DNA from: Candidatus Eiseniibacteriota bacterium
GTDB lineage: Bacteria; Eisenbacteria; RBG-16-71-46; CAIMUX01; WJJG01
Assembly: GCA_023129715.1 (NCBI GenBank)
Contig: JAGMBO010000034.1
Span: 1 to 64,000 of the forward strand
Length of the DNA: 64,000 nucleotides
Direction: 5' to 3'
Shown: in pieces, positions 1-64,000 of the stretch
Numbering within the stretch: the first letter of the stretch is position 1
Layout: each line of letters opens with the position of its first letter
Notes under the pieces: model-generated
Told to the model about the DNA's origin: nothing
The model's input: only the letters and a program-made list of their open reading frames with translations
The model's database searches: none
Made by a program: the position numbers and the translations under genes

Positions 1-221
1 CTGTTGTAGGCGATCCCCTCGGCCTCATTGTAGCCCCCGAACCAGACCGTGTCCGCGCGCGACTTGCCGGCCGGCACAGCCGACAAGTCCCACCGGTCGT
101 CCCATGGTACAAACTGTTGCGCGTTCATGCACTGTCTGGCGGGGCGGGCACCAGGGCTACCGGCGAGCCCACCGGCCAGTCCAATGAGGAGGACAATCAG
201 AACGGAGAAGAGCTTTCTCAT
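1..221 (-). CDS. Partial secreted protein, third copy of the 1120-residue paralog family
   Basis: This is the first 73 codons of a gene that leaves the window at base 1. The start is the ATG at 219-221, followed by a signal peptide (MRKLFSVLIVLLIGLAGG). After about 30 residues it matches the N-termini of the two large paralogs at 2831-6193 and 6265-9627, including the block RADTVWFGGYNEAEGIAYNS. The start codon overlaps the stop of the upstream beta-helix gene in an ATGA arrangement, so translation is probably coupled. An AGGAGG lies about 14 bases upstream, a long spacing, which supports coupling over independent initiation. The function is unknown. By family it should be about 1120 residues and end in a FlgD-like domain, which cannot be seen here. 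Confidence 0.85.
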   Translation of the reverse strand, partial: MRKLFSVLIVLLIGLAGGLAGSPGARPARQCMNAQQFVPWDDRWDLSAVPAGKSRADTVWFGGYNEAEGIAYN

Positions 222-2731
222 CGCGCGACGACCAACCTCCTGGTCTGGGCGAACCCATCGGCCTCGAACCTGCAGAAGTAGATCCCGCTGGCCACCGAGG
301 TGCCGTATCCATCCCTCCCCATCCAGGGAACCGAGTACGTGCCGGGAGTCAGCCGATCATCGAGTAGCTCAGTCACCTGCCGCCCAGCCAAGTCGAAGAT
401 CCGCACCTTGACCCTTGACTCCACGGGCACATCGAAGGAGATGACGGCAGCCGATGCCCCGGGATTCGGGAGACTCGGGTGGAGCGCGAAGCGCTGGGGC
501 TGCTGATCCCCCTCTGGAGCAGCAGCTGCCCCCGCGACAGTCGCCTCTCGACTTTCGTTGCCGGCGAAATCCGTGGCCGTTAGATGGAAGAAACTGTCGG
601 CGTGTCCCGAGACATCCATGCTGGTGCCCGTCGTGTAGCCGAGGACTTCCGCTGTGGGATCCAGATGATCCTGCTCCGATCCATAGACCGTGGAGTAATC
701 GAAGTCCGCATCCGGGGATTCCCCCCAGGCCAGCAGGCCGGGGCTCTCCAACCGAACGTTCCCGGGCACGGCAGGTGCGAGGTTGTCGACCGAGTATCCG
801 CTATCAGGCGGGGTGTCGTAGTAGACCACGGGGTCGGAGGTCATCGCCGAGATGAAGAACACCGACCAGCAGATCCCGCCCACAACGGTGGAGTCACATA
901 GTGTCGGGGCCACGTACTGATAGATCTCATCCCCTCGCGCAGGCACGGTCGCGATGTAGTCCCATCCGTCGATCCGACCAGCCCCCATCGCCGCATGAGC
1001 TCCGTTCAGGATCCCCTCCGTCGGGTCGCTAGCCAGGTTGCTCCGGTCCCCGCGTCGATACACGCCATAGCCCGTAACCGCGGGATACCCCGAACCGTCA
1101 TTCACATGCCCAAGCCAACGGATCCTCACCTGCCTCCCCTGATCGCCGGCCACATCTTCGATCGACAGGATGTGATAGGCCGGCCAAATCAAGAATGGCG
1201 CATTGCTCTCGTCGGCAGCGCCGGAGGCAAGATCGGTGACTCGAATCCGATATCCACTGATCTCTCCATCGCATTGCACGGCCTGCCACAGGTACTCACC
1301 ATCGTTGGATTCCATGTCGGCGATTGCCAGGCAAACTTCGTCATTCCGCACCAAGTCAATGCAGACATCCGGCCCACAGGTCTCGTCAGGATCCCAGGCA
1401 ATCGCGACATCTTCTCCTACACCAAATAACTCCCCGCCATCTGGATACAACAGCCTCATCCAACAGACAGGACCGCAGCCCGCAGGCAGCGCACCAATCA
1501 GGTCGCAGGCATCGTTCGGTGGGGAGAATGGCGCACACGGGGAGTTCTCGTGAAGGCGCAGGTCTCCCCCCTCGAGATCGCAGAACAGCGGATCCAAACT
1601 GGCATTTCCGTTGATGCCGTATTGGTCGGCGATGCACCCCACCCAATCGCCTCCCGCATTCCCGAATACATCACAGCACGTCAGCGTCGCGACGCTCCAG
1701 TCGTTACAGTAGATTGGAACGCCATGCGTTCCGAACGCGATGATGCAGTTCTCGAGCGTGATCGAGCATTCGGCATTGCAGTAGATGGTTCCTGCCGTAG
1801 ATCCATGGCTGCCAACTAGCGTGCAGTTCGATAGAGTCGGATAGGCGTCCTCGCCACCGCACCAGATCGCACCTCCATTCACGCCGGCGGAGTCCTCATA
1901 GAAGACGCAACGCTCAAGCGTGGGCGAAGACCAGATCGTCACCAGGGCCCCGCCGGTGTCCCCGCAGGAATTGCGCTCGAAAACCACATCGACAAGTGAG
2001 GGGAATGCCGAGTGCCAGGTAAGGCCATAGAAGTAGACCGCGCCGCCATGAACGGCTGCCTGGTTCTCGGTGAATGAGCAGTCCCTGATCTCCGGCGCGG
2101 ATGCCCCGTCACACCTAAGTGCACCGCCTCGAGAGGCGGAATGGTTGGCGAAGAAGGAGCAGCCTTCCATACGCGGGGAGCTATCCAGACAACTCACTGC
2201 CCCACCACTGCCATCGGTAGTATTGCCATCGAAGAAACAATCCCTAAGTAGTGGTGCCGAGACCGCCTCGCAGGCGATAGCCCCACCATACTCGTGGGCG
2301 TAGTTGGCCGAGAACACGACGCCCGAGACCTTGGGCGATGAGCCGCTGCAGGAAATGGCACCGCCTGTGCAGAAGTAGCCGCCAGTAATAGTGACGTCCT
2401 CGAGCACCGAGCTACTATCCTCGCCCGAGCCAAAATTGAACCCGTTGTGCGGAGCGGTCTCGTTACCCTCGCAGTCGATCACGCACAGCTCGGCATCTCC
2501 ACTCAGCGACCGCAGGGTAACAGCCTTTCCAACGAAATGGATGTCGCGATTGCCGTTTCCGGTGAATGTTCCGTTCGTCAGGGCAATCGTGTCGCCATCC
2601 GCCGCGGCTTCCAGGGCCACCTTGATCGTCGGGAAGTCTCCGGTGCCGTCAGGCTCAACCACATACGTCTCGGCAGGCGCGGCACCGGGCAAGGCAACCG
2701 CGACGATGATGAGCAGTGCCAGGCGAGACAT
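218..2731 (-). CDS. Secreted beta-helix protein with KRE9/KNH-like and FlgD-like domains
   Basis: An 837-residue exported protein. The start is the ATG at 2729-2731 because GAGGAGG sits 6 bases upstream; a GTG five codons earlier falls inside that ribosome-binding site. Residues 1-20 are a signal peptide ending APA. Residues about 22-400 form a right-handed beta-helix, with GDFPTI at the N-terminus and repeated GGAxxC turns. A KRE9/KNH-like module follows (PDGGELFGVGEDVAIAWD ... YRIRVTD), then a fibronectin III-like stretch. The last 85 residues are a FlgD-like tail ending RRLVVAR. The beta-helix N-terminus resembles the two lipoproteins at 13050 and 16860. It is the fourth gene of a leftward operon and its stop overlaps the next start by 4 bases. 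A surface role is inferred; no enzymatic residues were recognised. Confidence 0.85.
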   Translation of the reverse strand: MSRLALLIIVAVALPGAAPAETYVVEPDGTGDFPTIKVALEAAADGDTIALTNGTFTGNGNRDIHFVGKAVTLRSLSGDAELCVIDCEGNETAPHNGFNFGSGEDSSSVLEDVTITGGYFCTGGAISCSGSSPKVSGVVFSANYAHEYGGAIACEAVSAPLLRDCFFDGNTTDGSGGAVSCLDSSPRMEGCSFFANHSASRGGALRCDGASAPEIRDCSFTENQAAVHGGAVYFYGLTWHSAFPSLVDVVFERNSCGDTGGALVTIWSSPTLERCVFYEDSAGVNGGAIWCGGEDAYPTLSNCTLVGSHGSTAGTIYCNAECSITLENCIIAFGTHGVPIYCNDWSVATLTCCDVFGNAGGDWVGCIADQYGINGNASLDPLFCDLEGGDLRLHENSPCAPFSPPNDACDLIGALPAGCGPVCWMRLLYPDGGELFGVGEDVAIAWDPDETCGPDVCIDLVRNDEVCLAIADMESNDGEYLWQAVQCDGEISGYRIRVTDLASGAADESNAPFLIWPAYHILSIEDVAGDQGRQVRIRWLGHVNDGSGYPAVTGYGVYRRGDRSNLASDPTEGILNGAHAAMGAGRIDGWDYIATVPARGDEIYQYVAPTLCDSTVVGGICWSVFFISAMTSDPVVYYDTPPDSGYSVDNLAPAVPGNVRLESPGLLAWGESPDADFDYSTVYGSEQDHLDPTAEVLGYTTGTSMDVSGHADSFFHLTATDFAGNESREATVAGAAAAPEGDQQPQRFALHPSLPNPGASAAVISFDVPVESRVKVRIFDLAGRQVTELLDDRLTPGTYSVPWMGRDGYGTSVASGIYFCRFEADGFAQTRRLVVAR

Positions 2732-2830
2732 GAACAACCTCCTCACTTCTGGGCTCCAGGCTCCGTCAGGCAGTACGCGGTCCCCGACATTCGCGTACTG
2801 AGCGTCGGAGTCTCATCGGTCCCTCTCGGT

Positions 2831-5800
2831 CTACTTGAGAAACACCAACTCCTTCGATGATTTGTAGCCACTTGTGGACATCTCCACCCAGTAGACGCCG
2901 CAGTCCATCCGGCGGCCGGCATTGTCCGCTCCATCCCAGACCAGGCGGGTCTCTCCCTGCGAGACCTTGCCGTCGTGGACCGTTCTCACCAGGCGCCCGG
3001 AAACATCGAAGACCGAGACCCTGACCGGTCCCTGATTGGCACACGAGAAACGGATCGCCACATCACCCCGGAACGGATTGGGCCGGGCGGGATAGAGGAA
3101 GTCGACCCCGCCGGCGAGGTGCGTTTCATGCGGCTCTTCCACTTCAGAGCTACCACAGAGGTAGAGCCAGGGAACAAAGGGCTCGGCGCCCCCGTCGGTC
3201 AGCCAGAGTAGCTCCGCCTCGAAGAGTGCCTGCGCGCCGGCGAGAACGGCGGCCGAGTCGGCCGAACACTCCTCGCCGCCATAGCCGACCTGGGAGAGAT
3301 GATGGAAGCTGAACCCATCGACAATCGACTTCCAGCCCCCCACATCTCCGGCTCCCGCGAGGCTCTCCCTGACGACTTGGGCGAAGGCAATCTCCGGGAA
3401 TGTGGGCCCGACCGCACCCGACCCTGGTTCATAGAGCAGATTCCCAACCGCACCACCCCCCGGAGTCACCTCCAGTACGTCGTAGTCGAGGATCGCCGGG
3501 CAGTCGTTGCCATAGACCGCCACTGGAACCATGGGGGCAAACTCACCCTCCCCGCTCGGGGAGAGGTAGACACAACCGAAGTCATCGTTGTTGTAGTCGC
3601 GATAGATCGGATCCGTGATCGTTGCACCCAGAAGCTCCGTACAGAACGGAACCGCCAGCCCCTCCTCCGGATCGCACATCATCCCAACGATGGCGTCCCC
3701 ATTGAGGATCAGCCCGCGCCGGATCCCCGTCAGGCCGCACACCGTCGTGGTCAGCCAGCTCTCCAGGAGATCGAAATCCGCCATCGCCCCAGCACCGACC
3801 CCATAGGTCCCGCTGCTGAAGAGGATCAGGCGGTAACCCAGGAGTTGCTGCAGCGTGCAGCCATTATTGCCGTACCCGCCCGGGTTGAAGTAGTCCCCCC
3901 CGTAGCTGCGCAGCAACGGGGCATCGTAGTTCGTGGTGACGTACTCTCGGTCATACTTGTCGAATGCCAGCCCCGATTGCTCCAGCATTGCCATGATCGT
4001 TGATTCCGCCCCGGCATTGAACGCGTCGATGTAGAGCACGCAGGGCCAGATGACATCGTACTCATCCGGCGTGCTCGCATCCGCCTCCATCATCGGCAGG
4101 AACTCGATCTCGAGCGCCCCGGTCGCTGGAATCGTGCAGTAATCCGATCCGCCCTGTGCCCAGTAGCTGCGGTAGTAGTACTCGATCCGCGTGCCGGGCG
4201 TGAAGACGCGATCGGGGAGGATCTCCTGCTCCGGCATACGGTCATCAAAGGTCGGATTGAAGCCGGGGTCGTCTTCATGAAAGTAGGTCACGCGTGCCTG
4301 GCTGTCATCCACCGGCACCCACCCACCGTCGTGGTAACTGTAGATCATCGCGGTATCCATCAGCGCGCAGACGAAGTCATCCTCCGGACTACCCACCAGC
4401 CGGCTCTTCCAGGCCGAGTAGCCAGGGATCGTCTCCTGCCGGGGTCCTTTCTTGGCGACCTTGAAGCAGAGATCGATCCAGTAGGTCTGATCCGGGGAGA
4501 AGACCGGTGGCCCGGATATCACCGCCGTGTCACCCTGCCAGTCGTTCAGACTCGGAGCGTCACGGCTGAGGTCATAGCCGATGTTCACATCACAGACATC
4601 CGACGGATCCAGGTGCGTGGGCGACTGCTGCCCGAAGCCATCGTGGAACAGATGTCCGGCCTTGAGGGCGATCGCAGGTGCATCGGGGCCGCTGGTCAGC
4701 CCAAGGCGGACGTTGTCATAGACGGGTGATCCTCGGGTGGCCCCCTCATGTTCACATTGCAACGGCCAGAGGCCGAAGTCATCACAATCCACCATGACCT
4801 CAATGCAGCCCCTCAGCAATTCCCAGTCAGCAGGCGGTGGCGTTCCATCAGTGACCGCACTGAGGTCGAAGAGTCGATCGTCGATGCAAACGGGATCCCA
4901 TTCACCATAGTGCCAGGTCTCCTCTCCAATGCGGTGGCTCCAGCGCAGCCCGGGGCATTCCGGCGTGGAGTGTGGATAGTAGGAGCATCCGATGCGGTAG
5001 AAGGTCCACCGAAGCAAACGCAGATACTCGAACGCGTCGTACTGAAGAAGAACCCGGCGCCATCCTGCAGAACTCGTGAAGCGACCACGGTCGACGATTG
5101 GACTGATCACGCACTCGTGCTGATCTCTCGGATGACCTGGCCGGCGAGAGATCGGGATCGTGGTTGCACAGTGAAGGGCATTGCCCGAAAGATCACAAGG
5201 GCAGGCGACTGGATTGAGATGAAAGTAGGCCAGTGCGGACCATTCGGACTCAGAGTAGATACCCATGTAGCTCCCGACGCCGGGGCATTTCTCGAACGTC
5301 CAGCCCTGGGCGTCCCGCTCGAAGTCAAAGAAATGCTCGATCTTATCGATCCGGATCAGCATATCATCAGCCGCGAAGGGCCCGGCTTCGCAAGAATAGT
5401 CACCATCCTCGTCGGACCAGCCACGATCTGAGGTGAAACGAAACTGAAGCTGGATGCTGTCAGGGGAGACCCCGAGTTGGTCGTAGGCCACGATCTCTGA
5501 GAATAGCGCCGGCGCTGCTGGGGCTCCAATGCAGGCGTGCAAGCGTTGGACTTCATGGGTCTCGGTCAGCTTCCCACCCTCAAAGCAGAGCACCTCCACA
5601 TACGTGTAGTCGAAGTCGATCTCGCTGTCCTGGAAGTAGGTAAAGCTGATATCGATGTCGTGACCTGGGGCAATCAGAAACCCGGGCGAGATCGCCTTCT
5701 GGCACCAGTCATTGCCATAACCCATTCCAAGGATCCACCCGAGCTCCTCGGCTTCGTATTCGTGCGCGCCAACCCAGAGCTGGCCGATATTCGGTGCGGG

Positions 5801-6193
5801 GAACATCGGGATCACGGGATCGTTGTAGAGCATGAACGAGTCGGCAGTGACACGCGCGAAGTACACCCGCAGGTTGGTGCTCATGTCCCGTGAAGTCCAG
5901 CCCTCCAGACTATCGGCCGTGCCCGCATCCCAGGTCCAGACGGCCGCCTCGCAGCCATCGTCGACGCTGTTGTAGGCGATCCCCTCGGCCTCGTTATAGC
6001 CCCCGAACCAGACGGTGTCAGCGCGTGTGGGGGCGGGTGGTAAAGCCGGGAGGTCCCATCGATCTCCCTCGGGCACATACTGCTGAACGTTCCTGGGCTG
6101 CCCCATTGGATGCCCCATGGGGCTGCCAACCACAGCAAGGAGCAGGATCACGGTCAGCAACAACCCCCTCGTCAAGGTCTGCTCTCTCCTCAT
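2831..6193 (-). CDS. Large secreted protein, paralog A (1120 residues, FlgD-like tail)
   Basis: The start chosen is the ATG at 6191-6193 (MRREQTLTRG), preceded by AAGGGGACC and followed directly by a signal peptide; the frame is open 19 codons further upstream but without such signals. The mature protein opens with RADTVWFGGYNEAEGI, then two jelly-roll-like segments each carrying DAQGW or SLEGW, a central YYYRSYW region, and a domain with DKYDREY and NPGGYGNNGC. The last 85 residues are FlgD-like (PARPNPFRGDVAIRF ... SSKELVFLK). No catalytic motif of a known peptidase or glycosidase was found. It has exactly the same length as paralog B immediately upstream, and by eye about four of five residues agree. 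It is the third gene of the operon, 71 bases after paralog B. Confidence 0.85.
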   Translation of the reverse strand: MRREQTLTRGLLLTVILLLAVVGSPMGHPMGQPRNVQQYVPEGDRWDLPALPPAPTRADTVWFGGYNEAEGIAYNSVDDGCEAAVWTWDAGTADSLEGWTSRDMSTNLRVYFARVTADSFMLYNDPVIPMFPAPNIGQLWVGAHEYEAEELGWILGMGYGNDWCQKAISPGFLIAPGHDIDISFTYFQDSEIDFDYTYVEVLCFEGGKLTETHEVQRLHACIGAPAAPALFSEIVAYDQLGVSPDSIQLQFRFTSDRGWSDEDGDYSCEAGPFAADDMLIRIDKIEHFFDFERDAQGWTFEKCPGVGSYMGIYSESEWSALAYFHLNPVACPCDLSGNALHCATTIPISRRPGHPRDQHECVISPIVDRGRFTSSAGWRRVLLQYDAFEYLRLLRWTFYRIGCSYYPHSTPECPGLRWSHRIGEETWHYGEWDPVCIDDRLFDLSAVTDGTPPPADWELLRGCIEVMVDCDDFGLWPLQCEHEGATRGSPVYDNVRLGLTSGPDAPAIALKAGHLFHDGFGQQSPTHLDPSDVCDVNIGYDLSRDAPSLNDWQGDTAVISGPPVFSPDQTYWIDLCFKVAKKGPRQETIPGYSAWKSRLVGSPEDDFVCALMDTAMIYSYHDGGWVPVDDSQARVTYFHEDDPGFNPTFDDRMPEQEILPDRVFTPGTRIEYYYRSYWAQGGSDYCTIPATGALEIEFLPMMEADASTPDEYDVIWPCVLYIDAFNAGAESTIMAMLEQSGLAFDKYDREYVTTNYDAPLLRSYGGDYFNPGGYGNNGCTLQQLLGYRLILFSSGTYGVGAGAMADFDLLESWLTTTVCGLTGIRRGLILNGDAIVGMMCDPEEGLAVPFCTELLGATITDPIYRDYNNDDFGCVYLSPSGEGEFAPMVPVAVYGNDCPAILDYDVLEVTPGGGAVGNLLYEPGSGAVGPTFPEIAFAQVVRESLAGAGDVGGWKSIVDGFSFHHLSQVGYGGEECSADSAAVLAGAQALFEAELLWLTDGGAEPFVPWLYLCGSSEVEEPHETHLAGGVDFLYPARPNPFRGDVAIRFSCANQGPVRVSVFDVSGRLVRTVHDGKVSQGETRLVWDGADNAGRRMDCGVYWVEMSTSGYKSSKELVFLK

Positions 6194-6264
6194 TCTCGGT
6201 CCCCTTGCCCTCTGCCTCCCTGCACCAGTGCGAGGCACTGCTTCCCGCACCTCGCGGGTTTCAA

Positions 6265-9200
6265 CTACCGCAAGAGAATCAGCTCCTTCGATGACCGATA
6301 GACGGACGTGCTCATCTCGACCCAGAAGATCCCGCTGCTGACCCCCTGCCCGGCGTTGTCTCGCCCATCCCAGACCATCCGGTTCTCCCCCTTCGTCGCC
6401 TTGCCATCATGGAGAGTCCGCACCAGACGCCCCGAGGCATCGAAGATCGAAAGACGCACCAACCCCTCGTTGGCACACGAGAAGCGGATCGCCACATCAC
6501 CCCGGAACGGATTGGGCCGGGCGGGATAGAGGAAGTCGACCCCACCGGCAAGATGCGTCTCGCTCTCCTCTTTCACCTCCGCGTCCTGGCAGGTGTAGCG
6601 CCAGGAAACAAAGGGCTCGGCGCCACCGTCGGTCAGCCAGAGCAGCTCTGCATCGAAGAGCGCCTGCGCACCGGCGAGAACGGCGGCCGAGTCGGCCGAA
6701 CACTCCTCGCCGCCATGGCCGACCGGGGAGAGATGATGGAAGCTGAACCCATCGACAATCGACTTCCAGCCCCCGATTCCGCCGGAACCACCCAAGCTTT
6801 CCCTGACCACCTGGGCGAATGCGACCTCCGGAAACGTCGGATCCACCGCCCCGCTGCCCGGTTCGTAGAGCAGATTTCCAATCGCACCACCCCCGAGAGT
6901 TGCCTCCAGCACGTCGTAGTCGAGGAGTGCCGGGCAGTCGTTGCCATAGACCGCCAAAGACACCATCGGGGCAAACTCACCATCCGTGCTCGGGGAGAGG
7001 TGGACGCAACCGAAGTCATCGTTGTTGTAGTCGCGATAGATCGGATCCGTGATTGTTGCACCCAGAAGCTCCGTGCAGAACGGAACCGCCAGCCCCTCCT
7101 CCGGATCGCACATCATCCCAACGATGGCGTCCCCATTGAGGATCAGCCCGCGCCGGATCCCCATCAGACCGCACTGTGTGGTCGTCAGCCAGGCCTCCAG
7201 CAACTCGAAGTCCCCATGCTCTCCCACAGCGATCCCATGGGTCCCGGTATTGAAAAGGATCAGGCGGTACCCCAGGAGTTGCTGCAGCGTACAGCCATTA
7301 TTGCCGTACCCGCCCGGGTTGAAGTAGTCACCCCCGTAGCTGCGCAGCATCGGCGCGTCGTAGTTCGTGGTGATGTACTCCCGGTCGTACTTATCGAATG
7401 TCAGCTCCGATTGCTCCAGCATTGCCACGATTGTTGCTTCCGCTCCGGCGTTGAACGCATCGACGTAGAGGACACAAGACCAGAGGACATCGTATTCCTC
7501 CACCGTACTCGTGTCGCCCTTCATCATCGGCAGGAACTCGACCTCATGGACTCCGGTCTCGGGAAGCCTGAATTCGTCGGATCCTCCCTGCGCCCAGTAG
7601 CTGCGGTAGTAGTACTCGATCCGCGTCCCGGGCGTGAAGACGCCATCGGGGAGGATCTCCTGCTCCGGCGTGCGGTCAGTAAACGCTGGGTCGAATCCGG
7701 GATCGTTCTCGTGGAAGAAGGTCACGCGTGCCTGGCCGTCATCCACCGGCACCCACCCACCGTCGTGGTAACTGTAGATCATCGCGGTATCCATCAGCGC
7801 ACAGACGAAATCCTCCTCCGGATCCCCGCTCAGGCGGTTCTTCCAGGTCCAGTAGCCGGGGATCATCTCCTGTCGAGGCCCCTTCTTGGCAACCTTGAAA
7901 CAGAGATCGATCCAGTAAGCCTCCCCGATTGGAGATGTCGGGGGACCCATCACCACGGCGGTGTCTCCGTGCCAATCGTTCTTCGATATATCGTCTCTGC
8001 TGAGGTCATATCCGATGTCGACATTGCAGACATCACCGGGATCCAGGTAGGTGGGCGATCGCTGACCGAAGCCATCGTGGAACAGGTGCCCGGCCTTGAG
8101 GGCAATTGCAGGCGCGTCAGGACCGCCGGTCAACCCGAGGCGAACGTTGTCATAGACGGGTGACCCTCTGGTCTTCCCCTCATGCCGACAGTCCGACCAA
8201 CAGAGGCCGAAGCTATAACAATCCACCATGACCTCAATACAGCCCCTCAGCAATTCCCAGTCAGCAGGCGGGGGCGTTCCATCGGTGATCGCACTGAGGT
8301 CGAAGAGTCGATCGTCGATGCAAACGGGATCCCATTCACCATAGTGCCAAGTCTCCTCCCCAATGCGGTAACTCCAGCGCAGGCGGGGGCAATCCGGCGT
8401 GGAGTATGGATAGTAGGAGCATCCGATGCGGTAGTAGGTACACCGAGGCAAACGGAGATACTCGAACGCGTCGTACTGAAGGAGAACCCGGCGCCATCCC
8501 GCAGAACTCGTGAAGCAACCACGCTCGACAATGGGTGTCATCAGGCACTCGTGCTGACCCCGCGGGTGCCCCGGCCGGGGGGAAGTCGGAATCGCCGTCG
8601 CGCAGTGGAGCGCATTCCCAGAGAGAGGGCAGGGACAGGCGACGGGATTGAGCTCGAAGTAGGCCAATGCATACCATTCCGGTTCCGTATAGGTTCCAAT
8701 GAAGGTCCCCACACCGGGCATCATCTCGAAACTCCAGCCTTGCGCATCCGACTCGAAGTCGAAGAAGTGCTCTTCCTCCCCGATTCGTACGAGGATATCG
8801 TCAGCGGCAAAAGGCCCGTAGAGGCACGAGTAGTCGCCATCCTCATCAGACCAGCCCCCGTCAGAATGGAAGCGGAACTGAAGCTTAATGCTGTCAGGGG
8901 CGACCCCGAGTTGGTCGTAGGCCACGGTCTCTGAGAAAAGCGCCGGCGCTGCTGGGGTTCCAATGCGGGTGTGCAGGCGTTGGACTTCATAGGTCTGGCT
9001 TACTTCCCCGCCTTCGAAGCAGAGCACCTCCACATACGTGTAGTCGAAGTCGATCTCGCTGTCTTGGAAGTAGCGAAAGCTGATGTCGATCTCATCATCC
9101 GGCTGGATATCGAACCCCGGCGAGATCGCCTGCTGCCGCCACTCGTTGCCGTAGCCCATCCCGTTGACCCACCCGAGCTCCTCGGCTTCGTATTCGTGAG

Positions 9201-9627
9201 CACCAACCCAGAGCTGGCCGACACTCGGTGCCGGGAACATCGGAATCACGGGATCGTTGTAGAGCGTGAAGGAGTCGGCGGTGACGCGTGAGAAGTAGAC
9301 CCGCAGGTTGGCGCTCATGTCCCGGGAAGTCCAGCCCTCCAGACTATCGGCCGTGCCCGCATCCCAGGTCCAGACGGCTGTCTCGTAGCCGTCGTCGACA
9401 CTGTTGTAGGCGATCCCCTCGGCCTCGTTGTAGCCCCCGAACCAGACCGTGTCGGCGCGTGTGGGGACGCCCGGGGAAGCACGCAGATCCCCCCTATCCC
9501 CTTCTGTCACAAACTGTTGGACGATCCGGGGTCGCTCGGCAGGACGGGCGTGGGCGCTTGGGGCCACTGACAGGAGCAGGATCGCCAGTGGCAAAGCCCC
9601 TCTCTTGAGCGGGAGTCCTCTTTTCAT
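6265..9627 (-). CDS. Large secreted protein, paralog B (1120 residues, FlgD-like tail)
   Basis: The ATG at 9625-9627 has AGGAGG 6 bases upstream and starts a clear signal peptide (MKRGLPLKRGALPLAILLLS). Domain order matches paralog A: RADTVWFGGYNEAEGI block, two jelly-roll-like segments, the DAFNAGAEATIVAMLEQ region and a FlgD-like tail ending SSKELILLR. Many Cys residues (CPCPLSGNALHC, CRHEGK) suggest disulfides in an exported protein. Similarity to paralog A is patchy at DNA level: some stretches of more than 100 bases are nearly identical while flanking DNA is clearly diverged. It begins 34 bases after the BNR/dockerin gene and is the second gene of the operon. The biochemical function is not recognisable. 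Confidence 0.85.
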   Translation of the reverse strand: MKRGLPLKRGALPLAILLLSVAPSAHARPAERPRIVQQFVTEGDRGDLRASPGVPTRADTVWFGGYNEAEGIAYNSVDDGYETAVWTWDAGTADSLEGWTSRDMSANLRVYFSRVTADSFTLYNDPVIPMFPAPSVGQLWVGAHEYEAEELGWVNGMGYGNEWRQQAISPGFDIQPDDEIDISFRYFQDSEIDFDYTYVEVLCFEGGEVSQTYEVQRLHTRIGTPAAPALFSETVAYDQLGVAPDSIKLQFRFHSDGGWSDEDGDYSCLYGPFAADDILVRIGEEEHFFDFESDAQGWSFEMMPGVGTFIGTYTEPEWYALAYFELNPVACPCPLSGNALHCATAIPTSPRPGHPRGQHECLMTPIVERGCFTSSAGWRRVLLQYDAFEYLRLPRCTYYRIGCSYYPYSTPDCPRLRWSYRIGEETWHYGEWDPVCIDDRLFDLSAITDGTPPPADWELLRGCIEVMVDCYSFGLCWSDCRHEGKTRGSPVYDNVRLGLTGGPDAPAIALKAGHLFHDGFGQRSPTYLDPGDVCNVDIGYDLSRDDISKNDWHGDTAVVMGPPTSPIGEAYWIDLCFKVAKKGPRQEMIPGYWTWKNRLSGDPEEDFVCALMDTAMIYSYHDGGWVPVDDGQARVTFFHENDPGFDPAFTDRTPEQEILPDGVFTPGTRIEYYYRSYWAQGGSDEFRLPETGVHEVEFLPMMKGDTSTVEEYDVLWSCVLYVDAFNAGAEATIVAMLEQSELTFDKYDREYITTNYDAPMLRSYGGDYFNPGGYGNNGCTLQQLLGYRLILFNTGTHGIAVGEHGDFELLEAWLTTTQCGLMGIRRGLILNGDAIVGMMCDPEEGLAVPFCTELLGATITDPIYRDYNNDDFGCVHLSPSTDGEFAPMVSLAVYGNDCPALLDYDVLEATLGGGAIGNLLYEPGSGAVDPTFPEVAFAQVVRESLGGSGGIGGWKSIVDGFSFHHLSPVGHGGEECSADSAAVLAGAQALFDAELLWLTDGGAEPFVSWRYTCQDAEVKEESETHLAGGVDFLYPARPNPFRGDVAIRFSCANEGLVRLSIFDASGRLVRTLHDGKATKGENRMVWDGRDNAGQGVSSGIFWVEMSTSVYRSSKELILLR

Positions 9628-9661
9628 AGCCCGCCTCCTGACTCGTGAGGCGCACGGTCGA

Positions 9662-11836
9662 TCATCTCAGCACAAGTATAGAACGATGCGCCTCGTGCCG
9701 CAGCCCCGCTGCCCTGATCAGGTAGATCCCGGATGGCAAGGCCCGCCCCTGTGCATCCCGGAGGTCCCAGTCGATGCGCGTGACTCCCTCCGCAGACCCA
9801 CCCGTCGCCCCATCCGCGAGCGCAGCCCCGCCCACAGATCCATCTGCAACCCGACCGACAGCCCCATCCAGAAACCCGCTCGGAGGCTTCTCCTGCTGCC
9901 GAATGGCATCGCCATTCGCCTGTAGCACGTGCACTAGCCGTCCATTGATATCGAAGATCTCGATGCGCGTCGATCCGCTGCTCCCGCGAAGGGTAAACGT
10001 CGCATGGTCGCGACACGGGTTGGGCTCGATGGCCAGAAGCGCCGAGAGACCACCGATGGCTGGATCAATGCCCGCCACGTGGGAACATCGATCCCCCAGA
10101 CGCCCTTGGACAATCGCGACATCGGCGGCATCGACCCAGCCACTGCCATCGAGGTCGGCGCAGAAGTCGTCCGTGCCCAGGGCAGCCTCGACCGCGGCGA
10201 GATCGTTCAGCCCAACGATGCAGTCCCCATTGAGGTCGGGAGATCGCGCGCCCTCCCATTCCGCCAGGAAGTCGACGCCCCAGCAGTGGGCGTACGCCTC
10301 ACCCGCCTGGGAGCAGCCCCCGCCGCGCAAGGCGAGATAGGCACGGCCCTGTGCATCGGTCTGGCCGGAAATCGCGGGATGTTCCTGAAGCGGATCCCAG
10401 GTGAGCGCCTGATCGAGCGCCGGGCTGAATTCGAGCTCGAATGCCAAGCCCGGCACCATCGCGCCGGAGCACTCTTCCATCGTCACAAGGGTATCGATCA
10501 GCGTCCCACCGGGAGAGAGCCACAGCGGTGGCGGATCGGCCATGGTGAAGATCGAGCAGCCGGTCAGCGATCCGCGCCGGGATTGCAGTGTCCGGACGCC
10601 GGCCGCTTTCTCAACCCACAGGACGATCAGGTGAGCGTCCGGGCGGCCTTCGACAGCCCCTACGGCGACCCGCGACGGTCCCCCTTCCGAGATGGGTTCC
10701 ACCGGATGCTCTGCCGCCGGACAAAACGGCCCATGGGAGAGCCGGTGCTTATCCGCAGATCCGAGATCGGTCCAGACGAGGATTGGATGAGGTTCACTGT
10801 AGGGAAAGTTGCACTCCTCCACGAAGAAGGAGAAGGCCCCGACGGTGGGGGAAACCGACCGCGTGCCATCATCCGCAGACACGCGCTCGACGACGAGCCA
10901 GACCCATGGCTCCCCGCATACCGTCCAGATCTCGGCAACCCCGCCGGGCGCCGTGTGCTCGAAGACGATAATCGCGTGGTTGGTCTCGAGACCGCACTTC
11001 TCCGAAGTGATGGAGGGATGGCGGCACTCTCCGGGAAGATCGGTCAGTCTCTGCTCCGTGCCCCACGAGTCTCCGTTGCCGGAGCGCAAGTAGATTTCGG
11101 CGGCTCCGTGCCGTGTATCCGACCAGACGACGCCGAAAAACCAGCCATCTCCCTCCCAGCCGCAGACCGTCGGCTCGGAGGCCGATCCGGCGCCACTCGA
11201 GACCGTCACCGGCGTACTCCATCCGCCGACGTGATAGCAGCTCCTAATCTCGGTCCCGCCCTCCCCCTCCTGCCAGGCGACGAGCATGCGGCTCGCTCGG
11301 GCCGCGATCACCGGCGCCCGCGAGGGTGTCTCATCCCCAGTCAGGCAAGTCTCAGCCGACCAGCCGGCGGCCGTGCGCGTGCGGACCCAGACTTCGGGAA
11401 TGCCGGTGCGGTCATCCTCCCAGACCACGAAGAACTCATCTTCCTGCCACGCAATGTGAGGATCGCTCGCCGTCCCTGGAACCGTGCTGACCGTCTCGAC
11501 CGCAAGCCATCCGGAAGCATCGCGGGCGCGACACCGGACCTGGCCGTCCCGGCAATAGACCACGTGCCAGGCATCCTCAGCGTAGAGAACCGACGGGCCT
11601 GACGGAGAGGAAACCTCGGCCACGGGCGCATCGACCGTCTCGCTTGACTGCCAGGCAATCCCCAGCTCATTGACCGCATCAGTCGCCGCCGGCATCCCCA
11701 TGTCCTCGTGGTCATCGGGCGTTACGTCCTCGGCTGAAGAAAAACAGGGGACGAGCGAAGAACAGAGAAAGAGACAGAGAAAGAAACAGAGGAAAAGACA
11801 GAGGGGGAGTGCAGAGGCGGGCACTGCGCAGTGCAT
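9662..11836 (-). CDS. Secreted BNR/sialidase-like propeller with dockerin and FlgD-like tail
   Basis: A 724-residue protein. The ATG at 11834-11836 has a perfect AAGGAGG 7 bases upstream, so the 11 upstream in-frame codons are left out. The signal peptide core is a four-residue repeat (LCLF LCFF LCLF LCSS) encoded by a 12-bp microsatellite. Residues about 60-420 hold repeats such as WQEDEFFVVWEDDRTG, typical of BNR/Asp-box propellers. Two dockerin-type calcium loops follow (DLNGDCIVGLNDL and DLDGSGWVDAADV). The FlgD-like tail (EPNPCRDHATF ... GIYLIRAAG) is interrupted by a low-complexity Gly/Ala/Asp insert. It is the first gene of the leftward operon and diverges from the lipoprotein operon at 12347. 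Ligand binding rather than catalysis is inferred. Confidence 0.8.
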   Translation of the reverse strand: MHCAVPASALPLCLFLCFFLCLFLCSSLVPCFSSAEDVTPDDHEDMGMPAATDAVNELGIAWQSSETVDAPVAEVSSPSGPSVLYAEDAWHVVYCRDGQVRCRARDASGWLAVETVSTVPGTASDPHIAWQEDEFFVVWEDDRTGIPEVWVRTRTAAGWSAETCLTGDETPSRAPVIAARASRMLVAWQEGEGGTEIRSCYHVGGWSTPVTVSSGAGSASEPTVCGWEGDGWFFGVVWSDTRHGAAEIYLRSGNGDSWGTEQRLTDLPGECRHPSITSEKCGLETNHAIIVFEHTAPGGVAEIWTVCGEPWVWLVVERVSADDGTRSVSPTVGAFSFFVEECNFPYSEPHPILVWTDLGSADKHRLSHGPFCPAAEHPVEPISEGGPSRVAVGAVEGRPDAHLIVLWVEKAAGVRTLQSRRGSLTGCSIFTMADPPPLWLSPGGTLIDTLVTMEECSGAMVPGLAFELEFSPALDQALTWDPLQEHPAISGQTDAQGRAYLALRGGGCSQAGEAYAHCWGVDFLAEWEGARSPDLNGDCIVGLNDLAAVEAALGTDDFCADLDGSGWVDAADVAIVQGRLGDRCSHVAGIDPAIGGLSALLAIEPNPCRDHATFTLRGSSGSTRIEIFDINGRLVHVLQANGDAIRQQEKPPSGFLDGAVGRVADGSVGGAALADGATGGSAEGVTRIDWDLRDAQGRALPSGIYLIRAAGLRHEAHRSILVLR
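11763..11810. repeat. 12-bp microsatellite encoding a signal-peptide core
   Basis: Four tandem 12-bp units read on the plus strand as cagagaaagaga, cagagaaagaaa, cagaggaaaaga and cagagggggagt. Read on the minus strand they give LCLF, LCFF, LCLF and LCSS in the signal peptide of the BNR/dockerin protein. Gain or loss of a unit would keep frame and change the hydrophobic core by four residues. Confidence 0.85.
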
Positions 11837-12005
11837 CGCGGGGCCTCCTTCGAGCCGGACGCTCGTCACGGGCGGCGTGCCGTGCCGCTCAGCACAGGTA
11901 CGAGAATCAGTCTATCTAGAGTATGAAACAACGGCCCGGTAACTGCAAGACTGATCGGTGCTTTCGCCAGCATGCACTTGGCCGGAGCGCACCCTCAGTA
12001 TGCCC

Positions 12006-12218
12006 CCACGGGCCTCTTGTGCACCCCGCCGAACACCTCTGTGCGCGCCCGAACACTCCCGGTGCCCACCCCGCACACTTCTGTGCGCTCCGCCGAACAG
12101 GCCCGGCGCCCACCCGCACATTTCTGCGCAGCGCTGCAAACGCCCTCGGTGCACATCCGAACACTTCTTGTGCGCGTCCGAACACTTCTTGTGCGCCCCC
12201 GAACACCTTTGTTCGCCT
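12006..12218. repeat. Degenerate ~21-bp tandem array between divergent operons
   Basis: About ten imperfect units, each resembling CCGAACACTTCTTGTGCGC. Phases of the CCG start occur near 12029, 12049, 12071, 12093, 12114, 12134, 12157, 12178 and 12199, a spacing of 20-23 bases. The last three units are best conserved. A G6-CAAT-C9 hairpin follows at 12219-12237. The array sits in the 510-base divergent region between the starts at 11836 (minus) and 12347 (plus). There are no unique spacers, so it is not CRISPR. It may sit in both 5' leaders; its function is unknown. Confidence 0.8.
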
Positions 12219-12346
12219 GGGGGGCAATCCCCCCCCCTCGACCACCGGCTCGCCCGAGCAGGGCATCCGCTGCTTGACGATCTCCGCGCGGCCGATGCAT
12301 ACTCTATCTTGCTGCGCGTGTGGATATGTGCTCCCCGGAGGCAGCT

Positions 12347-13033
12347 ATGCGACGCTCTGAATCTACGATCCTCCTTGCCTGTGTGCTTGCGCTCCTCTGC
12401 GGCGGATGCTCAGATTCCACTTCCCCCCGGGGCGACACCGGACCCGGACCGGAGGCTCCTGATCTCTCGTCACCGGCCAACGTGATGGCCGCGCTCGACT
12501 ACGCGTATGAGACTCGGGAGATTGCCATCGTCGACAGCATCCTCTCCGATGACTTCGTCTTTGTCTTCAGCGCCGAAGACCAGGCTCGACCGTGGTTTCC
12601 CGATTCCCTGACCCGTGCGCAGGAGGTCTCGGCTCATGACGCGCTTTTCGACGTGGACAGTGTGCAAACTCTGACGCTCGATTTCGATGTCGGCGAGGCG
12701 GCAATCGATACGACGCGTTCATCACCCGGCGACACCCTGTGGACCATATTGGCTACGAATGTGCACATCCGCCTGTACGGCACCGTTCCTGGCTGCGGAT
12801 ACGAGGGTCCGCTGGAGTACAAGGTAGATGGCGGCATCGGGCTGTTCTGGCTCAGGGAAACCAGCCCCGACCGCGACACGGGAACACCGACGTGGGAGAT
12901 CGTTCGGTGGGAGGACGATCGCATAGTCCCTGCAAGACCGCAGGGCTGCGGCCAGTTGTCAGCTGGAAGTGAGAACACCTGGGGGCGCATCAAGTACCTC
13001 TTCTTGAACGGCTGCTATCGTTCTGAACACTAG
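12347..13033 (+). CDS. NTF2/SnoaL-like lipoprotein with Trp-Gly-x-x-Lys C-terminus
   Basis: A 228-residue predicted lipoprotein. The ATG at 12347 has CGGAGG 6 bases upstream; nine upstream in-frame codons lack this signal. The signal peptide ends in the lipobox LCGGC, so Cys is near residue 21. The body starts SPANVMAALDYAYETREIA and goes on DSILSDDFVFVFS, the pattern of SnoaL/NTF2-like alpha+beta barrels. There is no FlgD-like tail; it ends TWGRIKYLFLNGCYRSEH, a motif related to the ends of the proteins at 25511 and 32793. It is the first gene of a plus-strand lipoprotein operon, 16 bases before the next. The pocket may bind a small ligand, but no catalytic residues can be named. Confidence 0.75.
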   Translation: MRRSESTILLACVLALLCGGCSDSTSPRGDTGPGPEAPDLSSPANVMAALDYAYETREIAIVDSILSDDFVFVFSAEDQARPWFPDSLTRAQEVSAHDALFDVDSVQTLTLDFDVGEAAIDTTRSSPGDTLWTILATNVHIRLYGTVPGCGYEGPLEYKVDGGIGLFWLRETSPDRDTGTPTWEIVRWEDDRIVPARPQGCGQLSAGSENTWGRIKYLFLNGCYRSEH

Positions 13034-13049
13034 ACGCCGGGAGAATCGC

Positions 13050-14321
13050 GTGTGCATTCGACACTGGAGTATTCTCCTCGGCGTGAGCGCGACCGTTCTC
13101 CTCGGCTGTTCCGACGACCCCAACACCACCCCCTCGATTCCCACGGTCCACCTCGTTGCCGCTGACGGCAGCGGTGACTTCCCGACCATCCAAGCCGCGA
13201 TCGACAGCGCCGCCGACGGCGAGATCATCGAGCTTGCCGATGGCACCTTCACCGGAGACGGCAACCGGGACCTCTCTTTTGCGGGCAAGGCGATCACCCT
13301 GCGATCCCGCAGCGGGGACCCGGAGACCTGTGTCATCGACTGCCAAGCCGACACCTCGGATCTCCATCGGGCCTTTCTCTTCCAGGGGCAGGCATCCTCG
13401 CGCAGCGTCCTCGAGTCACTAACGATGACGAACGGCATCAGCTCGTTCGGCGGGGCCGTCTTCTGCAGTAGCGGAGCGGGTCCACGGATCCGCAACTGCG
13501 TGTTCCGAGGCAACTCCGCTCTCCACTATGGGGGAGCCATCTGGTGCAAACGGGGCGCCGCCCCGACGATCGAGAGCTGCATCTTCGAGAGTAATTCGTC
13601 GAGCCACGACGGAGGATCCATCGCGGCGGCCGGTGCCGCGCCGACCATCGTCGGGTGCAGTTTCTCGGACTGCTCCGCTGACTGGACGGGAGGGGCAATT
13701 GCCAGTCTAGACAACGCGCGGTGCAGCATCTCCCGATGCTGCTTCTCAGGGAACTATGCCCGCTTTGGCGCCGCTGTCTCCTGCGAGTTCTCCGGTCCGA
13801 TTCTGACCGATTGTCTATTCACCGACAACACGGCCCGATGGTGCGGCGGAGGCATTCACTGCCACGCATTTGGATACGCCCTGATCGACCACTGCACCTT
13901 TGTCGGAAACCACGCCGTCTGCGGAGGATGCGTCTCTTCCGACTGGGGCGGCCAGCCCCACCTTCGGTACTGTACCCTCTATGGCAACTCCGCCGAGCGA
14001 GGGGCCGGGGTCGAGTGCGAGTCGTACTCGTCCATCGTCCTGACCCACTGCATCATTGCCGGCAGCGCTTCGGGAAACGCGGTCCAGTGCCGCAACGAAG
14101 GCACTTGGATCGGCCTCGCCCACTGCAATCTCTTTGGAAACGCAGGCGGCGACTGGGTCGACTGCGCTGCGGACCAACGGGGCTTGGACTGCAACATGAG
14201 TGTAGATCCCCTGTTCTGCGACCCGGAGAATCGCGTGTTCACCCTGTACAGCTCCTCTCCCTGCCTGCGCGACAGCCTCACGGGACGGCCGATCGGCGCC
14301 TGGGGGATCGGATGCGAGTAG
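13050..14321 (+). CDS. Beta-helix lipoprotein
   Basis: A 423-residue protein starting at GTG 13050, with GGGAGA just upstream. The signal peptide ends in the lipobox VLLGC (Cys about residue 20), so the product is membrane-anchored. The mature part begins VAADGSGDFPTIQAAIDSAADG and continues with right-handed beta-helix coils marked by GGAxxC and CxFxxNxA patterns, ending GAWGIGCE. There is no FlgD-like tail. It resembles the protein at 16860 along its length and the N-terminal half of the protein at 218. Its last 10 bases overlap the start of the next gene (ATGCGAGTAG), which strongly suggests translational coupling. Such helices often bind or cleave polysaccharide, but lyase residues were not identified. 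Confidence 0.85.
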   Translation: MCIRHWSILLGVSATVLLGCSDDPNTTPSIPTVHLVAADGSGDFPTIQAAIDSAADGEIIELADGTFTGDGNRDLSFAGKAITLRSRSGDPETCVIDCQADTSDLHRAFLFQGQASSRSVLESLTMTNGISSFGGAVFCSSGAGPRIRNCVFRGNSALHYGGAIWCKRGAAPTIESCIFESNSSSHDGGSIAAAGAAPTIVGCSFSDCSADWTGGAIASLDNARCSISRCCFSGNYARFGAAVSCEFSGPILTDCLFTDNTARWCGGGIHCHAFGYALIDHCTFVGNHAVCGGCVSSDWGGQPHLRYCTLYGNSAERGAGVECESYSSIVLTHCIIAGSASGNAVQCRNEGTWIGLAHCNLFGNAGGDWVDCAADQRGLDCNMSVDPLFCDPENRVFTLYSSSPCLRDSLTGRPIGAWGIGCE

Positions 14322-16810
14322 CAATCACTGGTCTGCTGTGCTGCCTCATGGTGGGCCTCGCTGTTGCTGAAGGAACTGCCCCCGGGGACGAGCACTGGTG
14401 GGCGGGTTTCACAGGACCCGGGCTCTCCGGCTACGCACCTCGTGTGGGCAGTGTCGTCATTCGTGATCTGATCGTTCATCAAGGTTCACTGATCGCCGGC
14501 GGGCAGTTCGGGTGGGCGGACAGCTTGGCGGTCCAGAGTGTCGCGCGCTGGGATGGAACTACTTGGGCTCCGCTCGCAGATGGCCTGGGAGACCCGCTCA
14601 ACATCGACGCCACGAGCGTATCGGCGCTGGCTGTTCTCGATGGTGAACTGATTGTCGCGGGCACTTATCTGGGACCATCCAACAGTTCCATGCAGTGCAT
14701 TGCACGCCTCTCCGGCCAAGAATGGGAACCGCTAGGAGAAGGCATCGCTACCCAGGACGGTGGCCGTGGTGAAGTGCGTGCCCTGACCGTCTTCGAGGGA
14801 GAACTCATCGCTGCAGGTTCATTCGGATTGGCTGGGGCCGACACGGCCTGCAACATTGCCCGCTGGGATGGCACGCGCTGGCACGCGATGGGAACGGGCC
14901 TTGGCGCAGCCAGAGGGTTACACAAATCCTCATCCGATGCGGTCTATGCGCTGACCGTCCATGAGAGCCAACTCATTGCCGGTGGCCGATTCTCCGTGAT
15001 CGGCAGCGACTCGGCCATGAATCTGGCGCTCTGGGACGGCTCAGGGTGGCATCCCCATACCACCGGAACAAATGCTTCGGTATTCCACCTCAGTACGCTC
15101 GAAGACAGACTCCTGACCGCCGGCTCCTTCACGGTGGCTGGAGGCACATCCATCGGCGGCATTGCAACCTGGGATGGCACCGCATGGTCGCCGCTTGGTG
15201 ACGGAGTCAGCCGTCGTGGACGAAGCGGTAGAATCTACGAGTGCTTGGAATCCAACGGCCGCGTGTTCGCCTGCGGCTGGTTCGACGCCGCGGGCGACAC
15301 GGCAGCCACCTCCATTGCTGCCTGGAACGGCAATGCCTGGGAACCCCTGGGTGACGAGTTCCCGAGTGCCTACCGCTTGACATATGGTTATGCGCTGGCG
15401 ATCTACCAAGACAACCTCGTTGTCGGGGGAGACTTCGCCGATGCCTACGGTAAGGATGTGGGGGGAATCGCCCGATGGGACGGTCTGCGCTGGCACCCTC
15501 TTTGGGGAGCAGGACAGGGCATGGATGGCCCCGTTGCGGCTCTGACCGTGTTCAATGATCGGCTGATCGCCGGCGGCGACTTCAGCCATGGCGGAGGCGA
15601 GGAGTTGGCGGGCCTGGGTCAGTGGAATGGCGCGAAGTGGGAGCCAATCGGACAGGGCACAAATGGGACGGTCCGTGCACTAGCGACCTATCGAGGCGAT
15701 CTGATCGCCGGGGGCACATTCAGTGTCGCCGGTTGCGACTCCGCCGCACGCATTGCCCGCTGGGACGGAGAAGCCTGGCATTCCCTGGGGACAGGAATCG
15801 ATGGCTTCGACGTTACTGCCCTGCATGTTCACCGCGGCGAATTGATTGTCGGCGGCCGCTTCGCCCGGGCTGGGGGATACCTATCACCCAATCTCGCCCG
15901 ATGGAACGGAGTCCGCTGGATTCCCTTCGAAGAAGGCATCATCGGTCCCAGCGAAGGCGGCGTCACCGAGATGACCTCCATGGATGGCGACCTTATCGTT
16001 GCCGGAAGGATCGGCATCGCGGGGGGAGAATTTGTCCCCGGCATCGCTCGTTGGAACGGTCGCGACTGGAGCCATTTGGGAGGCGATTTCGTCGACTTCT
16101 TCGGCTCCTACAACTTCCCAGGTGTCTTCGCGGTCACAACGTATGATGGCGATCTGGTGATCGCGGGGAACATCGAGGAGATCGATTCTCAGTACGTCGG
16201 CGGCATCGCCCGATGGGATGGCATGCGCTGGCAGCCCCTGGGCGAGGGCTTCGACAACTGGCTGCATGCGCTGGTCTGCTACGATGGGCGCCTGATCGCT
16301 GGAGGCAGTTTCCGCGACGACCCTTGGGACGCCGGATTCAACCACATCGCGCAGTGGGACGGGATCAGCTGGTCAGGACTGGGCTCGGGGATTGCGCCGG
16401 GTAGCGGTGGGAGCATCTACGCGATGGCAGAGTATCGGGGAGAGCTCTACGTCGCTGGTCACTTCCAGGCCGCCGGCATTAGACCTTCCGCCCACATCGC
16501 CCGCTGGAGGGGAACGAGCGCGGATCGCCCCGCCGGCACGTCTCTTCTCCGCCTATCCCCCAACCCCGTCGGCGAAGAAACCGCCATCCATTTCTTCCTG
16601 CCCGGCTCGCGCACCGTGCGCTTCTCGGTGCACGATGTCGCGGGCCGCATGGTCTATCGACTGCCCGCGGCAGACTACGGGGGGGGCTGGCAATCGGTTG
16701 CCTGGACCGCAACAAGTCAGGTGGGGCGTCCCTTGCCCACGGGCACGTACTTCCTCAGACTCGACACGGGACGGAGGATCCACAGCGGCCGGGCGGTCGT
16801 GGTTCGATGA
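14312..16810 (+). CDS. Secreted ARWDG-repeat beta-propeller protein with FlgD-like tail
   Basis: An 832-residue protein. The start is the ATG at 14312 inside the end of the preceding gene; the frame is open further upstream, but that DNA encodes the beta-helix lipoprotein in another frame. The signal peptide is MRVAITGLLCCLMVGLAVAE. The body is at least ten repeats of roughly 50-65 residues built on the theme ALxVxxGxLIxGGxFxxAG, then IARWDGxxWxPLGxG, resembling kelch-type propeller blades. The last 80 residues are FlgD-like (SPNPVGEETAIHF ... SGRAVVVR). A second member of the family lies at 29632. Placement and coupling with a beta-helix lipoprotein suggest a shared surface assembly; the partner and ligand are unknown. 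Confidence 0.85.
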   Translation: MRVAITGLLCCLMVGLAVAEGTAPGDEHWWAGFTGPGLSGYAPRVGSVVIRDLIVHQGSLIAGGQFGWADSLAVQSVARWDGTTWAPLADGLGDPLNIDATSVSALAVLDGELIVAGTYLGPSNSSMQCIARLSGQEWEPLGEGIATQDGGRGEVRALTVFEGELIAAGSFGLAGADTACNIARWDGTRWHAMGTGLGAARGLHKSSSDAVYALTVHESQLIAGGRFSVIGSDSAMNLALWDGSGWHPHTTGTNASVFHLSTLEDRLLTAGSFTVAGGTSIGGIATWDGTAWSPLGDGVSRRGRSGRIYECLESNGRVFACGWFDAAGDTAATSIAAWNGNAWEPLGDEFPSAYRLTYGYALAIYQDNLVVGGDFADAYGKDVGGIARWDGLRWHPLWGAGQGMDGPVAALTVFNDRLIAGGDFSHGGGEELAGLGQWNGAKWEPIGQGTNGTVRALATYRGDLIAGGTFSVAGCDSAARIARWDGEAWHSLGTGIDGFDVTALHVHRGELIVGGRFARAGGYLSPNLARWNGVRWIPFEEGIIGPSEGGVTEMTSMDGDLIVAGRIGIAGGEFVPGIARWNGRDWSHLGGDFVDFFGSYNFPGVFAVTTYDGDLVIAGNIEEIDSQYVGGIARWDGMRWQPLGEGFDNWLHALVCYDGRLIAGGSFRDDPWDAGFNHIAQWDGISWSGLGSGIAPGSGGSIYAMAEYRGELYVAGHFQAAGIRPSAHIARWRGTSADRPAGTSLLRLSPNPVGEETAIHFFLPGSRTVRFSVHDVAGRMVYRLPAADYGGGWQSVAWTATSQVGRPLPTGTYFLRLDTGRRIHSGRAVVVR

Positions 16811-16859
16811 GACCGCCGCCATGCTCCTTCCCCGGGGCCGTCGACACGTGAGTGTGACC

Positions 16860-17894
16860 ATGTGCGATAGACTGATGAACAGACTCCCCGGTCAGGCATT
16901 GCTTGTTGTGCTCGCGTTCGCCTGCTTCGCAGGGTGTTCGCGCGAGAACCCTGGCCGGCCGAGCGATCACTCGTACCGGACGATCTGGGTCGCTCCCGAG
17001 GGTGGCGGCGACTTCACGAACATCCAGGCCGCCCTCGACAGCGCCGCACCGGGCGATACGATCATTCTGTCCGCGGGCACCTATCGAGGACCGGGCAATC
17101 GGGACCTCCGATTCCAGGGCAAGGCCCTCACTCTGCGCTCGGCCTCTCGCGACCCCCAAGACTGCATCCTCGACTGTGAGGGCACCGAGGCGGATCCGCA
17201 TCGGGGATTCATCCTTGAGGATCTGGCAACCGGAAACGCTTTGCTCGAGGGCGTGACGATCATGCGAGGCCATGCCGGGGACCAACGCGAGGCTTCCGGC
17301 GGAGGGATCCATTGCGCGAACTCTACCCTCACGATTCGCGGCTGCATTCTTCAGGAATGCAGTGCCGATCGCGGCGGTGGGCTCTCCTGTATCGGCTCTT
17401 TCCCGACCCTGCACGGATGCACGTTTCACGGTAACGCGGCTCGTGAAGGCGGCGCGGTCTATGCGGAAGTTGCTGTTCCCCTCTTCAGGAACTGCACATT
17501 CTATGGAAACAGCGCGACCGAACACGGCGCTTCAGCGTACGCTGGGCCCTATGCGAACATCTGCCTCCGCTGCTCAATCATCGCCCTTTCGGCGGGCAGT
17601 AAGGCGATCTATGGGGAGGCCTGCTCGCCCTGGTGCGAGGGCTACGCCACAATCACGTCATGCGATCTCTTTGGAAACGAAGAGGGCGATTGGGCGGGCA
17701 GGATCGATGATTTGGGCAACTACCAGTTGGATCCGCAGTTCTGCGATCCAGTCGCAGGTGACTTCAGGCTGTCTTCGTCCTCCGCGCTCATCGACAGCCT
17801 GAGCGATTGCGAAGGTGTGGGGGCCTGGCCCATCGGTTGCGAAGCCCCCCCACCCTCACCGCACACAGACGATCCCCGTCTCCCCCGACCCTGA
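16860..17894 (+). CDS. Beta-helix lipoprotein with an altered C-terminus
   Basis: A 344-residue predicted lipoprotein. The ATG at 16860 is the likeliest start but no strong ribosome-binding site is seen; ATG 16875 and ATG 16821 are in-frame alternatives. The lipobox is FAGC (about residue 24). The mature part, VAPEGGGDFTNIQAALDSAA and the following coils, parallels the lipoprotein at 13050. That paralog stops right after GAWGIGCE, whereas this one reads GAWPIGCE and continues 15 further codons to a stop inside the decayed fragment at 17860-17989. The original stop therefore seems lost and the final residues are probably acquired junk. It is the last gene of the lipoprotein operon, 49 bases after the ARWDG protein. 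Confidence 0.75.
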   Translation: MCDRLMNRLPGQALLVVLAFACFAGCSRENPGRPSDHSYRTIWVAPEGGGDFTNIQAALDSAAPGDTIILSAGTYRGPGNRDLRFQGKALTLRSASRDPQDCILDCEGTEADPHRGFILEDLATGNALLEGVTIMRGHAGDQREASGGGIHCANSTLTIRGCILQECSADRGGGLSCIGSFPTLHGCTFHGNAAREGGAVYAEVAVPLFRNCTFYGNSATEHGASAYAGPYANICLRCSIIALSAGSKAIYGEACSPWCEGYATITSCDLFGNEEGDWAGRIDDLGNYQLDPQFCDPVAGDFRLSSSSALIDSLSDCEGVGAWPIGCEAPPPSPHTDDPRLPRP

Positions 17895-17989
17895 AGGCGC
17901 ATTGGTCCGCGCCCAGCAGACCCCCGGCCCAACCAGCGCGTCGCGGTCGTCACCTGGACGTCGACCGGCATCCGGTAGACCTCCGCCAG
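17860..17989 (-). pseudogene. Decayed 3' fragment of an M1-aminopeptidase paralog
   Basis: Read on the minus strand, this 130-bp stretch matches two separate parts of the intact aminopeptidase gene at 21672-23636: the segment coding EMPVDIRVTTA and the final codons coding SGVYWARIDVPSGSGETR. The roughly 316 bases between them in the intact gene are missing. The junction falls on the 9-base sequence GCGGTCGTC at 17943-17951. The intact gene carries the same 9 bases at both corresponding positions (21759-21767 and 22084-22092), so the loss looks like recombination between short direct repeats. There is no start and no open frame. It overlaps the end of the lipoprotein gene on the other strand. 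Confidence 0.8.
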
Positions 17990-18271
17990 ACCTCCGCAAC
18001 CGCCCACGCACCAAGGCGTCAGCTCCACGGACGTCTCGAAGTCCCCCAGCCACGGGGCACGCCAACGACGCATTGGCGATCAAGGGCTTCGCGCCGGGCC
18101 AAGCGATTGACGCCACGAAATCCCCAGTGGCAATCCGGACCTGGATCTGCAACAATTATGCATAAGCACAACTTGCAGTCGGACGAGATCATCAGTCTCT
18201 GTCTGCAGGTTGTCTATTCGCACGTCCTGAGAGTTACCCCTTATAGGAAACCTTGGCACCAGGGAGAGATC
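17990..18271. other. Non-coding leader region
   Basis: This holds no convincing gene. It lies between the aminopeptidase fragment and the large gene at 18272. The last 120 bases are visibly more AT-rich (around aacaattatgcataagcac), so a promoter for the 18272 gene probably sits here, but no matched -35/-10 pair is good enough to call. Confidence 0.4.
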
Positions 18272-21200
18272 ATGAAAGCATTCACCTTGGCAGTAATCCT
18301 GATGCTGGCGACAGCAGCATCCGCCACCGCCGACTGGACCATCGAGGAGGGTTTTGAGGGCGGTGCCATTCCGGCTACCTGGACCACTCACGACGCCGAC
18401 AGCGACGGCAGGACATGGCGGGCTCTCGAGGACCCGTACGCCCACAGCGGCTCGTGGTGCGCAGTGGCCGACTGCTATGGAAGTGGAGGCGACGACTGGC
18501 TGATCACGCCCCAGGTGGCCATCGTTGCGGGCGACTCGCTCATCCTCTACGCAAGGGCCTGGTACGGCAGTGAGGATTTCGAGGTGCGGCTCTCGACGCA
18601 GACCACCTCGATCGGCGACTTCGATCACGTCCTGGATGCCGTGACCGGCCTGGGCACGACATACGTGCGCTACGCCTATGACCTCAGCAACTGGGACGGC
18701 GATGACTGTTACCTGGCGATCCGCTGGCAACAGGATACCTTCGCCATGGTCGTCGACGACATCCTTGTGGGACAGGGTCTCTTCGATGAGGTTGACGCCG
18801 GCATCGTTTCCATCGAGTTGCCTGAGGTCCATCACCGCGTCGATACCTCCATCTTCCCGTCGGGGACCGTCAAGAACTTCGGCGTCCTCGAGATAACAGC
18901 GAGCTTCGACATTCTCTGCGAAATCCGCGACGCGCTCGACGCAATCGTGTATTCGAGCACGCTACTCCACAGCAGTGCCCTGGCTCCCGATCAGACGGAG
19001 TCGGTCACCTTCGCAGACGCCTGGGCTCCGGCGGTCACAGGTTTCTACACCGTAACGATGACCAGCCAACTCGCCGGTGACCAGAATCCCGAGAACGATA
19101 CCTGCGAACGCGAAACAGAAGTGGTCCCCCACTTCGGAACCGGCGGCCCGGACGCATTGGGCTACTACTGGATTGACAGCGGTGAACCGGGCGGGCCGGT
19201 CTACGACTGGATCGAGATCAGCGACACCGGCATCTCCGCCATCATGTACGGTGTCCCCACGTTCTACGCCGACGACAATATGTCGGCCCCGATTCCGATC
19301 GGCTTCGATTTCCGATTCTACGGAATCGAGCGCACTCACCTCTACGTTGATACCAATGGCGAGATCCTGCTTACGGAGAACCTGTGGTACAACGAGTATC
19401 CGGCCCCTGGCTGGGGCAGTGACGGCAACATGTTCAATTACTCCTATCCGATTCCTGGCTACCCCGCCATGCCCGCGCTTGTGGCCCCTTACTGGGACGA
19501 CTTGCTCGCCGATGAGGGCGTCGGCGACGTCTATGTGGAAACACTCGGAGAGGCCCCGAATCGCTACTGCGTGATCGAGTGGCGCAACTTCAGATATCGC
19601 TACGGTACCGTCGAGGACACGACCCTTACGTTCGAGGCAATCCTCCACGAGAACGGGGAGATGGTCTTCCAGTACAAGGACACTTACATCGGCCACAGCG
19701 GAAGCATCTGCCCGCACGACAACGGACGGAGCGCCACTGTCGCCATCCAGAACGACACCGGCGACATCGGCCTGTGCTACCTGAGGGAGATTGTCGAGGG
19801 CCCCAGCTACATCGGCGTCGAGCCGCCCGGCAACCTACTCCAGGACGAGATGGCCATCCGCTTCTATGCCGGGATCGACGAGCAGCCCCCCGTCTTTTAC
19901 TACGAAGGGGCAGGCAACACCCTCGATCTCACGCCGGAATTCACTACGAACATCACGGACATGACAGGCGTGGCAAGCGATTCCATCTACTACAATGTCG
20001 GCGCGGGCTGGGAGTGTGTAGGCCACTCCAGCTTCGAGGAGCCGAATATCTACAGTTTCGAGCTACCGGAGGTGCCGGCGGGTTCAACCTTGCACTACTA
20101 CTTTGCCGCGACCGACAACTCGGAGGCGGAGAACAGGGGCACGCTGCCGGCGGGCGCCCCCGCGGAGTACTTCTCCCTCAAGGTGCTCCCCACGAACGGC
20201 GTTGGCGTACTCCTCGCCTGGCCGGGAACCCAAGATCGGCAGGGGACCGAATTCGCCAAGTACGAGATGGCGCTCCAGGCCGCGGATGTCACCTACGACG
20301 TCTACGATTGGACTGAATACGAGCGCTACGATTTCTCAGAGAGCTACAGCACGATTTTCGCGTACGCCAATTCGGCGGGCAGCGCCGCAATGCATGACAC
20401 GCTCTCGAACGCCATGATGGAGTTCCTCGACTATGGCACGACCGGCGATCCCAAGAATCTCTTCTTCGCCTCCGACGACTTCGGCTACACACAGCACGGC
20501 TACCCGAATGAGAAGCCCATGGCCAAGTTCTACAGCGCCTATATGCGTGCTAGCTACATACCGATCGGAAATCCCGAAGAGGAACCCTTTGGGGGGACGG
20601 ACGGCATCGCCGGGCCCGATGTCTATGAATACACGTCGGGCAGCGTAATCGGCCGGTCCGGCTCCCCGATCGGGCAGGCGGGAGTGGAATTGCCGGTCTA
20701 CTCCAATAGCCCGGATGTAATCGCGAGTCGCGCTTGCCCGGAATGGTATGCGGACGAAGTCACGAATCCTGAAATCAGCTCTAGCACTTCCTTCGCATTC
20801 GAGGACGGCCCCTTTAGCGGCCACGCCTACGCCCGGGGCAATGCATGCGGCATCTGGCTGGACAACCTGATCTACAAGTCGTTCTTCACCAGTTTCGACA
20901 TCTCTCAGTTCACGAGCAACGACGATATCCGGATGCTCATCTCCGACGCGGTAGACTGGTTCGACATTCCTGCTAACGTTGCCGATCCCGGCCATGAGAC
21001 GCCGCGCGTCGGGTTCTCTCTGGCGCAGAACCATCCCAACCCATTCAGTCCGGCGACGACGATCCGTTACAGCCTGCCGCGGGACGGCGATCTGGCGATC
21101 GTCATCTATGACGCCTCCGGCCGCAGCGTGCGAACCCTGCACCGGGGACACGCGACGGCCGGCGCTCACATCATCACCTGGGACGGCGCCGGCGACAACG

Positions 21201-21286
21201 GGAGGCCCGTGGGCAGCGGGATCTACTTCTGCCAGATGGAGTTCGGGGAATTCGCGGCCACCCGGAAGATGATCATGATGAAGTGA
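18272..21286 (+). CDS. Large secreted adhesin-like protein with FlgD-like tail
   Basis: A 1004-residue protein. The ATG at 18272 has GGGAGAG upstream and starts a signal peptide (MKAFTLAVILMLATAASATA); a longer open frame upstream crosses non-coding DNA and is ignored. Residues about 22-170 resemble a cleaved-adhesin/MAM-like jelly roll (EEGFEGGAIPATWTTHD). A CARDB-like spacer and a domain with GFDFRFYG, VDTNGEILLT and YWDDLLADE follow, of the type common in extracellular proteins. A region GVLLAWPGTQDRQG is faintly like the central part of the 1120-residue paralogs. The tail is FlgD-like (AQNHPNPFSPATTIRYSL ... TRKMIMMK). It stands alone between the lipoprotein operon and the convergent aminopeptidase gene. 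Adhesion or matrix binding is inferred. Confidence 0.8.
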   Translation: MKAFTLAVILMLATAASATADWTIEEGFEGGAIPATWTTHDADSDGRTWRALEDPYAHSGSWCAVADCYGSGGDDWLITPQVAIVAGDSLILYARAWYGSEDFEVRLSTQTTSIGDFDHVLDAVTGLGTTYVRYAYDLSNWDGDDCYLAIRWQQDTFAMVVDDILVGQGLFDEVDAGIVSIELPEVHHRVDTSIFPSGTVKNFGVLEITASFDILCEIRDALDAIVYSSTLLHSSALAPDQTESVTFADAWAPAVTGFYTVTMTSQLAGDQNPENDTCERETEVVPHFGTGGPDALGYYWIDSGEPGGPVYDWIEISDTGISAIMYGVPTFYADDNMSAPIPIGFDFRFYGIERTHLYVDTNGEILLTENLWYNEYPAPGWGSDGNMFNYSYPIPGYPAMPALVAPYWDDLLADEGVGDVYVETLGEAPNRYCVIEWRNFRYRYGTVEDTTLTFEAILHENGEMVFQYKDTYIGHSGSICPHDNGRSATVAIQNDTGDIGLCYLREIVEGPSYIGVEPPGNLLQDEMAIRFYAGIDEQPPVFYYEGAGNTLDLTPEFTTNITDMTGVASDSIYYNVGAGWECVGHSSFEEPNIYSFELPEVPAGSTLHYYFAATDNSEAENRGTLPAGAPAEYFSLKVLPTNGVGVLLAWPGTQDRQGTEFAKYEMALQAADVTYDVYDWTEYERYDFSESYSTIFAYANSAGSAAMHDTLSNAMMEFLDYGTTGDPKNLFFASDDFGYTQHGYPNEKPMAKFYSAYMRASYIPIGNPEEEPFGGTDGIAGPDVYEYTSGSVIGRSGSPIGQAGVELPVYSNSPDVIASRACPEWYADEVTNPEISSSTSFAFEDGPFSGHAYARGNACGIWLDNLIYKSFFTSFDISQFTSNDDIRMLISDAVDWFDIPANVADPGHETPRVGFSLAQNHPNPFSPATTIRYSLPRDGDLAIVIYDASGRSVRTLHRGHATAGAHIITWDGAGDNGRPVGSGIYFCQMEFGEFAATRKMIMMK

Positions 21287-21671
21287 TCCGCGGGCCGGTT
21301 CGGCGTCTGGGACGAGCAGTGGACGAGAGACGCCAGGGCCCAATCGCAGGGAGAGGCTGAAGCCCCCTCCCGCAAACGGTTGCTCTCAGTATCGGGCCGC
21401 AACCCCCTTCAGGGTGCGGCCCGACTGCGAGTCGCCCGGTGGCACCAGTCCGGCAGGGGGATGCCGGTGCGGCTAGCCTCCCAGGCTGCGGAAATCTCGT
21501 TCTCGTGCCACTTGAGTTCCAGGGATGGGCGGGAATACAGAGCTGCGCTCACTCCGTCAGCAGTATTGCCACCTGAGGGGCACATCATCTGCTTCTTCTT
21601 GCGTGGTTGCTCGTAGGCGAGTCAATGAGCTGATCGAAGCCGCGGGAAGAGCTTCACAAGGAATCGCCATA
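21287..21671. other. Convergent intergenic region
   Basis: This 385-base gap separates the ends of two convergent genes. Apart from the strong hairpin at 21393-21424, no gene or repeat was recognised; short open frames here have no ribosome-binding site or family resemblance. Confidence 0.4.
21393..21424. terminator. Strong hairpin between convergent genes, no T-tract
   Basis: CGGGCCGC, an unpaired A, ACCC, loop CCTTCA, then GGGT and GCGGCCCG give a 12-bp stem with one bulge. It is about 110 bases past the stop of the 18272 gene and 250 past the stop of the aminopeptidase gene. Neither side has a T-run, so it may act as a processing or stabilising hairpin rather than a classical intrinsic terminator. 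Confidence 0.5.
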
Positions 21672-23636
21672 TCAGCGCACATAGACGATCCGCGTCTCCC
21701 CCGACCCTGAGGGCACATCGATCCGCGCCCAGTAGACGCCCGACTCGACCAGCGCGTCGCGGTCGTCGCGGCCATCCCATGCGATCGTGTGATCCCCGCC
21801 CCGGACATCGTCCAACAGGCGGCGGATGCGTCGCCCGGTGACATCGAAGAGATCGATCGTCACCCGCCCCTCGGTCGGTACCGAGAAGGAGAGCTGAGTC
21901 GCCACGCGGAACGGGTTGGGTTGGGCGGCACTCAAGATCCGCGTCCGCATGCGTCCCGAGGCGGCCGACTTGAGGATGCAGTTGTCGGGATCGAAGGCGA
22001 CATCGAGCGGCCGCTCGCTGAGCGCGAGATCGAAGACCTGCTCGCGCTCGGTGTTCTGTACGACAAAGGTCTGTGTGCCCGAGGCGGTCGTCACCCGGAT
22101 GTCGACCGGCATCTCGTAGACCTCGTAGTGCGCCTGGCTCTGCACGATCCGCAGGGTCAACTCATAGCCGGTCGACACGGGGCGATAGCCCCACTGCCAA
22201 CCATAGCTGGGCCGGCCCTCGACGTAGACCCACTGGGTGAAGAAGGTATCGAGATCCAGCCCCGAGATCTCCTCGCAGACGGCCTGGAAATCGGCCGTCT
22301 CGACCGTATCGTCGCCGCCATGGCGCTCGCGATAGGTGGTCAAGATGGTGAAGAAGTGCGTATCCCCAACGATGTGGCGCAGCATGTGGAGCAGGAAGGC
22401 GCCCTTGTCATAGGGGGTCACCCCGAAGAGGGGCATCGGATCGTAGAGCGCTCCGCGGAACCCCGGCCCATCGGGCGGCGGGAAGGGATCGAGATCGCTG
22501 ATGAAATCGGCGTAGCCCTCTGCTCCCTCGGTGTGCTCGAGCCAAAGCCCCTCGCTGTAAGTCGCAAAACCCTCATTGAGCCAGACATCGCGCCAATCGG
22601 CGAGCCCCACCCAGTCGCCCCACCACTGGTGGGCGAGTTCGTGGACGAAGATCCAGTCGTAGCGCCGCGTACCCGAGATGAACCGGGAGCCCAGGGAGGT
22701 ACAGGTCTGGTGCTCCATGCCCCCGCCCCATTCGATCGAGGCAACGGCGCACTTCTCATCCGGGAAGGGGTAGTCACCAAAGAGATCGGTGTAGAGGACG
22801 ATTCCTTCCTTGACGCACTCGAAGTCGATCCGCGCGTTCTCCTCGTCCTCGGGATAGACATAGTAGTAGAGCGGAATCGTCACCTCCGTCGGCGGAGTGC
22901 CCCCTGAGGAAACGATGACCGAATCTTCGATGACCACGTAGTCGGAGATCGCCAGCGAGACCAGATACGGCGCGATCGGGTAGCCATGCGACCAGGAGTA
23001 GGTCTCCCGCCCGTCGCCGAGGGCGACGACCGAGTCGAGCCCACCATTGGAGACGGCATAGAGCGTATCGGCGACCGTGACCGTGACATCGATCGTCGCC
23101 TTGTCCGCCAGAACATCCTTGCAGGGCCACCAGGCCCCAGAACGATCGGGCGCACTGATCGAAAAGATCACCGGCACCCGCTCGTCACTCCCCTCGACGC
23201 TGTGGCTCGTGAAGGTGAAGGCCTTGCGGTCATCATCGACCACCGCCGGCTCACCGGCATAGCCGATGGAGAGGGCAAAGGACTCATCGAGGGCCAACGG
23301 CTCGGCAAGGGTGATCGTCAAGAAATCATCCGCGTGCGATGAATCCGCCACCGTATGAGTGGTCGAGGAAATCTCGGTCACCGTTAGCGGCGCATAGAGA
23401 TCGAGGACGATTTCATCGAGCCCCGCCTCGAGCGCCTGTCCCCAGACGGTGACCGTCCCGGCCAGCGTGCTGTCTTGCACCTCGATCGCCAGATCGTAGT
23501 GCGTGACATCGTAGCCGCGGTCCTCATCCTGTGCGGCTGCGCTCCGGATCACCGGAAGCCCGGTAGCCGCCAGAACCAACGCCAGAGAAGCAGCCAGGAG
23601 AACGAGGCCTCGCCGATGTGGGGTTCTTCCGTTCAC
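21672..23636 (-). CDS. Secreted M1-family zinc aminopeptidase with FlgD-like tail
   Basis: A 654-residue peptidase that should remove N-terminal residues from peptides outside the cell. The zinc-binding motif HELAHQWWGDW is followed 19 residues after its second His by NEGFAT, giving HExxH-x18-E. The exopeptidase signature appears as GGGMEHQT, the counterpart of GAMEN. The start chosen is GTG at 23634-23636, with GGAGGA 4 bases upstream and a signal peptide after it (RRGLVLLAASLALVLAATG); an ATG 16 codons earlier is possible. The last 85 residues are FlgD-like (AAQPNPFRVATQLSFSV ... GETRIVYVR). A decayed fragment of a paralog lies at 17860-17989. It is monocistronic by spacing. Confidence 0.9.
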   Translation of the reverse strand: MNGRTPHRRGLVLLAASLALVLAATGLPVIRSAAAQDEDRGYDVTHYDLAIEVQDSTLAGTVTVWGQALEAGLDEIVLDLYAPLTVTEISSTTHTVADSSHADDFLTITLAEPLALDESFALSIGYAGEPAVVDDDRKAFTFTSHSVEGSDERVPVIFSISAPDRSGAWWPCKDVLADKATIDVTVTVADTLYAVSNGGLDSVVALGDGRETYSWSHGYPIAPYLVSLAISDYVVIEDSVIVSSGGTPPTEVTIPLYYYVYPEDEENARIDFECVKEGIVLYTDLFGDYPFPDEKCAVASIEWGGGMEHQTCTSLGSRFISGTRRYDWIFVHELAHQWWGDWVGLADWRDVWLNEGFATYSEGLWLEHTEGAEGYADFISDLDPFPPPDGPGFRGALYDPMPLFGVTPYDKGAFLLHMLRHIVGDTHFFTILTTYRERHGGDDTVETADFQAVCEEISGLDLDTFFTQWVYVEGRPSYGWQWGYRPVSTGYELTLRIVQSQAHYEVYEMPVDIRVTTASGTQTFVVQNTEREQVFDLALSERPLDVAFDPDNCILKSAASGRMRTRILSAAQPNPFRVATQLSFSVPTEGRVTIDLFDVTGRRIRRLLDDVRGGDHTIAWDGRDDRDALVESGVYWARIDVPSGSGETRIVYVR

Positions 23637-23820
23637 GGGTTCCTCCACAGCTCGAGGGACACATTCGATGGACGGAATCTCCAAGGCCCTTGGGAGAGTC
23701 CAGAGACTCAGCGAGTCCTATTCAAGGCTAGCAGAACCGCGGCGCGATGCGCCAGTCCGATTAGGGGTGGCCGGCGGGAAGTGTGCGCGGGTTGCTCGCC
23801 GGCGCACGATGGCCCATGGT
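23637..23820. other. Upstream region of the aminopeptidase gene
   Basis: This is non-coding. It lies between the start of the aminopeptidase gene and the tandem array at 23821. It contains a short GTGCGCGG...CCGGCGCAC stretch at 23781-23807 that could pair imperfectly. No clear promoter was identified. Confidence 0.3.
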
Positions 23821-23971
23821 GCCTCACCATGCTCTACGAGCGCACAATGCCACTCCGCGCCTCACCATGCTCTACGAGCGCACAATGGCCACTCCGCGCC
23901 TCACCATGCCTACGAGCGCACAATGCCGCTCCGCGCCTCACCATGCCTACGAGCGCACAATGCTGCTCCGC
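23821..23971. repeat. Four-unit 37-39 bp tandem array
   Basis: Units begin at 23821, 23859, 23898 and 23935 with lengths 38, 39, 37 and 37, and a fifth truncated unit begins at 23972. Each starts GCCTCACCATGC, continues TACGAGCGCACAATG and ends CTCCGC. The truncated unit contains the stop codon of the hydrolase gene on the minus strand, so the array lies in that gene's 3' untranslated region. Unit lengths not divisible by three show it is not maintained as coding DNA. Confidence 0.9.
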
Positions 23972-23974
23972 GCC

Positions 23975-25381
23975 TCACCGTCCGACATACAGAACACGCA
24001 TGGCGGGATAGGCCTGCTCCCCATCGCACAGGCGAAGGAAGTAGGCGCCGGGGGACAGACCCAGGCCGGCGTCGGTCGCTGCGGGCCAGCGAACACAGAA
24101 GCACCGCTCCCCCCGCGGCTGGGGGCACAGACGGGACAACCCGCGCCCCTGGAGGTCATAGACCTCAATCCCCAGCTCTCCGGGTGCTCCCGGTGCGCGG
24201 CTCCCGCGGTCACCTGCCTCCCACCGGAAGACGATCTCCTGACCCGCCCGCAAGGGAGCGGGCACCAACCACTGCAGGCCGCCAAGCCTGGGAATCCCCG
24301 GATCCGCAACACTGGTCACTCCATACCAATCGGCCAGCACATCGGCGGCCGGCTTACCGTGGGGGCTGTAGCCATTATCAGTCGGACCGCCATGATCGGG
24401 ATCGGGCTCCCAGTCCCACCAGAAGAAGCCCCGGAAGTAGTCCCGGTCGCAGAAGGTCTGCAGGGCGGCTTCGTAGCAGTCGACCTGCTCCTGGAGATCG
24501 ACTGTCCCGCTCGTTGTCCACTCCCAGGGATGGATATTGGCTCCATCGACGCTGCGGTAGCCGATCTCGGTGAAGACGATGCTGTGCCCCGAGGTCTGGG
24601 CGAAATCCGCGACGTCGGCCTCCCAGGGTGCCCAGGCAGCGAGCAACTGCGCCGGTGTCGGGTCCAGCAGATCGGTCAGCTCGAAGTAGCCGTCGATGCC
24701 GGCGTAGTCGAGCGAGTCCCAGAACGTGACCGCCGTGTAGTTGTCCCAGTTGGCCGCATAGGTGATCGGCCCGGAGAACCGGGCGCGGACATCGGCGATC
24801 ACCGCGAGCCACTCGGCGCTGCGATGCACGGTGCGGCAGAACTCACAGCCGACGCAGAGTTCCTCCACACCCGCGGCCGCGGCGAGCTCGGCGTAGTGGT
24901 TGAGGAATGCGCGGTAGCTCGCGAACCAGGCCGCCCAGTCGGACTCATTGGTGAACTCGATCACGCCCCGCCAGGCGCCGTTCTGGCAATCGACATGGGG
25001 CTTGAGGAACACATGCATCCCCAGGGCATGGGCGCGGTCGATCGCCTGAAGGACCCCCGCATCGGAAGGCGTGCGCTGCGGATCCTGGTAGATGGAGGTC
25101 GAGGTCTCCGTGTCCTGGTAGCCGGTGACGAGAATCGAGACCCAGTCGGCGTTCGTCGCCGCCAGCAGTGCGAGGGAGGAATCGGAACCACTGCTCTCAT
25201 AGAAATCGTGCCACCAGCTCACGTAGGCAATGCCGTGGTGGAAGGGAACGGCACGTGCGGGGAGTTCGACAGGCACCGCCGACGATCGTCCGGCAAGCAG
25301 GGCGCCGAGAACCAAGAGCCCCGCGAACCCCACGATCTTGGCGGCAAGCGAGACCGCCGGCCGAAGGCTCATCCTGTGCAT
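23975..25381 (-). CDS. Secreted GH113-type glycoside hydrolase with degenerate FlgD-like tail
   Basis: A 468-residue enzyme with a predicted (beta/alpha)8 barrel, probably acting on mannan or a related beta-linked glycan. The motifs follow family GH113: NADWVSI, FLKPHVD, WRGVIEF, ELCVGCEF (likely acid/base Glu), ITYAANWDNY, YAGIDGYFELTD, and IVFTEIGYRS (likely nucleophile Glu). GFFWWDWEPD and PHGKPA close the barrel. The ATG at 25379-25381 has AGGAGAG upstream; a signal peptide follows. The last 75 residues are a diverged FlgD-like tail (LGIEVYDLQGRGLSRL ... AYFLRLCDGEQ) with no PNP motif. The gene is flanked by another exported protein at 25511 and by the aminopeptidase. Substrate is inferred from family only. 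Confidence 0.85.
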   Translation of the reverse strand: MHRMSLRPAVSLAAKIVGFAGLLVLGALLAGRSSAVPVELPARAVPFHHGIAYVSWWHDFYESSGSDSSLALLAATNADWVSILVTGYQDTETSTSIYQDPQRTPSDAGVLQAIDRAHALGMHVFLKPHVDCQNGAWRGVIEFTNESDWAAWFASYRAFLNHYAELAAAAGVEELCVGCEFCRTVHRSAEWLAVIADVRARFSGPITYAANWDNYTAVTFWDSLDYAGIDGYFELTDLLDPTPAQLLAAWAPWEADVADFAQTSGHSIVFTEIGYRSVDGANIHPWEWTTSGTVDLQEQVDCYEAALQTFCDRDYFRGFFWWDWEPDPDHGGPTDNGYSPHGKPAADVLADWYGVTSVADPGIPRLGGLQWLVPAPLRAGQEIVFRWEAGDRGSRAPGAPGELGIEVYDLQGRGLSRLCPQPRGERCFCVRWPAATDAGLGLSPGAYFLRLCDGEQAYPAMRVLYVGR

Positions 25382-25510
25382 GGAATCTCTCCTAGCGCCT
25401 GCACGAAGTCCCGGGAGCGGGAAAGCCGCTGATCAAGAGGGATTCTACCATGCGCCCGATGGCCCATGCACTCGATGGCGGGTTCCACGGGTCCTACAAC
25501 TCGCCGTGGC

Positions 25511-26581
25511 TCAACGATAGCGTGCCTTCAGGCCACTCCAGCTGACCGGGTCCTGAGGGTTGTCCGCATCCCAGACGGGGACGTCATCTTCAGGGATGCC
25601 TTGCGCGCGTTCCGTGACGGTCAGATGGACCGCTGAACAGTCAACGCAGTCGGCGACTCCCCGCACCCAACCATGGTAATCGCCCTGGCAGAGTGAGGAA
25701 GTGTCGACGGTCAGGGTCAGGATGTAGTCCTGGTCGCCGATCTCGTCGACGATCAGCGACATCCAATCCTCGGTTCCCTCGAAAATGGTATTCCAGCACG
25801 GTTCCAATCCGTAATGGCCGAAGACGTAGGCTTCGATCTCCGTCTGAACGGTTTCCCCTTGCGGGACATCCAGCAGAACCGTGCCCGGCGTGAGGACCGG
25901 CGTGCAAGGCTCGCCGTAGTCACAGGGTTCATAACAATAGCCGCAAGTGACACCAGCCTCGGCGCGGCCGGGAACCAGCCAGCCGATTTCCATGTCGTTC
26001 GGAGGACAGCCAATGACCAGGTTGCCATCAAGAAGGCTGGCCTCTACCACGCCATGGCCCGTGACATCAAGAACGAAGCGGCCAACCAGAAAAATGCCCC
26101 CGGCAGTCTCGGGGCAGTCGGACCAGGTCAGATCGAGATCGGCCTGGTGCGCTCCGAGAGTTACTGATCCTTCATAGTCCCCACAGATCGTCCATTCCTG
26201 CAGGGTCCAGTCCGGACACCAATCGAGATGGATCGCGGCGCTGTAGATCTCCACGTCGGAATAGGCGACCGGGTAGATGAAGAGATCGAATTCCAGCAGG
26301 CCCTGGTCTTCAGTGTACTGCACGATTTGGCTGCAGTCTGATGCCGGCCACTGGGTGCAGGAACTTGGGTCCGGCGTTTGCACATGGATCATGAAGCCCG
26401 CCTCCGGGAGCGGGTTGGCCAAGAGGACCGGTGGTAACGCCACGACCAACACGGCGGCCAGGATGACCGAGCATCCTGCCCCCCACTTCCCGCCATGCCT
26501 TTGCTGCGACGGCGTATCTACGCCACCTCGCGACGAACCCTGGTGAGGAATGCGGTCCAAAGGTAGGTTTCGCTTCTTCAT
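25511..26581 (-). CDS. Exported Ig-like protein with Trp-Ser-x-x-Lys C-terminus
   Basis: A 356-residue exported protein of unknown function. The ATG at 26579-26581 has AAGGAGGT 5-6 bases upstream. An unusually long basic leader (about 35 residues) precedes the hydrophobic core VILAAVLVVALPPVLLA. Cys pairs (CTQWPASDC, CGYCYEPCDYGEPC, CVDC) suggest disulfides. The C-terminal half has the layout of BACON/Ig-like modules (LLDVPQGETVQTEIEAYV ... YHGWVRGVADC). It is a distant paralog of the protein at 32793, sharing the order N-terminal cohesin-like fold, Cys cluster, Ig-like domain. It ends PVSWSGLKARYR rather than in a FlgD-like domain. The gene is monocistronic. Confidence 0.75.
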   Translation of the reverse strand: MKKRNLPLDRIPHQGSSRGGVDTPSQQRHGGKWGAGCSVILAAVLVVALPPVLLANPLPEAGFMIHVQTPDPSSCTQWPASDCSQIVQYTEDQGLLEFDLFIYPVAYSDVEIYSAAIHLDWCPDWTLQEWTICGDYEGSVTLGAHQADLDLTWSDCPETAGGIFLVGRFVLDVTGHGVVEASLLDGNLVIGCPPNDMEIGWLVPGRAEAGVTCGYCYEPCDYGEPCTPVLTPGTVLLDVPQGETVQTEIEAYVFGHYGLEPCWNTIFEGTEDWMSLIVDEIGDQDYILTLTVDTSSLCQGDYHGWVRGVADCVDCSAVHLTVTERAQGIPEDDVPVWDADNPQDPVSWSGLKARYR

Positions 26582-27286
26582 GGCGACCTCCTTCATTGGG
26601 GCTCCTCGGAGGGCCGGCAGCCGGGGAGTCCATGTCCCTGGCGAGAAGAATCGAACTCAGAAGCCAGCGGAATCATACGCCCCAAGCAGACCTCACGCAA
26701 CTCCGGGAGCGCCACGTGGGGGCGCCACCTGGGGACGCTACGTGGGACGCTACCTTCCCGGCTGCCATGCCACAAGTCCGGCGTGATTTCATCCATCTGG
26801 AGCGGCTGGAGACGTGCTCGCAGTTGCCTGAAAGTAGGACTCTTAGGCGGCTTCCTCGCTCTCGATCCCTGCACGTGATGCCAGGGGGTGAATGTGGGGA
26901 CGGAACCCGTCTCATGGCTCGGCACCCCAGCATGATCCCTTGGCCACTGGTCTTGATCACGGGACTCCCCGTTCTGACTCTGCTGGCACTGGCCCTCTCG
27001 GTGCCACGAACCGCCGGGCTGCCGGCCATCATTCCTGGCGGGTGTTGCCTTCTCATGGTGGCAGTGGAGGGCATTTGATTGAGTGGTTTCACATCTGAGG
27101 CAGTGAGAAGCGCGTGCGCGTTCTTCGTGATCCATTTGGGATTGGTGCTTCGGTTCTGGCAGAGCCTCCCGGAGTCCCGGGGAGTCCGATCCCCGGCGCC
27201 AAATGACTCGACCTAGGCAAGAAAGCCGAAGTTCCCCAGAAATGATCCGGGGAGCTTCAGTCCGACGTATCGCAGATGCGGCGATC
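26582..27286. other. 705-base region without a supported gene
   Basis: Open frames exist on both strands, the longest being 274 codons on the minus strand, but they are Arg/Ser/Pro-rich with no ribosome-binding site and no family pattern. Around 26715-26755 the motif CGCCACGTGGGGGCGCCACC and two related copies form a short direct repeat. A T-arm-like fold at 27178-27196 was considered and rejected as a tRNA. Together with the PEP-CTERM-like remnant next to it, this looks like old, decaying DNA. Confidence 0.4.
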
Positions 27287-27538
27287 TTACTGCCGCCGTC
27301 TCTTTCTCCAGGCTGCACCAGCCATTGAGACGAGTCCCACTCCGAGCAACGTGAGAACTCCAGGCCCCTCCGGGACCGCCGAGATCTGGCCCTGCCCAAG
27401 CAATGTGAACGGGTCACGCTGGTTTCTCCCCATCATCTGGATCTGCTCACGGTGCCTCGCAGGAAGTACAAGCCTCTGAAAGCGGAGCGCTTCGAGGATG
27501 TGCCCATTTCTCAGCCACGGCGCCCTGGGAATCGTCAA
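27287..27538 (-). pseudogene. Remnant of a PEP-CTERM-like protein tail
   Basis: An 83-codon open frame on the minus strand ends SAVPEGPGVLTLLGVGLVSM, then AGAAWRKRRRQ and a stop. This has the layout of a PEP-CTERM sorting signal: a VPE-x-P-like motif, a hydrophobic helix, and an Arg-rich end. There is no signal peptide and no room for one, because the upstream DNA is occupied by the end of the RCC1-repeat gene. Only a TTG start is available. It is most likely the 3' end of a deleted gene. Archaeosortase/exosortase partners are not in the window. Confidence 0.45.
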
Positions 27539-29568
27539 AGAACCCGCAGCACCCGAACCGCGCGCGATTCACCGGCGACGCCCCGCAGGCGCAGGAAGTA
27601 CAGCCCACTCTCGATTCCCATTCCCTCGATGTCACTCGAATCCCAAGCAACGCGATGCTTGCCCGGACCAAACGACCCGAGGACCGAGCCGCCCACATAT
27701 CGGCCGGTGACATCGAGAACATCCAAAGTCACGCGCCCCGCTGAGAGCGCATCGAAGAGGATCTCGGGTGAGCCGAGGCAGGGATTCGGTGTTACGGAGA
27801 GGATGCGGAGATGGTCACCGCCTCGTGTGCGACCAATCATCGCATCGCCCACAGCCGACTGGTGATCACCGCGCAAGGCAAGGCTGAACTCTGAGCCCGC
27901 GGCAATCGCACCGAAGCCTGCGTTCGGCTTCGGGACATCGTGCAAGCCATCGAGATCGCTGCCCCAGACCACGATCGAACCATCGAGTTTCAGGCCTATG
28001 CTGTGACTGTATCCACCGGCAATCGCAACGAAGTCGGAATTCGGGGAGGGTATGATGCACTGCTTGTCGTCGTTCGCTCCCCAGGCAACGACCGATCCGT
28101 CGGCTTTCAGACCCAGGCTATGTACCGTACCTGCAGCGATGGCGACAAAATCGATATTTGGCTCAGGGACATTGCATTGACCGGAGAAATTGATCCCCCA
28201 GGCCTCAATCGACCCGTCCGACCTGATACCCAAACTGAAGAACCAGCCAGCCGCAATCGCGACGAAGCCTGTGTTCGGAGCGGGAACGTTGCATTGGCCA
28301 TTGAAATTGTCTCCCCACGCCTCGACCGACCCGTCGAACCTCAAGCCCAGACTGAACCCCCCTCCTGCCGCAATCGCCCTGAATTGGGTGTTCGGCTCAG
28401 GAATGTCGCACTGGCCCGAGCCATTGCTCCCCTAGGCCACAATGCTCCCGTCGGACTTCAAAGCCAGGCTATGAAGGCCTCCAGAAGCAGCCGCTACGAA
28501 ATCCGTATTCGGCTCAGGAGCGTCGCCACTGTTGCTCCCCCATGCCACAAGCGAATGATCCGCTCTGATGGCCAGGCAGTCACCATGGCCCGCAGTGACC
28601 GCCACCAAGTCGGTGTTGGGTGCTGGACCATTGCACTGCCCCCATTGGTTGCATCCCCATGCAACGACAGTCCCATCGGTCTTGACGCCGACATTGTGAC
28701 CGTAGCCGGATGAAATCGAAGTGAAGAAGGCGTTCGGCGCGGGAACATCACGTTGGCCGTACGCGTTATCGCCCCAGGTCACAAGTGTGCTGTAGGATCT
28801 CATCCCCACGCTATGACGAGAGCCCGCCGAGACAGCGACGAATCCAACATTCGGAAAGGGAACACTGCATTGCCTACTTGAGTTATCCCCCCAACACACA
28901 ATCGTCCCGTCGGTCTTGGCGCCGAGGCTGTGATCATATCCTCCCGCCACCGACACGAAGTCGGCATTCGGCTCGGGAATGTCGCACTGGCCATGAGAGT
29001 TGTTTCCCCAGGCAACAACTGAGCCATCTGCCTTCAGACCCAGACTGTGATACTGCCCCGCGGCGACAGCCACGAAGTCGGCGTTCGGCTCGGGAATGTC
29101 GCACTGGCCCAGGAAATTCGTTCCCCACGCGGCCACCGTCCCGTCGGTCTTCAGACCCAGGCTGTGGCCGTAGCCCCCCGCAACCGCCACGAAGTCGGTG
29201 TTGGGCTCGGGAACTTCGGACAGGCCGTCATAGTCCTTTCCCCACGCCACGACCACCCCACCGGACTTCACGCCCAAGCTGTGCCCGTAGCCGGCCCCAA
29301 CCGCCACAAAGTCCCGATTCGGCCCTGGAAGATCACATTCGCCATAGCAATTGGATCCCCAGGCGACGATGCTGCCATCAGACTTCAGTCCCACGTTGTG
29401 GCACAACCCAGCCGCGACGATGACCAAGTCCTCGAGCGCCGACTGCTCTACGATGACCCGCCGACCCCACCCCACAATGGAGCCTGGCGACTGGCTGCCG
29501 GCGATATCCGTGGCCAGCAGAAGAAGAGCCGCACACAGCAGACTTGTGCCCCACCAGCGTCTTCTCAC
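27535..29568 (-). pseudogene. Secreted RCC1-repeat protein gene interrupted by an amber codon
   Basis: The frame is continuous over 678 codons except for one TAG at 28432-28434. The start is GTG at 29566-29568 with GAGGCGA upstream and a signal peptide (TSLLCAALLLLATDIAG). The product has about a dozen RCC1-type repeats (VAVAAGxxHSLGLKxDGSxVAWGxNxxGQCDxPEPN) forming a propeller, then a FlgD-like tail (SVTPNPCLGSPEILFD ... AVRVLRVL). At the amber codon the repeat pattern demands Trp: DGSIVA, stop, GSNGSGQCD. A single TGG-to-TAG change explains it. Either the gene is freshly inactivated, or only the 378-residue N-terminal part without tail is made, or the read contains an error. The repeats themselves are well preserved on both sides. 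Confidence 0.85.
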
Positions 29569-29631
29569 GATCTCGCCTCTCCCGTTGACAAGAAGTTTTC
29601 AGATCGCCCTGCCGTCTCGATGGAAGACCCG

Positions 29632-32454
29632 TCACCTCGCATAGACCACGCGATGTGTCTCGACGGTCCCGTCCTGCGTTCTGAGCTGGATCAGATAGAC
29701 CCCGGGGTCGAGGCCGCCGGGGCATGCCTCACCCGGGTTCCAGCGCAGAGCATGCCGTCCGCTCGCAAAACGCACACTCCCCAGCGCGGCCACGCGCCGA
29801 CCCAGGACATCGAAGATGGTTAGGCTTCCGGATCCGCCGGCCGGCCCCTCCCAGAGGATCCAGGTCTGATCAGTGAAGGGATTCGGGTAGGCACCGAGCA
29901 GGCGCACGCCGACATCCTCGTCACCGCTCTTCTCTAAAGCCACGCGCGAAATATCCGTCGATGGGGACGCGGCCTCGTCCACGGGATCTGAGTAGGAGCA
30001 CTTTGTCCCTGAGCCCTCCGCTCCCACCGCCCAGCGCGCATCGGCACTCTCGTTGAACGGATCACCCCACCTGGCGATGTAGTGGGAGAGCCGTCCCCCC
30101 GCCGTGTTGAACCAGCCCCCTGCGTAGAGGGCATGGTCATACATGCCGAGGGCCCAAACGCGTGCGTCCACACCCGATCCCAGAGAAGACCATTCCCCGC
30201 TCTGCTCATCCCACTTGGCAATGCAATGGCCGCTCCAGCCTCCCCCGGCATAGATGCCGTCCTTGTCCGCACAGAGCGAATAGACGCCGAGACCAGGTCC
30301 CGAACCCAGCGATCGCCAAGCATGCTGATCCCATGACGCCACATCGGAGGCGGGAACCCCGCCTGCGTGTTCAAAGAACCCGCCGACGATCAACTTCCCG
30401 CGGTAGGTGGTGAGAGCGAAAACGGGCGCGGTACAACCCCCATCCACATCGGACCAGCGGGATCCATCCCAACGGGCGATGTTGCCGGCCGGCGCTCCCC
30501 CCGCGAGGGTGAAATCCCCCCCTGCGTAGAGCAGGCCATGACAGGCACACAATGCGAAGACATCTCTGGAGGGGTAGGAACCGCTGACGCCCGACCCTAG
30601 GCTGCGCCACTGACTGCCGGTCCATGCAGCGACGCAATTGGCCGATTGCCCTCCCGCCTGGCTAAACGGACCTCCAGCGATCAGTCGGTTCCCGTAGACG
30701 GTCAGCGCCCTCACGCAGGAGTTGGTGCCCGCTCCCAGAGCTGCCCATTCCTCGCCGTTCCAGGCAGCGACGTAGTTAGCCGGTTCGCCTCCAGCCTCGC
30801 GGAAACATCCCCCTGCAATCAGCTCCCCGTCAAGGACGGCAAGTGCTTCCACGGGACGGCTGGTGCCCTCGCCCAAGGCGAACCATGTGTGACCATCCCA
30901 CCGCGCGATGTTGTTCGCGGGGGTATCCCCCGCCTGGTTGAACCACCCGCCGGCGATCAAGTCGTGCTCGTAGATGGTCAGGGCGTATACATAGCCGGTC
31001 ATTCCAAGGCCCGATGATTCACTCAGCGGACTCCAGGTGAATTCATCCCACTGAGCCACGCCATGCGTCCGCGCTCCTCCGACTCGATCGAATTGCCCCC
31101 CTGCGATCAGCCTGTCCTGCCATTCGACCAGCGCCTCGACGAACCCAACAACGGGCTCAACGCCCGAGCCCATTGGATGCCAGGCAGTGCCATCCCAGCG
31201 GGCGACGCAACTCGCGGGACTACCACCAGCGTACGTGAACCACCCGCCGGCGATCAGATCGTCTCCATGTAGGCTTAGGGCATAGATCGACCCTGCGATC
31301 CCCTGGCCAAGATCGGTCCAGGCACCCTCGGCCCAGCGGCGGGGGCCACCCGACAGGTCGCCCGCGACAAGATCACCTTCATAGATTGCCAGGGCGTTGA
31401 CAGGCGCCGGACAGCCATCCCCGATGGCCTGCCAGAGATCCCCATTCCACCGGGCGATGAAGCGCGCCGGGCGCCCACCAGCCCTATCGAAGATCCCGCC
31501 TGCGATCAGGAGATCATCGTGAATCGCCAACGCACGGACAGGCTGATTCGTGCCGGATCCCAGGGGCTGCCAGGAGATGCCGTCCCAGCTTGCGATGTTG
31601 TTGGCCGGCATCCCTCCCGCATGCGTGAACTCGCCCGCCGCAACCAGCTCGCCACCGTACACGGCGAGAGCTTTGATCTGTGCGTACTGCTCACCACTGA
31701 ATCCTGTTCCGAGGGGCTGCCAGGAATCCCCATCCCAGCGGGCGATACCGTTGCACTCCACTCCATCAGCCAGTGTGAACCATCCACCAGCAATCAGACT
31801 GCCACGATAGACGATGAGTGAAGACACAGAGCGATCCATGCCTGAACCCACCGGACTCCAGGACTTTCCGTCCCAGCGGGCGACGTTCGGGGCGTGCACA
31901 TCTCCCGCCACGTCGAAGCCTCCTCCCAAGATGAGATCGCCTTCGTAGATCGCCAACGCCTGGACACTTCCATCCGTCCCCGGGCCCCCAAATCCGTCCC
32001 ACCAATCGTCGTCGCCTTCCCGAGCGGGGATAGGCGGAGAGGGCAACCCATCGCCATTCATCGCGCGGATCGCCGCGGAGGGCAACCCATCGCCATTCAT
32101 CGCGGGGATCGCCGGGGGGGGCAACCCATCGCCATTCGTCGCGGGGATAGCCGGGGAGGGCAACTCATCGCCATTCATCAAGAGGTCGCCCGGGAAACGT
32201 GCTTCATCGTTGGGACGCTCTTCCCAACACCGCAGGCGGCCCGTGGTGGGATCGACGGCTAGGCAGTAACCGGCGCAGTCAATGGGTCCATCGCGCCCAC
32301 ATCGACGCAGAGCCGTCGGGTCGACATACCCATCCTCGGAGACGAATTCTCGGATGCTCGGTGGTGAAGACAACTCGACGGCCACAGCCGGAAACAGGAG
32401 CGTGAGAAGCGCGAAGAGACCGGCGGCCAAGACAGGAGTGACAAACACACGCAT
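29632..32454 (-). CDS. Secreted ARWDG-repeat beta-propeller protein with FlgD-like tail
   Basis: A 940-residue protein. The ATG at 32452-32454 has AGGGAGG 6 bases upstream. The signal peptide is MRVFVTPVLAAGLFALLTLL. Residues about 85-145 are a tandem linker of 13-residue units (NGDGLPSPAIPAM). About twelve propeller-like repeats follow, with IARWDG, WxPLGxG and LIAGGxFxxAGG motifs, closely related to the protein at 14312. The last 85 residues are FlgD-like (GAYPNPFTDQTWILW ... THRVVYAR). It lies 63 bases upstream of the RCC1-repeat gene in the same direction, so the two may be co-transcribed. A surface binding role is inferred. Confidence 0.85.
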   Translation of the reverse strand: MRVFVTPVLAAGLFALLTLLFPAVAVELSSPPSIREFVSEDGYVDPTALRRCGRDGPIDCAGYCLAVDPTTGRLRCWEERPNDEARFPGDLLMNGDELPSPAIPATNGDGLPPPAIPAMNGDGLPSAAIRAMNGDGLPSPPIPAREGDDDWWDGFGGPGTDGSVQALAIYEGDLILGGGFDVAGDVHAPNVARWDGKSWSPVGSGMDRSVSSLIVYRGSLIAGGWFTLADGVECNGIARWDGDSWQPLGTGFSGEQYAQIKALAVYGGELVAAGEFTHAGGMPANNIASWDGISWQPLGSGTNQPVRALAIHDDLLIAGGIFDRAGGRPARFIARWNGDLWQAIGDGCPAPVNALAIYEGDLVAGDLSGGPRRWAEGAWTDLGQGIAGSIYALSLHGDDLIAGGWFTYAGGSPASCVARWDGTAWHPMGSGVEPVVGFVEALVEWQDRLIAGGQFDRVGGARTHGVAQWDEFTWSPLSESSGLGMTGYVYALTIYEHDLIAGGWFNQAGDTPANNIARWDGHTWFALGEGTSRPVEALAVLDGELIAGGCFREAGGEPANYVAAWNGEEWAALGAGTNSCVRALTVYGNRLIAGGPFSQAGGQSANCVAAWTGSQWRSLGSGVSGSYPSRDVFALCACHGLLYAGGDFTLAGGAPAGNIARWDGSRWSDVDGGCTAPVFALTTYRGKLIVGGFFEHAGGVPASDVASWDQHAWRSLGSGPGLGVYSLCADKDGIYAGGGWSGHCIAKWDEQSGEWSSLGSGVDARVWALGMYDHALYAGGWFNTAGGRLSHYIARWGDPFNESADARWAVGAEGSGTKCSYSDPVDEAASPSTDISRVALEKSGDEDVGVRLLGAYPNPFTDQTWILWEGPAGGSGSLTIFDVLGRRVAALGSVRFASGRHALRWNPGEACPGGLDPGVYLIQLRTQDGTVETHRVVYAR
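32042..32158. repeat. 39-bp in-frame tandem array in a linker
   Basis: Three full 39-bp units start at 32042, 32081 and 32120, with partial units on either side. They encode the 13-residue linker repeats of the ARWDG protein. The unit length keeps frame. The array lies between the mature N-terminus and the first propeller repeat, so copy-number change would alter only spacing. Confidence 0.9.
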
Positions 32455-32792
32455 CGTAGGCCTCCCTTTCGCTAGGGGGGATGCCACTGTCAGAGATCAG
32501 TATACGCCTCTCCCGACCCGAAAGACACCCACGAGCCCCCGCGCTCCAAGTCCGTGTGGGAGAAGCCCCTTCCCGTCGCCCTTTGCCCGCTCTGCCGATT
32601 CCACCGCGCGGGGCTCGCAATGCCGAGGAAACCGAGGACCCGACTAGGCGAGGACCCCACTAGGCACAGCGAAGATAGAGCACTATAGTAAGCATAGGTT
32701 CACCCGGCACCAGTGGTAGACCGAAACCGCCCGCGAGACCCTAGCGATCGTTCTCCGACACCTCATTGCGGTGACCTGGAAGGGGGCTGGCC
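32455..32792. other. Divergent promoter region
   Basis: This 338-base gap between divergent starts (32454 minus, 32793 plus) has no supported gene. A TATAGT box at 32685-32690 could be a -10 for the plus-strand gene, but no matching -35 is visible. The half nearer the minus-strand gene is C-rich. Confidence 0.35.
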
Positions 32793-33794
32793 ATGAGACC
32801 ACTGCGCGCAGCCAATGGATGTCCAAGTGCTCGGAGAACCCGCTCGGCCAAGCCCGCGCGTTCGTGGATCATCCTGCTATCGCTCGCTCTCTGCATCTGG
32901 GCGCCGTCCGCCCGCGGCAATCCAATGCCGGTCTCGTACACCGGGATCCACGTGCAGAAGTACAGTGAAGGATTCTGCAGCCGGCTCCCCTTCGCTGACT
33001 GCGATGATCTCGATGATCTCACCTCACTGACGGGAACCCTCGAATTCGATTTCTACTTCGCCTGCCCACTTTCCGGATTCGGAATCGACTGCATCTGGGA
33101 AGACGTTCGCTGGCGATTCTACTGGCCGGAGCATTGGTCGTTCGTATCGGCCGAAGCTTGCGGCAGCGGATGGGTGGCTGAGAAGTCCGGCAACGAGGTG
33201 ATCCTCGAGTTTCCGACGCTCTCAGGCACGCCCGTGAATCCAGATGAATGCTCGAATGGATTGGCAACCATAGTCCTCGAAGTCGGCTCCCACGGAGCGC
33301 TCGGATCCGAGTTCCTCTCGGGTACGATTGAGTCCAACTGGAATGGGATGAGAGGGGGTCCCGAGGCGGTGGCGGGACACCCTTGCAGCGGATGCCGGAG
33401 GCAGGCGTGCGGAGGGTACCCAGCGCGACCGGTGTTCATCCCCGCGGGTTTCACTCTCGAGATCCCGGCAAGCAGCCAGGTCGATGAGACCATCAGAGTG
33501 TTCAATGGCGGATTCGCGTACACCAGCGCCCTCGAGTTCTCGACCTCGGTTCCTTGGATCACGATCACGAGTGTGGAGGAGAACGGTGGGGGCGAATGGG
33601 AGGACTATCTGGTCACCGTGAAGATCAGTGCCGAAACGCTCGAGCCGGGATCCTATGAGGGCCTACTGCTCACGAGCTGCAGCACCTGCACCGACTGCGC
33701 GCAGATCCACCTCACCGTCTTCGATGTGCCTACCGATACCGACGTAATGACCTGGGGCGTTCTCAAGCACCGCTTCGCAGACACATCCCGCTAG
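32793..33794 (+). CDS. Exported Ig-like protein with Trp-Gly-x-x-Lys C-terminus
   Basis: A 333-residue exported protein of unknown function. The start ATG at 32793 has GGAAGGGG upstream. A long basic leader precedes the hydrophobic core SWIILLSLALCIWAPSARG. After it comes NPMPVSYTGIHVQKYSEGFC, then an LEFDFYF-type beta-sandwich, a Cys cluster (CSGCRRQACGG), and a BACON/Ig-like domain (FTLEIPASSQVDETIRVFN ... SYEGLLLTSC). The domain order and the NP-x-P start match the 25511 protein. It ends MTWGVLKHRFADTSR instead of a FlgD-like domain. A GC-rich hairpin (CCGCGCCGG...CCGGCCCGCGCGG, 33856-33881) about 60 bases past the stop may terminate transcription. Confidence 0.75.
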   Translation: MRPLRAANGCPSARRTRSAKPARSWIILLSLALCIWAPSARGNPMPVSYTGIHVQKYSEGFCSRLPFADCDDLDDLTSLTGTLEFDFYFACPLSGFGIDCIWEDVRWRFYWPEHWSFVSAEACGSGWVAEKSGNEVILEFPTLSGTPVNPDECSNGLATIVLEVGSHGALGSEFLSGTIESNWNGMRGGPEAVAGHPCSGCRRQACGGYPARPVFIPAGFTLEIPASSQVDETIRVFNGGFAYTSALEFSTSVPWITITSVEENGGGEWEDYLVTVKISAETLEPGSYEGLLLTSCSTCTDCAQIHLTVFDVPTDTDVMTWGVLKHRFADTSR

Positions 33795-34055
33795 TCACTT
33801 GCGGCAAACCCGGCTGATGTTCCGGCCCGCGACGCGACCTCACCGGTGACTCCGGCCGCGCCGGTAGGCCGGCCCGCGCGGCGGGTGGCGCGAGAGGAGG
33901 ATATCGCGCCCGTGCCAGATGCCGGCGCCTCGGTCTTTCCCCCCGCCTCCACCTCGGTCTCTCCACCCACCCTCGCCTTCCCCTTCCCTCGCGCCTGCCC
34001 GCCCGCTACACTGCCGGACAAGTTCCTGCCGCAGAATCGCGTTGGAGGGTTTCGA

Positions 34056-36965
34056 ATGTCCGATGAGCACGACCGCTCGGATCGACCGCCGCAGCCGCAT
34101 CCGTCGCGCCCTCCCGATCGACCGCAGCCGCAGCAGCCATCGCACTCTCCCGATCGGCCGCGACCGCCGGAGGAGCCGGCAGATGATCGTTCGGAGCGCC
34201 CGGAAGACACTCCGACGATCGCCTCACCCGGATTCTCGGGAAGCACCGGCGGCGGTCACTCTGGAGCCCGATCGGGCGGCACCGGCGGCGAACACCATGG
34301 GCCGCGAGCGAGTGACGCCGGCGGCGGGCGCGGGGCGACTGGACGAAGCGGCGTGGACCCCGATTCGCGCTACGACTCGAGCGCCCAACACGGCCGCTTC
34401 CTGCCCGGCGCGCGCTTGGGCAAGCGCTATCGCATTGTCGGGCTGCTCGGGCGCGGCGGAATGGGCGAGGTCTATCGCGCCGATGATCTCGAGCTGGGCC
34501 AGACGGTGGCCCTGAAACTTCTCCCCCCCGAGTTGTCCGAGAACGAGCAGGCGCTGACCCTGCTGCGCAACGAAGTCCGCGTCGCCCGTCAGATCGCCCA
34601 CCCGAACGTCTGCCGCGTCTACGACATCGGCGAGTTCGAGGGACACACCTTCGTCTCGATGGAATACGTCGACGGCGAGGATCTCCACAGCCTGCTGCGC
34701 CGCATCGGGCGGCTGCCGCGCGAGAAGGGCCTCGACATCGCCCGCCAGCTCTGCGCCGGACTCGCTGCGGCGCACGAGAACGGCATCCTCCACCGTGATC
34801 TCAAACCCGCCAACATCATGCTCGATGGCCGCGGGCGGGTGCGGATCATGGACTTCGGGCTCGCCGGGTTCGCCACCGAGATCCGCGACGGCGAGCCCCC
34901 CGCGGGCACGATCGCCTACATGGCGCCCGAACAGTTCGCCGGGCGAGGCATCTCGCAGCGCAGCGACATCTATGCCCTCGGGCTCGTGCTCTACGAGATC
35001 TTCACCGGCCGCCGCGTCTACAAGGGGCGCACGATAGCCGAGATGCAGGCGCTGCAGCGCAGCGGTCCACCGACGAGCCTGGCGGAGTACGTCGAGGGGC
35101 TCGACCCGACCGTCGAGCGCGCCGTGTTGCGCTGCCTGGAAGTCGATCCCGGGCGCCGGCCGAGTTCCGCGCACGTCGTCGCCGCGGCACTCCCCGGCGG
35201 CGATCCGCTGGCTGCCGCCCTGGCCGCCGGCGAGACGCCCTCGCCCGAAATGGTCGCCGCCGCCGGAGGCGCGGGCGGGCTGCGACCGCTTGTCGCCGGG
35301 ATCCTGCTCGCCGTTATCGTTGCCGGGATCATCTCGGTCGCGCTACTCAACAACCGGGTGACCCTCTTCCGTCTCGGCACGCCCGGGAAACCGCCCGCCG
35401 TGCTGGTCGACCGGATCCATGAGCTCCTGGAAGAACTCGGACATCCCGCGCCGCACGATCAGCGCTGGTGGTTCGTCGAGAATGAAGCCTTCCTCACGCA
35501 CATCGCCGAAACCGACAGCACGCCCGAGCGCTGGGCCCGCCTGCGCAGCGAACGGCCGGGCGGCGTACGCTTCCGCTACCGCAGCGACGATGACCGGATG
35601 TACCCGCTCGGCCGCAGGAACGGGAAGGTGCGCTACAACGATCCCCCGCTGACCGAATACGGCATGTCGCGCGTCCAACTCGATGCCGAGGGCCGACTGG
35701 TCTCGTTCGAGTTCGCGGCGAGTATCAAGGAGAGCGCCCCTGATACACTGCGCACCACCGACTGGACGCCGCTCTTCGCGGCGGCGGGCCTCGACCGGGC
35801 CGGCTGCGACGAGGTCGCCCCCTTGTGGAACCCCCACCTCGCCCGCGATGAGCGAATCGCCTGGGAAAGCAGCTCCCCCGATCTACCCGAGCAAACGATC
35901 CACATCGATGCCGGAGCGTATCGGGGCAAGCCGGTCTACTTCCGCGTTACCTATCCGCACGACTGGCTGGCAGAGCCCGAGGAGCCCGCGGGCGACACCA
36001 AGGCACAGGCCGAGACCGGCGCCTCGATCCATGTGATCCAGACGATCAGTGATCTCGTCGGACTCGTCTTGATCCTCTTCATCACCGTCGGTGCCCTCTG
36101 GATCGCGCGGCGCAACGTGCGCCTCGGGCGAGGGGACCGCAGTGGAGCGATCCGTCTGGGCGTCGTCGCCCTGATCGCCGGGATGCTCGCCTGGTTGCTG
36201 CACGCCCATCACTCGACGAACATCTGGGGTGAGTTCATCTCGACGACCGCGGGACTGGGGAAGGTCCTGATAACTGCCGCCTGGTTCAGTCTCGTCTATC
36301 TCGCCATCGAGCCCTACGTGCGCCGCTTCTGGCCCGATATGCTGATCTCCTGGTCGCGGCTCTTCGCGGGGCAGTGGCGCAATCCCCGCATCGGGCGAGA
36401 TGTGCTGATCGGGAGCCTGCTGGGGATCTTCGCGACGGTCACCGAACGGACCACCTACCTCGTCCCCACCTGGCAAGGGCTCCCGATGGGCCAACCGGAC
36501 GCGGAATCGCTCACCCATCTTGGCGGCGTCGTCGACGCACTGGGGGCGATCTGCCACCCGGGGTTTCTCCAGGTGCTGATTGTCCCGCTGCTGATCCTGC
36601 CGGGCCTGCTGTTGATCAAGAAGCGGACCGTCGCGGTGCTCGCGACTACGGCACTGCTGGCCGGGCTCAGCTTTGCCGGGGTAATCGATGAACTCGACAA
36701 TCCCCTGGCGTTGGCGCAGTACGTCGCCAACACGCTCTTCCTGCTGCTCTTCATGGGCGCGCTGGTGCGCTACGGCCTGCTGGCGGTGCTGGCGGGCGCG
36801 TTCTTCGCCGAGCGCCTGCAGGGGCTGCCGATCACCCTCGACAGCTCCGCCTGGTACTGGGGCTCCAGTCTGGTCGGCCTGCTGGTTCTGGGCGCGGTTG
36901 CCGTGTATGCCTACCGGATCGCGACGGCCCGACCGGCGGCCGGGAGGCGGGTCGACGGCCCGTAG
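34056..36965 (+). CDS. Ser/Thr protein kinase fused to a multi-pass membrane region
   Basis: A 969-residue eukaryotic-type kinase. The ATG at 34056 has GGAGG 7 bases upstream; 70 upstream in-frame codons lack such a site. Residues 1-120 are a Pro/Gly/Ser-rich disordered stretch. The kinase core has the glycine loop GRGGMGEVY (about 132), VALKLL, HRDLKPANIM (His 246), DFG (Asp 266), an APE motif (MAPEQF) and a regulatory-looking DIYALG helix, so it should be active. A transmembrane helix (LVAGILLAVIVAGIISVALL) leads to an extracytoplasmic domain of about 230 residues. The rest, about 300 residues, has some eight hydrophobic helices with no recognised transporter or protease motif. The substrate is unknown; signal sensing across the membrane is inferred. 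Confidence 0.9.
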   Translation: MSDEHDRSDRPPQPHPSRPPDRPQPQQPSHSPDRPRPPEEPADDRSERPEDTPTIASPGFSGSTGGGHSGARSGGTGGEHHGPRASDAGGGRGATGRSGVDPDSRYDSSAQHGRFLPGARLGKRYRIVGLLGRGGMGEVYRADDLELGQTVALKLLPPELSENEQALTLLRNEVRVARQIAHPNVCRVYDIGEFEGHTFVSMEYVDGEDLHSLLRRIGRLPREKGLDIARQLCAGLAAAHENGILHRDLKPANIMLDGRGRVRIMDFGLAGFATEIRDGEPPAGTIAYMAPEQFAGRGISQRSDIYALGLVLYEIFTGRRVYKGRTIAEMQALQRSGPPTSLAEYVEGLDPTVERAVLRCLEVDPGRRPSSAHVVAAALPGGDPLAAALAAGETPSPEMVAAAGGAGGLRPLVAGILLAVIVAGIISVALLNNRVTLFRLGTPGKPPAVLVDRIHELLEELGHPAPHDQRWWFVENEAFLTHIAETDSTPERWARLRSERPGGVRFRYRSDDDRMYPLGRRNGKVRYNDPPLTEYGMSRVQLDAEGRLVSFEFAASIKESAPDTLRTTDWTPLFAAAGLDRAGCDEVAPLWNPHLARDERIAWESSSPDLPEQTIHIDAGAYRGKPVYFRVTYPHDWLAEPEEPAGDTKAQAETGASIHVIQTISDLVGLVLILFITVGALWIARRNVRLGRGDRSGAIRLGVVALIAGMLAWLLHAHHSTNIWGEFISTTAGLGKVLITAAWFSLVYLAIEPYVRRFWPDMLISWSRLFAGQWRNPRIGRDVLIGSLLGIFATVTERTTYLVPTWQGLPMGQPDAESLTHLGGVVDALGAICHPGFLQVLIVPLLILPGLLLIKKRTVAVLATTALLAGLSFAGVIDELDNPLALAQYVANTLFLLLFMGALVRYGLLAVLAGAFFAERLQGLPITLDSSAWYWGSSLVGLLVLGAVAVYAYRIATARPAAGRRVDGP

Positions 36966-37168
36966 GATACGCCACGAATCTGGGTGACCTTTTGCCGGCC
37001 ACGGGGTTCTGCGCTTGCAGCGTGCTTGTGCCGACCACTGGGATCTGCACTTGCAGCCTGAGGGTGATGACGGGTGACAGCACCCCTAATGCTACTCATC
37101 GGAAGAATTCAAGGGCCTGGCAGAGGAGTGACGTTTTCCGGCCTAGCATGGGTCGCGGGGCAATGTGC
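36966..37168. other. Intergenic region with a 36-bp duplication
   Basis: This is non-coding. Two diverged copies of a 36-bp unit start at 36994 and 37030 (GCCGGCCACGGGGTTCTG versus GCCGACCACTGGGATCTG, both followed by CTTGCAGC-type ends). The remainder is more AT-rich than the flanking genes. Confidence 0.5.
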
Positions 37169-37406
37169 TATAATCATGTCATCATAGCACTCAGGGCGAT
37201 CCGGAGCCGCTCCCAGCCGTGGTGCGGGGTAACCGCCCTAAAGCAACTGTTTTGCACAGAATGAAACCGGCCCCCGTGAGGGTGGTTTAGAGGAGTGTAA
37301 GTACTCTGCGCGTCCATAGACTTAGAGGACGCAAAGAACAGCCGAGACAATAACTTCTGTCCCCTAGGATGGGGCCCGGAGGGTTCCGCCGGCAGGGAGG
37401 TGTAGC
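37169..37406 (+). promoter_or_regulatory. -10 box and structured leader of the HEPN gene
   Basis: A perfect TATAAT lies at 37169-37174, embedded in an imperfect inverted repeat (37167-37188); no good -35 is seen. About 230 bases follow before the GTG start. They contain a series of possible hairpins: GCGG/CCGC (37224-37236), AAACC/GGTTT with inner CCC/GGG and GTGA loop (37264-37288), GGAGT/ACTCT (37292-37307), GCGTCC/GGACGC (37310-37332), CCCC/GGGG (37361-37374) and CGGA/TCCG (37377-37388), ending at AGGGAGGT. The sequence GGACGCAAAG recalls the c-di-GMP-I riboswitch core, but the rest does not fit. The leader could be a cis-regulatory RNA. Confidence 0.45.
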
Positions 37407-38084
37407 GTGAACATATTCGAGGACTGCGTAAAGAAGGGCCGGCTGAAGAAGATCGAGCCCGACATCGAGCGGGCGGCTCGCGAGTTGGAGACCGCCAAGG
37501 ATGAGCTGGAACGCGGCCGCCATGCCTACACGCATGGCCGCTGGGAAGATGTCGTCACCCAGTCCTACTTCGCCATGCATCGCTGCGCCCGCGCGGCGGT
37601 CAGTTCGCGCGGCTATCGGGACACGAACCTCTACGGACTCCTCGCCGCCCTGGAACACCTCTTCGTCGAACCCGGCCAGCTTCCGGAGGGAACCGGGAAG
37701 CGCATCAGTGAAGCCAAGGACATCAAGGACTCGGTCTACAACGGCGGTCGGGCCTCGATCCGTGAGGCGCGCCCGATGCTTCTGCTGGCGCAGAACATGG
37801 CCAAGGCGGTCTTCGGTCTGCTGAAACTCCCCGGCTTCGACGCCGATTCGATCGAGGCAGGGATTCCCGAACGGACCGACCCGCAGCGCGGCGGCCAGCC
37901 CTCGAGCAACGAGGGCAATTTCAACCGGGAGCCGAACTACAATCGGGATCCGGGATACAATCGGGATCGGGGTCCGAGCCGGTTCGGCCACGGCGGAGCA
38001 GGTGGACACGGACGCTCGAGCCGGCCTCCATCCGGCACGAGCGATGACTCGCGCTGGCGCCCCGGATATCGGGCGGCCCGCTAG
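37407..38084 (+). CDS. HEPN-domain protein with disordered Asn/Arg/Gly tail
   Basis: A 225-residue protein starting at GTG 37407, with a near-perfect AGGGAGGT 5 bases upstream. Residues about 10-150 are helical and match the HEPN fold (ERAARELETAKDELERGRHA, then WEDVVTQSYFAMHRCARAAV and an ISEAKDIKDSVY helix). The RxxxxH RNase motif of toxic HEPN proteins is not evident, so it may be a non-catalytic member. Residues about 165-225 are low-complexity, with repeats such as YNRDPGYNRDRG. No nucleotidyltransferase (MNT) partner is adjacent; an unrelated AbrB-PIN pair follows 218 bases downstream. Its role is unclear. Confidence 0.75.
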   Translation: MNIFEDCVKKGRLKKIEPDIERAARELETAKDELERGRHAYTHGRWEDVVTQSYFAMHRCARAAVSSRGYRDTNLYGLLAALEHLFVEPGQLPEGTGKRISEAKDIKDSVYNGGRASIREARPMLLLAQNMAKAVFGLLKLPGFDADSIEAGIPERTDPQRGGQPSSNEGNFNREPNYNRDPGYNRDRGPSRFGHGGAGGHGRSSRPPSGTSDDSRWRPGYRAAR

Positions 38085-38238
38085 CACACGAACGAATGAC
38101 CAAGAGGCCGGCCGGAGCAATTGCGCCTGAACCCGCGAGGTTGCGCCCGGCCTGCCGGATGCACGACCGAGACTTATCGCTCCGCTTCCACCGCTCCGCG
38201 ATTACTTCGTTCGCTTTCCGGCGGACACGTGCTTTTCC

Positions 38239-38281
38239 TTGCAACTTGACCGTGGAATCGGTAGTATCTTACTAGTAAGAT
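38239..38281 (+). promoter_or_regulatory. Promoter and palindromic operator of the AbrB-PIN operon
   Basis: TTGCAA (38239-38244), a 17-base spacer and TAGTAT (38262-38267) form a sigma-70-like promoter. The perfect 16-bp palindrome ATCTTACTAGTAAGAT (38266-38281) overlaps the -10 end and the expected transcription start. It is placed as expected for autoregulation by the AbrB-type antitoxin encoded 22 bases downstream. Confidence 0.7.
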
Positions 38282-38302
38282 CCACGTGGTTGGGAGGTAC
38301 CG

Positions 38303-38566
38303 ATGCCCGAGCCAGCAACGACCAAAATGTCATCTAAGGGCCAAGTGGTTATCCCTGAGGAGGTTCGCCGACGCCTAGGACTCAAACCGGGCGTCCAATT
38401 CGTGGTCGTTGCAGACCGTGATGTGGTGATCCTCAAGGCCCTCACTGCCCCCTCGATGGCTGAGTTCGATGACTTGCTGTCCGTGGCGCAGAGCCAAGCC
38501 CGCCGGGCGAAAATGAAGCGTTCGGATATCGCCAAGGCAACCAAGCGGGTTCGGAACCGCAGGTGA
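38303..38566 (+). CDS. AbrB/SpoVT-family antitoxin
   Basis: An 87-residue protein. The start ATG at 38303 has GGGAGG upstream. Residues about 8-50 are the SpoVT/AbrB (MazE-like) swapped-hairpin DNA-binding domain: TKMSSKGQVVIPEEVRRRLG, then LKPGVQFVVVADRDVVILK. The C-terminal helix and basic end (MKRSDIAKATKRVRNRR) would wrap the toxin. It overlaps the PIN toxin gene by 4 bases (GTGA), the usual antitoxin-toxin arrangement. It probably represses its own promoter through the 16-bp palindrome at 38266-38281. Confidence 0.9.
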   Translation: MPEPATTKMSSKGQVVIPEEVRRRLGLKPGVQFVVVADRDVVILKALTAPSMAEFDDLLSVAQSQARRAKMKRSDIAKATKRVRNRR

Positions 38567-38973
38567 GAGTCGTTCTAGATACGAACGTCCTCATGTCGGG
38601 AGTCTTCTTTCGCGGTGCGCCGGGCCAGATTCTCCAGGCGTGGCGCGATGGTAAGATCTTGCTGGTACTCTCGGTGGACATCCTCCAGGAGTACGCGCGG
38701 GCGGGTCGTGAGCTCGCTCTTCGGTATCCGGGAGTGGATCCCACGCCCTTCATCGAGCTCATCGCCACACGGGGCCGGCTCTACCACGTGCCCCCGCTCC
38801 CAGAGCGCGTGTGTGACGACCCTGATGATGACAAGTTCCTGGCCTGCGCACTCGCGAGTCGCTGCCGGCTAGTGATCAGCGGCGACCGCGCGCTATTGCG
38901 AGCAAATGGCTATGCTGGTGTGTGCGTGGTGCGCCCAAGGAAGTTCGTCGATGATGTCATGAACAGACCGTAG
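38563..38973 (+). CDS. PIN-domain toxin (putative ribonuclease)
   Basis: A 136-residue protein of the PIN-family toxin group typified by COG1569, expected to be a Mg-dependent RNase. Acidic catalytic residues are visible: Asp in VVLDTNVLMSG (about residue 6), Glu in ILQEYARA, the acidic cluster DDPDDDKFLACA, and Asp in LVISGDRALL. It starts at GTG 38563, overlapping the antitoxin stop by 4 bases, so expression is coupled. The domain is full length and no key residue is missing, so the pair is probably functional. Confidence 0.9.
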   Translation: MRVVLDTNVLMSGVFFRGAPGQILQAWRDGKILLVLSVDILQEYARAGRELALRYPGVDPTPFIELIATRGRLYHVPPLPERVCDDPDDDKFLACALASRCRLVISGDRALLRANGYAGVCVVRPRKFVDDVMNRP

Positions 38974-39083
38974 GGGCGCGGAGGCTGACCATGCGTTGAA
39001 GCGATCGGGCTCACCCGGCACGGGTCTGGCTCCCCCATACGGGCGTTCGTCGAAGACCTCGCCTCCGGCCAGGCCCGCGCCGT

Positions 39084-39099
39084 GGCGGCTCACGCCGCC
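39084..39099. terminator. Hairpin between convergent toxin and exporter genes
   Basis: GGCGGC, loop TCAC, GCCGCC makes a compact 6-bp stem in the 150-base gap between the convergent PIN toxin and EamA genes. It has no T-tract, so termination is only a suggestion. Confidence 0.35.
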
Positions 39100-39123
39100 T
39101 GCGCCCGCCGCCGCAGGCCTGTC

Positions 39124-40035
39124 TCAACCGCTGCGCACTCGCTCCGTGCACCGCTGCAGCGCGATCCCCCCGATGATGAAGACGAGCCCGATCACCGACG
39201 ACGAGTAGATGTGCTCGCCGACGACGAAGTGTAGGAGCACGAGTGAAACAAAGGGTGAGAGGAAGATCAGATTCGAGACAAGCGCGGTGGTGCGCGAGAG
39301 CTTCAGCGCCCGCAGCCAGAGCACGAAGGTCAAGCCCATCTCGAAGAGCCCGACATAGGCAGCACCCGCAGCGCCCGACCATCCCGGAGTGATCCATTCG
39401 CCGTCTGGGCCGATCAGTTCGCCACTGAGAAGCGCCAGGATCAGCGTGAAGCCGAAGCCGAAGGCGAAGCTCAAGAAGAGCTTGGCAACCTCGTCGCGGC
39501 GGTCGCGGATGTTGAAGATCCAGAAGAGCGCCCAGATGACCGAGCTGCCCAGGGCGAGTGATACGCCCAAGGGGTCGGTGAAGTGCAGCGAGAAGACCTC
39601 CCCCCGGGTGGAGATCACATAGACACCGATGAAGCTGATCAGGATCGCAAGCAGGCTAACCAGACGGATGCGTTGTTTGAGCAGCGGGACCGAGAGGACC
39701 GCCAGCGCGATCGCCCACGTGTAGTTGAGCGGCTGGGCCTCCTGGCCCGGCAGCAGGTCATAGGCCTTGAAGAGGACGACGTAGTAGAGGAAGGGATTGA
39801 GGAACCCCAGGATGAGCGAGTTCAAGTAGTCGCGTCGCGAGTAGGTTCTCAGCACCGCGAGGCGGCCCTGTAGCGCCAGAATCAGAAGGAGCATCAGGGC
39901 CGAGACGAACGCGGCGTAGAGCAGCAGTTGAATCGGACTCAACACTCGCAGCGAGAGCTTGAAAGCCGAGGCGACCGTCGACCAGAAGAAGACCGCGGCA
40001 AGCGCATGCAGGTAGGCTTTCGACTGCTGGTCCAT
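39124..40035 (-). CDS. EamA/DMT-superfamily membrane transporter
   Basis: A 303-residue integral membrane protein with about ten hydrophobic helices and the two-fold EamA layout (AVFFWSTVASAFKLSLRVLS in the first half, GVSLALGSSVIWALFWIFN in the second). Members export small metabolites such as amino acids or nucleotides; the substrate here cannot be predicted. The start is uncertain: ATG at 40033-40035 or GTG nine codons upstream, neither with a good ribosome-binding site. It converges with the toxin gene on its left. Upstream is the 42-bp tandem array at 40077. Confidence 0.85.
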   Translation of the reverse strand: MDQQSKAYLHALAAVFFWSTVASAFKLSLRVLSPIQLLLYAAFVSALMLLLILALQGRLAVLRTYSRRDYLNSLILGFLNPFLYYVVLFKAYDLLPGQEAQPLNYTWAIALAVLSVPLLKQRIRLVSLLAILISFIGVYVISTRGEVFSLHFTDPLGVSLALGSSVIWALFWIFNIRDRRDEVAKLFLSFAFGFGFTLILALLSGELIGPDGEWITPGWSGAAGAAYVGLFEMGLTFVLWLRALKLSRTTALVSNLIFLSPFVSLVLLHFVVGEHIYSSSVIGLVFIIGGIALQRCTERVRSG

Positions 40036-40076
40036 GAGTGGGGATGATGAGGGAGGCGGCACGAGCTGGCAAGGTC

Positions 40077-40202
40077 ACTCAGCGAGTTCTCTCTCAGCAA
40101 TTGCCTCTCGGCAGTCCCATTCGGCGAGTTTCCTCTCAGCAGTTGCCTCTCGGCAGTCCCATTCAGCGAGTTCCCTCCCGGCAATTGCCTCTCGGCACTC
40201 CC
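40077..40202. repeat. Three 42-bp tandem units
   Basis: Units at 40077-40118, 40119-40160 and 40161-40202 are each exactly 42 bp, followed by a truncated fourth. Each holds a CAGCGAGTT-type half and a related TTGCCTCTCGGCA half. The array lies between the acetyltransferase stop (40325) and the exporter start (40035), all on the minus strand, so it would be in the leader of the exporter. A minus-strand frame reads 14-residue repeats (AEWDCREA...) but has no gene-like start. Confidence 0.9.
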
Positions 40203-40324
40203 ACTCAGCAGTTCCCTCTCGTCCACTGCACCGGCTCGCCCAGAGACACGCCGCGCTGCGGCACCCCACGCCACGACGCGACGCACCGCACCGCACCGCG
40301 CGCACCGGGCCCACCCACCCCGCT

Positions 40325-41872
40325 CTAATACACCTGATGCAGGAACCCCGGCCGCTTGGGGAAGAGCGTATCGACAAGCATCCGCTCACCTCGGGCGATG
40401 ATGACATCGGGGTAGATCGCCCGCAGTTCCTCCTGCGTGCGCCAGCCCATGGCGAGCTGGGCGAAGAGTCCCGGAGGGATCTGGATGCCGTGATCTTCGG
40501 TCGGCCCGCGGTCGATGACCTCGCTTACGCGACCATCGGCGAAGTTGAGTTCAATGGTGCGGCGGTAGAGATTGATCGCCACCGCGCGAGTCAGGCCGGC
40601 AAAGGGCGACTCCGCGATCCGCCGCTCCCACACGGGCGCGAGCGCGCGCAGAAACGCGGCCGGATCGGGGATCAGGATTTGCCAGGGATAGGTGCCCAAG
40701 TCCGTCGCCCCGAGCGCGCGGGCAAGCCGCATCAGGGCGCCGTGGGGAACGTCGTTGAGTTGGATCCCCGGGGTCTTGCGCTCGGTCATCAGCTTCTTCA
40801 GGTGCTGCAGAACGGCGAGCGCGGCATCGGCGGAGAGCCGCGAGGCTTCACTGAGGCGCAGCTCTTCGTTGAAGTGGAACTTCGGCAGGCGGAAGTAGCC
40901 GGCCACAACGGGTGCTTTCCCCCGCGAAGCGCCCTTCCCGCCTGTCGTGCCCCGCGTGCCCCCAACGCCTGCCGCGCTCCGATTACCCCCCTGCCGCTCG
41001 ACCACCCAGGTCTCGGCCTCCGTGCAACTCCCGATGCCATGGGTGAGCACGTACTCCCAGATCTCAGGCCCGCGGCGCGTGTGGATCGCGAGGTCTTCGG
41101 CGGCCTCCTCGTAGAGACGCATGAGGTCGGCGATGTCCTTAGGCGTGGCGAGGCGGAAGGTGAACCGGGCTGTCCCATCGCTCCCGGCGGAGTCGGACTT
41201 CTGCTCGGTTGCCCCTGCAGTGGAGTCAGTGTTCTGTTCGGCTCCTCCTGCGGCGGAGTCGGCCTTCTGCTCGGCTCCTACCGCAGCGGAATCGGCCCTC
41301 TGCTCGGCTCCCCCTCCTGCGGAGCTGGCCTTCTGGTCAGCTCCCCCTGCACCGGAGTCGGCCTTCTGGTCAGCTCCCCCCGCATCAGAGATCTGGCGCC
41401 CCTCGAGCCGCAGCCCACCTTCCAAGGGCATCGCGTATTCGTATCCGAACTGGCGATAGAAGTAAGGAATCCCCTGGATGTGCGAGATCAAACACCCGCG
41501 CTCGCGCAGGCGCGCCATGAACGCCGCGGTCAGGCGGCGGCTCAAGCCCCGGCGACGGTAACCTTCCAGGGTCGCGACGATGGCCATCTCCGCGGCGGGC
41601 AGGTCGACGCCCTCATAGCTCAAGCTCCAGGGAATCAGCGTCAGGGTGGAGACGACGCGCCCCGCGGCGGGATCCTCGATGTAGAGCAGGTCGCGGGGGT
41701 CGGCGTGCGGGTGATGGCGGAAGAGGTCATTGAGCAGGCTCGCATCCCGGGAGCCGAAAACCTCGGCCGCGCATGCGACCACGCGATCGAGATCGTCGTT
41801 GCCCGCGAGAGAGCGGAGAACCAAGCCCCCCTCGACGAGTTCGTCCAACCGAGATTCCCCTGATCGGGACAT
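40325..41872 (-). CDS. Eis-like GNAT acetyltransferase with repeat insert
   Basis: A 515-residue protein. The start is ATG 41870-41872 with AAGGGGGAA just upstream. An N-terminal GNAT domain shows the acetyl-CoA loop in VATLEGYRRRGLSRRL, and FYRQFGYEYAMP follows. The C-terminal third (ALGATDLGTYPWQILIPD ... TIELNFADGRVSEVI) resembles the sterol-carrier-like domain of Eis-type acetyltransferases. Between the domains sit six 11-residue repeats (GADQKADSGAG type), and later a Gly-rich insert (GGKGASRGK). Both inserts are absent from ordinary Eis-like proteins, as I know the family. Substrate unknown; amine N-acetylation is inferred. It diverges from the LVIVD gene. Confidence 0.85.
   Translation of the reverse strand: MSRSGESRLDELVEGGLVLRSLAGNDDLDRVVACAAEVFGSRDASLLNDLFRHHPHADPRDLLYIEDPAAGRVVSTLTLIPWSLSYEGVDLPAAEMAIVATLEGYRRRGLSRRLTAAFMARLRERGCLISHIQGIPYFYRQFGYEYAMPLEGGLRLEGRQISDAGGADQKADSGAGGADQKASSAGGGAEQRADSAAVGAEQKADSAAGGAEQNTDSTAGATEQKSDSAGSDGTARFTFRLATPKDIADLMRLYEEAAEDLAIHTRRGPEIWEYVLTHGIGSCTEAETWVVERQGGNRSAAGVGGTRGTTGGKGASRGKAPVVAGYFRLPKFHFNEELRLSEASRLSADAALAVLQHLKKLMTERKTPGIQLNDVPHGALMRLARALGATDLGTYPWQILIPDPAAFLRALAPVWERRIAESPFAGLTRAVAINLYRRTIELNFADGRVSEVIDRGPTEDHGIQIPPGLFAQLAMGWRTQEELRAIYPDVIIARGERMLVDTLFPKRPGFLHQVY
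41181..41378. repeat. 33-bp in-frame tandem array within the acetyltransferase gene
   Basis: Six 33-bp units start at 41181, 41214, 41247, 41280, 41313 and 41346. On the minus strand they encode six 11-residue units of the form GA(D/E)QKADSxxG, placed in the linker after the first GNAT domain. Frame is kept by unit length. Divergence among units shows the array is not brand new. Confidence 0.9.
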
Positions 41873-42247
41873 GCTTCCCCCTTGAGATGTCATCCCCCCC
41901 CGGCGATTCGCCCCGGGCGGGCTCCGTTTTCACCGTCGACCTCGAAGTCGTGCTCCGGGCGAGTCTCGTCTTCGGTGCCGGCCTCTAAGTTCCAGCGACC
42001 GGGCCAGCAAGGAGCAGAGGCTCTCGCAGCCGCCCCACTCGCAGGCCGTTAGGATCGCAGACTCTGGCAGCCTTGCCGATGGGTTACCTGAGTCTGTTGA
42101 CGATTCCGCCCTCGCCTCCCTATACTCGGGAACGCAGAGCGATGGTCCCCGTGAGCGTCTTGCCACGACATCGCGGACAACGTGCCGAGGGGTACCAAAC
42201 CCCGCCCCTTTCCGAGAGTGAAACCCCGTCAGGAAGGAGGGCTTGCC
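41873..42247. other. Divergent intergenic region
   Basis: This 375-base gap between divergent starts has no supported gene. No convincing promoter boxes were recognised; the strong ribosome-binding site of the plus-strand gene lies at its right end. Confidence 0.35.
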
Positions 42248-44635
42248 ATGAAACGCATCATTTCCCTCTTCTCGCCATCCACCAAACCTCGTACCGGCGG
42301 CCTCATCCTCGCAGCACTTCTGGCAGCGGTTCTTGCCGGTGCTCTTGGTACATCATTCCTCGTTGCGCCCCCCACCGCCAGCGCCTCGGTGAAAAACGCG
42401 GCCCCGGCTGCAGATGCCTCATACCCCCTCGGACAGGATTTCGCCCTCACCGAGGGGCGGGCTGAAAGCGACGGAGGAAGGCGTGGTGATGACGGATGGC
42501 AAGGCCCCCATGCCTTGCACATGGAACTCATCGAGAACTGGCCCTTCGGTCAGTGCGAGGCCGTTGCGGTCGACTCGCTCAATCACACCGCCTGGCTCGC
42601 CTCGGGCGGTGGCGTCTATGCGATCGATCTCATGGACCCGTTCTTTCCCGAGAAGACCTCCGAGGCTGTTCACACGATCGGCTATGCCACCGATCTTGTC
42701 TTCAGTGACATCGATCCCTGGGGCGGGTGGTCTCCGCTGCTCTACGTGCTCGACGGCCCCCGGGGCCTGGAGATCTGGGATGTCCACGATCCAGCGCACC
42801 CCGCACGCATCGGCCGCTGTGAAATGCCCGGCTTCGGCCATGCCCTCGCGATCGTCGATCGCTACGCCTATGTGGCCGCCGATACAGCGGGACTCGTCGT
42901 CATCGACCTAGCCGATCTTGACGAGCCCAGCGTCGTCACCACCCGGGAGACGCAGGATCGGGCCTATGGCCTCGCTGCCGAGGCCGGCTTCGTCTATGTC
43001 GCCGACTACTGGGGGGGGATGCGGATCTTCGACATCGGCAACCCGCGGGATCCCGTGGAGATCGGGGCCTTCCCGAATGCCCTCCACGCCCACGATGTCG
43101 CCGTCCGTGGCGGCACCGCCTACATCGCCGACGACTGGATGGGACTCTACGTCGTCGACGTTACCGATCCGGCTACCCCCGACAGCATCGGGCACTGCGA
43201 TCCCACCGGTTATGCGAACGATATTGCCCTGCGTGGATCCTATGCCTACGTCGCTGACGGATACACGGGCTTGACCCTGATCGACATCACCGATCCCACC
43301 ATGCCATTCGTTGCCGGGAACTGTCCCGATATCGGGCATGCCACCGCGGTGTGCCGCTGGAGCCATTGGGCGTTGGTCGCCTCGACCTGGTCGGGCCTCC
43401 AATTCGTCTCAGTCGAGGATCCCCTGCATCCAGAATGCTTCGCCAGCTTCCCCGCACCAGGATTCGCCCGCGCGGTCGATGTTCAAGGCGACTACGTCTA
43501 TGTCGCCGATGAATACGCCGGCCTGCGCGTGCTGCAGGCGAATCTGATGAGCTACCCGGCCTCGATCCGGGAGATCGGTTCGTGCCCGACGATGGGTGCC
43601 GCGCTCGATGTCGACGTCTCGGGGAACTATGTCTACGTCGCCGACTGGTCGGGGGACCTCGGGATCTACTTCGTCATCGACCCCAGCAATCCTCACGAGG
43701 CCGTCCATCTGGAATTGCCCGGCCAGGCCGCCGGTGTGCGGGCGTTCACCGAGGCGCTTCCCCGCACCGTCTATGTCGCCTGCTGGGATGGCGGGCTGGC
43801 GATCGTCAATGCCAACTCTCCCCTTACACCTTACGTCCTCGGATCTTGTGAAACCCCGGGCGATGCCCGCCAGGTGGAGATCGAGGGCACCTACGCCTTC
43901 ATCGCCGACTCCTGGGGCGGGCTGACGATCGTTGACATCACCAACCCGGCCCATCCCTTCGTGGAGACGAACCTGCCGCTCGAGGGTGGTGGCGCAGCCA
44001 TGGACGTGGATCTGGAAGGTGGCTTGGCCTATGTCGCCGGCGACACGGGCGGGTTCTATGTGATCGACATCTCCGATCCGACCGCCCCGTGGCTGGTCGA
44101 GCGCTTCGACACCGAGGGCATCGCCGCCGGGATCGATGTCACCGGCGAACGCGCCTATCTCGCCGACTGGGGCGAGGGACTGCGAGTGCTGCACCTCGGC
44201 ATGGACCCGATCCAGGAGATCGGCTTCTACGACACGCCCGGCGCGGCGCTCAATGCCCTCGTGGAAGGCGGCGCGATCCTCGTCGCGGACAATACGACCG
44301 GCGTCCAGGTCCTGGTCGACACCTGGCCGAGCGGATGGGATGAGGGGTCGCGGGGAGAGGACTGGGCGCCTCGAAGTCCGCTCTGCCTGACCGTCAGCCC
44401 GAATCTGATCACCACGGGAGTACTCTCCCTGAGGTTCGGGACGCGGGCACCGGTCTCGAGCGGATTCGATCTCATTGGGGTCGACGGCCGGGCCGTTCGG
44501 CTGCTGGCGCCGCGCGTCTGGCCGGTGGGATCCTACGAAGTGCCGCTCTCGCTCGGCGCGGTTCCCGCAGGGTTGTATTGGCTTCGAGCAACCGCGGGAA
44601 GGGCGGATCCTGCCCGGGTGCTCGTCGTCCATTGA
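42248..44635 (+). CDS. Secreted LVIVD-repeat beta-propeller protein
   Basis: A 795-residue protein. The ATG at 42248 has AGGAAGGAGG upstream; 22 upstream in-frame codons are excluded. The signal peptide region is long (core LILAALLAAVLAGALGTSFL). From about residue 95 to 690 there are some thirteen LVIVD-type repeats of about 42 residues (YAYVADDxxGLxVIDITDPTxPxxxG), expected to form one or two propellers. The last 90 residues are a weakened FlgD-like tail: SPNLITTG replaces PNP, and it ends DPARVLVVH, with His instead of Lys/Arg. LVIVD proteins are widespread exported proteins of unsettled function. No catalytic residues were recognised. It is monocistronic. Confidence 0.85.
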   Translation: MKRIISLFSPSTKPRTGGLILAALLAAVLAGALGTSFLVAPPTASASVKNAAPAADASYPLGQDFALTEGRAESDGGRRGDDGWQGPHALHMELIENWPFGQCEAVAVDSLNHTAWLASGGGVYAIDLMDPFFPEKTSEAVHTIGYATDLVFSDIDPWGGWSPLLYVLDGPRGLEIWDVHDPAHPARIGRCEMPGFGHALAIVDRYAYVAADTAGLVVIDLADLDEPSVVTTRETQDRAYGLAAEAGFVYVADYWGGMRIFDIGNPRDPVEIGAFPNALHAHDVAVRGGTAYIADDWMGLYVVDVTDPATPDSIGHCDPTGYANDIALRGSYAYVADGYTGLTLIDITDPTMPFVAGNCPDIGHATAVCRWSHWALVASTWSGLQFVSVEDPLHPECFASFPAPGFARAVDVQGDYVYVADEYAGLRVLQANLMSYPASIREIGSCPTMGAALDVDVSGNYVYVADWSGDLGIYFVIDPSNPHEAVHLELPGQAAGVRAFTEALPRTVYVACWDGGLAIVNANSPLTPYVLGSCETPGDARQVEIEGTYAFIADSWGGLTIVDITNPAHPFVETNLPLEGGGAAMDVDLEGGLAYVAGDTGGFYVIDISDPTAPWLVERFDTEGIAAGIDVTGERAYLADWGEGLRVLHLGMDPIQEIGFYDTPGAALNALVEGGAILVADNTTGVQVLVDTWPSGWDEGSRGEDWAPRSPLCLTVSPNLITTGVLSLRFGTRAPVSSGFDLIGVDGRAVRLLAPRVWPVGSYEVPLSLGAVPAGLYWLRATAGRADPARVLVVH

Positions 44636-45306
44636 GGAATCCTCTGCAGTTGATCGAGGCCTCTCCCACCATGTGGGGTTCGAGTCCCCGGTGCTGCCCG
44701 CGGGATCGAGACTGCGATCTTCTCCGGGGCCGGGCATGATCGGACGATCGCCCGAGCGGATCTGGTGAACGCGACGGCGCTGGAGTTCCTCGAACAACCC
44801 CCGCGGTGATCGCGTATCTTATACCCTTGCAGTCAGATGTCACATCCGTCGGGAGCTCGCCGGAGATCCCGACTCCGCTCGCCTTCTGCGCGCCGCCCCC
44901 CTGTCTCTCGCGCGCCGCCGCCTGTCTCCCGCTCGCCTCCTTCCTCGCCCTCCCCTTCGCCTTCTCCTCGCCTTCCCCTCACCTCCCTCATCGCCTCCCG
45001 CTCGCCTCCCTCCTGCCCACTGCGGCTCATCCGCACTCCCTGCCGCAGCCGGAACGCATGTATCTATGAGGCACTTAGCCCGTCTGCCCCTGCGGGGGGG
45101 GATGGGTGGATGCGTTCTTGGGCCAGCACAGAACCTCAAGGGTGGGTGCCCACGCTTCCTGCCCTTTTCTGCCCTCTCCACCCCACTCTCAGTCCGATGA
45201 GCCACATGCCGATCTCTCGCCGGGCCGGTGGCCTGGCCGGGGGATCGGTTCATCTGCAGGGGGATGTCATTCACGGAGAAGTGATTCACCAAGAAGGGGA
45301 ATCAGG
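44636..45306. other. 671-base region with a long pyrimidine-rich tract
   Basis: No supported gene. From about 44881 to 45019 the plus strand is almost all C and T (for example CTCCTTCCTCGCCCTCCCC), a polypurine-polypyrimidine tract that could adopt triplex DNA. A T-arm-like element at 44674-44690 was considered and rejected as a tRNA. The last 60 bases are the leader of the protease gene. Confidence 0.5.
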
Positions 45307-48300
45307 ATGAAACACTCAGTCGCTGTCATCGCACTCATCACCTTGACGCTACTGACCGGGCTCACAGGAGGAGTTGCTGCGCTCGAGTCCATCTCGGGCA
45401 TACCCGCCTCGACCGTGCCCAATGACTTAGGGCTCGTTGAGGATGAGTTCATCGTCATCCTGGCAAAGACCGTTCCCGTGGTGGCACAGGTGGACTACAC
45501 CCACCAGGAATCGAGCGGGATCGCGAGTCTCGATCAACTCGCCTCCGAGAACGCGGTCGCGTCCCTGAAGCCGCAGTTCCAGGGCGCGGCCGAGCGAGGC
45601 ATCACCGCACTCGCCCGCCACTACAAGGTCCGCCTGGGCGCGGGCGCGGATCTCGAGACCGCGATGGCCGCCTATGCGGCCGACCCAGCCATCGCGCGGG
45701 TCGAGCCGATCGGGATCCACCCGGTCTATGCGGCGCCCAATGACGGCTTCTATACCAACCAATGGCATCTGAATCAGGCCAACGATCACGATATCGATGC
45801 GCCCGAGGCCTGGGACATCGAGACCGGTGATCCGGCCGTAATCGTCGCGATCCTCGATACCGGCGTGCGCTACTACCACAAGGACCTGGGCGGCGCAAAC
45901 GCCTCCTCGTCCAACCCGGGCGCCGCGGTCGGCAACATGTGGATCAACTGGGCCGAGAAGAACGGCACGACCGGCGTCGACGATGACGGCAACGGCTACA
46001 CCGACGACTGGGTCGGCTACGACTTCGTCGACGGCGCCACCAACGGCTGGCCCGGCGAGGATGTCAATACCAAGGACAACGACCCGCGCGACTTCAACGG
46101 CCACGGCACCCACTGCGCGGGCAATGTGAGCGCGATCAACAACAACGGCTATGCCACCTGCGCGCCCACCGGGGGCTGGGGCAACGGCTCGCTCGAGGAG
46201 ACGGGCAACGGGGTGAAAACGATGGCCTGCCGCATCGGCTGGTCGGGCAGCTACTTCGGCATGGAGGTCGGCTACGTGCGCATGGACTTCGCCGCCGAGG
46301 CCTTCTACTACGCGGCGGATAACGGCGCGCGGATCGCCTCCTGTAGCTGGGGCTCCTCGAACAGCGGCGGAATCGCCGATGCGGTGACCTACTTCGTCAG
46401 CCAGGGCGGGCTGGTCTTCAAGTCCGCCGGCAACAGCGGCAACCAGACGGCCGACTACCTCTGCGGCCGCGCGGATATCATCAGTGTCGCGGCGACCGAT
46501 CAGAACGACTGTAGGGCCGACTTCTCGACCTACGGCACCTGGGTCGATATCTCCGCCCCCGGGGTCGCGATCATGAGCCTCTATCACGACCACAACGACC
46601 CCACCAACGACTACGTCGCGAGCATCGACGGCACCTCGATGGCGTCCCCGCTGGCCGCCTCGGTCGCCGCGCTGATCTGGTCGCACTACCCCTCCTGGAC
46701 CCCGGCGCAGGTCGAGCAGCAGCTCTATGACAGCGCCGACGACATCGACGGCCTCCCCTGCAACAGCAGTTACGTTGGCAAGCTCGGCGCCGGGCGGGTC
46801 AACGCGTTCCGAGCGGTCAGTGGCGGCACGCCCCCACCGGTAGCAGAGTTCACCGGATCCCCCACCTCGGGCTGCCTGCCGCTGACCGTCGGATTCACGG
46901 ACGCATCGAGCGGGGCGATCACTTCCTGGGACTGGGACTTCGGCGACGGCGGCACCTCGAGCGCCCAGAACCCGTCGCACGAGTACACTGCCGAAGGCGA
47001 TTACACTGTCACCCTGACGGCCAGCAGCGCCTGCGGCAGTGATGTGACCACCAAGACCAACTACATCCATGTCGAGCCGCCCTCACCCAACGCGGTCGCG
47101 ACCTCCGACATCTATGTCGCGGGCACTGTCTCGGGCGACTACACCGACACCCATGCGAGTGATAATCAGTACGAGGCGATCACCGAGGTCGACTCGGGCA
47201 CCCATCCGCGCAAGTGGTACAGCACGCTCGATCACCGGTGGACCTTCACCGTCGCCCCCGGGACGGTGATCACCTTCTTTGTCGAGGCCTACCGGACGGC
47301 CAACTCCGAGGGGGATGATTTCGTCTTCGAGTACTCGACCGACAACAACACCTTCTCGCCGCTGGTGACGGTGGCCGGCACGACCGAGCAGACCTACTCG
47401 GCCGAGATGCCGAGTAGTCTTAGTGGGACGGTCTACATCCGGGTTACCGACACCGATCACACGCGCGAGAACCAGAGCCTCGATACCGTCTACATCGATC
47501 GGATGATGATCGAGTCGCTCAGCACGCCGCAGCCGCCGGTGGCCGATTTCGTCGGCTCTCCGACCTCGAGCTATGTGCCGCTGACTGTTGAGTTCACCGA
47601 TCAATCCAGCTACGGCCCGACTTCCTGGAGCTGGACCTTTGGGGACGGTGGGACCTCGAGCGCGCAGAACCCGACGCATACCTACACCCAGATCGGGACC
47701 TACACGGTGAGTCTGACGGCTACGAACGACTATGGCTCGGATACCGAGACCAAGACCGACTACATCACCGTGCTCGAGTTCCAGGAACACTCGATGCATG
47801 TCCATGACATGGTCGTAACCCGCAAGAACGCGGGGCCGAATGCCAATGGGCAGTGCCTGGTGACGATCTTCGATGAGACCGACCAGCCGGTCGCCAATGC
47901 CACCGTCGATGTCACGATCACCGGTCCGACGGGCGGGACGCGGAGTGGCATCACGGGAGCGGACGGCACGGTCTTCTTCCAGTCCTCGAAGACGAAGAAC
48001 CCGGTCGGCGAGTGGTGCTTCGAGGTGACCAATGTCACCCATGCGACCTACACCTACGACCCGGCAGCGAACAATGTGACGATGGCCTGCGAGAGTGGGG
48101 TCGTCTACGAGGAGCCCGGGCAATCGGCCCCTAAGTTCGAAGGACTGATGGCGACCGGGGCGATCGAGACTGCCGGGCGGCCGGTGATCTACTTCACGCT
48201 GGGTGCGGCCGCCGAGGTCAGGCTGGATGTCTTCAGTGTGACCGGCGCGCGGGTGGCGACGCTCGTCAACGAGCCGCGACCCGCGGGGCCCCAGAGTGTC

Positions 48301-48396
48301 AGCTTCCCGGGCGATGGACTCGCCTCAGGGATCTACTTCTACCGCATGCAGGCGGGCGATGAGGTGATGACCGAGAAAATCATGCTGGTCAAATAG
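45307..48396 (+). CDS. Secreted subtilisin-like (S8) protease with PKD domains and FlgD-like tail
   Basis: A 1029-residue endopeptidase. The ATG at 45307 has AAGGGGA upstream and starts a signal peptide; the open frame upstream is non-coding. Residues about 30-140 resemble an I9-type propeptide. The catalytic triad is complete: Asp184 (ILDTGV), His266 (FNGHGTHCAG) and Ser444 (DGTSMASP). Two PKD domains follow (PPVAEFTGSPTSGCLPLTV and PPVADFVGSPTSSYVPLTV) with a jelly-roll-like domain between them. An Ig-like domain (VANATVDVTITGPTGG) precedes a FlgD-like tail ending TEKIMLVK. It is monocistronic, ending at a strong terminator. Confidence 0.95.
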   Translation: MKHSVAVIALITLTLLTGLTGGVAALESISGIPASTVPNDLGLVEDEFIVILAKTVPVVAQVDYTHQESSGIASLDQLASENAVASLKPQFQGAAERGITALARHYKVRLGAGADLETAMAAYAADPAIARVEPIGIHPVYAAPNDGFYTNQWHLNQANDHDIDAPEAWDIETGDPAVIVAILDTGVRYYHKDLGGANASSSNPGAAVGNMWINWAEKNGTTGVDDDGNGYTDDWVGYDFVDGATNGWPGEDVNTKDNDPRDFNGHGTHCAGNVSAINNNGYATCAPTGGWGNGSLEETGNGVKTMACRIGWSGSYFGMEVGYVRMDFAAEAFYYAADNGARIASCSWGSSNSGGIADAVTYFVSQGGLVFKSAGNSGNQTADYLCGRADIISVAATDQNDCRADFSTYGTWVDISAPGVAIMSLYHDHNDPTNDYVASIDGTSMASPLAASVAALIWSHYPSWTPAQVEQQLYDSADDIDGLPCNSSYVGKLGAGRVNAFRAVSGGTPPPVAEFTGSPTSGCLPLTVGFTDASSGAITSWDWDFGDGGTSSAQNPSHEYTAEGDYTVTLTASSACGSDVTTKTNYIHVEPPSPNAVATSDIYVAGTVSGDYTDTHASDNQYEAITEVDSGTHPRKWYSTLDHRWTFTVAPGTVITFFVEAYRTANSEGDDFVFEYSTDNNTFSPLVTVAGTTEQTYSAEMPSSLSGTVYIRVTDTDHTRENQSLDTVYIDRMMIESLSTPQPPVADFVGSPTSSYVPLTVEFTDQSSYGPTSWSWTFGDGGTSSAQNPTHTYTQIGTYTVSLTATNDYGSDTETKTDYITVLEFQEHSMHVHDMVVTRKNAGPNANGQCLVTIFDETDQPVANATVDVTITGPTGGTRSGITGADGTVFFQSSKTKNPVGEWCFEVTNVTHATYTYDPAANNVTMACESGVVYEEPGQSAPKFEGLMATGAIETAGRPVIYFTLGAAAEVRLDVFSVTGARVATLVNEPRPAGPQSVSFPGDGLASGIYFYRMQAGDEVMTEKIMLVK

Positions 48397-48464
48397 CCTG
48401 CGGCCTGCGCGCTCTGCGGTCTCTGAAGGACCGCGGGGTGGGACGTCACACGCGCAAGCCCGGG

Positions 48465-48502
48465 AGGAAGGCCGGGGTGGAGATGCTCACCCCGGCCTTC
48501 CT
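48465..48502. terminator. Bidirectional intrinsic-type terminator
   Basis: A perfect 15-bp stem (AGGAAGGCCGGGGTG pairing with CACCCCGGCCTTCCT) with an 8-base loop. It lies about 70 bases after the protease stop and touches the stop codon of the convergent DUF3795 gene (48501-48503). T-runs are short (TATT on the plus side), but stem strength and convergent placement support termination for both genes. Confidence 0.8.
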
Positions 48503-49004
48503 ATTGCTCGCTGGTGTCGGCTGTGTCTGTCGGATCCGTCCCCTCCGGCTGACCATAATCCGGCAGGCGGACATCGGAGTAGACGAAGCCGGTGTCGGCG
48601 CGCTCTTCCTGCTCCTCGATCCAGCGCTCGAGACCGATCTCGCGTTTGCGTTCGTTGTCGGCCATCAGGTTCACATAGGCGCGCAGCATACCGAAATGCT
48701 CGCAAGGGTAGTCGTCGCACTCGATGCAGGTGGTGAAGCCGCGCTCCCGGGCACAGGGGCGGATCCGACAGCCGGGGAAGCCCCCACCCTCACGGCAGCC
48801 GGGACAGGGGTTCTCGGCCAAGTGGTTCAAGACCTTCCAGAAATCGCGAAAGGTGTCGCGGAGGGCGGGGACATGCTCGTACCAGCGATCGTAGCCTTCC
48901 TTTTGCAGGTCCTCGCGGAACTGATCGGCGTGATCGGAGATCTTCCTCCGTGATGCGCACAGGCCGCAGTAGAGACCACAGTAGCAGAGTTCGCTCACGT
49001 CCAT
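48501..49004 (-). CDS. DUF3795 cysteine-rich protein
   Basis: A 167-residue cytoplasmic protein. The ATG at 49002-49004 has AGGGAGGA 8 bases upstream. The Cys pattern matches DUF3795: CYCGLYCGLC near the N-terminus, CPGCREGGG, then CRIRPCARERGFTTC and CIECDDYPC. The motif suggests metal or Fe-S binding, but the function of the family is unknown. The last 30 residues are acidic and Thr-rich and probably disordered. It converges with the protease gene and shares its terminator. Confidence 0.85.
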   Translation of the reverse strand: MDVSELCYCGLYCGLCASRRKISDHADQFREDLQKEGYDRWYEHVPALRDTFRDFWKVLNHLAENPCPGCREGGGFPGCRIRPCARERGFTTCIECDDYPCEHFGMLRAYVNLMADNERKREIGLERWIEEQEERADTGFVYSDVRLPDYGQPEGTDPTDTADTSEQ

Positions 49005-49181
49005 GGCCAGGGTCCTCCCTTCGGGGGGAGGGTAGCCGGGGGCGTGGATAGGACGCAATGGGGGATGAGCCGTAAGGCCCCCTACTGGCTCATGATCTCC
49101 CTACCTCCGCGCCTCGCGCGGGCGTCCGATCGCGACCGATTCGCGCTCGGCCTACAGGACTCGGTGCCCCGCTCAAGACTT

Positions 49182-49601
49182 CTAGGGCCTCCAGTCTTGC
49201 CAGACCCTGCCCGTCAGCTCGGGACCGGGCTTGAGCGACCCGCCGCCGGCCAGCCAGTCGGCGGGGGTGACCTCGCCCGTCTTGCGCGTGTACTGGGAAG
49301 CGTGGATCTGGCGCAGCAGCTCGGTCACGCTGCGCCCCACGGTGGGCCTGCTGCCAGGCCTGGTGGACGAACTGGTTGCCGGCGCTGACCGAGAGGACTT
49401 CGACGCCTAACTCCCTGAGTTCCTGGTGCTTGGTGGCAACTGCCGTCAGCTCGGTCGGTCAAACGAAAGTGAGTCGCCCGGGTAGAAGAAGAGCACAACT
49501 CACTTGCCCTTGTAGTCCGAGAGCTTGACCACACCGAAAGTGCCTTCAGCAAAGGCATTTGCGGTGAAGTCGGGGGCGGGGTGGTTGAGTCGTGGGAGCA
49601 T
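49182..49601 (-). pseudogene. Degraded peroxiredoxin (AhpC/TSA) gene
   Basis: The start (ATG 49599-49601) with GGAGGAT upstream is still intact, and the first 33 codons read MLPRLNHPAPDFTANAF ... LSDYKGK as in 2-Cys peroxiredoxins. Then TGA replaces the expected Trp codon before VVLFFYPGD. One base is lost inside the expected DFTF, and the peroxidatic Cys codon is TGA before PTELTAVATKHQELRELGVE. About 65 codons of the core are missing between FVHQAWQQA and GRSVTELLRQIHASQYTRK. The final part (GEVTPADWLAGGGSLKPG) ends at TAG 49182-49184. Several independent lesions make a functional product very unlikely. Confidence 0.85.
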
Positions 49602-49951
49602 CGGGAGATCCTCCATGATCCAGCTATCCTCGCAATGTGGTCTGCAGACCCAGTTGCCTCAACCGATCCTCGCGTCCAATGCCACGAATCCGATCTCTCA
49701 GGGAAGCATAGCCCGGGCAGATTCCAGGCGTTGGATCACAACCCCAATTCCCTGCACGTCAGCAAGAGCAGGCGGGATGGGACGAGGTTCCACCGGAATC
49801 GCCCCATGAGGATGCACTGCATGCTTGCCAGATACGCCGATCCTGACTAGACTCCCTCGTCTGAACTAGCGGTGATCAGACATGTCACGCGATGCTCCAT
49901 TGCCTCCATGCTCAGTAAGTGACGCAATCGCCACACACGCGTGATCTTCCC
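49602..49951. other. Intergenic region, nothing recognised
   Basis: These 350 bases lie between the peroxiredoxin and transposase remnants. They have lower GC than most of the window. No gene, terminal inverted repeat or other structure was recognised. Confidence 0.4.
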
Positions 49952-51013
49952 TCAACTCAAGTATACCTTCCGCTTCGGTGATCCGCTAGAATCCATCCAG
50001 ACTGTTTCTTGTTCATCTGAGACAACTGAGCCATGTTGGGTAACCGTGGGAGGAAGAGGGCATTGCTGCCAGATGCACCCCTTGACTTCCAGGAACCTGG
50101 CCGCAGCGTTTGCCAGCTGCCCCATCGAGTGGAAGCGATGATTGATTGTCACATCGATCTGCGATTCTCGCCAAACCAACTCCTCAGGATCGCACCTCGG
50201 ACTGTACGGTGGCAGGAAGTGCAGGACGATCCGATCCTGAAGTGCTGCCAGCGCGTTGCGCGGCGAGAGGCTGCCGTGGATCGAGTAGTTGTCCACCAGG
50301 CGGTGGAGCCTCCGCACCCAACGATACGACACACCAACCCCCTTCAGCACAACAATGACCAACTCGCCACGTCCTGTGCAGCCCACGACGAACAGGAAGT
50401 GCCCCGTGTCCGTATTCAATGCCCCCGCCAGGTATCGTCTCTCCTTCCTCCCCAGCGTCTCGATCTCGGCCGGCACGCCCCGTGGACACCAGACATAGTC
50501 CGTCCTGGGCATGAAGTCGATATCCACCTCATCGGGAAAGAGAATCACCCCTCCTGGCCCCACTTCCCACAGAACCCCCATCAGACGGGCCCTCTGCCAA
50601 CCCCAGCGTCAATTGCAGCATCGCGCCATTCGACGGATTCATTTCCAGCGATAGCCAGACCCACGAAGCAGTTGCCACAACCAGCTGACGTCCTAGACGC
50701 TCCCGGTCAGCTCCGTCGGAGCGCGAGCCAGCAAAGTGATCGGCCACTCCGAGCCGTGATCCTTGCGCAAGTGGCCCCCCCCCTCCACCAGACGGAGCAT
50801 CATCGCCATGTAGGCCACGGTGACCTTCCAGACGCCCCGCGTCGCTCGCCCGTCGCACAACACCTCGATCCCCGCCACCAGCGCAATCCTCCAAGCCCAG
50901 TAGACGGCTGCCCCGCTGAGCCCAAGGGTGCCGGAGATCGCCTCCCGCCTCCGATGGCACCAGAGTGCCTGCAAACGAAGCCATCCCTTTCGGACACGCA
51001 AGTTGGACGTCAT
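49952..51013 (-). pseudogene. Frameshifted IS630-family transposase
   Basis: Three reading frames on the minus strand together form an IS630/Tc1-type transposase. The N-terminal frame (51013 to about 50693) has a helix-turn-helix region (RREAISGTLGLSGAAVYWAW). The middle frame (about 50700-50590) continues with WVWLSLEMNPSNGAML. The C-terminal frame (50581-49952) has the DDE core: Asp in ILFPDEVDIDFMPR, Asp in LVDNYSIHG and Glu in PRCDPEELVW. At least two frameshifts separate them, so it is probably dead. Terminal inverted repeats were not found. Its 5' end lies only 22 bases from the start of the divergent sigma-54 activator gene. Confidence 0.8.
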
Positions 51014-51035
51014 AGCTTCTTAGAGTGAGTGCCTC

Positions 51036-53606
51036 ATGGATGAACGAACACATCTGACACTCGATACGGGCCACAGCACATGGCATGCTGCGCACTCCCT
51101 CCTCAGTCCTGCTTTCGAAGGCATAGACAACCAAGAGGAGGCTTCCTCGCAGAGCGTCATCGCCGTTGGTCTCTTTCTCATTGCTTGCTTTCACCTTGAG
51201 CATACCGACCATCTGCTCAGAGGAACTCACTGGCTCCAGCGCATGTATACTGACGCAGTTACAATGACTCCCGAAGCCGAAGCCCTAACGCTTCTTCATC
51301 TCGCAAGAGATAAGGCGGGACACGGCGAATACATCCATGCCCAGACACTCATCGATCGTGCCGTTTCAATCAGCGCCACCACATCTGTCTCCGCATGGAC
51401 CCAGTGTTATACTCACATTGTCAAGGCGCGAATACTCGCTCGTCTTGGAGACTTGCCTCATGCAGAACAGACACTGCTTCGTAGCACTGCTCTTGCCTTC
51501 TCCGATGGCAGCCCTGCCTTGCTAGCCGACTCTCTCACTGCACTAGCGAACGTGCGTCATCTTCGCCGTCGTTTCGAGTCCGCTGACAAGCTATATGAAC
51601 AAGCTATCACCTACTATTGGAGAGCTTGCGACACAGCTGGTCTATGCAGCGCCCTTCTGAACAGGGCCTCGGTCCTTCTCACGCTTGGCTGTCTAGATTC
51701 GGGTCGCAGACTCCTTGGGGAGGTCTTGAAGCATGCACGCGCGTCTGGCAAGGCAAGTATTGAGATCAAGTGCCAGCTTTGTCTCGGCTGGGTCCTGGCG
51801 CGCGAGAAGGAGACAGCAGCCGCCAGAACAACCCTGCTGACAGCTTTCTCTGCCGCCCGCAACAGGGGGCTCCTCCGCGAACAAGTTCTCGCACTAGAGT
51901 ATCTCGCCGATGCATTTCTCTTGGCCGATCCTACAGAAGCATCCCTCATGAAGGTCGCCCTATTCATTCGGACGGGCAAGATGCTCGCTCATTCGCTCGC
52001 ACCATCCGGCGACCTAGCATTGGAACTGAACATACGGGAGGCTCTCCTATCGCTTGTGCTGGGCGACCTCCCCTGCGCCCTACTACAGGCTAAGGAGGCA
52101 GCTGAGCATGCGCGCAGAGCCGACATGCCATGGGAAGAGGCCCTTGCGAGAAGGGTGGCCGGAATGGCACTGGTCCACATAGGAAGAAGCGCTGAAGGCC
52201 TTGCGGTTCTGCGAGAATCGCTGCAAGGGCTTGAGCGAATCAGAGAGCGACTGGAATCGGCGATCACCAAGGCATGGATTGACAGTGTCGAGGGCAACAG
52301 GGCTGGATCTTACGCAGATCCTGATTCTGCCAATATGTATCGCTCTGCCGCTGACCAGGCACCAGGCTATCCTGCGGACAGCGCGGAAGGCAAGTCAGTC
52401 CGTGCCTGGATTAGCCACCCCAGGCTGGGTCCGCCCAGGCATCCGGCGACCCAAGAGCACACGTCCATCATACACATCGACCGTGCCGCGGCCATTGCCT
52501 CTCCCCATGACCCAAGAGACATTGCATCAACTCCAAGAACCGCTATTGGGGGCCATCCCAAACTCGTCAACGCCTGGAGAGACCTAGGGCTTGTAACTCG
52601 CGCGCCAAAGCTAGTAGACACTCTTCGCCTGGCTGAGGTATTCTCGCCCGAACGCATCCCCGTGCTCATTCTTGGTGAGACTGGCACCGGAAAGGACCTC
52701 GTTGCCCAAGGGATTCACAGATTGAGCGCTCGTTCAGGAAAGTACATACCCATCAATTGCGCTGCCATCTCCAAGGATGTATTCATCGCTGAGTTGTTCG
52801 GAACAACGAAGGGTGCGTATACGGGCGCCACCCACCCTAGGCCGGGCCTATTGAGAGAGGCACAGCATGGAACCCTGTTCTTGGACGAGGTGGCAGATCT
52901 GTCTCCGGAAGCTCAAGGCTATCTTCTGCGATTCCTGGATACAGGCGAAGTCCGGCCAATCGGATCGGCTGCCAGCCTCCCAGTGGATGTGAGAGTAGTC
53001 TCTGCAACAGCTGTCAACTTGAGGGAGCGAGTTGCATCGGGCAGTTTCCGGCCAGACCTATTCTCGCGCCTGACCGGAATCATTCTCACTCTTCCTCCGC
53101 TGAGAGAGCGCGTTGAGGACTTGGAGCTACTCATTCCCCTTCTGTGGGCACGACTAGGGGGCCAGGAAACAGAGCTCAACGAGATCCTGTCTGTCGACAT
53201 GCTTCAGTCATTGAGGAAGAAGCCCTGGCCCGGAAACGTCCGGGAATTGATGCATGCTCTCTCTAGGGCACTGCCCTTGCTGCGAAGAATGGGGAGCAAG
53301 GATGCGACTGATTCCCTTCTTGTGGACTGCGCATCTGAGGACGTGCACGTCTCTCAAGACTCAAGGGACGAAATCAGTCTTGAGCACTATGGTGTGCCTG
53401 AGCACTTCCGTGGAATTCCGAGTCTCGACAATCACTCCCTGTGCCCACTCTATAGAGTGCTCGCCAAAGACCCGAGAGGAAAATGGCCACGAGAGGTCCT
53501 CCTAAGTGCATTGCACACGGCTCATGGACGAGTGTCAGAAGCGGCGAAGATCCTCGGAGTGTCGAGAAGTCAAGCGTACAGGCTGTACAGAAATCTACGT
53601 CAGTGA
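51036..53606 (+). CDS. TPR-containing sigma-54-dependent transcriptional activator
   Basis: An 856-residue regulator. Residues about 80-410 are TPR-like helical repeats, taking the place of the receiver or GAF domain of NtrC-type proteins. The AAA+ domain has Walker A GETGTGKD, the sigma-54-contacting loop as GAYTGA (usual form GAFTGA), Walker B GTLFLDEVADLSP, and the arginine-finger region FRPDLFSRL. A Fis-type helix-turn-helix is at the C-terminus (RVSEAAKILGVSRSQAYRLY). The ATG at 51036 has only a weak upstream GAGTGAG. GC content is visibly lower than its neighbours, and an IS630 remnant abuts its start, so horizontal arrival or promoter replacement is possible. Targets are unknown. Confidence 0.9.
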   Translation: MDERTHLTLDTGHSTWHAAHSLLSPAFEGIDNQEEASSQSVIAVGLFLIACFHLEHTDHLLRGTHWLQRMYTDAVTMTPEAEALTLLHLARDKAGHGEYIHAQTLIDRAVSISATTSVSAWTQCYTHIVKARILARLGDLPHAEQTLLRSTALAFSDGSPALLADSLTALANVRHLRRRFESADKLYEQAITYYWRACDTAGLCSALLNRASVLLTLGCLDSGRRLLGEVLKHARASGKASIEIKCQLCLGWVLAREKETAAARTTLLTAFSAARNRGLLREQVLALEYLADAFLLADPTEASLMKVALFIRTGKMLAHSLAPSGDLALELNIREALLSLVLGDLPCALLQAKEAAEHARRADMPWEEALARRVAGMALVHIGRSAEGLAVLRESLQGLERIRERLESAITKAWIDSVEGNRAGSYADPDSANMYRSAADQAPGYPADSAEGKSVRAWISHPRLGPPRHPATQEHTSIIHIDRAAAIASPHDPRDIASTPRTAIGGHPKLVNAWRDLGLVTRAPKLVDTLRLAEVFSPERIPVLILGETGTGKDLVAQGIHRLSARSGKYIPINCAAISKDVFIAELFGTTKGAYTGATHPRPGLLREAQHGTLFLDEVADLSPEAQGYLLRFLDTGEVRPIGSAASLPVDVRVVSATAVNLRERVASGSFRPDLFSRLTGIILTLPPLRERVEDLELLIPLLWARLGGQETELNEILSVDMLQSLRKKPWPGNVRELMHALSRALPLLRRMGSKDATDSLLVDCASEDVHVSQDSRDEISLEHYGVPEHFRGIPSLDNHSLCPLYRVLAKDPRGKWPREVLLSALHTAHGRVSEAAKILGVSRSQAYRLYRNLRQ

Positions 53607-53668
53607 CGGAGGCAGGAGCAGTTCCTTCACGCATGATCCACTTGGACATGCTGTCCTTGTACACAGAC

Positions 53669-54730
53669 TCATCCCCCCCCTCCCCCCACTCCCCTCTCCG
53701 TCGCATACACCCCCCGCTCGGCCTCGGCGATGATGCTGTTGACCCGGCAGAGGTAGCCGCCAAGGATGCGGACCATAGTGGAGGCCATGCGGCCAACGTC
53801 ATTGAACGCCGAGGAGTAGAAGGGGATGTTGCCCGGGTAGCAGGGGATATTGTGGAGCATCTGGCTGATGTCGTTGGTCATGCTGTGGGCGGCAACGCCA
53901 TAGGCCACCAGGTTCTCAGGCGTCGGATCCTCCCTGAATCTCTGCAAGGTATTCCGCCAGCGCTCGGAGCTCCTGCTGAACCGGAACGCCCCCTGCCCGA
54001 GCTGGAAGATCGTATTGGCCCGGGTGGCGATGTGGGTGACGCGCGCAACGCGGGTCGTGTTGTTGAGCACATCGCTCGAGCGCTCAAACGTTGAGAGCAT
54101 CGTCCCCCGCACGCGCCCGTAGTGGGGCTGGACACTCGTGGGGTGGAACCGCACGGTCGTCGCGGTCACGCGGCAGGCGGGCGGGTTGTTCCAGAGCATC
54201 GAGAGACTGGAAGAGGCATGGGCTTCGCCAGGGATCACTACCTGGGTGATGATCTCATGAGCTTCGGTCAGGATCCGGTCGGTGCTGTTGAGGACGTCGT
54301 CCCACAGCCGGGCTCCGTCAGCCATGTTCCCGATCGCCCGATTGGTGCAGCGGCGGGCGAAGCTGCGCACCAACGCCATCACTGGGGCAGGGTTGCGCGG
54401 CAGGTGGCCGGGATGCGCGCTGCTCGCGCAGTAGTCGTAGATCTCATGGATGTCGTCGTCGTGAGCGTCATCACCCCACAGCGCGCAGCTCCAGCCCTCC
54501 TCGGCCAGGTGATTGAGGATCGCATCGCGCACCTCAGGCCCCGGGAGATCGATCTCATCTTCTCCGCCCGCCGCATTGCGGCTGCGCAGCGTGGTGCCGA
54601 GGTAGACTTCCTCGCAGAACTGGAAGACCCGATTGACGAGCGCGATGTCCTCGGTCGAGTAGCCCGGATTCGCGATCGCTCGGATCGGCACGCCCCGGGA
54701 ATCACCGCTCGGTGTGAACGGCATCGTCAT
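53669..54730 (-). CDS. Uncharacterised helical protein with poly-Gly end
   Basis: A 353-residue protein (or 351 if the second ATG at 54722-54724 is used; the AAGGGGGG site fits that one better). No family was recognised. It has no signal peptide or membrane helix, is mostly helical, and contains DGARLWDDVLNSTDRI, EIYDYCASSAHPG and an acidic DDAHDDD run. It ends ERGVGGGGG, encoded by runs of G6 and G8 directly before the stop, a site where slippage would bypass the stop codon. It converges with the sigma-54 activator, 62 bases away. Gene-like codon pattern and a good ribosome-binding site support it as real. Confidence 0.65.
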   Translation of the reverse strand: MTMPFTPSGDSRGVPIRAIANPGYSTEDIALVNRVFQFCEEVYLGTTLRSRNAAGGEDEIDLPGPEVRDAILNHLAEEGWSCALWGDDAHDDDIHEIYDYCASSAHPGHLPRNPAPVMALVRSFARRCTNRAIGNMADGARLWDDVLNSTDRILTEAHEIITQVVIPGEAHASSSLSMLWNNPPACRVTATTVRFHPTSVQPHYGRVRGTMLSTFERSSDVLNNTTRVARVTHIATRANTIFQLGQGAFRFSRSSERWRNTLQRFREDPTPENLVAYGVAAHSMTNDISQMLHNIPCYPGNIPFYSSAFNDVGRMASTMVRILGGYLCRVNSIIAEAERGVYATERGVGGGGG

Positions 54731-54825
54731 CCCCCCTTCCAGTCAAAGCCGGCATGCCGGCCTGCGCGCACTTAGCGTAGCCCAACGCGCCCACCCCCCT
54801 GCTCGTATGCTCGCTTTCCCGCCCC

Positions 54826-56082
54826 CTACTTCCCCCGCTTTTCGCAATACAGCCCCGGGAAGCACGCATAGAACGCCGCCGCCTTGGCCAGATGATCGAT
54901 GGGACAGAACTCATCGGGGGCGTGGGCCTGCTCCTCATGCCCCGGCCCGAACCCGATGCAGGGGATCCCATGGTCGCCGCAGATCGCAACCCCATTGGTC
55001 GAGAAGGTCCAGCGCTCAGGGTTCGGCTCATCATCCTGGCGGGTGAAGGGCGCGTCATCGGCAAAGAGTAGCTCGTAGGCCTCGTCCGCGGCCTTCACCG
55101 CCGGGTGACTGCCCGCCACCTTCCAGGCGGGGAAAACCGCCTCGGCGGGATAGACCTTGCCAGTATAGGCCGGCTTCTCATACCGCCGCACGCGCCACGT
55201 GCAGGCGCCTTCCTCCGCCGCCCATCCGAACTGGTGGGCGAGGTGCTGCATCCCTGCCAGCACCGAGTCGCGCGTCTCCCCAATCGTGATCCGCCGGTCG
55301 ATGTGTGCGCGCGCGGTGTCGGGGACCGCGCACAGGCTCGGGCCTTCACCAAGCATATAGGTCACCGCGAGGCTCCCCTGCCCCAGGAAATCATCGGTCG
55401 GCAGCTGCTCGCTCAGCCGTTCGAGCCCGCGCACCAGCTCGGCCATCCGGTAGATCGCGTTGCGCCCGCGCTCAGGTGCCGAGGCATGCGCCGAGCGGCC
55501 GCGCACCTCGACCTCGATCTCCATTCGCCCCCGCTGCCCACGGTAGACGCGGCAGGCGGTCGGTTCGGTCAGCACGCAGACCTCGGGTTTCAAGCCCTCT
55601 TCTTTGATGAGGTGGTGCCAGCAGAGCCCGTCGCAGTCCTCCTCCATCACCGTGCCGGTGACATACAGCGTGTACTTCTTGGCGAGATCGAGCTCCTTGA
55701 TGATCCGCCCGCCCGTGATGAGCGCCGCCATGCCCCCCTTCTGGTCCGCCGCCCCGCGGCCCCACACACGGCCATCGAGGATCCGCCCCCCGTGGGGCTC
55801 GACGCTCCAGGCCTCAGGGTCCCCGACATCGACCGTATCGATGTGCGCATCCATCGCGATCGTCACCGGCCCCTCGCCGATCCGGCCGATGACGCTGCCC
55901 AGGCCGTCGATGCGCACCTCATCGAACCCCGCCGCGGTCATCGCCGTGCGGATCCGTCCGATGACCTGCTCCTCCTGGCCGCTCAGTGACGGGATGCGGA
56001 TGAGATCCCCCAGCAGCAGCGCGGTGTCTTCCTGGTAGGCCTGAGCGCGGGAGACGATCTCACGGCAGAGTTTCGACTTCAT
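54826..56082 (-). CDS. ygeY: M20-family hydrolase of the YgeY type
   Basis: A 418-residue cytoplasmic metallohydrolase. The ATG at 56080-56082 has GAGGAG upstream. It follows the YgeY family (selenium-metabolism-linked M20 hydrolases) closely: AMDAHIDTVDVGD with the first metal-binding His, RGAADQKGGMAALI with the bridging Asp, VTGTVMEEDCDGLCW with the catalytic and metal-binding Glu pair, TACRVYRGQRGRMEIEVEV, SAPERGRNAIYRM, CIGFGPGHEEQAHAPDE with the last His. Length and motifs are complete. The true substrate of YgeY enzymes is unsettled; the family name comes from genomic co-occurrence with selenium-dependent molybdenum hydroxylases. No other such gene is in the window. Confidence 0.85.
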   Translation of the reverse strand: MKSKLCREIVSRAQAYQEDTALLLGDLIRIPSLSGQEEQVIGRIRTAMTAAGFDEVRIDGLGSVIGRIGEGPVTIAMDAHIDTVDVGDPEAWSVEPHGGRILDGRVWGRGAADQKGGMAALITGGRIIKELDLAKKYTLYVTGTVMEEDCDGLCWHHLIKEEGLKPEVCVLTEPTACRVYRGQRGRMEIEVEVRGRSAHASAPERGRNAIYRMAELVRGLERLSEQLPTDDFLGQGSLAVTYMLGEGPSLCAVPDTARAHIDRRITIGETRDSVLAGMQHLAHQFGWAAEEGACTWRVRRYEKPAYTGKVYPAEAVFPAWKVAGSHPAVKAADEAYELLFADDAPFTRQDDEPNPERWTFSTNGVAICGDHGIPCIGFGPGHEEQAHAPDEFCPIDHLAKAAAFYACFPGLYCEKRGK

Positions 56083-56363
56083 GCAGCGGCACTCCTCATG
56101 CGGGCAGTTCTCATCGGGCAATGTTCGGCAATCGAGCAGACGGCACCACAATCGCCCGGGTGGCGGTCGGCCCGGCGCCCTGGCACCCTGGCACCGTGGC
56201 GCGCGCGATCCCTGCAGCGCCCGGTGGATCGGACTCTACCACCTCGGGCCCCGATCTGCCCATGGCGATGGATACCTCGGGGATTCCGCCGGAACTGCCC
56301 TGCCCGTTGCCCGCTGTTCCCGAACTCGAGGGCTTGCTAGACTCCCGGGCAAGGAGGTCCTCC

Positions 56364-56570
56364 ATGTTCCTCTGGACGGCAATGGATCGGCGCGTGCGGC
56401 GACTGGGACTCCTCGATACCAAGCTCGCTCAGGGTGCGGCGATGTGTGTTGCGATCATCCTCGTAAAGCTCATCCCTGAGATCACAAGCCTCGGCATCGG
56501 GTGGTTCGTCGCCCTCGCGGTCTTGCTCGGGATCCGGCCGGTGATCAAGGCCTTCGGGCCCGAGTCGTAG
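56364..56570 (+). CDS. Small two-helix membrane protein
   Basis: A 68-residue protein. The start at ATG 56364 is set by a perfect AAGGAGG 6 bases upstream; the 81 upstream in-frame codons are low-complexity and not part of it. After a basic N-terminus (MDRRVRRLGLL) it has two hydrophobic stretches (GAAMCVAIILVKLIPEI and IGWFVALAVLLGIRPVI) separated by a short turn. Function is unknown. The stop codon lies inside the first unit of the 18-bp tandem array. Confidence 0.7.
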   Translation: MFLWTAMDRRVRRLGLLDTKLAQGAAMCVAIILVKLIPEITSLGIGWFVALAVLLGIRPVIKAFGPES

Positions 56571-56689
56571 CTGGAGCCTAGGTCGTGGCCGGGGCCAAGT
56601 CGTGGCCGGGGCTCAGGTCGTAGCCGGAGCCCAAGTCGTGGCCGGGCTCCGAATCGTAGCCGGAGCCCAGGTCGTGGCCCGCGCCAACG
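56565..56689. repeat. 18-bp tandem array starting at a stop codon
   Basis: Seven units of 17-18 bp begin at 56565, 56583, 56600, 56618, 56636, 56654 and 56672. Each is close to TCGTGGCCGGAGCCCAAG, with TCGTGG and TCGTAG forms mixed. The first unit contains the last sense codon and the TAG stop of the small membrane protein gene. On the minus strand a six-residue repeat (GSGYDL/EPGHDL) could be read, but no gene-like start exists. Confidence 0.9.
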
Positions 56690-56858
56690 CCCCCGGGAAC
56701 GCCCACCACCGGTGCGAATTCGAGTGCTGGACCGGAGACGGTTCTCAGGGTATACTTAGTTGTGTGAGGTAAGACTTCAGGAATGTAGCGATCGTGTCGC
56801 ACGGATGACTCCCTCTAACGGGTGACATCTCATTTCCCTCGCCCGGGAGGAGACCATC

Positions 56859-57245
56859 ATGGCCTTCACGGTCTACTATGATGACGATCTCAAGTGCATC
56901 GTGGGCTTCTTCGTGGGCAGACTCGATCTCGAATCCAGCCAGGAGTACATCCAGGAGATCCTGCGCGTGCTCGCCGAGCGGAACTGCGACCACTTCCTCA
57001 GCGATCTACGGGAGGCGGAGCTGGCCCTCTCGACGGCGCAGATCTATGATCTCCCCGAGACGCTCGACACCCTGGGGCTCCACCACGGTGTGAGACGAGC
57101 CATCTTGGTCCGGCGGCGAACCCCCGATATGGATTTCTACGAGACGGCCTCGATCAATCGTGGCTATCAGGTGCGGGTCTTCGACCGGCAGGAGTCGGCA
57201 GTAGAGTGGCTGCACTCCGAGGTAAAGACCCGCCAGAAGGACTGA
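56859..57245 (+). CDS. SpoIIAA/STAS-like small protein
   Basis: A 128-residue cytoplasmic protein starting at ATG 56859 with GGGAGGAG 6 bases upstream. The pattern of alternating strands and helices (FTVYYDDDLKCIVGFFVGRL, then ERNCDHFLSDLREAELA, then RRAILVRRRTPDMDFYETAS and a terminal EWLHSEV helix) fits the SpoIIAA-like/STAS group found in many environmental bacteria. Its function is unknown; members are thought to bind lipids or act in regulation. It precedes the cupin gene by about 150 bases in the same direction. Confidence 0.7.
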   Translation: MAFTVYYDDDLKCIVGFFVGRLDLESSQEYIQEILRVLAERNCDHFLSDLREAELALSTAQIYDLPETLDTLGLHHGVRRAILVRRRTPDMDFYETASINRGYQVRVFDRQESAVEWLHSEVKTRQKD

Positions 57246-57397
57246 TCCTCACTCCCCCCCTCCCGCCTCGCACTCGAGCCCCGGTGGACGCGCTGCCCCG
57301 CGCGCGCTATGGTGCCGCCGTCGATGGGCCGGGGACCCGCAATCGCTGCCCTTTTGCCCCCCGGCGCCACAGCGTTCCGCGGACCGGAGGTGTCGCT

Positions 57398-58210
57398 ATG
57401 TTCTCTCATCGCAGACGTTCCCCTGGACCCATGGTCCTCACTGCCGGATTGGCGATCCTCGCGCTGGCCGCGGCCGCCCCCTTCGGCGCCGTCCGCGCAG
57501 ACGATGGTTCGGCTGGTGAGGCGATCCCGCAGATGCTGGCCACCTTCTGCACCGGCTACGCGGATGCGGTCCCCGAGAGTTCGGCCCTGGTCGTTCAGTT
57601 CCGTCTCACCGAACCCGATACGGCCTACTACATCGAAGTGCGGCCCGTGCGGGTCGTTGAGTCGCACCCCGGCACGCATGCGTCCCCGTCGCTTACCCTG
57701 ACGATGTCGGCGGCGACACTGCACCGCATCCATGACGGCACCTTGACCGCCTTTACCGCCGCGGCGAAGGCGGCTGCTGATCGGCCGGCGCTGCTGGAGT
57801 TCACCGTCCACGCCGCCATCGAACAGGTCGGCGATCCCACCAGCGCGATGCTCGGGTTCCTGCAGCACTTCTTCACCCCGAGCCGCCCTGAACGAATCGT
57901 GCTCGATGAGGCTCACGCCCGCGTCATCCATGGTGCGCACGCCATCCCGCTCTACTACGCCGTAGGCTTCCGCAGCGCCTGGTACAAGATCAAGCCGGGC
58001 CAGCAGCTCAACGAACCCGGAGACACCAATCCCTTCCCCCAGGCGTTCGTGATTATCGGCGGGCAGGGACGTGCGAAGATCGGGGATGTCGAAGTCGAGG
58101 TCCGCCCCGGCGAGAGCTACTACATCCCGCCCGGCTCCGATCACATCCTCTGGCCGGCGGGCGAAGCGGGCCTCAAGGTGATCTGGCTTGCCTGGGGGCC
58201 CGGAGCCTAG
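57398..58210 (+). CDS. Exported cupin-domain protein
   Basis: A 270-residue protein. The ATG at 57398 has GGAGG 7 bases upstream; the open frame upstream overlaps the previous gene and is excluded. A signal peptide (LTAGLAILALAAAAPFGAVRA) is followed by an alpha/beta region of about 120 residues resembling an SCP2-type fold. The C-terminal cupin has YKIKPGQQLNEPGDTN, GQGRAKIGDVEVEVRPGESY and IPPGSDHILWPAGEAG. A His in SDH and possible Glu/Gln ligands could bind a metal, but the first cupin motif lacks the usual two His, so catalysis is doubtful. A ligand-binding role is possible. Confidence 0.75.
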   Translation: MFSHRRRSPGPMVLTAGLAILALAAAAPFGAVRADDGSAGEAIPQMLATFCTGYADAVPESSALVVQFRLTEPDTAYYIEVRPVRVVESHPGTHASPSLTLTMSAATLHRIHDGTLTAFTAAAKAAADRPALLEFTVHAAIEQVGDPTSAMLGFLQHFFTPSRPERIVLDEAHARVIHGAHAIPLYYAVGFRSAWYKIKPGQQLNEPGDTNPFPQAFVIIGGQGRAKIGDVEVEVRPGESYYIPPGSDHILWPAGEAGLKVIWLAWGPGA

Positions 58211-58260
58211 CAACGCATGGAGCATAACAGGGCCAGGGCGTAGGGGAGCCTTCAGGCAAT

Positions 58261-58359
58261 GGCGGTGCCGCAGCGAGACATCCCAGCAAAGGTGCCGCAG
58301 GGGAGGCATCGCAGCGGAGACATCCCAGCGAAGGTGCCGCAGGGGAGCCCTTACAGCAA
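58261..58359. repeat. 42-bp tandem duplication after the cupin gene
   Basis: Two 42-bp units, 58276-58317 and 58318-58359, both begin AGACATCCCAGC and share AAGGTGCCGCAGGGGAG. A partial unit precedes them from 58261. They lie in the 212-base gap between the convergent cupin gene and the double-module gene, about 60 bases past the cupin stop. Confidence 0.8.
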
Positions 58360-58422
58360 AGGGCTCCCCGCGGAGTACCTGCAGCGCAGGCCCTGCAACT
58401 GAGAACCTGCTCCGCTCCTCGC

Positions 58423-60186
58423 CTACTTGATCATGATCACGCGCCGCACCATCTCGCGCCCGCCCATCGCCAGGCGCGAGAAGTAGATCCCATCCGCCAC
58501 CCGCCGGCCCTGATTATCGGTGCCCGCCCAACTCAGGCGGTACTCGCCGGGCGCATGCGGCGCGTTGCGCAGGCTGGCGACGCGGCGGCCGGTGACATCG
58601 AGGATCTCGAGCGCGACCGGCACAGTCCCGTCGGTGCCGGGGATGGCATAGCGGATCTCGACTCCAGCGCTCGAGGGATTCGGAGTGATCGGCGCCAGAT
58701 ACAACCCGCGCTGATCCATATCCGCCGCCTCGTGCTGATCCCCGATCGCGGAGAGTCCCGGGCAGATCGAGATCACGGCATGTACGGCGTAGGGCGCCTG
58801 ATACAGAATCGACCCGCCCGGACCGGGGCAGAAGTTCGAGGTGCACGATTCAAAGGGCGGCTCCACATAGACCCAGGGAACCCCGTGGGCGGCGAAGAAC
58901 TGCCCCGATCCCGTCATCCCGCAGTCCCATTGCACGGTGAAGTTGTCGGACTGACGGACGAAGGTGAAGCGCGGGGCGAGCCAGTACTCGTGATCGAAGA
59001 TGCCGCCGAGCTCACCAGTCATCCAGATCGTCATCGCTCCCACGCTTGCCTCAACGAGGGAAAGATCCACCGCCACATCCCACAACTCGGACTCAATCCC
59101 CCCGAAGTACGTCACCGTGATCGGCTCGCTGCTGACCAGGCTGAGCTCGACGATCTCGGTCTCGATCGTATCGCCATGCTCCGCAGGGCCCATGCGTTCG
59201 ACGATCGTATCGACGCGGGTGAGATCGTCAGCGGGGCAGAAGGGACTCGTCCAGAGCGGCGAGCCATGAAGGCAGATGACGCCGTCGAAGGGATCCGAGC
59301 CTGGGCCGAAGAAATCGGCCGGCAGCGGCTCGCCGGCGAAGTTCCAGAAGCTCGGGACCGGATCAGTCTCGAAGAGATCGAAGCCGGGCAGGACCGCCTC
59401 GGGCCCCGGCGGGCAGAGCGAGCTGACCGTGTGCACCATGTACAGGGATCCGTAGGATTGCAGCGCGCCCCGATGGGGGCAGAAGTTCGAACGGCAGCTT
59501 CCGGAAACTGGATCCCGATACTCCCAGGGAACATCCAAAGCAGAGAGCAAATCAGGCATGCCCCCATCGCCGAGATCCCAGGAGTAAGAGAGGCCGCTAT
59601 CGAGATTCTCGAAGACTAGGAGGGGATAGAGCTCGTAGTACGCATCGAACGTGCCCCCGGCAGCCGTCTCGTGGCGCAGGACCATCTCACCGAGACTCGG
59701 CGCGGTCGGGGAAAGCACCAGTGTCACGTCCCAGAGTTCGGACTCCATCCCCCCGAAGTACGTCACCGTGATCGGCTCGATGCTGACCAGGCTGAGCTCG
59801 ACGATCTCGATCGGGATGGTGGCCTCCGCCCCGATTCCGGGAAGCGGCGCATCCATCGACCGCAAGACGATCTGGTCAACGAAGGAGAGATCATCATTGG
59901 GACAGTAGAAACTTGTCCCGAGCGGTGAGCCGCACAGACAAACGACCCCGTCGAAGGGATCCGAGCCGGGGCCGAAGAAATCTGCCGGGATGGGTTGGCT
60001 CGTGAAGTCCCGATAGGTCGTCGTGCCGTCGGTGGAATAGAGATCACAGCCCGCAAGGACGTCTTGGGCCTGTGCGCACCGCGGGCTGAAGAACTCCAGG
60101 GGCCCCCAGGCAACCGCAGGTCCCACTGCAGCAACGATGACACCGAGAAGAAACCATGAACCGAGGGAAGCGAAGTTGCGGGACAT
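58423..60186 (-). CDS. Secreted protein with a duplicated PADFFGPGSDPFDG module and FlgD-like tail
   Basis: A 587-residue exported protein. The ATG at 60184-60186 has CAGGAGGAT 6 bases upstream, so the 19 upstream codons are dropped. After the signal peptide come two homologous modules of about 220 residues. Each has PADFFGPGSDPFDGV, GSPLxTSxxCPxDDL, EIVELSLVSxEPITVTYFGG, a large beta-sandwich, and a closing Cys-rich SNFCP. The last 85 residues are FlgD-like (TPNPSSAGVEIRYAI ... RRVIMIK). I know no named family for the module, although similar sequences occur in related phyla. Its function is unknown. Upstream lies the 28-bp tandem array at 60289. Confidence 0.8.
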   Translation of the reverse strand: MSRNFASLGSWFLLGVIVAAVGPAVAWGPLEFFSPRCAQAQDVLAGCDLYSTDGTTTYRDFTSQPIPADFFGPGSDPFDGVVCLCGSPLGTSFYCPNDDLSFVDQIVLRSMDAPLPGIGAEATIPIEIVELSLVSIEPITVTYFGGMESELWDVTLVLSPTAPSLGEMVLRHETAAGGTFDAYYELYPLLVFENLDSGLSYSWDLGDGGMPDLLSALDVPWEYRDPVSGSCRSNFCPHRGALQSYGSLYMVHTVSSLCPPGPEAVLPGFDLFETDPVPSFWNFAGEPLPADFFGPGSDPFDGVICLHGSPLWTSPFCPADDLTRVDTIVERMGPAEHGDTIETEIVELSLVSSEPITVTYFGGIESELWDVAVDLSLVEASVGAMTIWMTGELGGIFDHEYWLAPRFTFVRQSDNFTVQWDCGMTGSGQFFAAHGVPWVYVEPPFESCTSNFCPGPGGSILYQAPYAVHAVISICPGLSAIGDQHEAADMDQRGLYLAPITPNPSSAGVEIRYAIPGTDGTVPVALEILDVTGRRVASLRNAPHAPGEYRLSWAGTDNQGRRVADGIYFSRLAMGGREMVRRVIMIK

Positions 60187-60288
60187 GGGGCAATCCTCCT
60201 GTGGCTGGATCTGCGCGGGGCAGATCGAAACGGACCGAGTCACGGGGGATCAGAAGTACACACTACAGATGGAGTTTAGCATAATCGG

Positions 60289-60445
60289 CGACCATCCGCA
60301 ATGCTCGTCTCATGCAGCCATTGCGGTAATGCCCGTCTCACACAGCCATCGCGGTAATGCCCGTCTCACACAGCCATCGCGGTAATGCTCGTCTCATGCA
60401 GCCATCCCGGTGATCCTCGTGTCATGCAGCAATCGCTGCATGCCT
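60289..60445. repeat. 28-bp tandem array upstream of the double-module gene
   Basis: Five units of exactly 28 bp start at 60306, 60334, 60362, 60390 and 60418, with a partial unit from 60289. Each reads CGTCTCA(T/C)(G/A)CAGCCAT, then CGCGGTAATGCC. The middle two are nearly identical and the ends have drifted. The array lies 100-260 bases upstream of the minus-strand start at 60186, in its promoter or leader, and upstream of the divergent gene at 60643. It has no spacers, so it is not CRISPR. Confidence 0.9.
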
Positions 60446-60642
60446 GCCGGCGGCGCCAGGTCTCGCTTGCTTCCCCGGCCTTCGGTGACTAGACTCTCCG
60501 TGTAGTCTGATTTGGGCGACGGCGCGTCCCCTCGCAGAGGGGCACGGCGCGATTGTACCCCCCTCTCTTCGACGCGGGATTCGCTGGCCCTCACCTCGCG
60601 ACAGTCTAGCGAACTCGGTGCTGCTCACTTGGGAGGTGTATG

Positions 60643-63600
60643 ATGGCCTACCGTCCTTTCCCGTTCCCGGTTTCGTCCCCACCCCATCCCAACGTCAGTC
60701 GCTGCGCAGCGTTCCTCCTGCTCCTCTGTCTGACAACCTGCGCCGCATCGCTTGCCGCTGCCGCACCGGCGCCCGAACTCGACCTGACCACCCACGTGAC
60801 CAGCGAGGGGCGTGTGCTCATCCGCTGGTATGTGGGCAATCAGTTCGAGCTTCCAACCGATCACTACACCCTTCTGTGGACCTACGGCGCCTCCTCGGGC
60901 GAGATCGAACTCGATGCCGCCACTCACGCTCACGAGCTCGACATCCTGGCAATCGACGCAGCTCTCGATGCGCAGCTCGAGGTGCGAGTCGAGGCGCGCG
61001 ACGCGTCCAATCGGGTCGTCGCACTCACGCCGACGGAGACGACCTCGGCGAAGATGCCTCTGCCGAACGAGCACATGCGCTCCGGCCCGCGCCTGCCGAT
61101 CCTCGAGGTCTCGCTGGTCGATTTCGATCAGACGCAGTTCCGCACGCTCTTTGCCACCGTGCACGTCGACTCGTCGGGCTACTTCCCAGTCAATCCCCTG
61201 CCGCCCTCGGCGTTCTCAGTCTACGAGGACGGCGAGCTGCAGACCGATTGCTTCGCCGTCGATCCCACCGGCGCGCGCCTGCTCGACTTCGTCTACCTCA
61301 TCGACCATAGCGGGAGCATGTGCACGGAGATCCAGGACGTCGTCGATAACGCCGAGGCCTTCGCCGAGAGCCTGGTGGCGCACGACTACGCCGTCGAGTT
61401 CGGCTATGTCAAGTTCGGCCAGTCGGAGAATGGCGGCAATCCGATCATCATGAACGGCGGCGCGCTCTACGAAACTGTCGCCGAGCTGATGACCGATCTC
61501 GAGGCGGTCTGCGGCGGAGGGACGGAGCCGGGCTGTGCCGCGGTGCTCAATGCCCAGGACGAGATCCAGTTCCGCCCAGGGTCCCAACGCGTCTTTCTGC
61601 TGATCACCGATGAGGACAGCGACGGCGGCGACTGCGGTCTGGCAGTCGAGGTCTGCAATGCCAACGGCACGGTCGTCCACTGCGCCGTCGGCTGCAGCTT
61701 TGGGCATGCCCAGCAGGACTACTGTGCGACCGATCCCGGAGATCCCGGCCTCGCCCCCGGCACCGGCGGACATCTCTATGCCGTGGCCGGGCCCTACAGC
61801 GACATCCTCAATCACATCGAGCTCGCCCTGGGCAGCAACTATGTCATCCGCTATTGCACGGACAATCTCGAGATGTGCGTCGAGCGCGCGGTGCTCATCG
61901 AGGTGACCGCCTATGGCGAGACCGAGAGCGTGGGCACGACCTACACGCCCGGGGGCGCCCCGATCATCGAGCGCACGGCGGAAACGATCGCCCTCAGTGA
62001 AGTGCCCCAGGTGGAAGGGGCCCCGTTGCCGATCTGCGCCGAGATCGTCGATTGCGTTGCCCCCGGCATCGCGGAGGTGACGCTCTACTACCGGATGAGC
62101 GGGAGTGGGGCGCCCTACACGCTGACCGGGATGGTCGACCAAGGGGGCGGGCTCTACTGCGCCGACATCCCCGGCGAGGATGTCGCCTATCCGGGCGTCG
62201 ATTACTACATCAAGGCGACCGACGGCGAGGTGGCTTCCTACGACCCCTCGACCGATCCACAGGGCAACCCCTACTCCATCGCGGTTCTGCCCAACGTGGC
62301 ACCCGTCATCGAGCACGATCCGGTCGGATTCGCCCCGGCCGGCGAGGATGTCCTGATCACCGCGACGGTCACCGACGGTACGCACTTTGTCGATGCCGTC
62401 TCCCTCTTCTACCGGCCCGGAGACACGATCCTCTACACGGAGATCGGAATGACGCCGCTCGGCGGCAACATGTACTCCGCCTCCATCCCGGGAAGCGTGG
62501 TTCAGGCTCCCGATGGGGTCGACTACTACCTCTGGGCCACCGATAACCTCGGCCTGACCGCGACGCTCCCGACTCCCGACGACCCCTTCCACATCAACGT
62601 CGGAGAGGAGGGATACTGCCTGGCCGTGGATCCCTGGGACATCTACGGCCAGGTGATCGTCAGCCCGGGTAACCAGAGCGGCGTTGATCTCGTCACGATC
62701 ACCGTCACCGACTGCCTGGGCAGCCCGGTTCCGGATGCTCTCGTCGAGATCGACTTCTCGGAGTGCGATGGCACCTGCATCGATTTCCCCAACGACGGAC
62801 TCGCGGGCGTGACCGATGAGTTCGGCGCCGTCACCCTCGATCCCCGGGTCGGATTCTGCGGCGCCTGCCTCGTGCATGTGCGCGTCAACGGTGTGATCGC
62901 CACCTCCTACGACCAAACCGTAACTCCCGACTGGAACGGAATCGGTTCCGACGGGGTCGTCGATCAGACCGACCAGGACTACTTCGAGAGCATCTACCCC
63001 GGCGGGTATGATCAATGCCTCGACTTCAATGCCAACGCAATGCTCGACCCGGACGACGAGCTGCTCTTCTACACGGCTCTTGGCTTCGATGAGAACGACC
63101 GGCTGTGCAAAGAGATCGCACCCGAATTCTGCAGCGTGGAGCCCTGGGACACCTATGGGCTGGCCTTCGTCAGCCCCGGCAGCCAGAGCGGCGTGGATAC
63201 GGTCAGGGTGATGATCCTGGATACGATCGGCGCCTCGGTTCCCGAGGCGACCGTGACTCTCGATTTCTCCGCCTGTGACAGCCTGTGTATCGACACACCC
63301 GACGCCGGGCTGGTCGAGCTCACCGACGAGGAGGGTGTGGCGGTGCTCGACCCGCGCGTCGGCGGGTGCGAGGAGTGTGCGGTGATCGTGCGGGCGAACA
63401 ACGTGATCATCGGCATTTACGGGCCGGTGAGAAGCCCCGACTGGCACGGCCAGCGCGGGGACGGGGTCGTGGATGCCTTCGACGAGGCCTTCTTCCTCGA
63501 TGCCCTGCTGAGTCAAGATCAATGCGCCGACTACACGGGAGACGGATTTGTCGGGCCCGACGATGAGGCGATGTTCTACCAGGCCCTGCGTGCGCCCGAT

Positions 63601-64000
63601 ATGAACACCCATGCATGCAAGACGGCCGATCCATTCCTCTCCACGGTCGAACCCTGGGACACCTACGGGCAGGTGTTCGTCTCTCCCGGAACCCAGAGCG
63701 GCATCGACAGCGTGACGATCACGGTGCTCGACGAGTATGGCCTCCCCTTCCCGGGTGTCGAGGTCAGTATCGATCTCACCGATTGCGATGCGATCTGTGC
63801 CGACTACCCGGATGATGGCCTGAGCGGATCGGCCGACGTTGATGGCGTCGTCCTTCTCGACCCGCGTGCCGGGGGCTGCGCCGACTGCGAGATCGTCGTG
63901 CGCGCCGACAGTGTCGTGCTGCGCACCTACATTCGGATGACTAGCCCCGACTGGAATGGTGTCTATGCCGATGGGATGATCGATTCCACCGACATCGCGT
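60643..64000 (+). CDS. Giant secreted vWA protein with dockerin-like repeats (3' end outside window)
   Basis: At least 1119 residues, open to the window edge. The ATG at 60643 has GGGAGG 6 bases upstream; an adjacent ATG at 60640 is too close. A signal peptide (FLLLLCLTTCAASLAAAAP) and an Ig-like region precede a vWA domain of about 200 residues, with the MIDAS motif DHSGSM near residue 211 and VFLLITDEDSD. Two Ig-like domains follow. From about residue 660 a module of about 170 residues recurs three times: (V/E)(D/E)PWDxYGxxxVSPGxQSG, an Ig fold, LDPRxGGCxxC, then SPDWNG and a dockerin-like calcium loop (DFNANAMLDPDDE). Metal-dependent adhesion is inferred. A FlgD-like tail may follow beyond base 64000. 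Confidence 0.9.
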   Translation, partial: MAYRPFPFPVSSPPHPNVSRCAAFLLLLCLTTCAASLAAAAPAPELDLTTHVTSEGRVLIRWYVGNQFELPTDHYTLLWTYGASSGEIELDAATHAHELDILAIDAALDAQLEVRVEARDASNRVVALTPTETTSAKMPLPNEHMRSGPRLPILEVSLVDFDQTQFRTLFATVHVDSSGYFPVNPLPPSAFSVYEDGELQTDCFAVDPTGARLLDFVYLIDHSGSMCTEIQDVVDNAEAFAESLVAHDYAVEFGYVKFGQSENGGNPIIMNGGALYETVAELMTDLEAVCGGGTEPGCAAVLNAQDEIQFRPGSQRVFLLITDEDSDGGDCGLAVEVCNANGTVVHCAVGCSFGHAQQDYCATDPGDPGLAPGTGGHLYAVAGPYSDILNHIELALGSNYVIRYCTDNLEMCVERAVLIEVTAYGETESVGTTYTPGGAPIIERTAETIALSEVPQVEGAPLPICAEIVDCVAPGIAEVTLYYRMSGSGAPYTLTGMVDQGGGLYCADIPGEDVAYPGVDYYIKATDGEVASYDPSTDPQGNPYSIAVLPNVAPVIEHDPVGFAPAGEDVLITATVTDGTHFVDAVSLFYRPGDTILYTEIGMTPLGGNMYSASIPGSVVQAPDGVDYYLWATDNLGLTATLPTPDDPFHINVGEEGYCLAVDPWDIYGQVIVSPGNQSGVDLVTITVTDCLGSPVPDALVEIDFSECDGTCIDFPNDGLAGVTDEFGAVTLDPRVGFCGACLVHVRVNGVIATSYDQTVTPDWNGIGSDGVVDQTDQDYFESIYPGGYDQCLDFNANAMLDPDDELLFYTALGFDENDRLCKEIAPEFCSVEPWDTYGLAFVSPGSQSGVDTVRVMILDTIGASVPEATVTLDFSACDSLCIDTPDAGLVELTDEEGVAVLDPRVGGCEECAVIVRANNVIIGIYGPVRSPDWHGQRGDGVVDAFDEAFFLDALLSQDQCADYTGDGFVGPDDEAMFYQALRAPDMNTHACKTADPFLSTVEPWDTYGQVFVSPGTQSGIDSVTITVLDEYGLPFPGVEVSIDLTDCDAICADYPDDGLSGSADVDGVVLLDPRAGGCADCEIVVRADSVVLRTYIRMTSPDWNGVYADGMIDSTDIA

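Follow-up and report, generated by a model that had tools for sequence, protein, structure and literature searches.

Introduction

In bacteria, local gene duplicates can persist as pseudogene relics that are unselected, frameshifted and short, and that lie near their paralog. The fragment described here, located within a 64,000-nucleotide window (the whole stretch of DNA analyzed, from a Candidatus Eiseniibacteriota bacterium), has the same traits and shows no essential difference from such relics.

With regard to the loss of DNA between short direct repeats, a report on Escherichia coli K12 describes RecA-independent recombination at such repeats, by which the intervening sequence is lost (PMC5426353). 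The present locus is alike in that a segment was lost between short direct repeats, and it preserves the end product only. For Mycobacterium smegmatis, direct repeats are reported to induce perfect deletions, and the authors point to replication fidelity (PMC3519483). Deletion at direct repeats is again the shared feature, but that report deals with engineered chromosomal constructs, in contrast with the natural relic examined here.

The fragment leaves views on the evolution of bacterial genomes unchanged. It offers a clean example of duplicate erosion in a little-studied, high-GC, uncultured lineage, in which unselected drift is combined with a deletion that took place at a 9-bp repeat and shifted the frame.

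Results

The relationship between the fragment and an M1-family aminopeptidase gene was analyzed by BLASTN, comparing positions 17601–18300 with 21001–23500 of the window. Two ungapped plus/plus matches joined both regions. Block A (17856–17951, minus strand) corresponded to 21672–21767, with 84 of 96 bases identical (E 1e-30), and its start coincided with the intact gene's stop codon. Block B (17943–17983, minus strand) corresponded to 22084–22124, with 37 of 41 bases identical (E 1e-11), and reads EVYRMPVDVQVTT as opposed to EVYEMPVDIRVTT in the intact gene. Both blocks overlapped by exactly 9 bases, GCGGTCGTC, a single copy of which is kept at the joint (17943–17951, minus strand). This bore out the two-block structure joined at a shared 9-mer that had been proposed in the initial annotation. 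The existence of the fragment was likewise confirmed, while its coordinates, given there as 17860–17989 (130 bp), are corrected to 17856–17983 (128 bp, minus strand), where codons 521–534 of the 3′ end of the aminopeptidase gene are joined out of frame to codons 640–671. A self-comparison of the window yielded, past filters, one other split-match pair of similar shape (30616–30708), which was weak (41.0 + 38.3 bits). The fragment is a real relic of a copied peptidase gene, located near the intact gene, and represents ordinary gene decay.

At the right edge of the relic, a 10-bp exact repeat, AGACCTCCGC, can be read at 17977–17997, with two copies (17977–17986 and 17988–17997) and an 11-bp period. 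It is perhaps another slippage product.

The intact, source-like copy (21672–23684, minus strand) encodes a protein of 670 amino acids. It belongs to peptidase family M1, with a score of 93.2 bits against PF01433 (Peptidase_M1; cut-off 27.7), matched at residues 321–485, and of 46.6 bits against PF17900 (Peptidase_M1_N; cut-off 25.8). The C-terminal stretch is FlgD/T9SS-like, with scores below the cut-offs both for FlgD_ig (24.2 bits vs. 27) and for the T9SS type A sorting domain (21.9 bits vs. 23). Upstream of the gene, short local repeats are present at 23793–23979 (87% over 115 bp).

On the plus strand of the window, GCGGTCGTC occurs only at 17943, 21759 and 22084, and it is found once on the minus strand, at 36242. 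The two sites within the intact gene (21759–21767 and 22084–22092, minus strand) differ in the bases immediately outside the 9-mer (C at 21758 and G at 22083; G at 21768 and A at 22093), which limits the shared word to exactly 9 bases. The segment absent from the relic comprises 316 bp (21768–22083, minus strand; residues 534–639). A distance of about 316 bp had been noted originally, which holds for the stretch between the two words; the net loss, including one 9-mer, is 325 bp. When all breakpoint pairs 100–1000 bp apart within the intact gene were counted, 187 of 1,319,064 (1.4e-4) shared at least 9 bp. Repeated 9-mers are not uncommon in the gene, with five repeat pairs of 9–10 bp within the 453-bp source stretch; the joint therefore used one of few candidates. 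The lost segment is bordered by the repeat on either side, and one copy is kept, as in deletions between short direct repeats.

In order to establish the direction of change, we inspected 86 loci with homologs of the aminopeptidase. In 30 of them, a single alignment runs through the segment missing from the relic, which indicates that the segment was lost from the relic rather than inserted into the intact gene and that the ancestral state contained it. Across these 30 loci, 78–106 of the 106 segment residues were aligned (at least 94 in all but one, L041), with 5–31 gap columns. Two of them (L020 and L050) gave identical figures and are probably one record counted twice, and further overlaps between the two sets of loci (L010–L038 and L039–L095) are possible. 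The other 56 loci had no single alignment crossing the segment with the margins set, and were not counted as spanning. Taken with the exact overlap and the breakpoint count, these homologs support the deletion proposed in the initial annotation, with its joint on a 9-bp direct repeat; its attribution to slippage goes further, since slipped mispairing, single-strand annealing and a template switch during copying would all leave the same sequence.

The relic holds no catalytic part, since its codons begin at 521 and the Peptidase_M1 match covers residues 321–485. Further, 325 is not a multiple of three (3 × 108 + 1), and the reading frame is shifted by the deletion: translation of the 9-mer gives D-D-R at one site, and at the other site the word forms part of V-T-T-A. 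Neither of the two minus-strand ORFs over the relic had a Pfam match at E ≤ 0.05. Both the frame and the active site are thus lost.

Compared with the intact gene, 16 of the 128 sites differ (12.5%; Jukes–Cantor 0.137), 12 of them by transitions. These differences fall at codon positions 1, 2 and 3 in numbers of 5, 7 and 4, respectively, and 11 of the 15 changed codons are non-synonymous. As a control, we employed a pair of tandem open genes from the same window (2831–6250 and 6265–9627), in which position 3 accounts for 311 of the 564 differences. The probability of observing at most 4 of 16 differences at position 3 is 0.015 at the rate of the control pair vs. 0.34 without bias; this test involves 16 differences and one control pair, and the numbers are small. 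No purifying selection on codons is seen (4 of 16 at position 3), and the relic seems to have evolved without selection during most of its existence, within the limits of these small numbers. As a separate observation, the control region contains a 3.3-kb gene duplicated in tandem (2846–6097 and 6280–9531, minus strand; 83% identity), and positions 1–129 also match 5967–6095 (77%), while 1–59 match 9401–9459 (97%).

We also searched for further copies in the 4.83-Mb draft genome (186 contigs). With the relic as query, the next DNA matches after the intact gene had E values of 0.085 or worse, and no close copy beyond the intact gene was found in this genome. With 21600–24000 as query (E ≤ 0.001), the only other matches were the relic itself and stretches on contigs C14 and C132 (68–71% identity), which correspond to two other aminopeptidases with 38–40% protein identity. 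Among 99 genomes (own included), 44 had a match to the aminopeptidase protein (E ≤ 1e-40). Leaving aside the gene of the window itself, the matches listed showed 28–43% protein identity, and none of the 99 genomes belonged to another member of the same genus. In a named collection, from which records very near the genome of the window were possibly left out, 57 loci showed 27–39% identity. At the DNA level, 17700–18400 had no match in the four other genomes of the same family, and of the five family genomes searched only its own matched.

The flanks of the relic were compared with the corresponding parts of the intact gene. To the left, the anchored score was 0 and the local score 32.0 (mean of the shuffles, 28.5). 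To the right, an anchored score of 9 was equalled or exceeded in 20 of 150 random stretches, and the local score for 17985–18272 was equalled or exceeded in 75 of 200 shuffles. A faint rightward continuation seen in loose alignments was discarded, being non-significant against these shuffles and random stretches. The minus-strand frame near 18000–18040 reads VELT upstream of EVYRMPVDVQVTT, resembling YELT...EVYEMPVDIRVTT in the intact gene, and a bit more of the aminopeptidase gene may therefore lie beside the relic. An ancient duplication of the peptidase region, as suggested originally, can be retained insofar as the 3′ end of the gene was duplicated long ago; a copy of the whole region is not represented, as only the 3′-most 453 bp are covered and the flanks lack significant homology.

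The relic lies between two plus-strand genes, a beta-helix gene (16860–17894), convergent with it, and a gene that matches Cleaved_Adhesin and choice-of-anchor J (18272–21286). The beta-helix protein scored 32.0 bits against Pfam Beta_helix (cut-off 25.9), and its start codon at 16860 was chosen by us inside the ORF 16392–17894. This ORF draws its final 12 codons and its stop codon (17856–17894), in frame, from the antisense of the relic, and the homology start at 17856, i.e., the aminopeptidase stop codon, coincides with a boundary between two beta-helix codons. Since a paralog at 13050–14321 ends in GIGCE followed by the stop codon, this 3′ extension of the beta-helix gene looks secondary. 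The beta-helix family is large: 66 stretches of the genome matched the protein at E ≤ 1e-20 (own gene included, some within the same ORF). A number of its paralogs end in a WGxxKxxFR tail instead.

Discussion

We consider it probable that the 3′ part of the aminopeptidase gene was duplicated, that the duplicate was under no constraint, and that it then underwent a 325-bp deletion between 9-bp direct repeats. According to this scheme, a copy of at least 453 bp would have been placed in the orientation of the intact gene and some 3.8 kb away from it, and would have been without function from early on. We infer that the deletion followed the duplication and proceeded by recombination between the two repeats, through either slipped-strand mispairing in replication or single-strand annealing, which would have left one repeat copy and a frameshift behind. 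What remains would now be a non-functional spacer, except as a source of the stop codon for the convergent beta-helix ORF. A further role, in which the relic was reused so that its antisense, by providing the last 12 codons and the stop, replaced a C-terminal WGxxKxxFR tail and changed the destination of a secreted protein, seems doubtful to us.

Several observations speak against a duplication followed by a deletion: no flanking homology points to a larger original duplicate, the relic starts exactly at the stop codon, an edge that a simple larger duplication does not predict, and repeated 9-mers are no rarity in the aminopeptidase gene. Moreover, no close relative with a possible intermediate was found, either among the 99 genomes or in the DNA search of the same family. 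A rival reading is a one-step origin, in which a polymerase copied the 3′ end of the aminopeptidase gene and switched template at the 9-mer, and the resulting two-piece patch was inserted at a break, so that a longer duplicate never existed. The shortness of the relic, its edges devoid of significant flanking homology, its start at the stop codon and the lack of any trace of past codon selection in it are all in line with such an event. However, there is no positive evidence for it, and a 325-bp jump between direct repeats of one template would yield a product identical to that of a later deletion; we regard this one-step route as possible but rather unlikely. An assembly or binning artefact could be suspected in a draft genome of 186 contigs, but a chimera would be nearly identical to its source, whereas the differences between the relic and the intact gene are spread over both blocks, at 16 of 128 sites, which makes this explanation very improbable. 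Even less credible is the idea that the intact gene gained the 316-bp segment by an insertion with a 9-bp target-site duplication, the relic being the older state. Some transposons do leave a 9-bp direct repeat flanking the inserted segment, and a repeat of this kind is present around a segment here. In contrast, the sequence encoded by this segment is aligned through in 30 of the 86 loci with homologs and is not foreign to them, which ruled out a transposon target-site duplication, and joining the gene without the segment shifts the frame. A general likeness among genes with C-terminal sorting domains, as opposed to a duplicate of the aminopeptidase gene, has an equally negligible probability. 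Block A does correspond to the end of the FlgD/T9SS-like stretch, a kind of sequence present in other proteins; nevertheless, block B comes from a position upstream of it, in the aminopeptidase sequence proper, and the genome-wide search gave no better match for the relic than the intact gene, the next places having E values of 0.085 or worse. Duplication of the 3′ part with subsequent deletion is thus the reading that we favor.

Apart from the relic, a C-terminal tail of the form [ST]WGx[ILVM]Kxx[FY]R recurs in many proteins encoded by this genome; it is more striking than the relic and deserves a study of its own. The corresponding DNA pattern gave 34 matches in this genome vs. none for the reversed pattern, and in all 30 of the 34 places that were read, the tail begins 10–16 codons before the stop. 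It looks like a C-terminal sorting or anchoring signal, and is possibly an undescribed one. Matches were obtained in 42 of 59 genomes (own included), the control giving none in all 59; within the same class, 40 of 47 genomes had matches, and outside it 2 of 12 had one match each. Nine tail proteins were scanned, and no listed NCBIfam or Pfam match reached the tail at E ≤ 0.1. In the literature, no paper was found on "C-terminal sorting" together with Eisenbacteria, and none on the tail among the best 10 of 129 for Krumholzibacteriota. One named carrier of the tail is a Candidatus Eisenbacteria record (L052). For this genome, the list of tail-bearing ORFs of at least 150 codons comprises 22 entries, many of them with an apparent signal peptide at the start, as judged by eye. 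Within the window, only looser forms of the tail are present, ending at 13033 (plus strand), 33794 (plus strand) and 25511 (minus strand).
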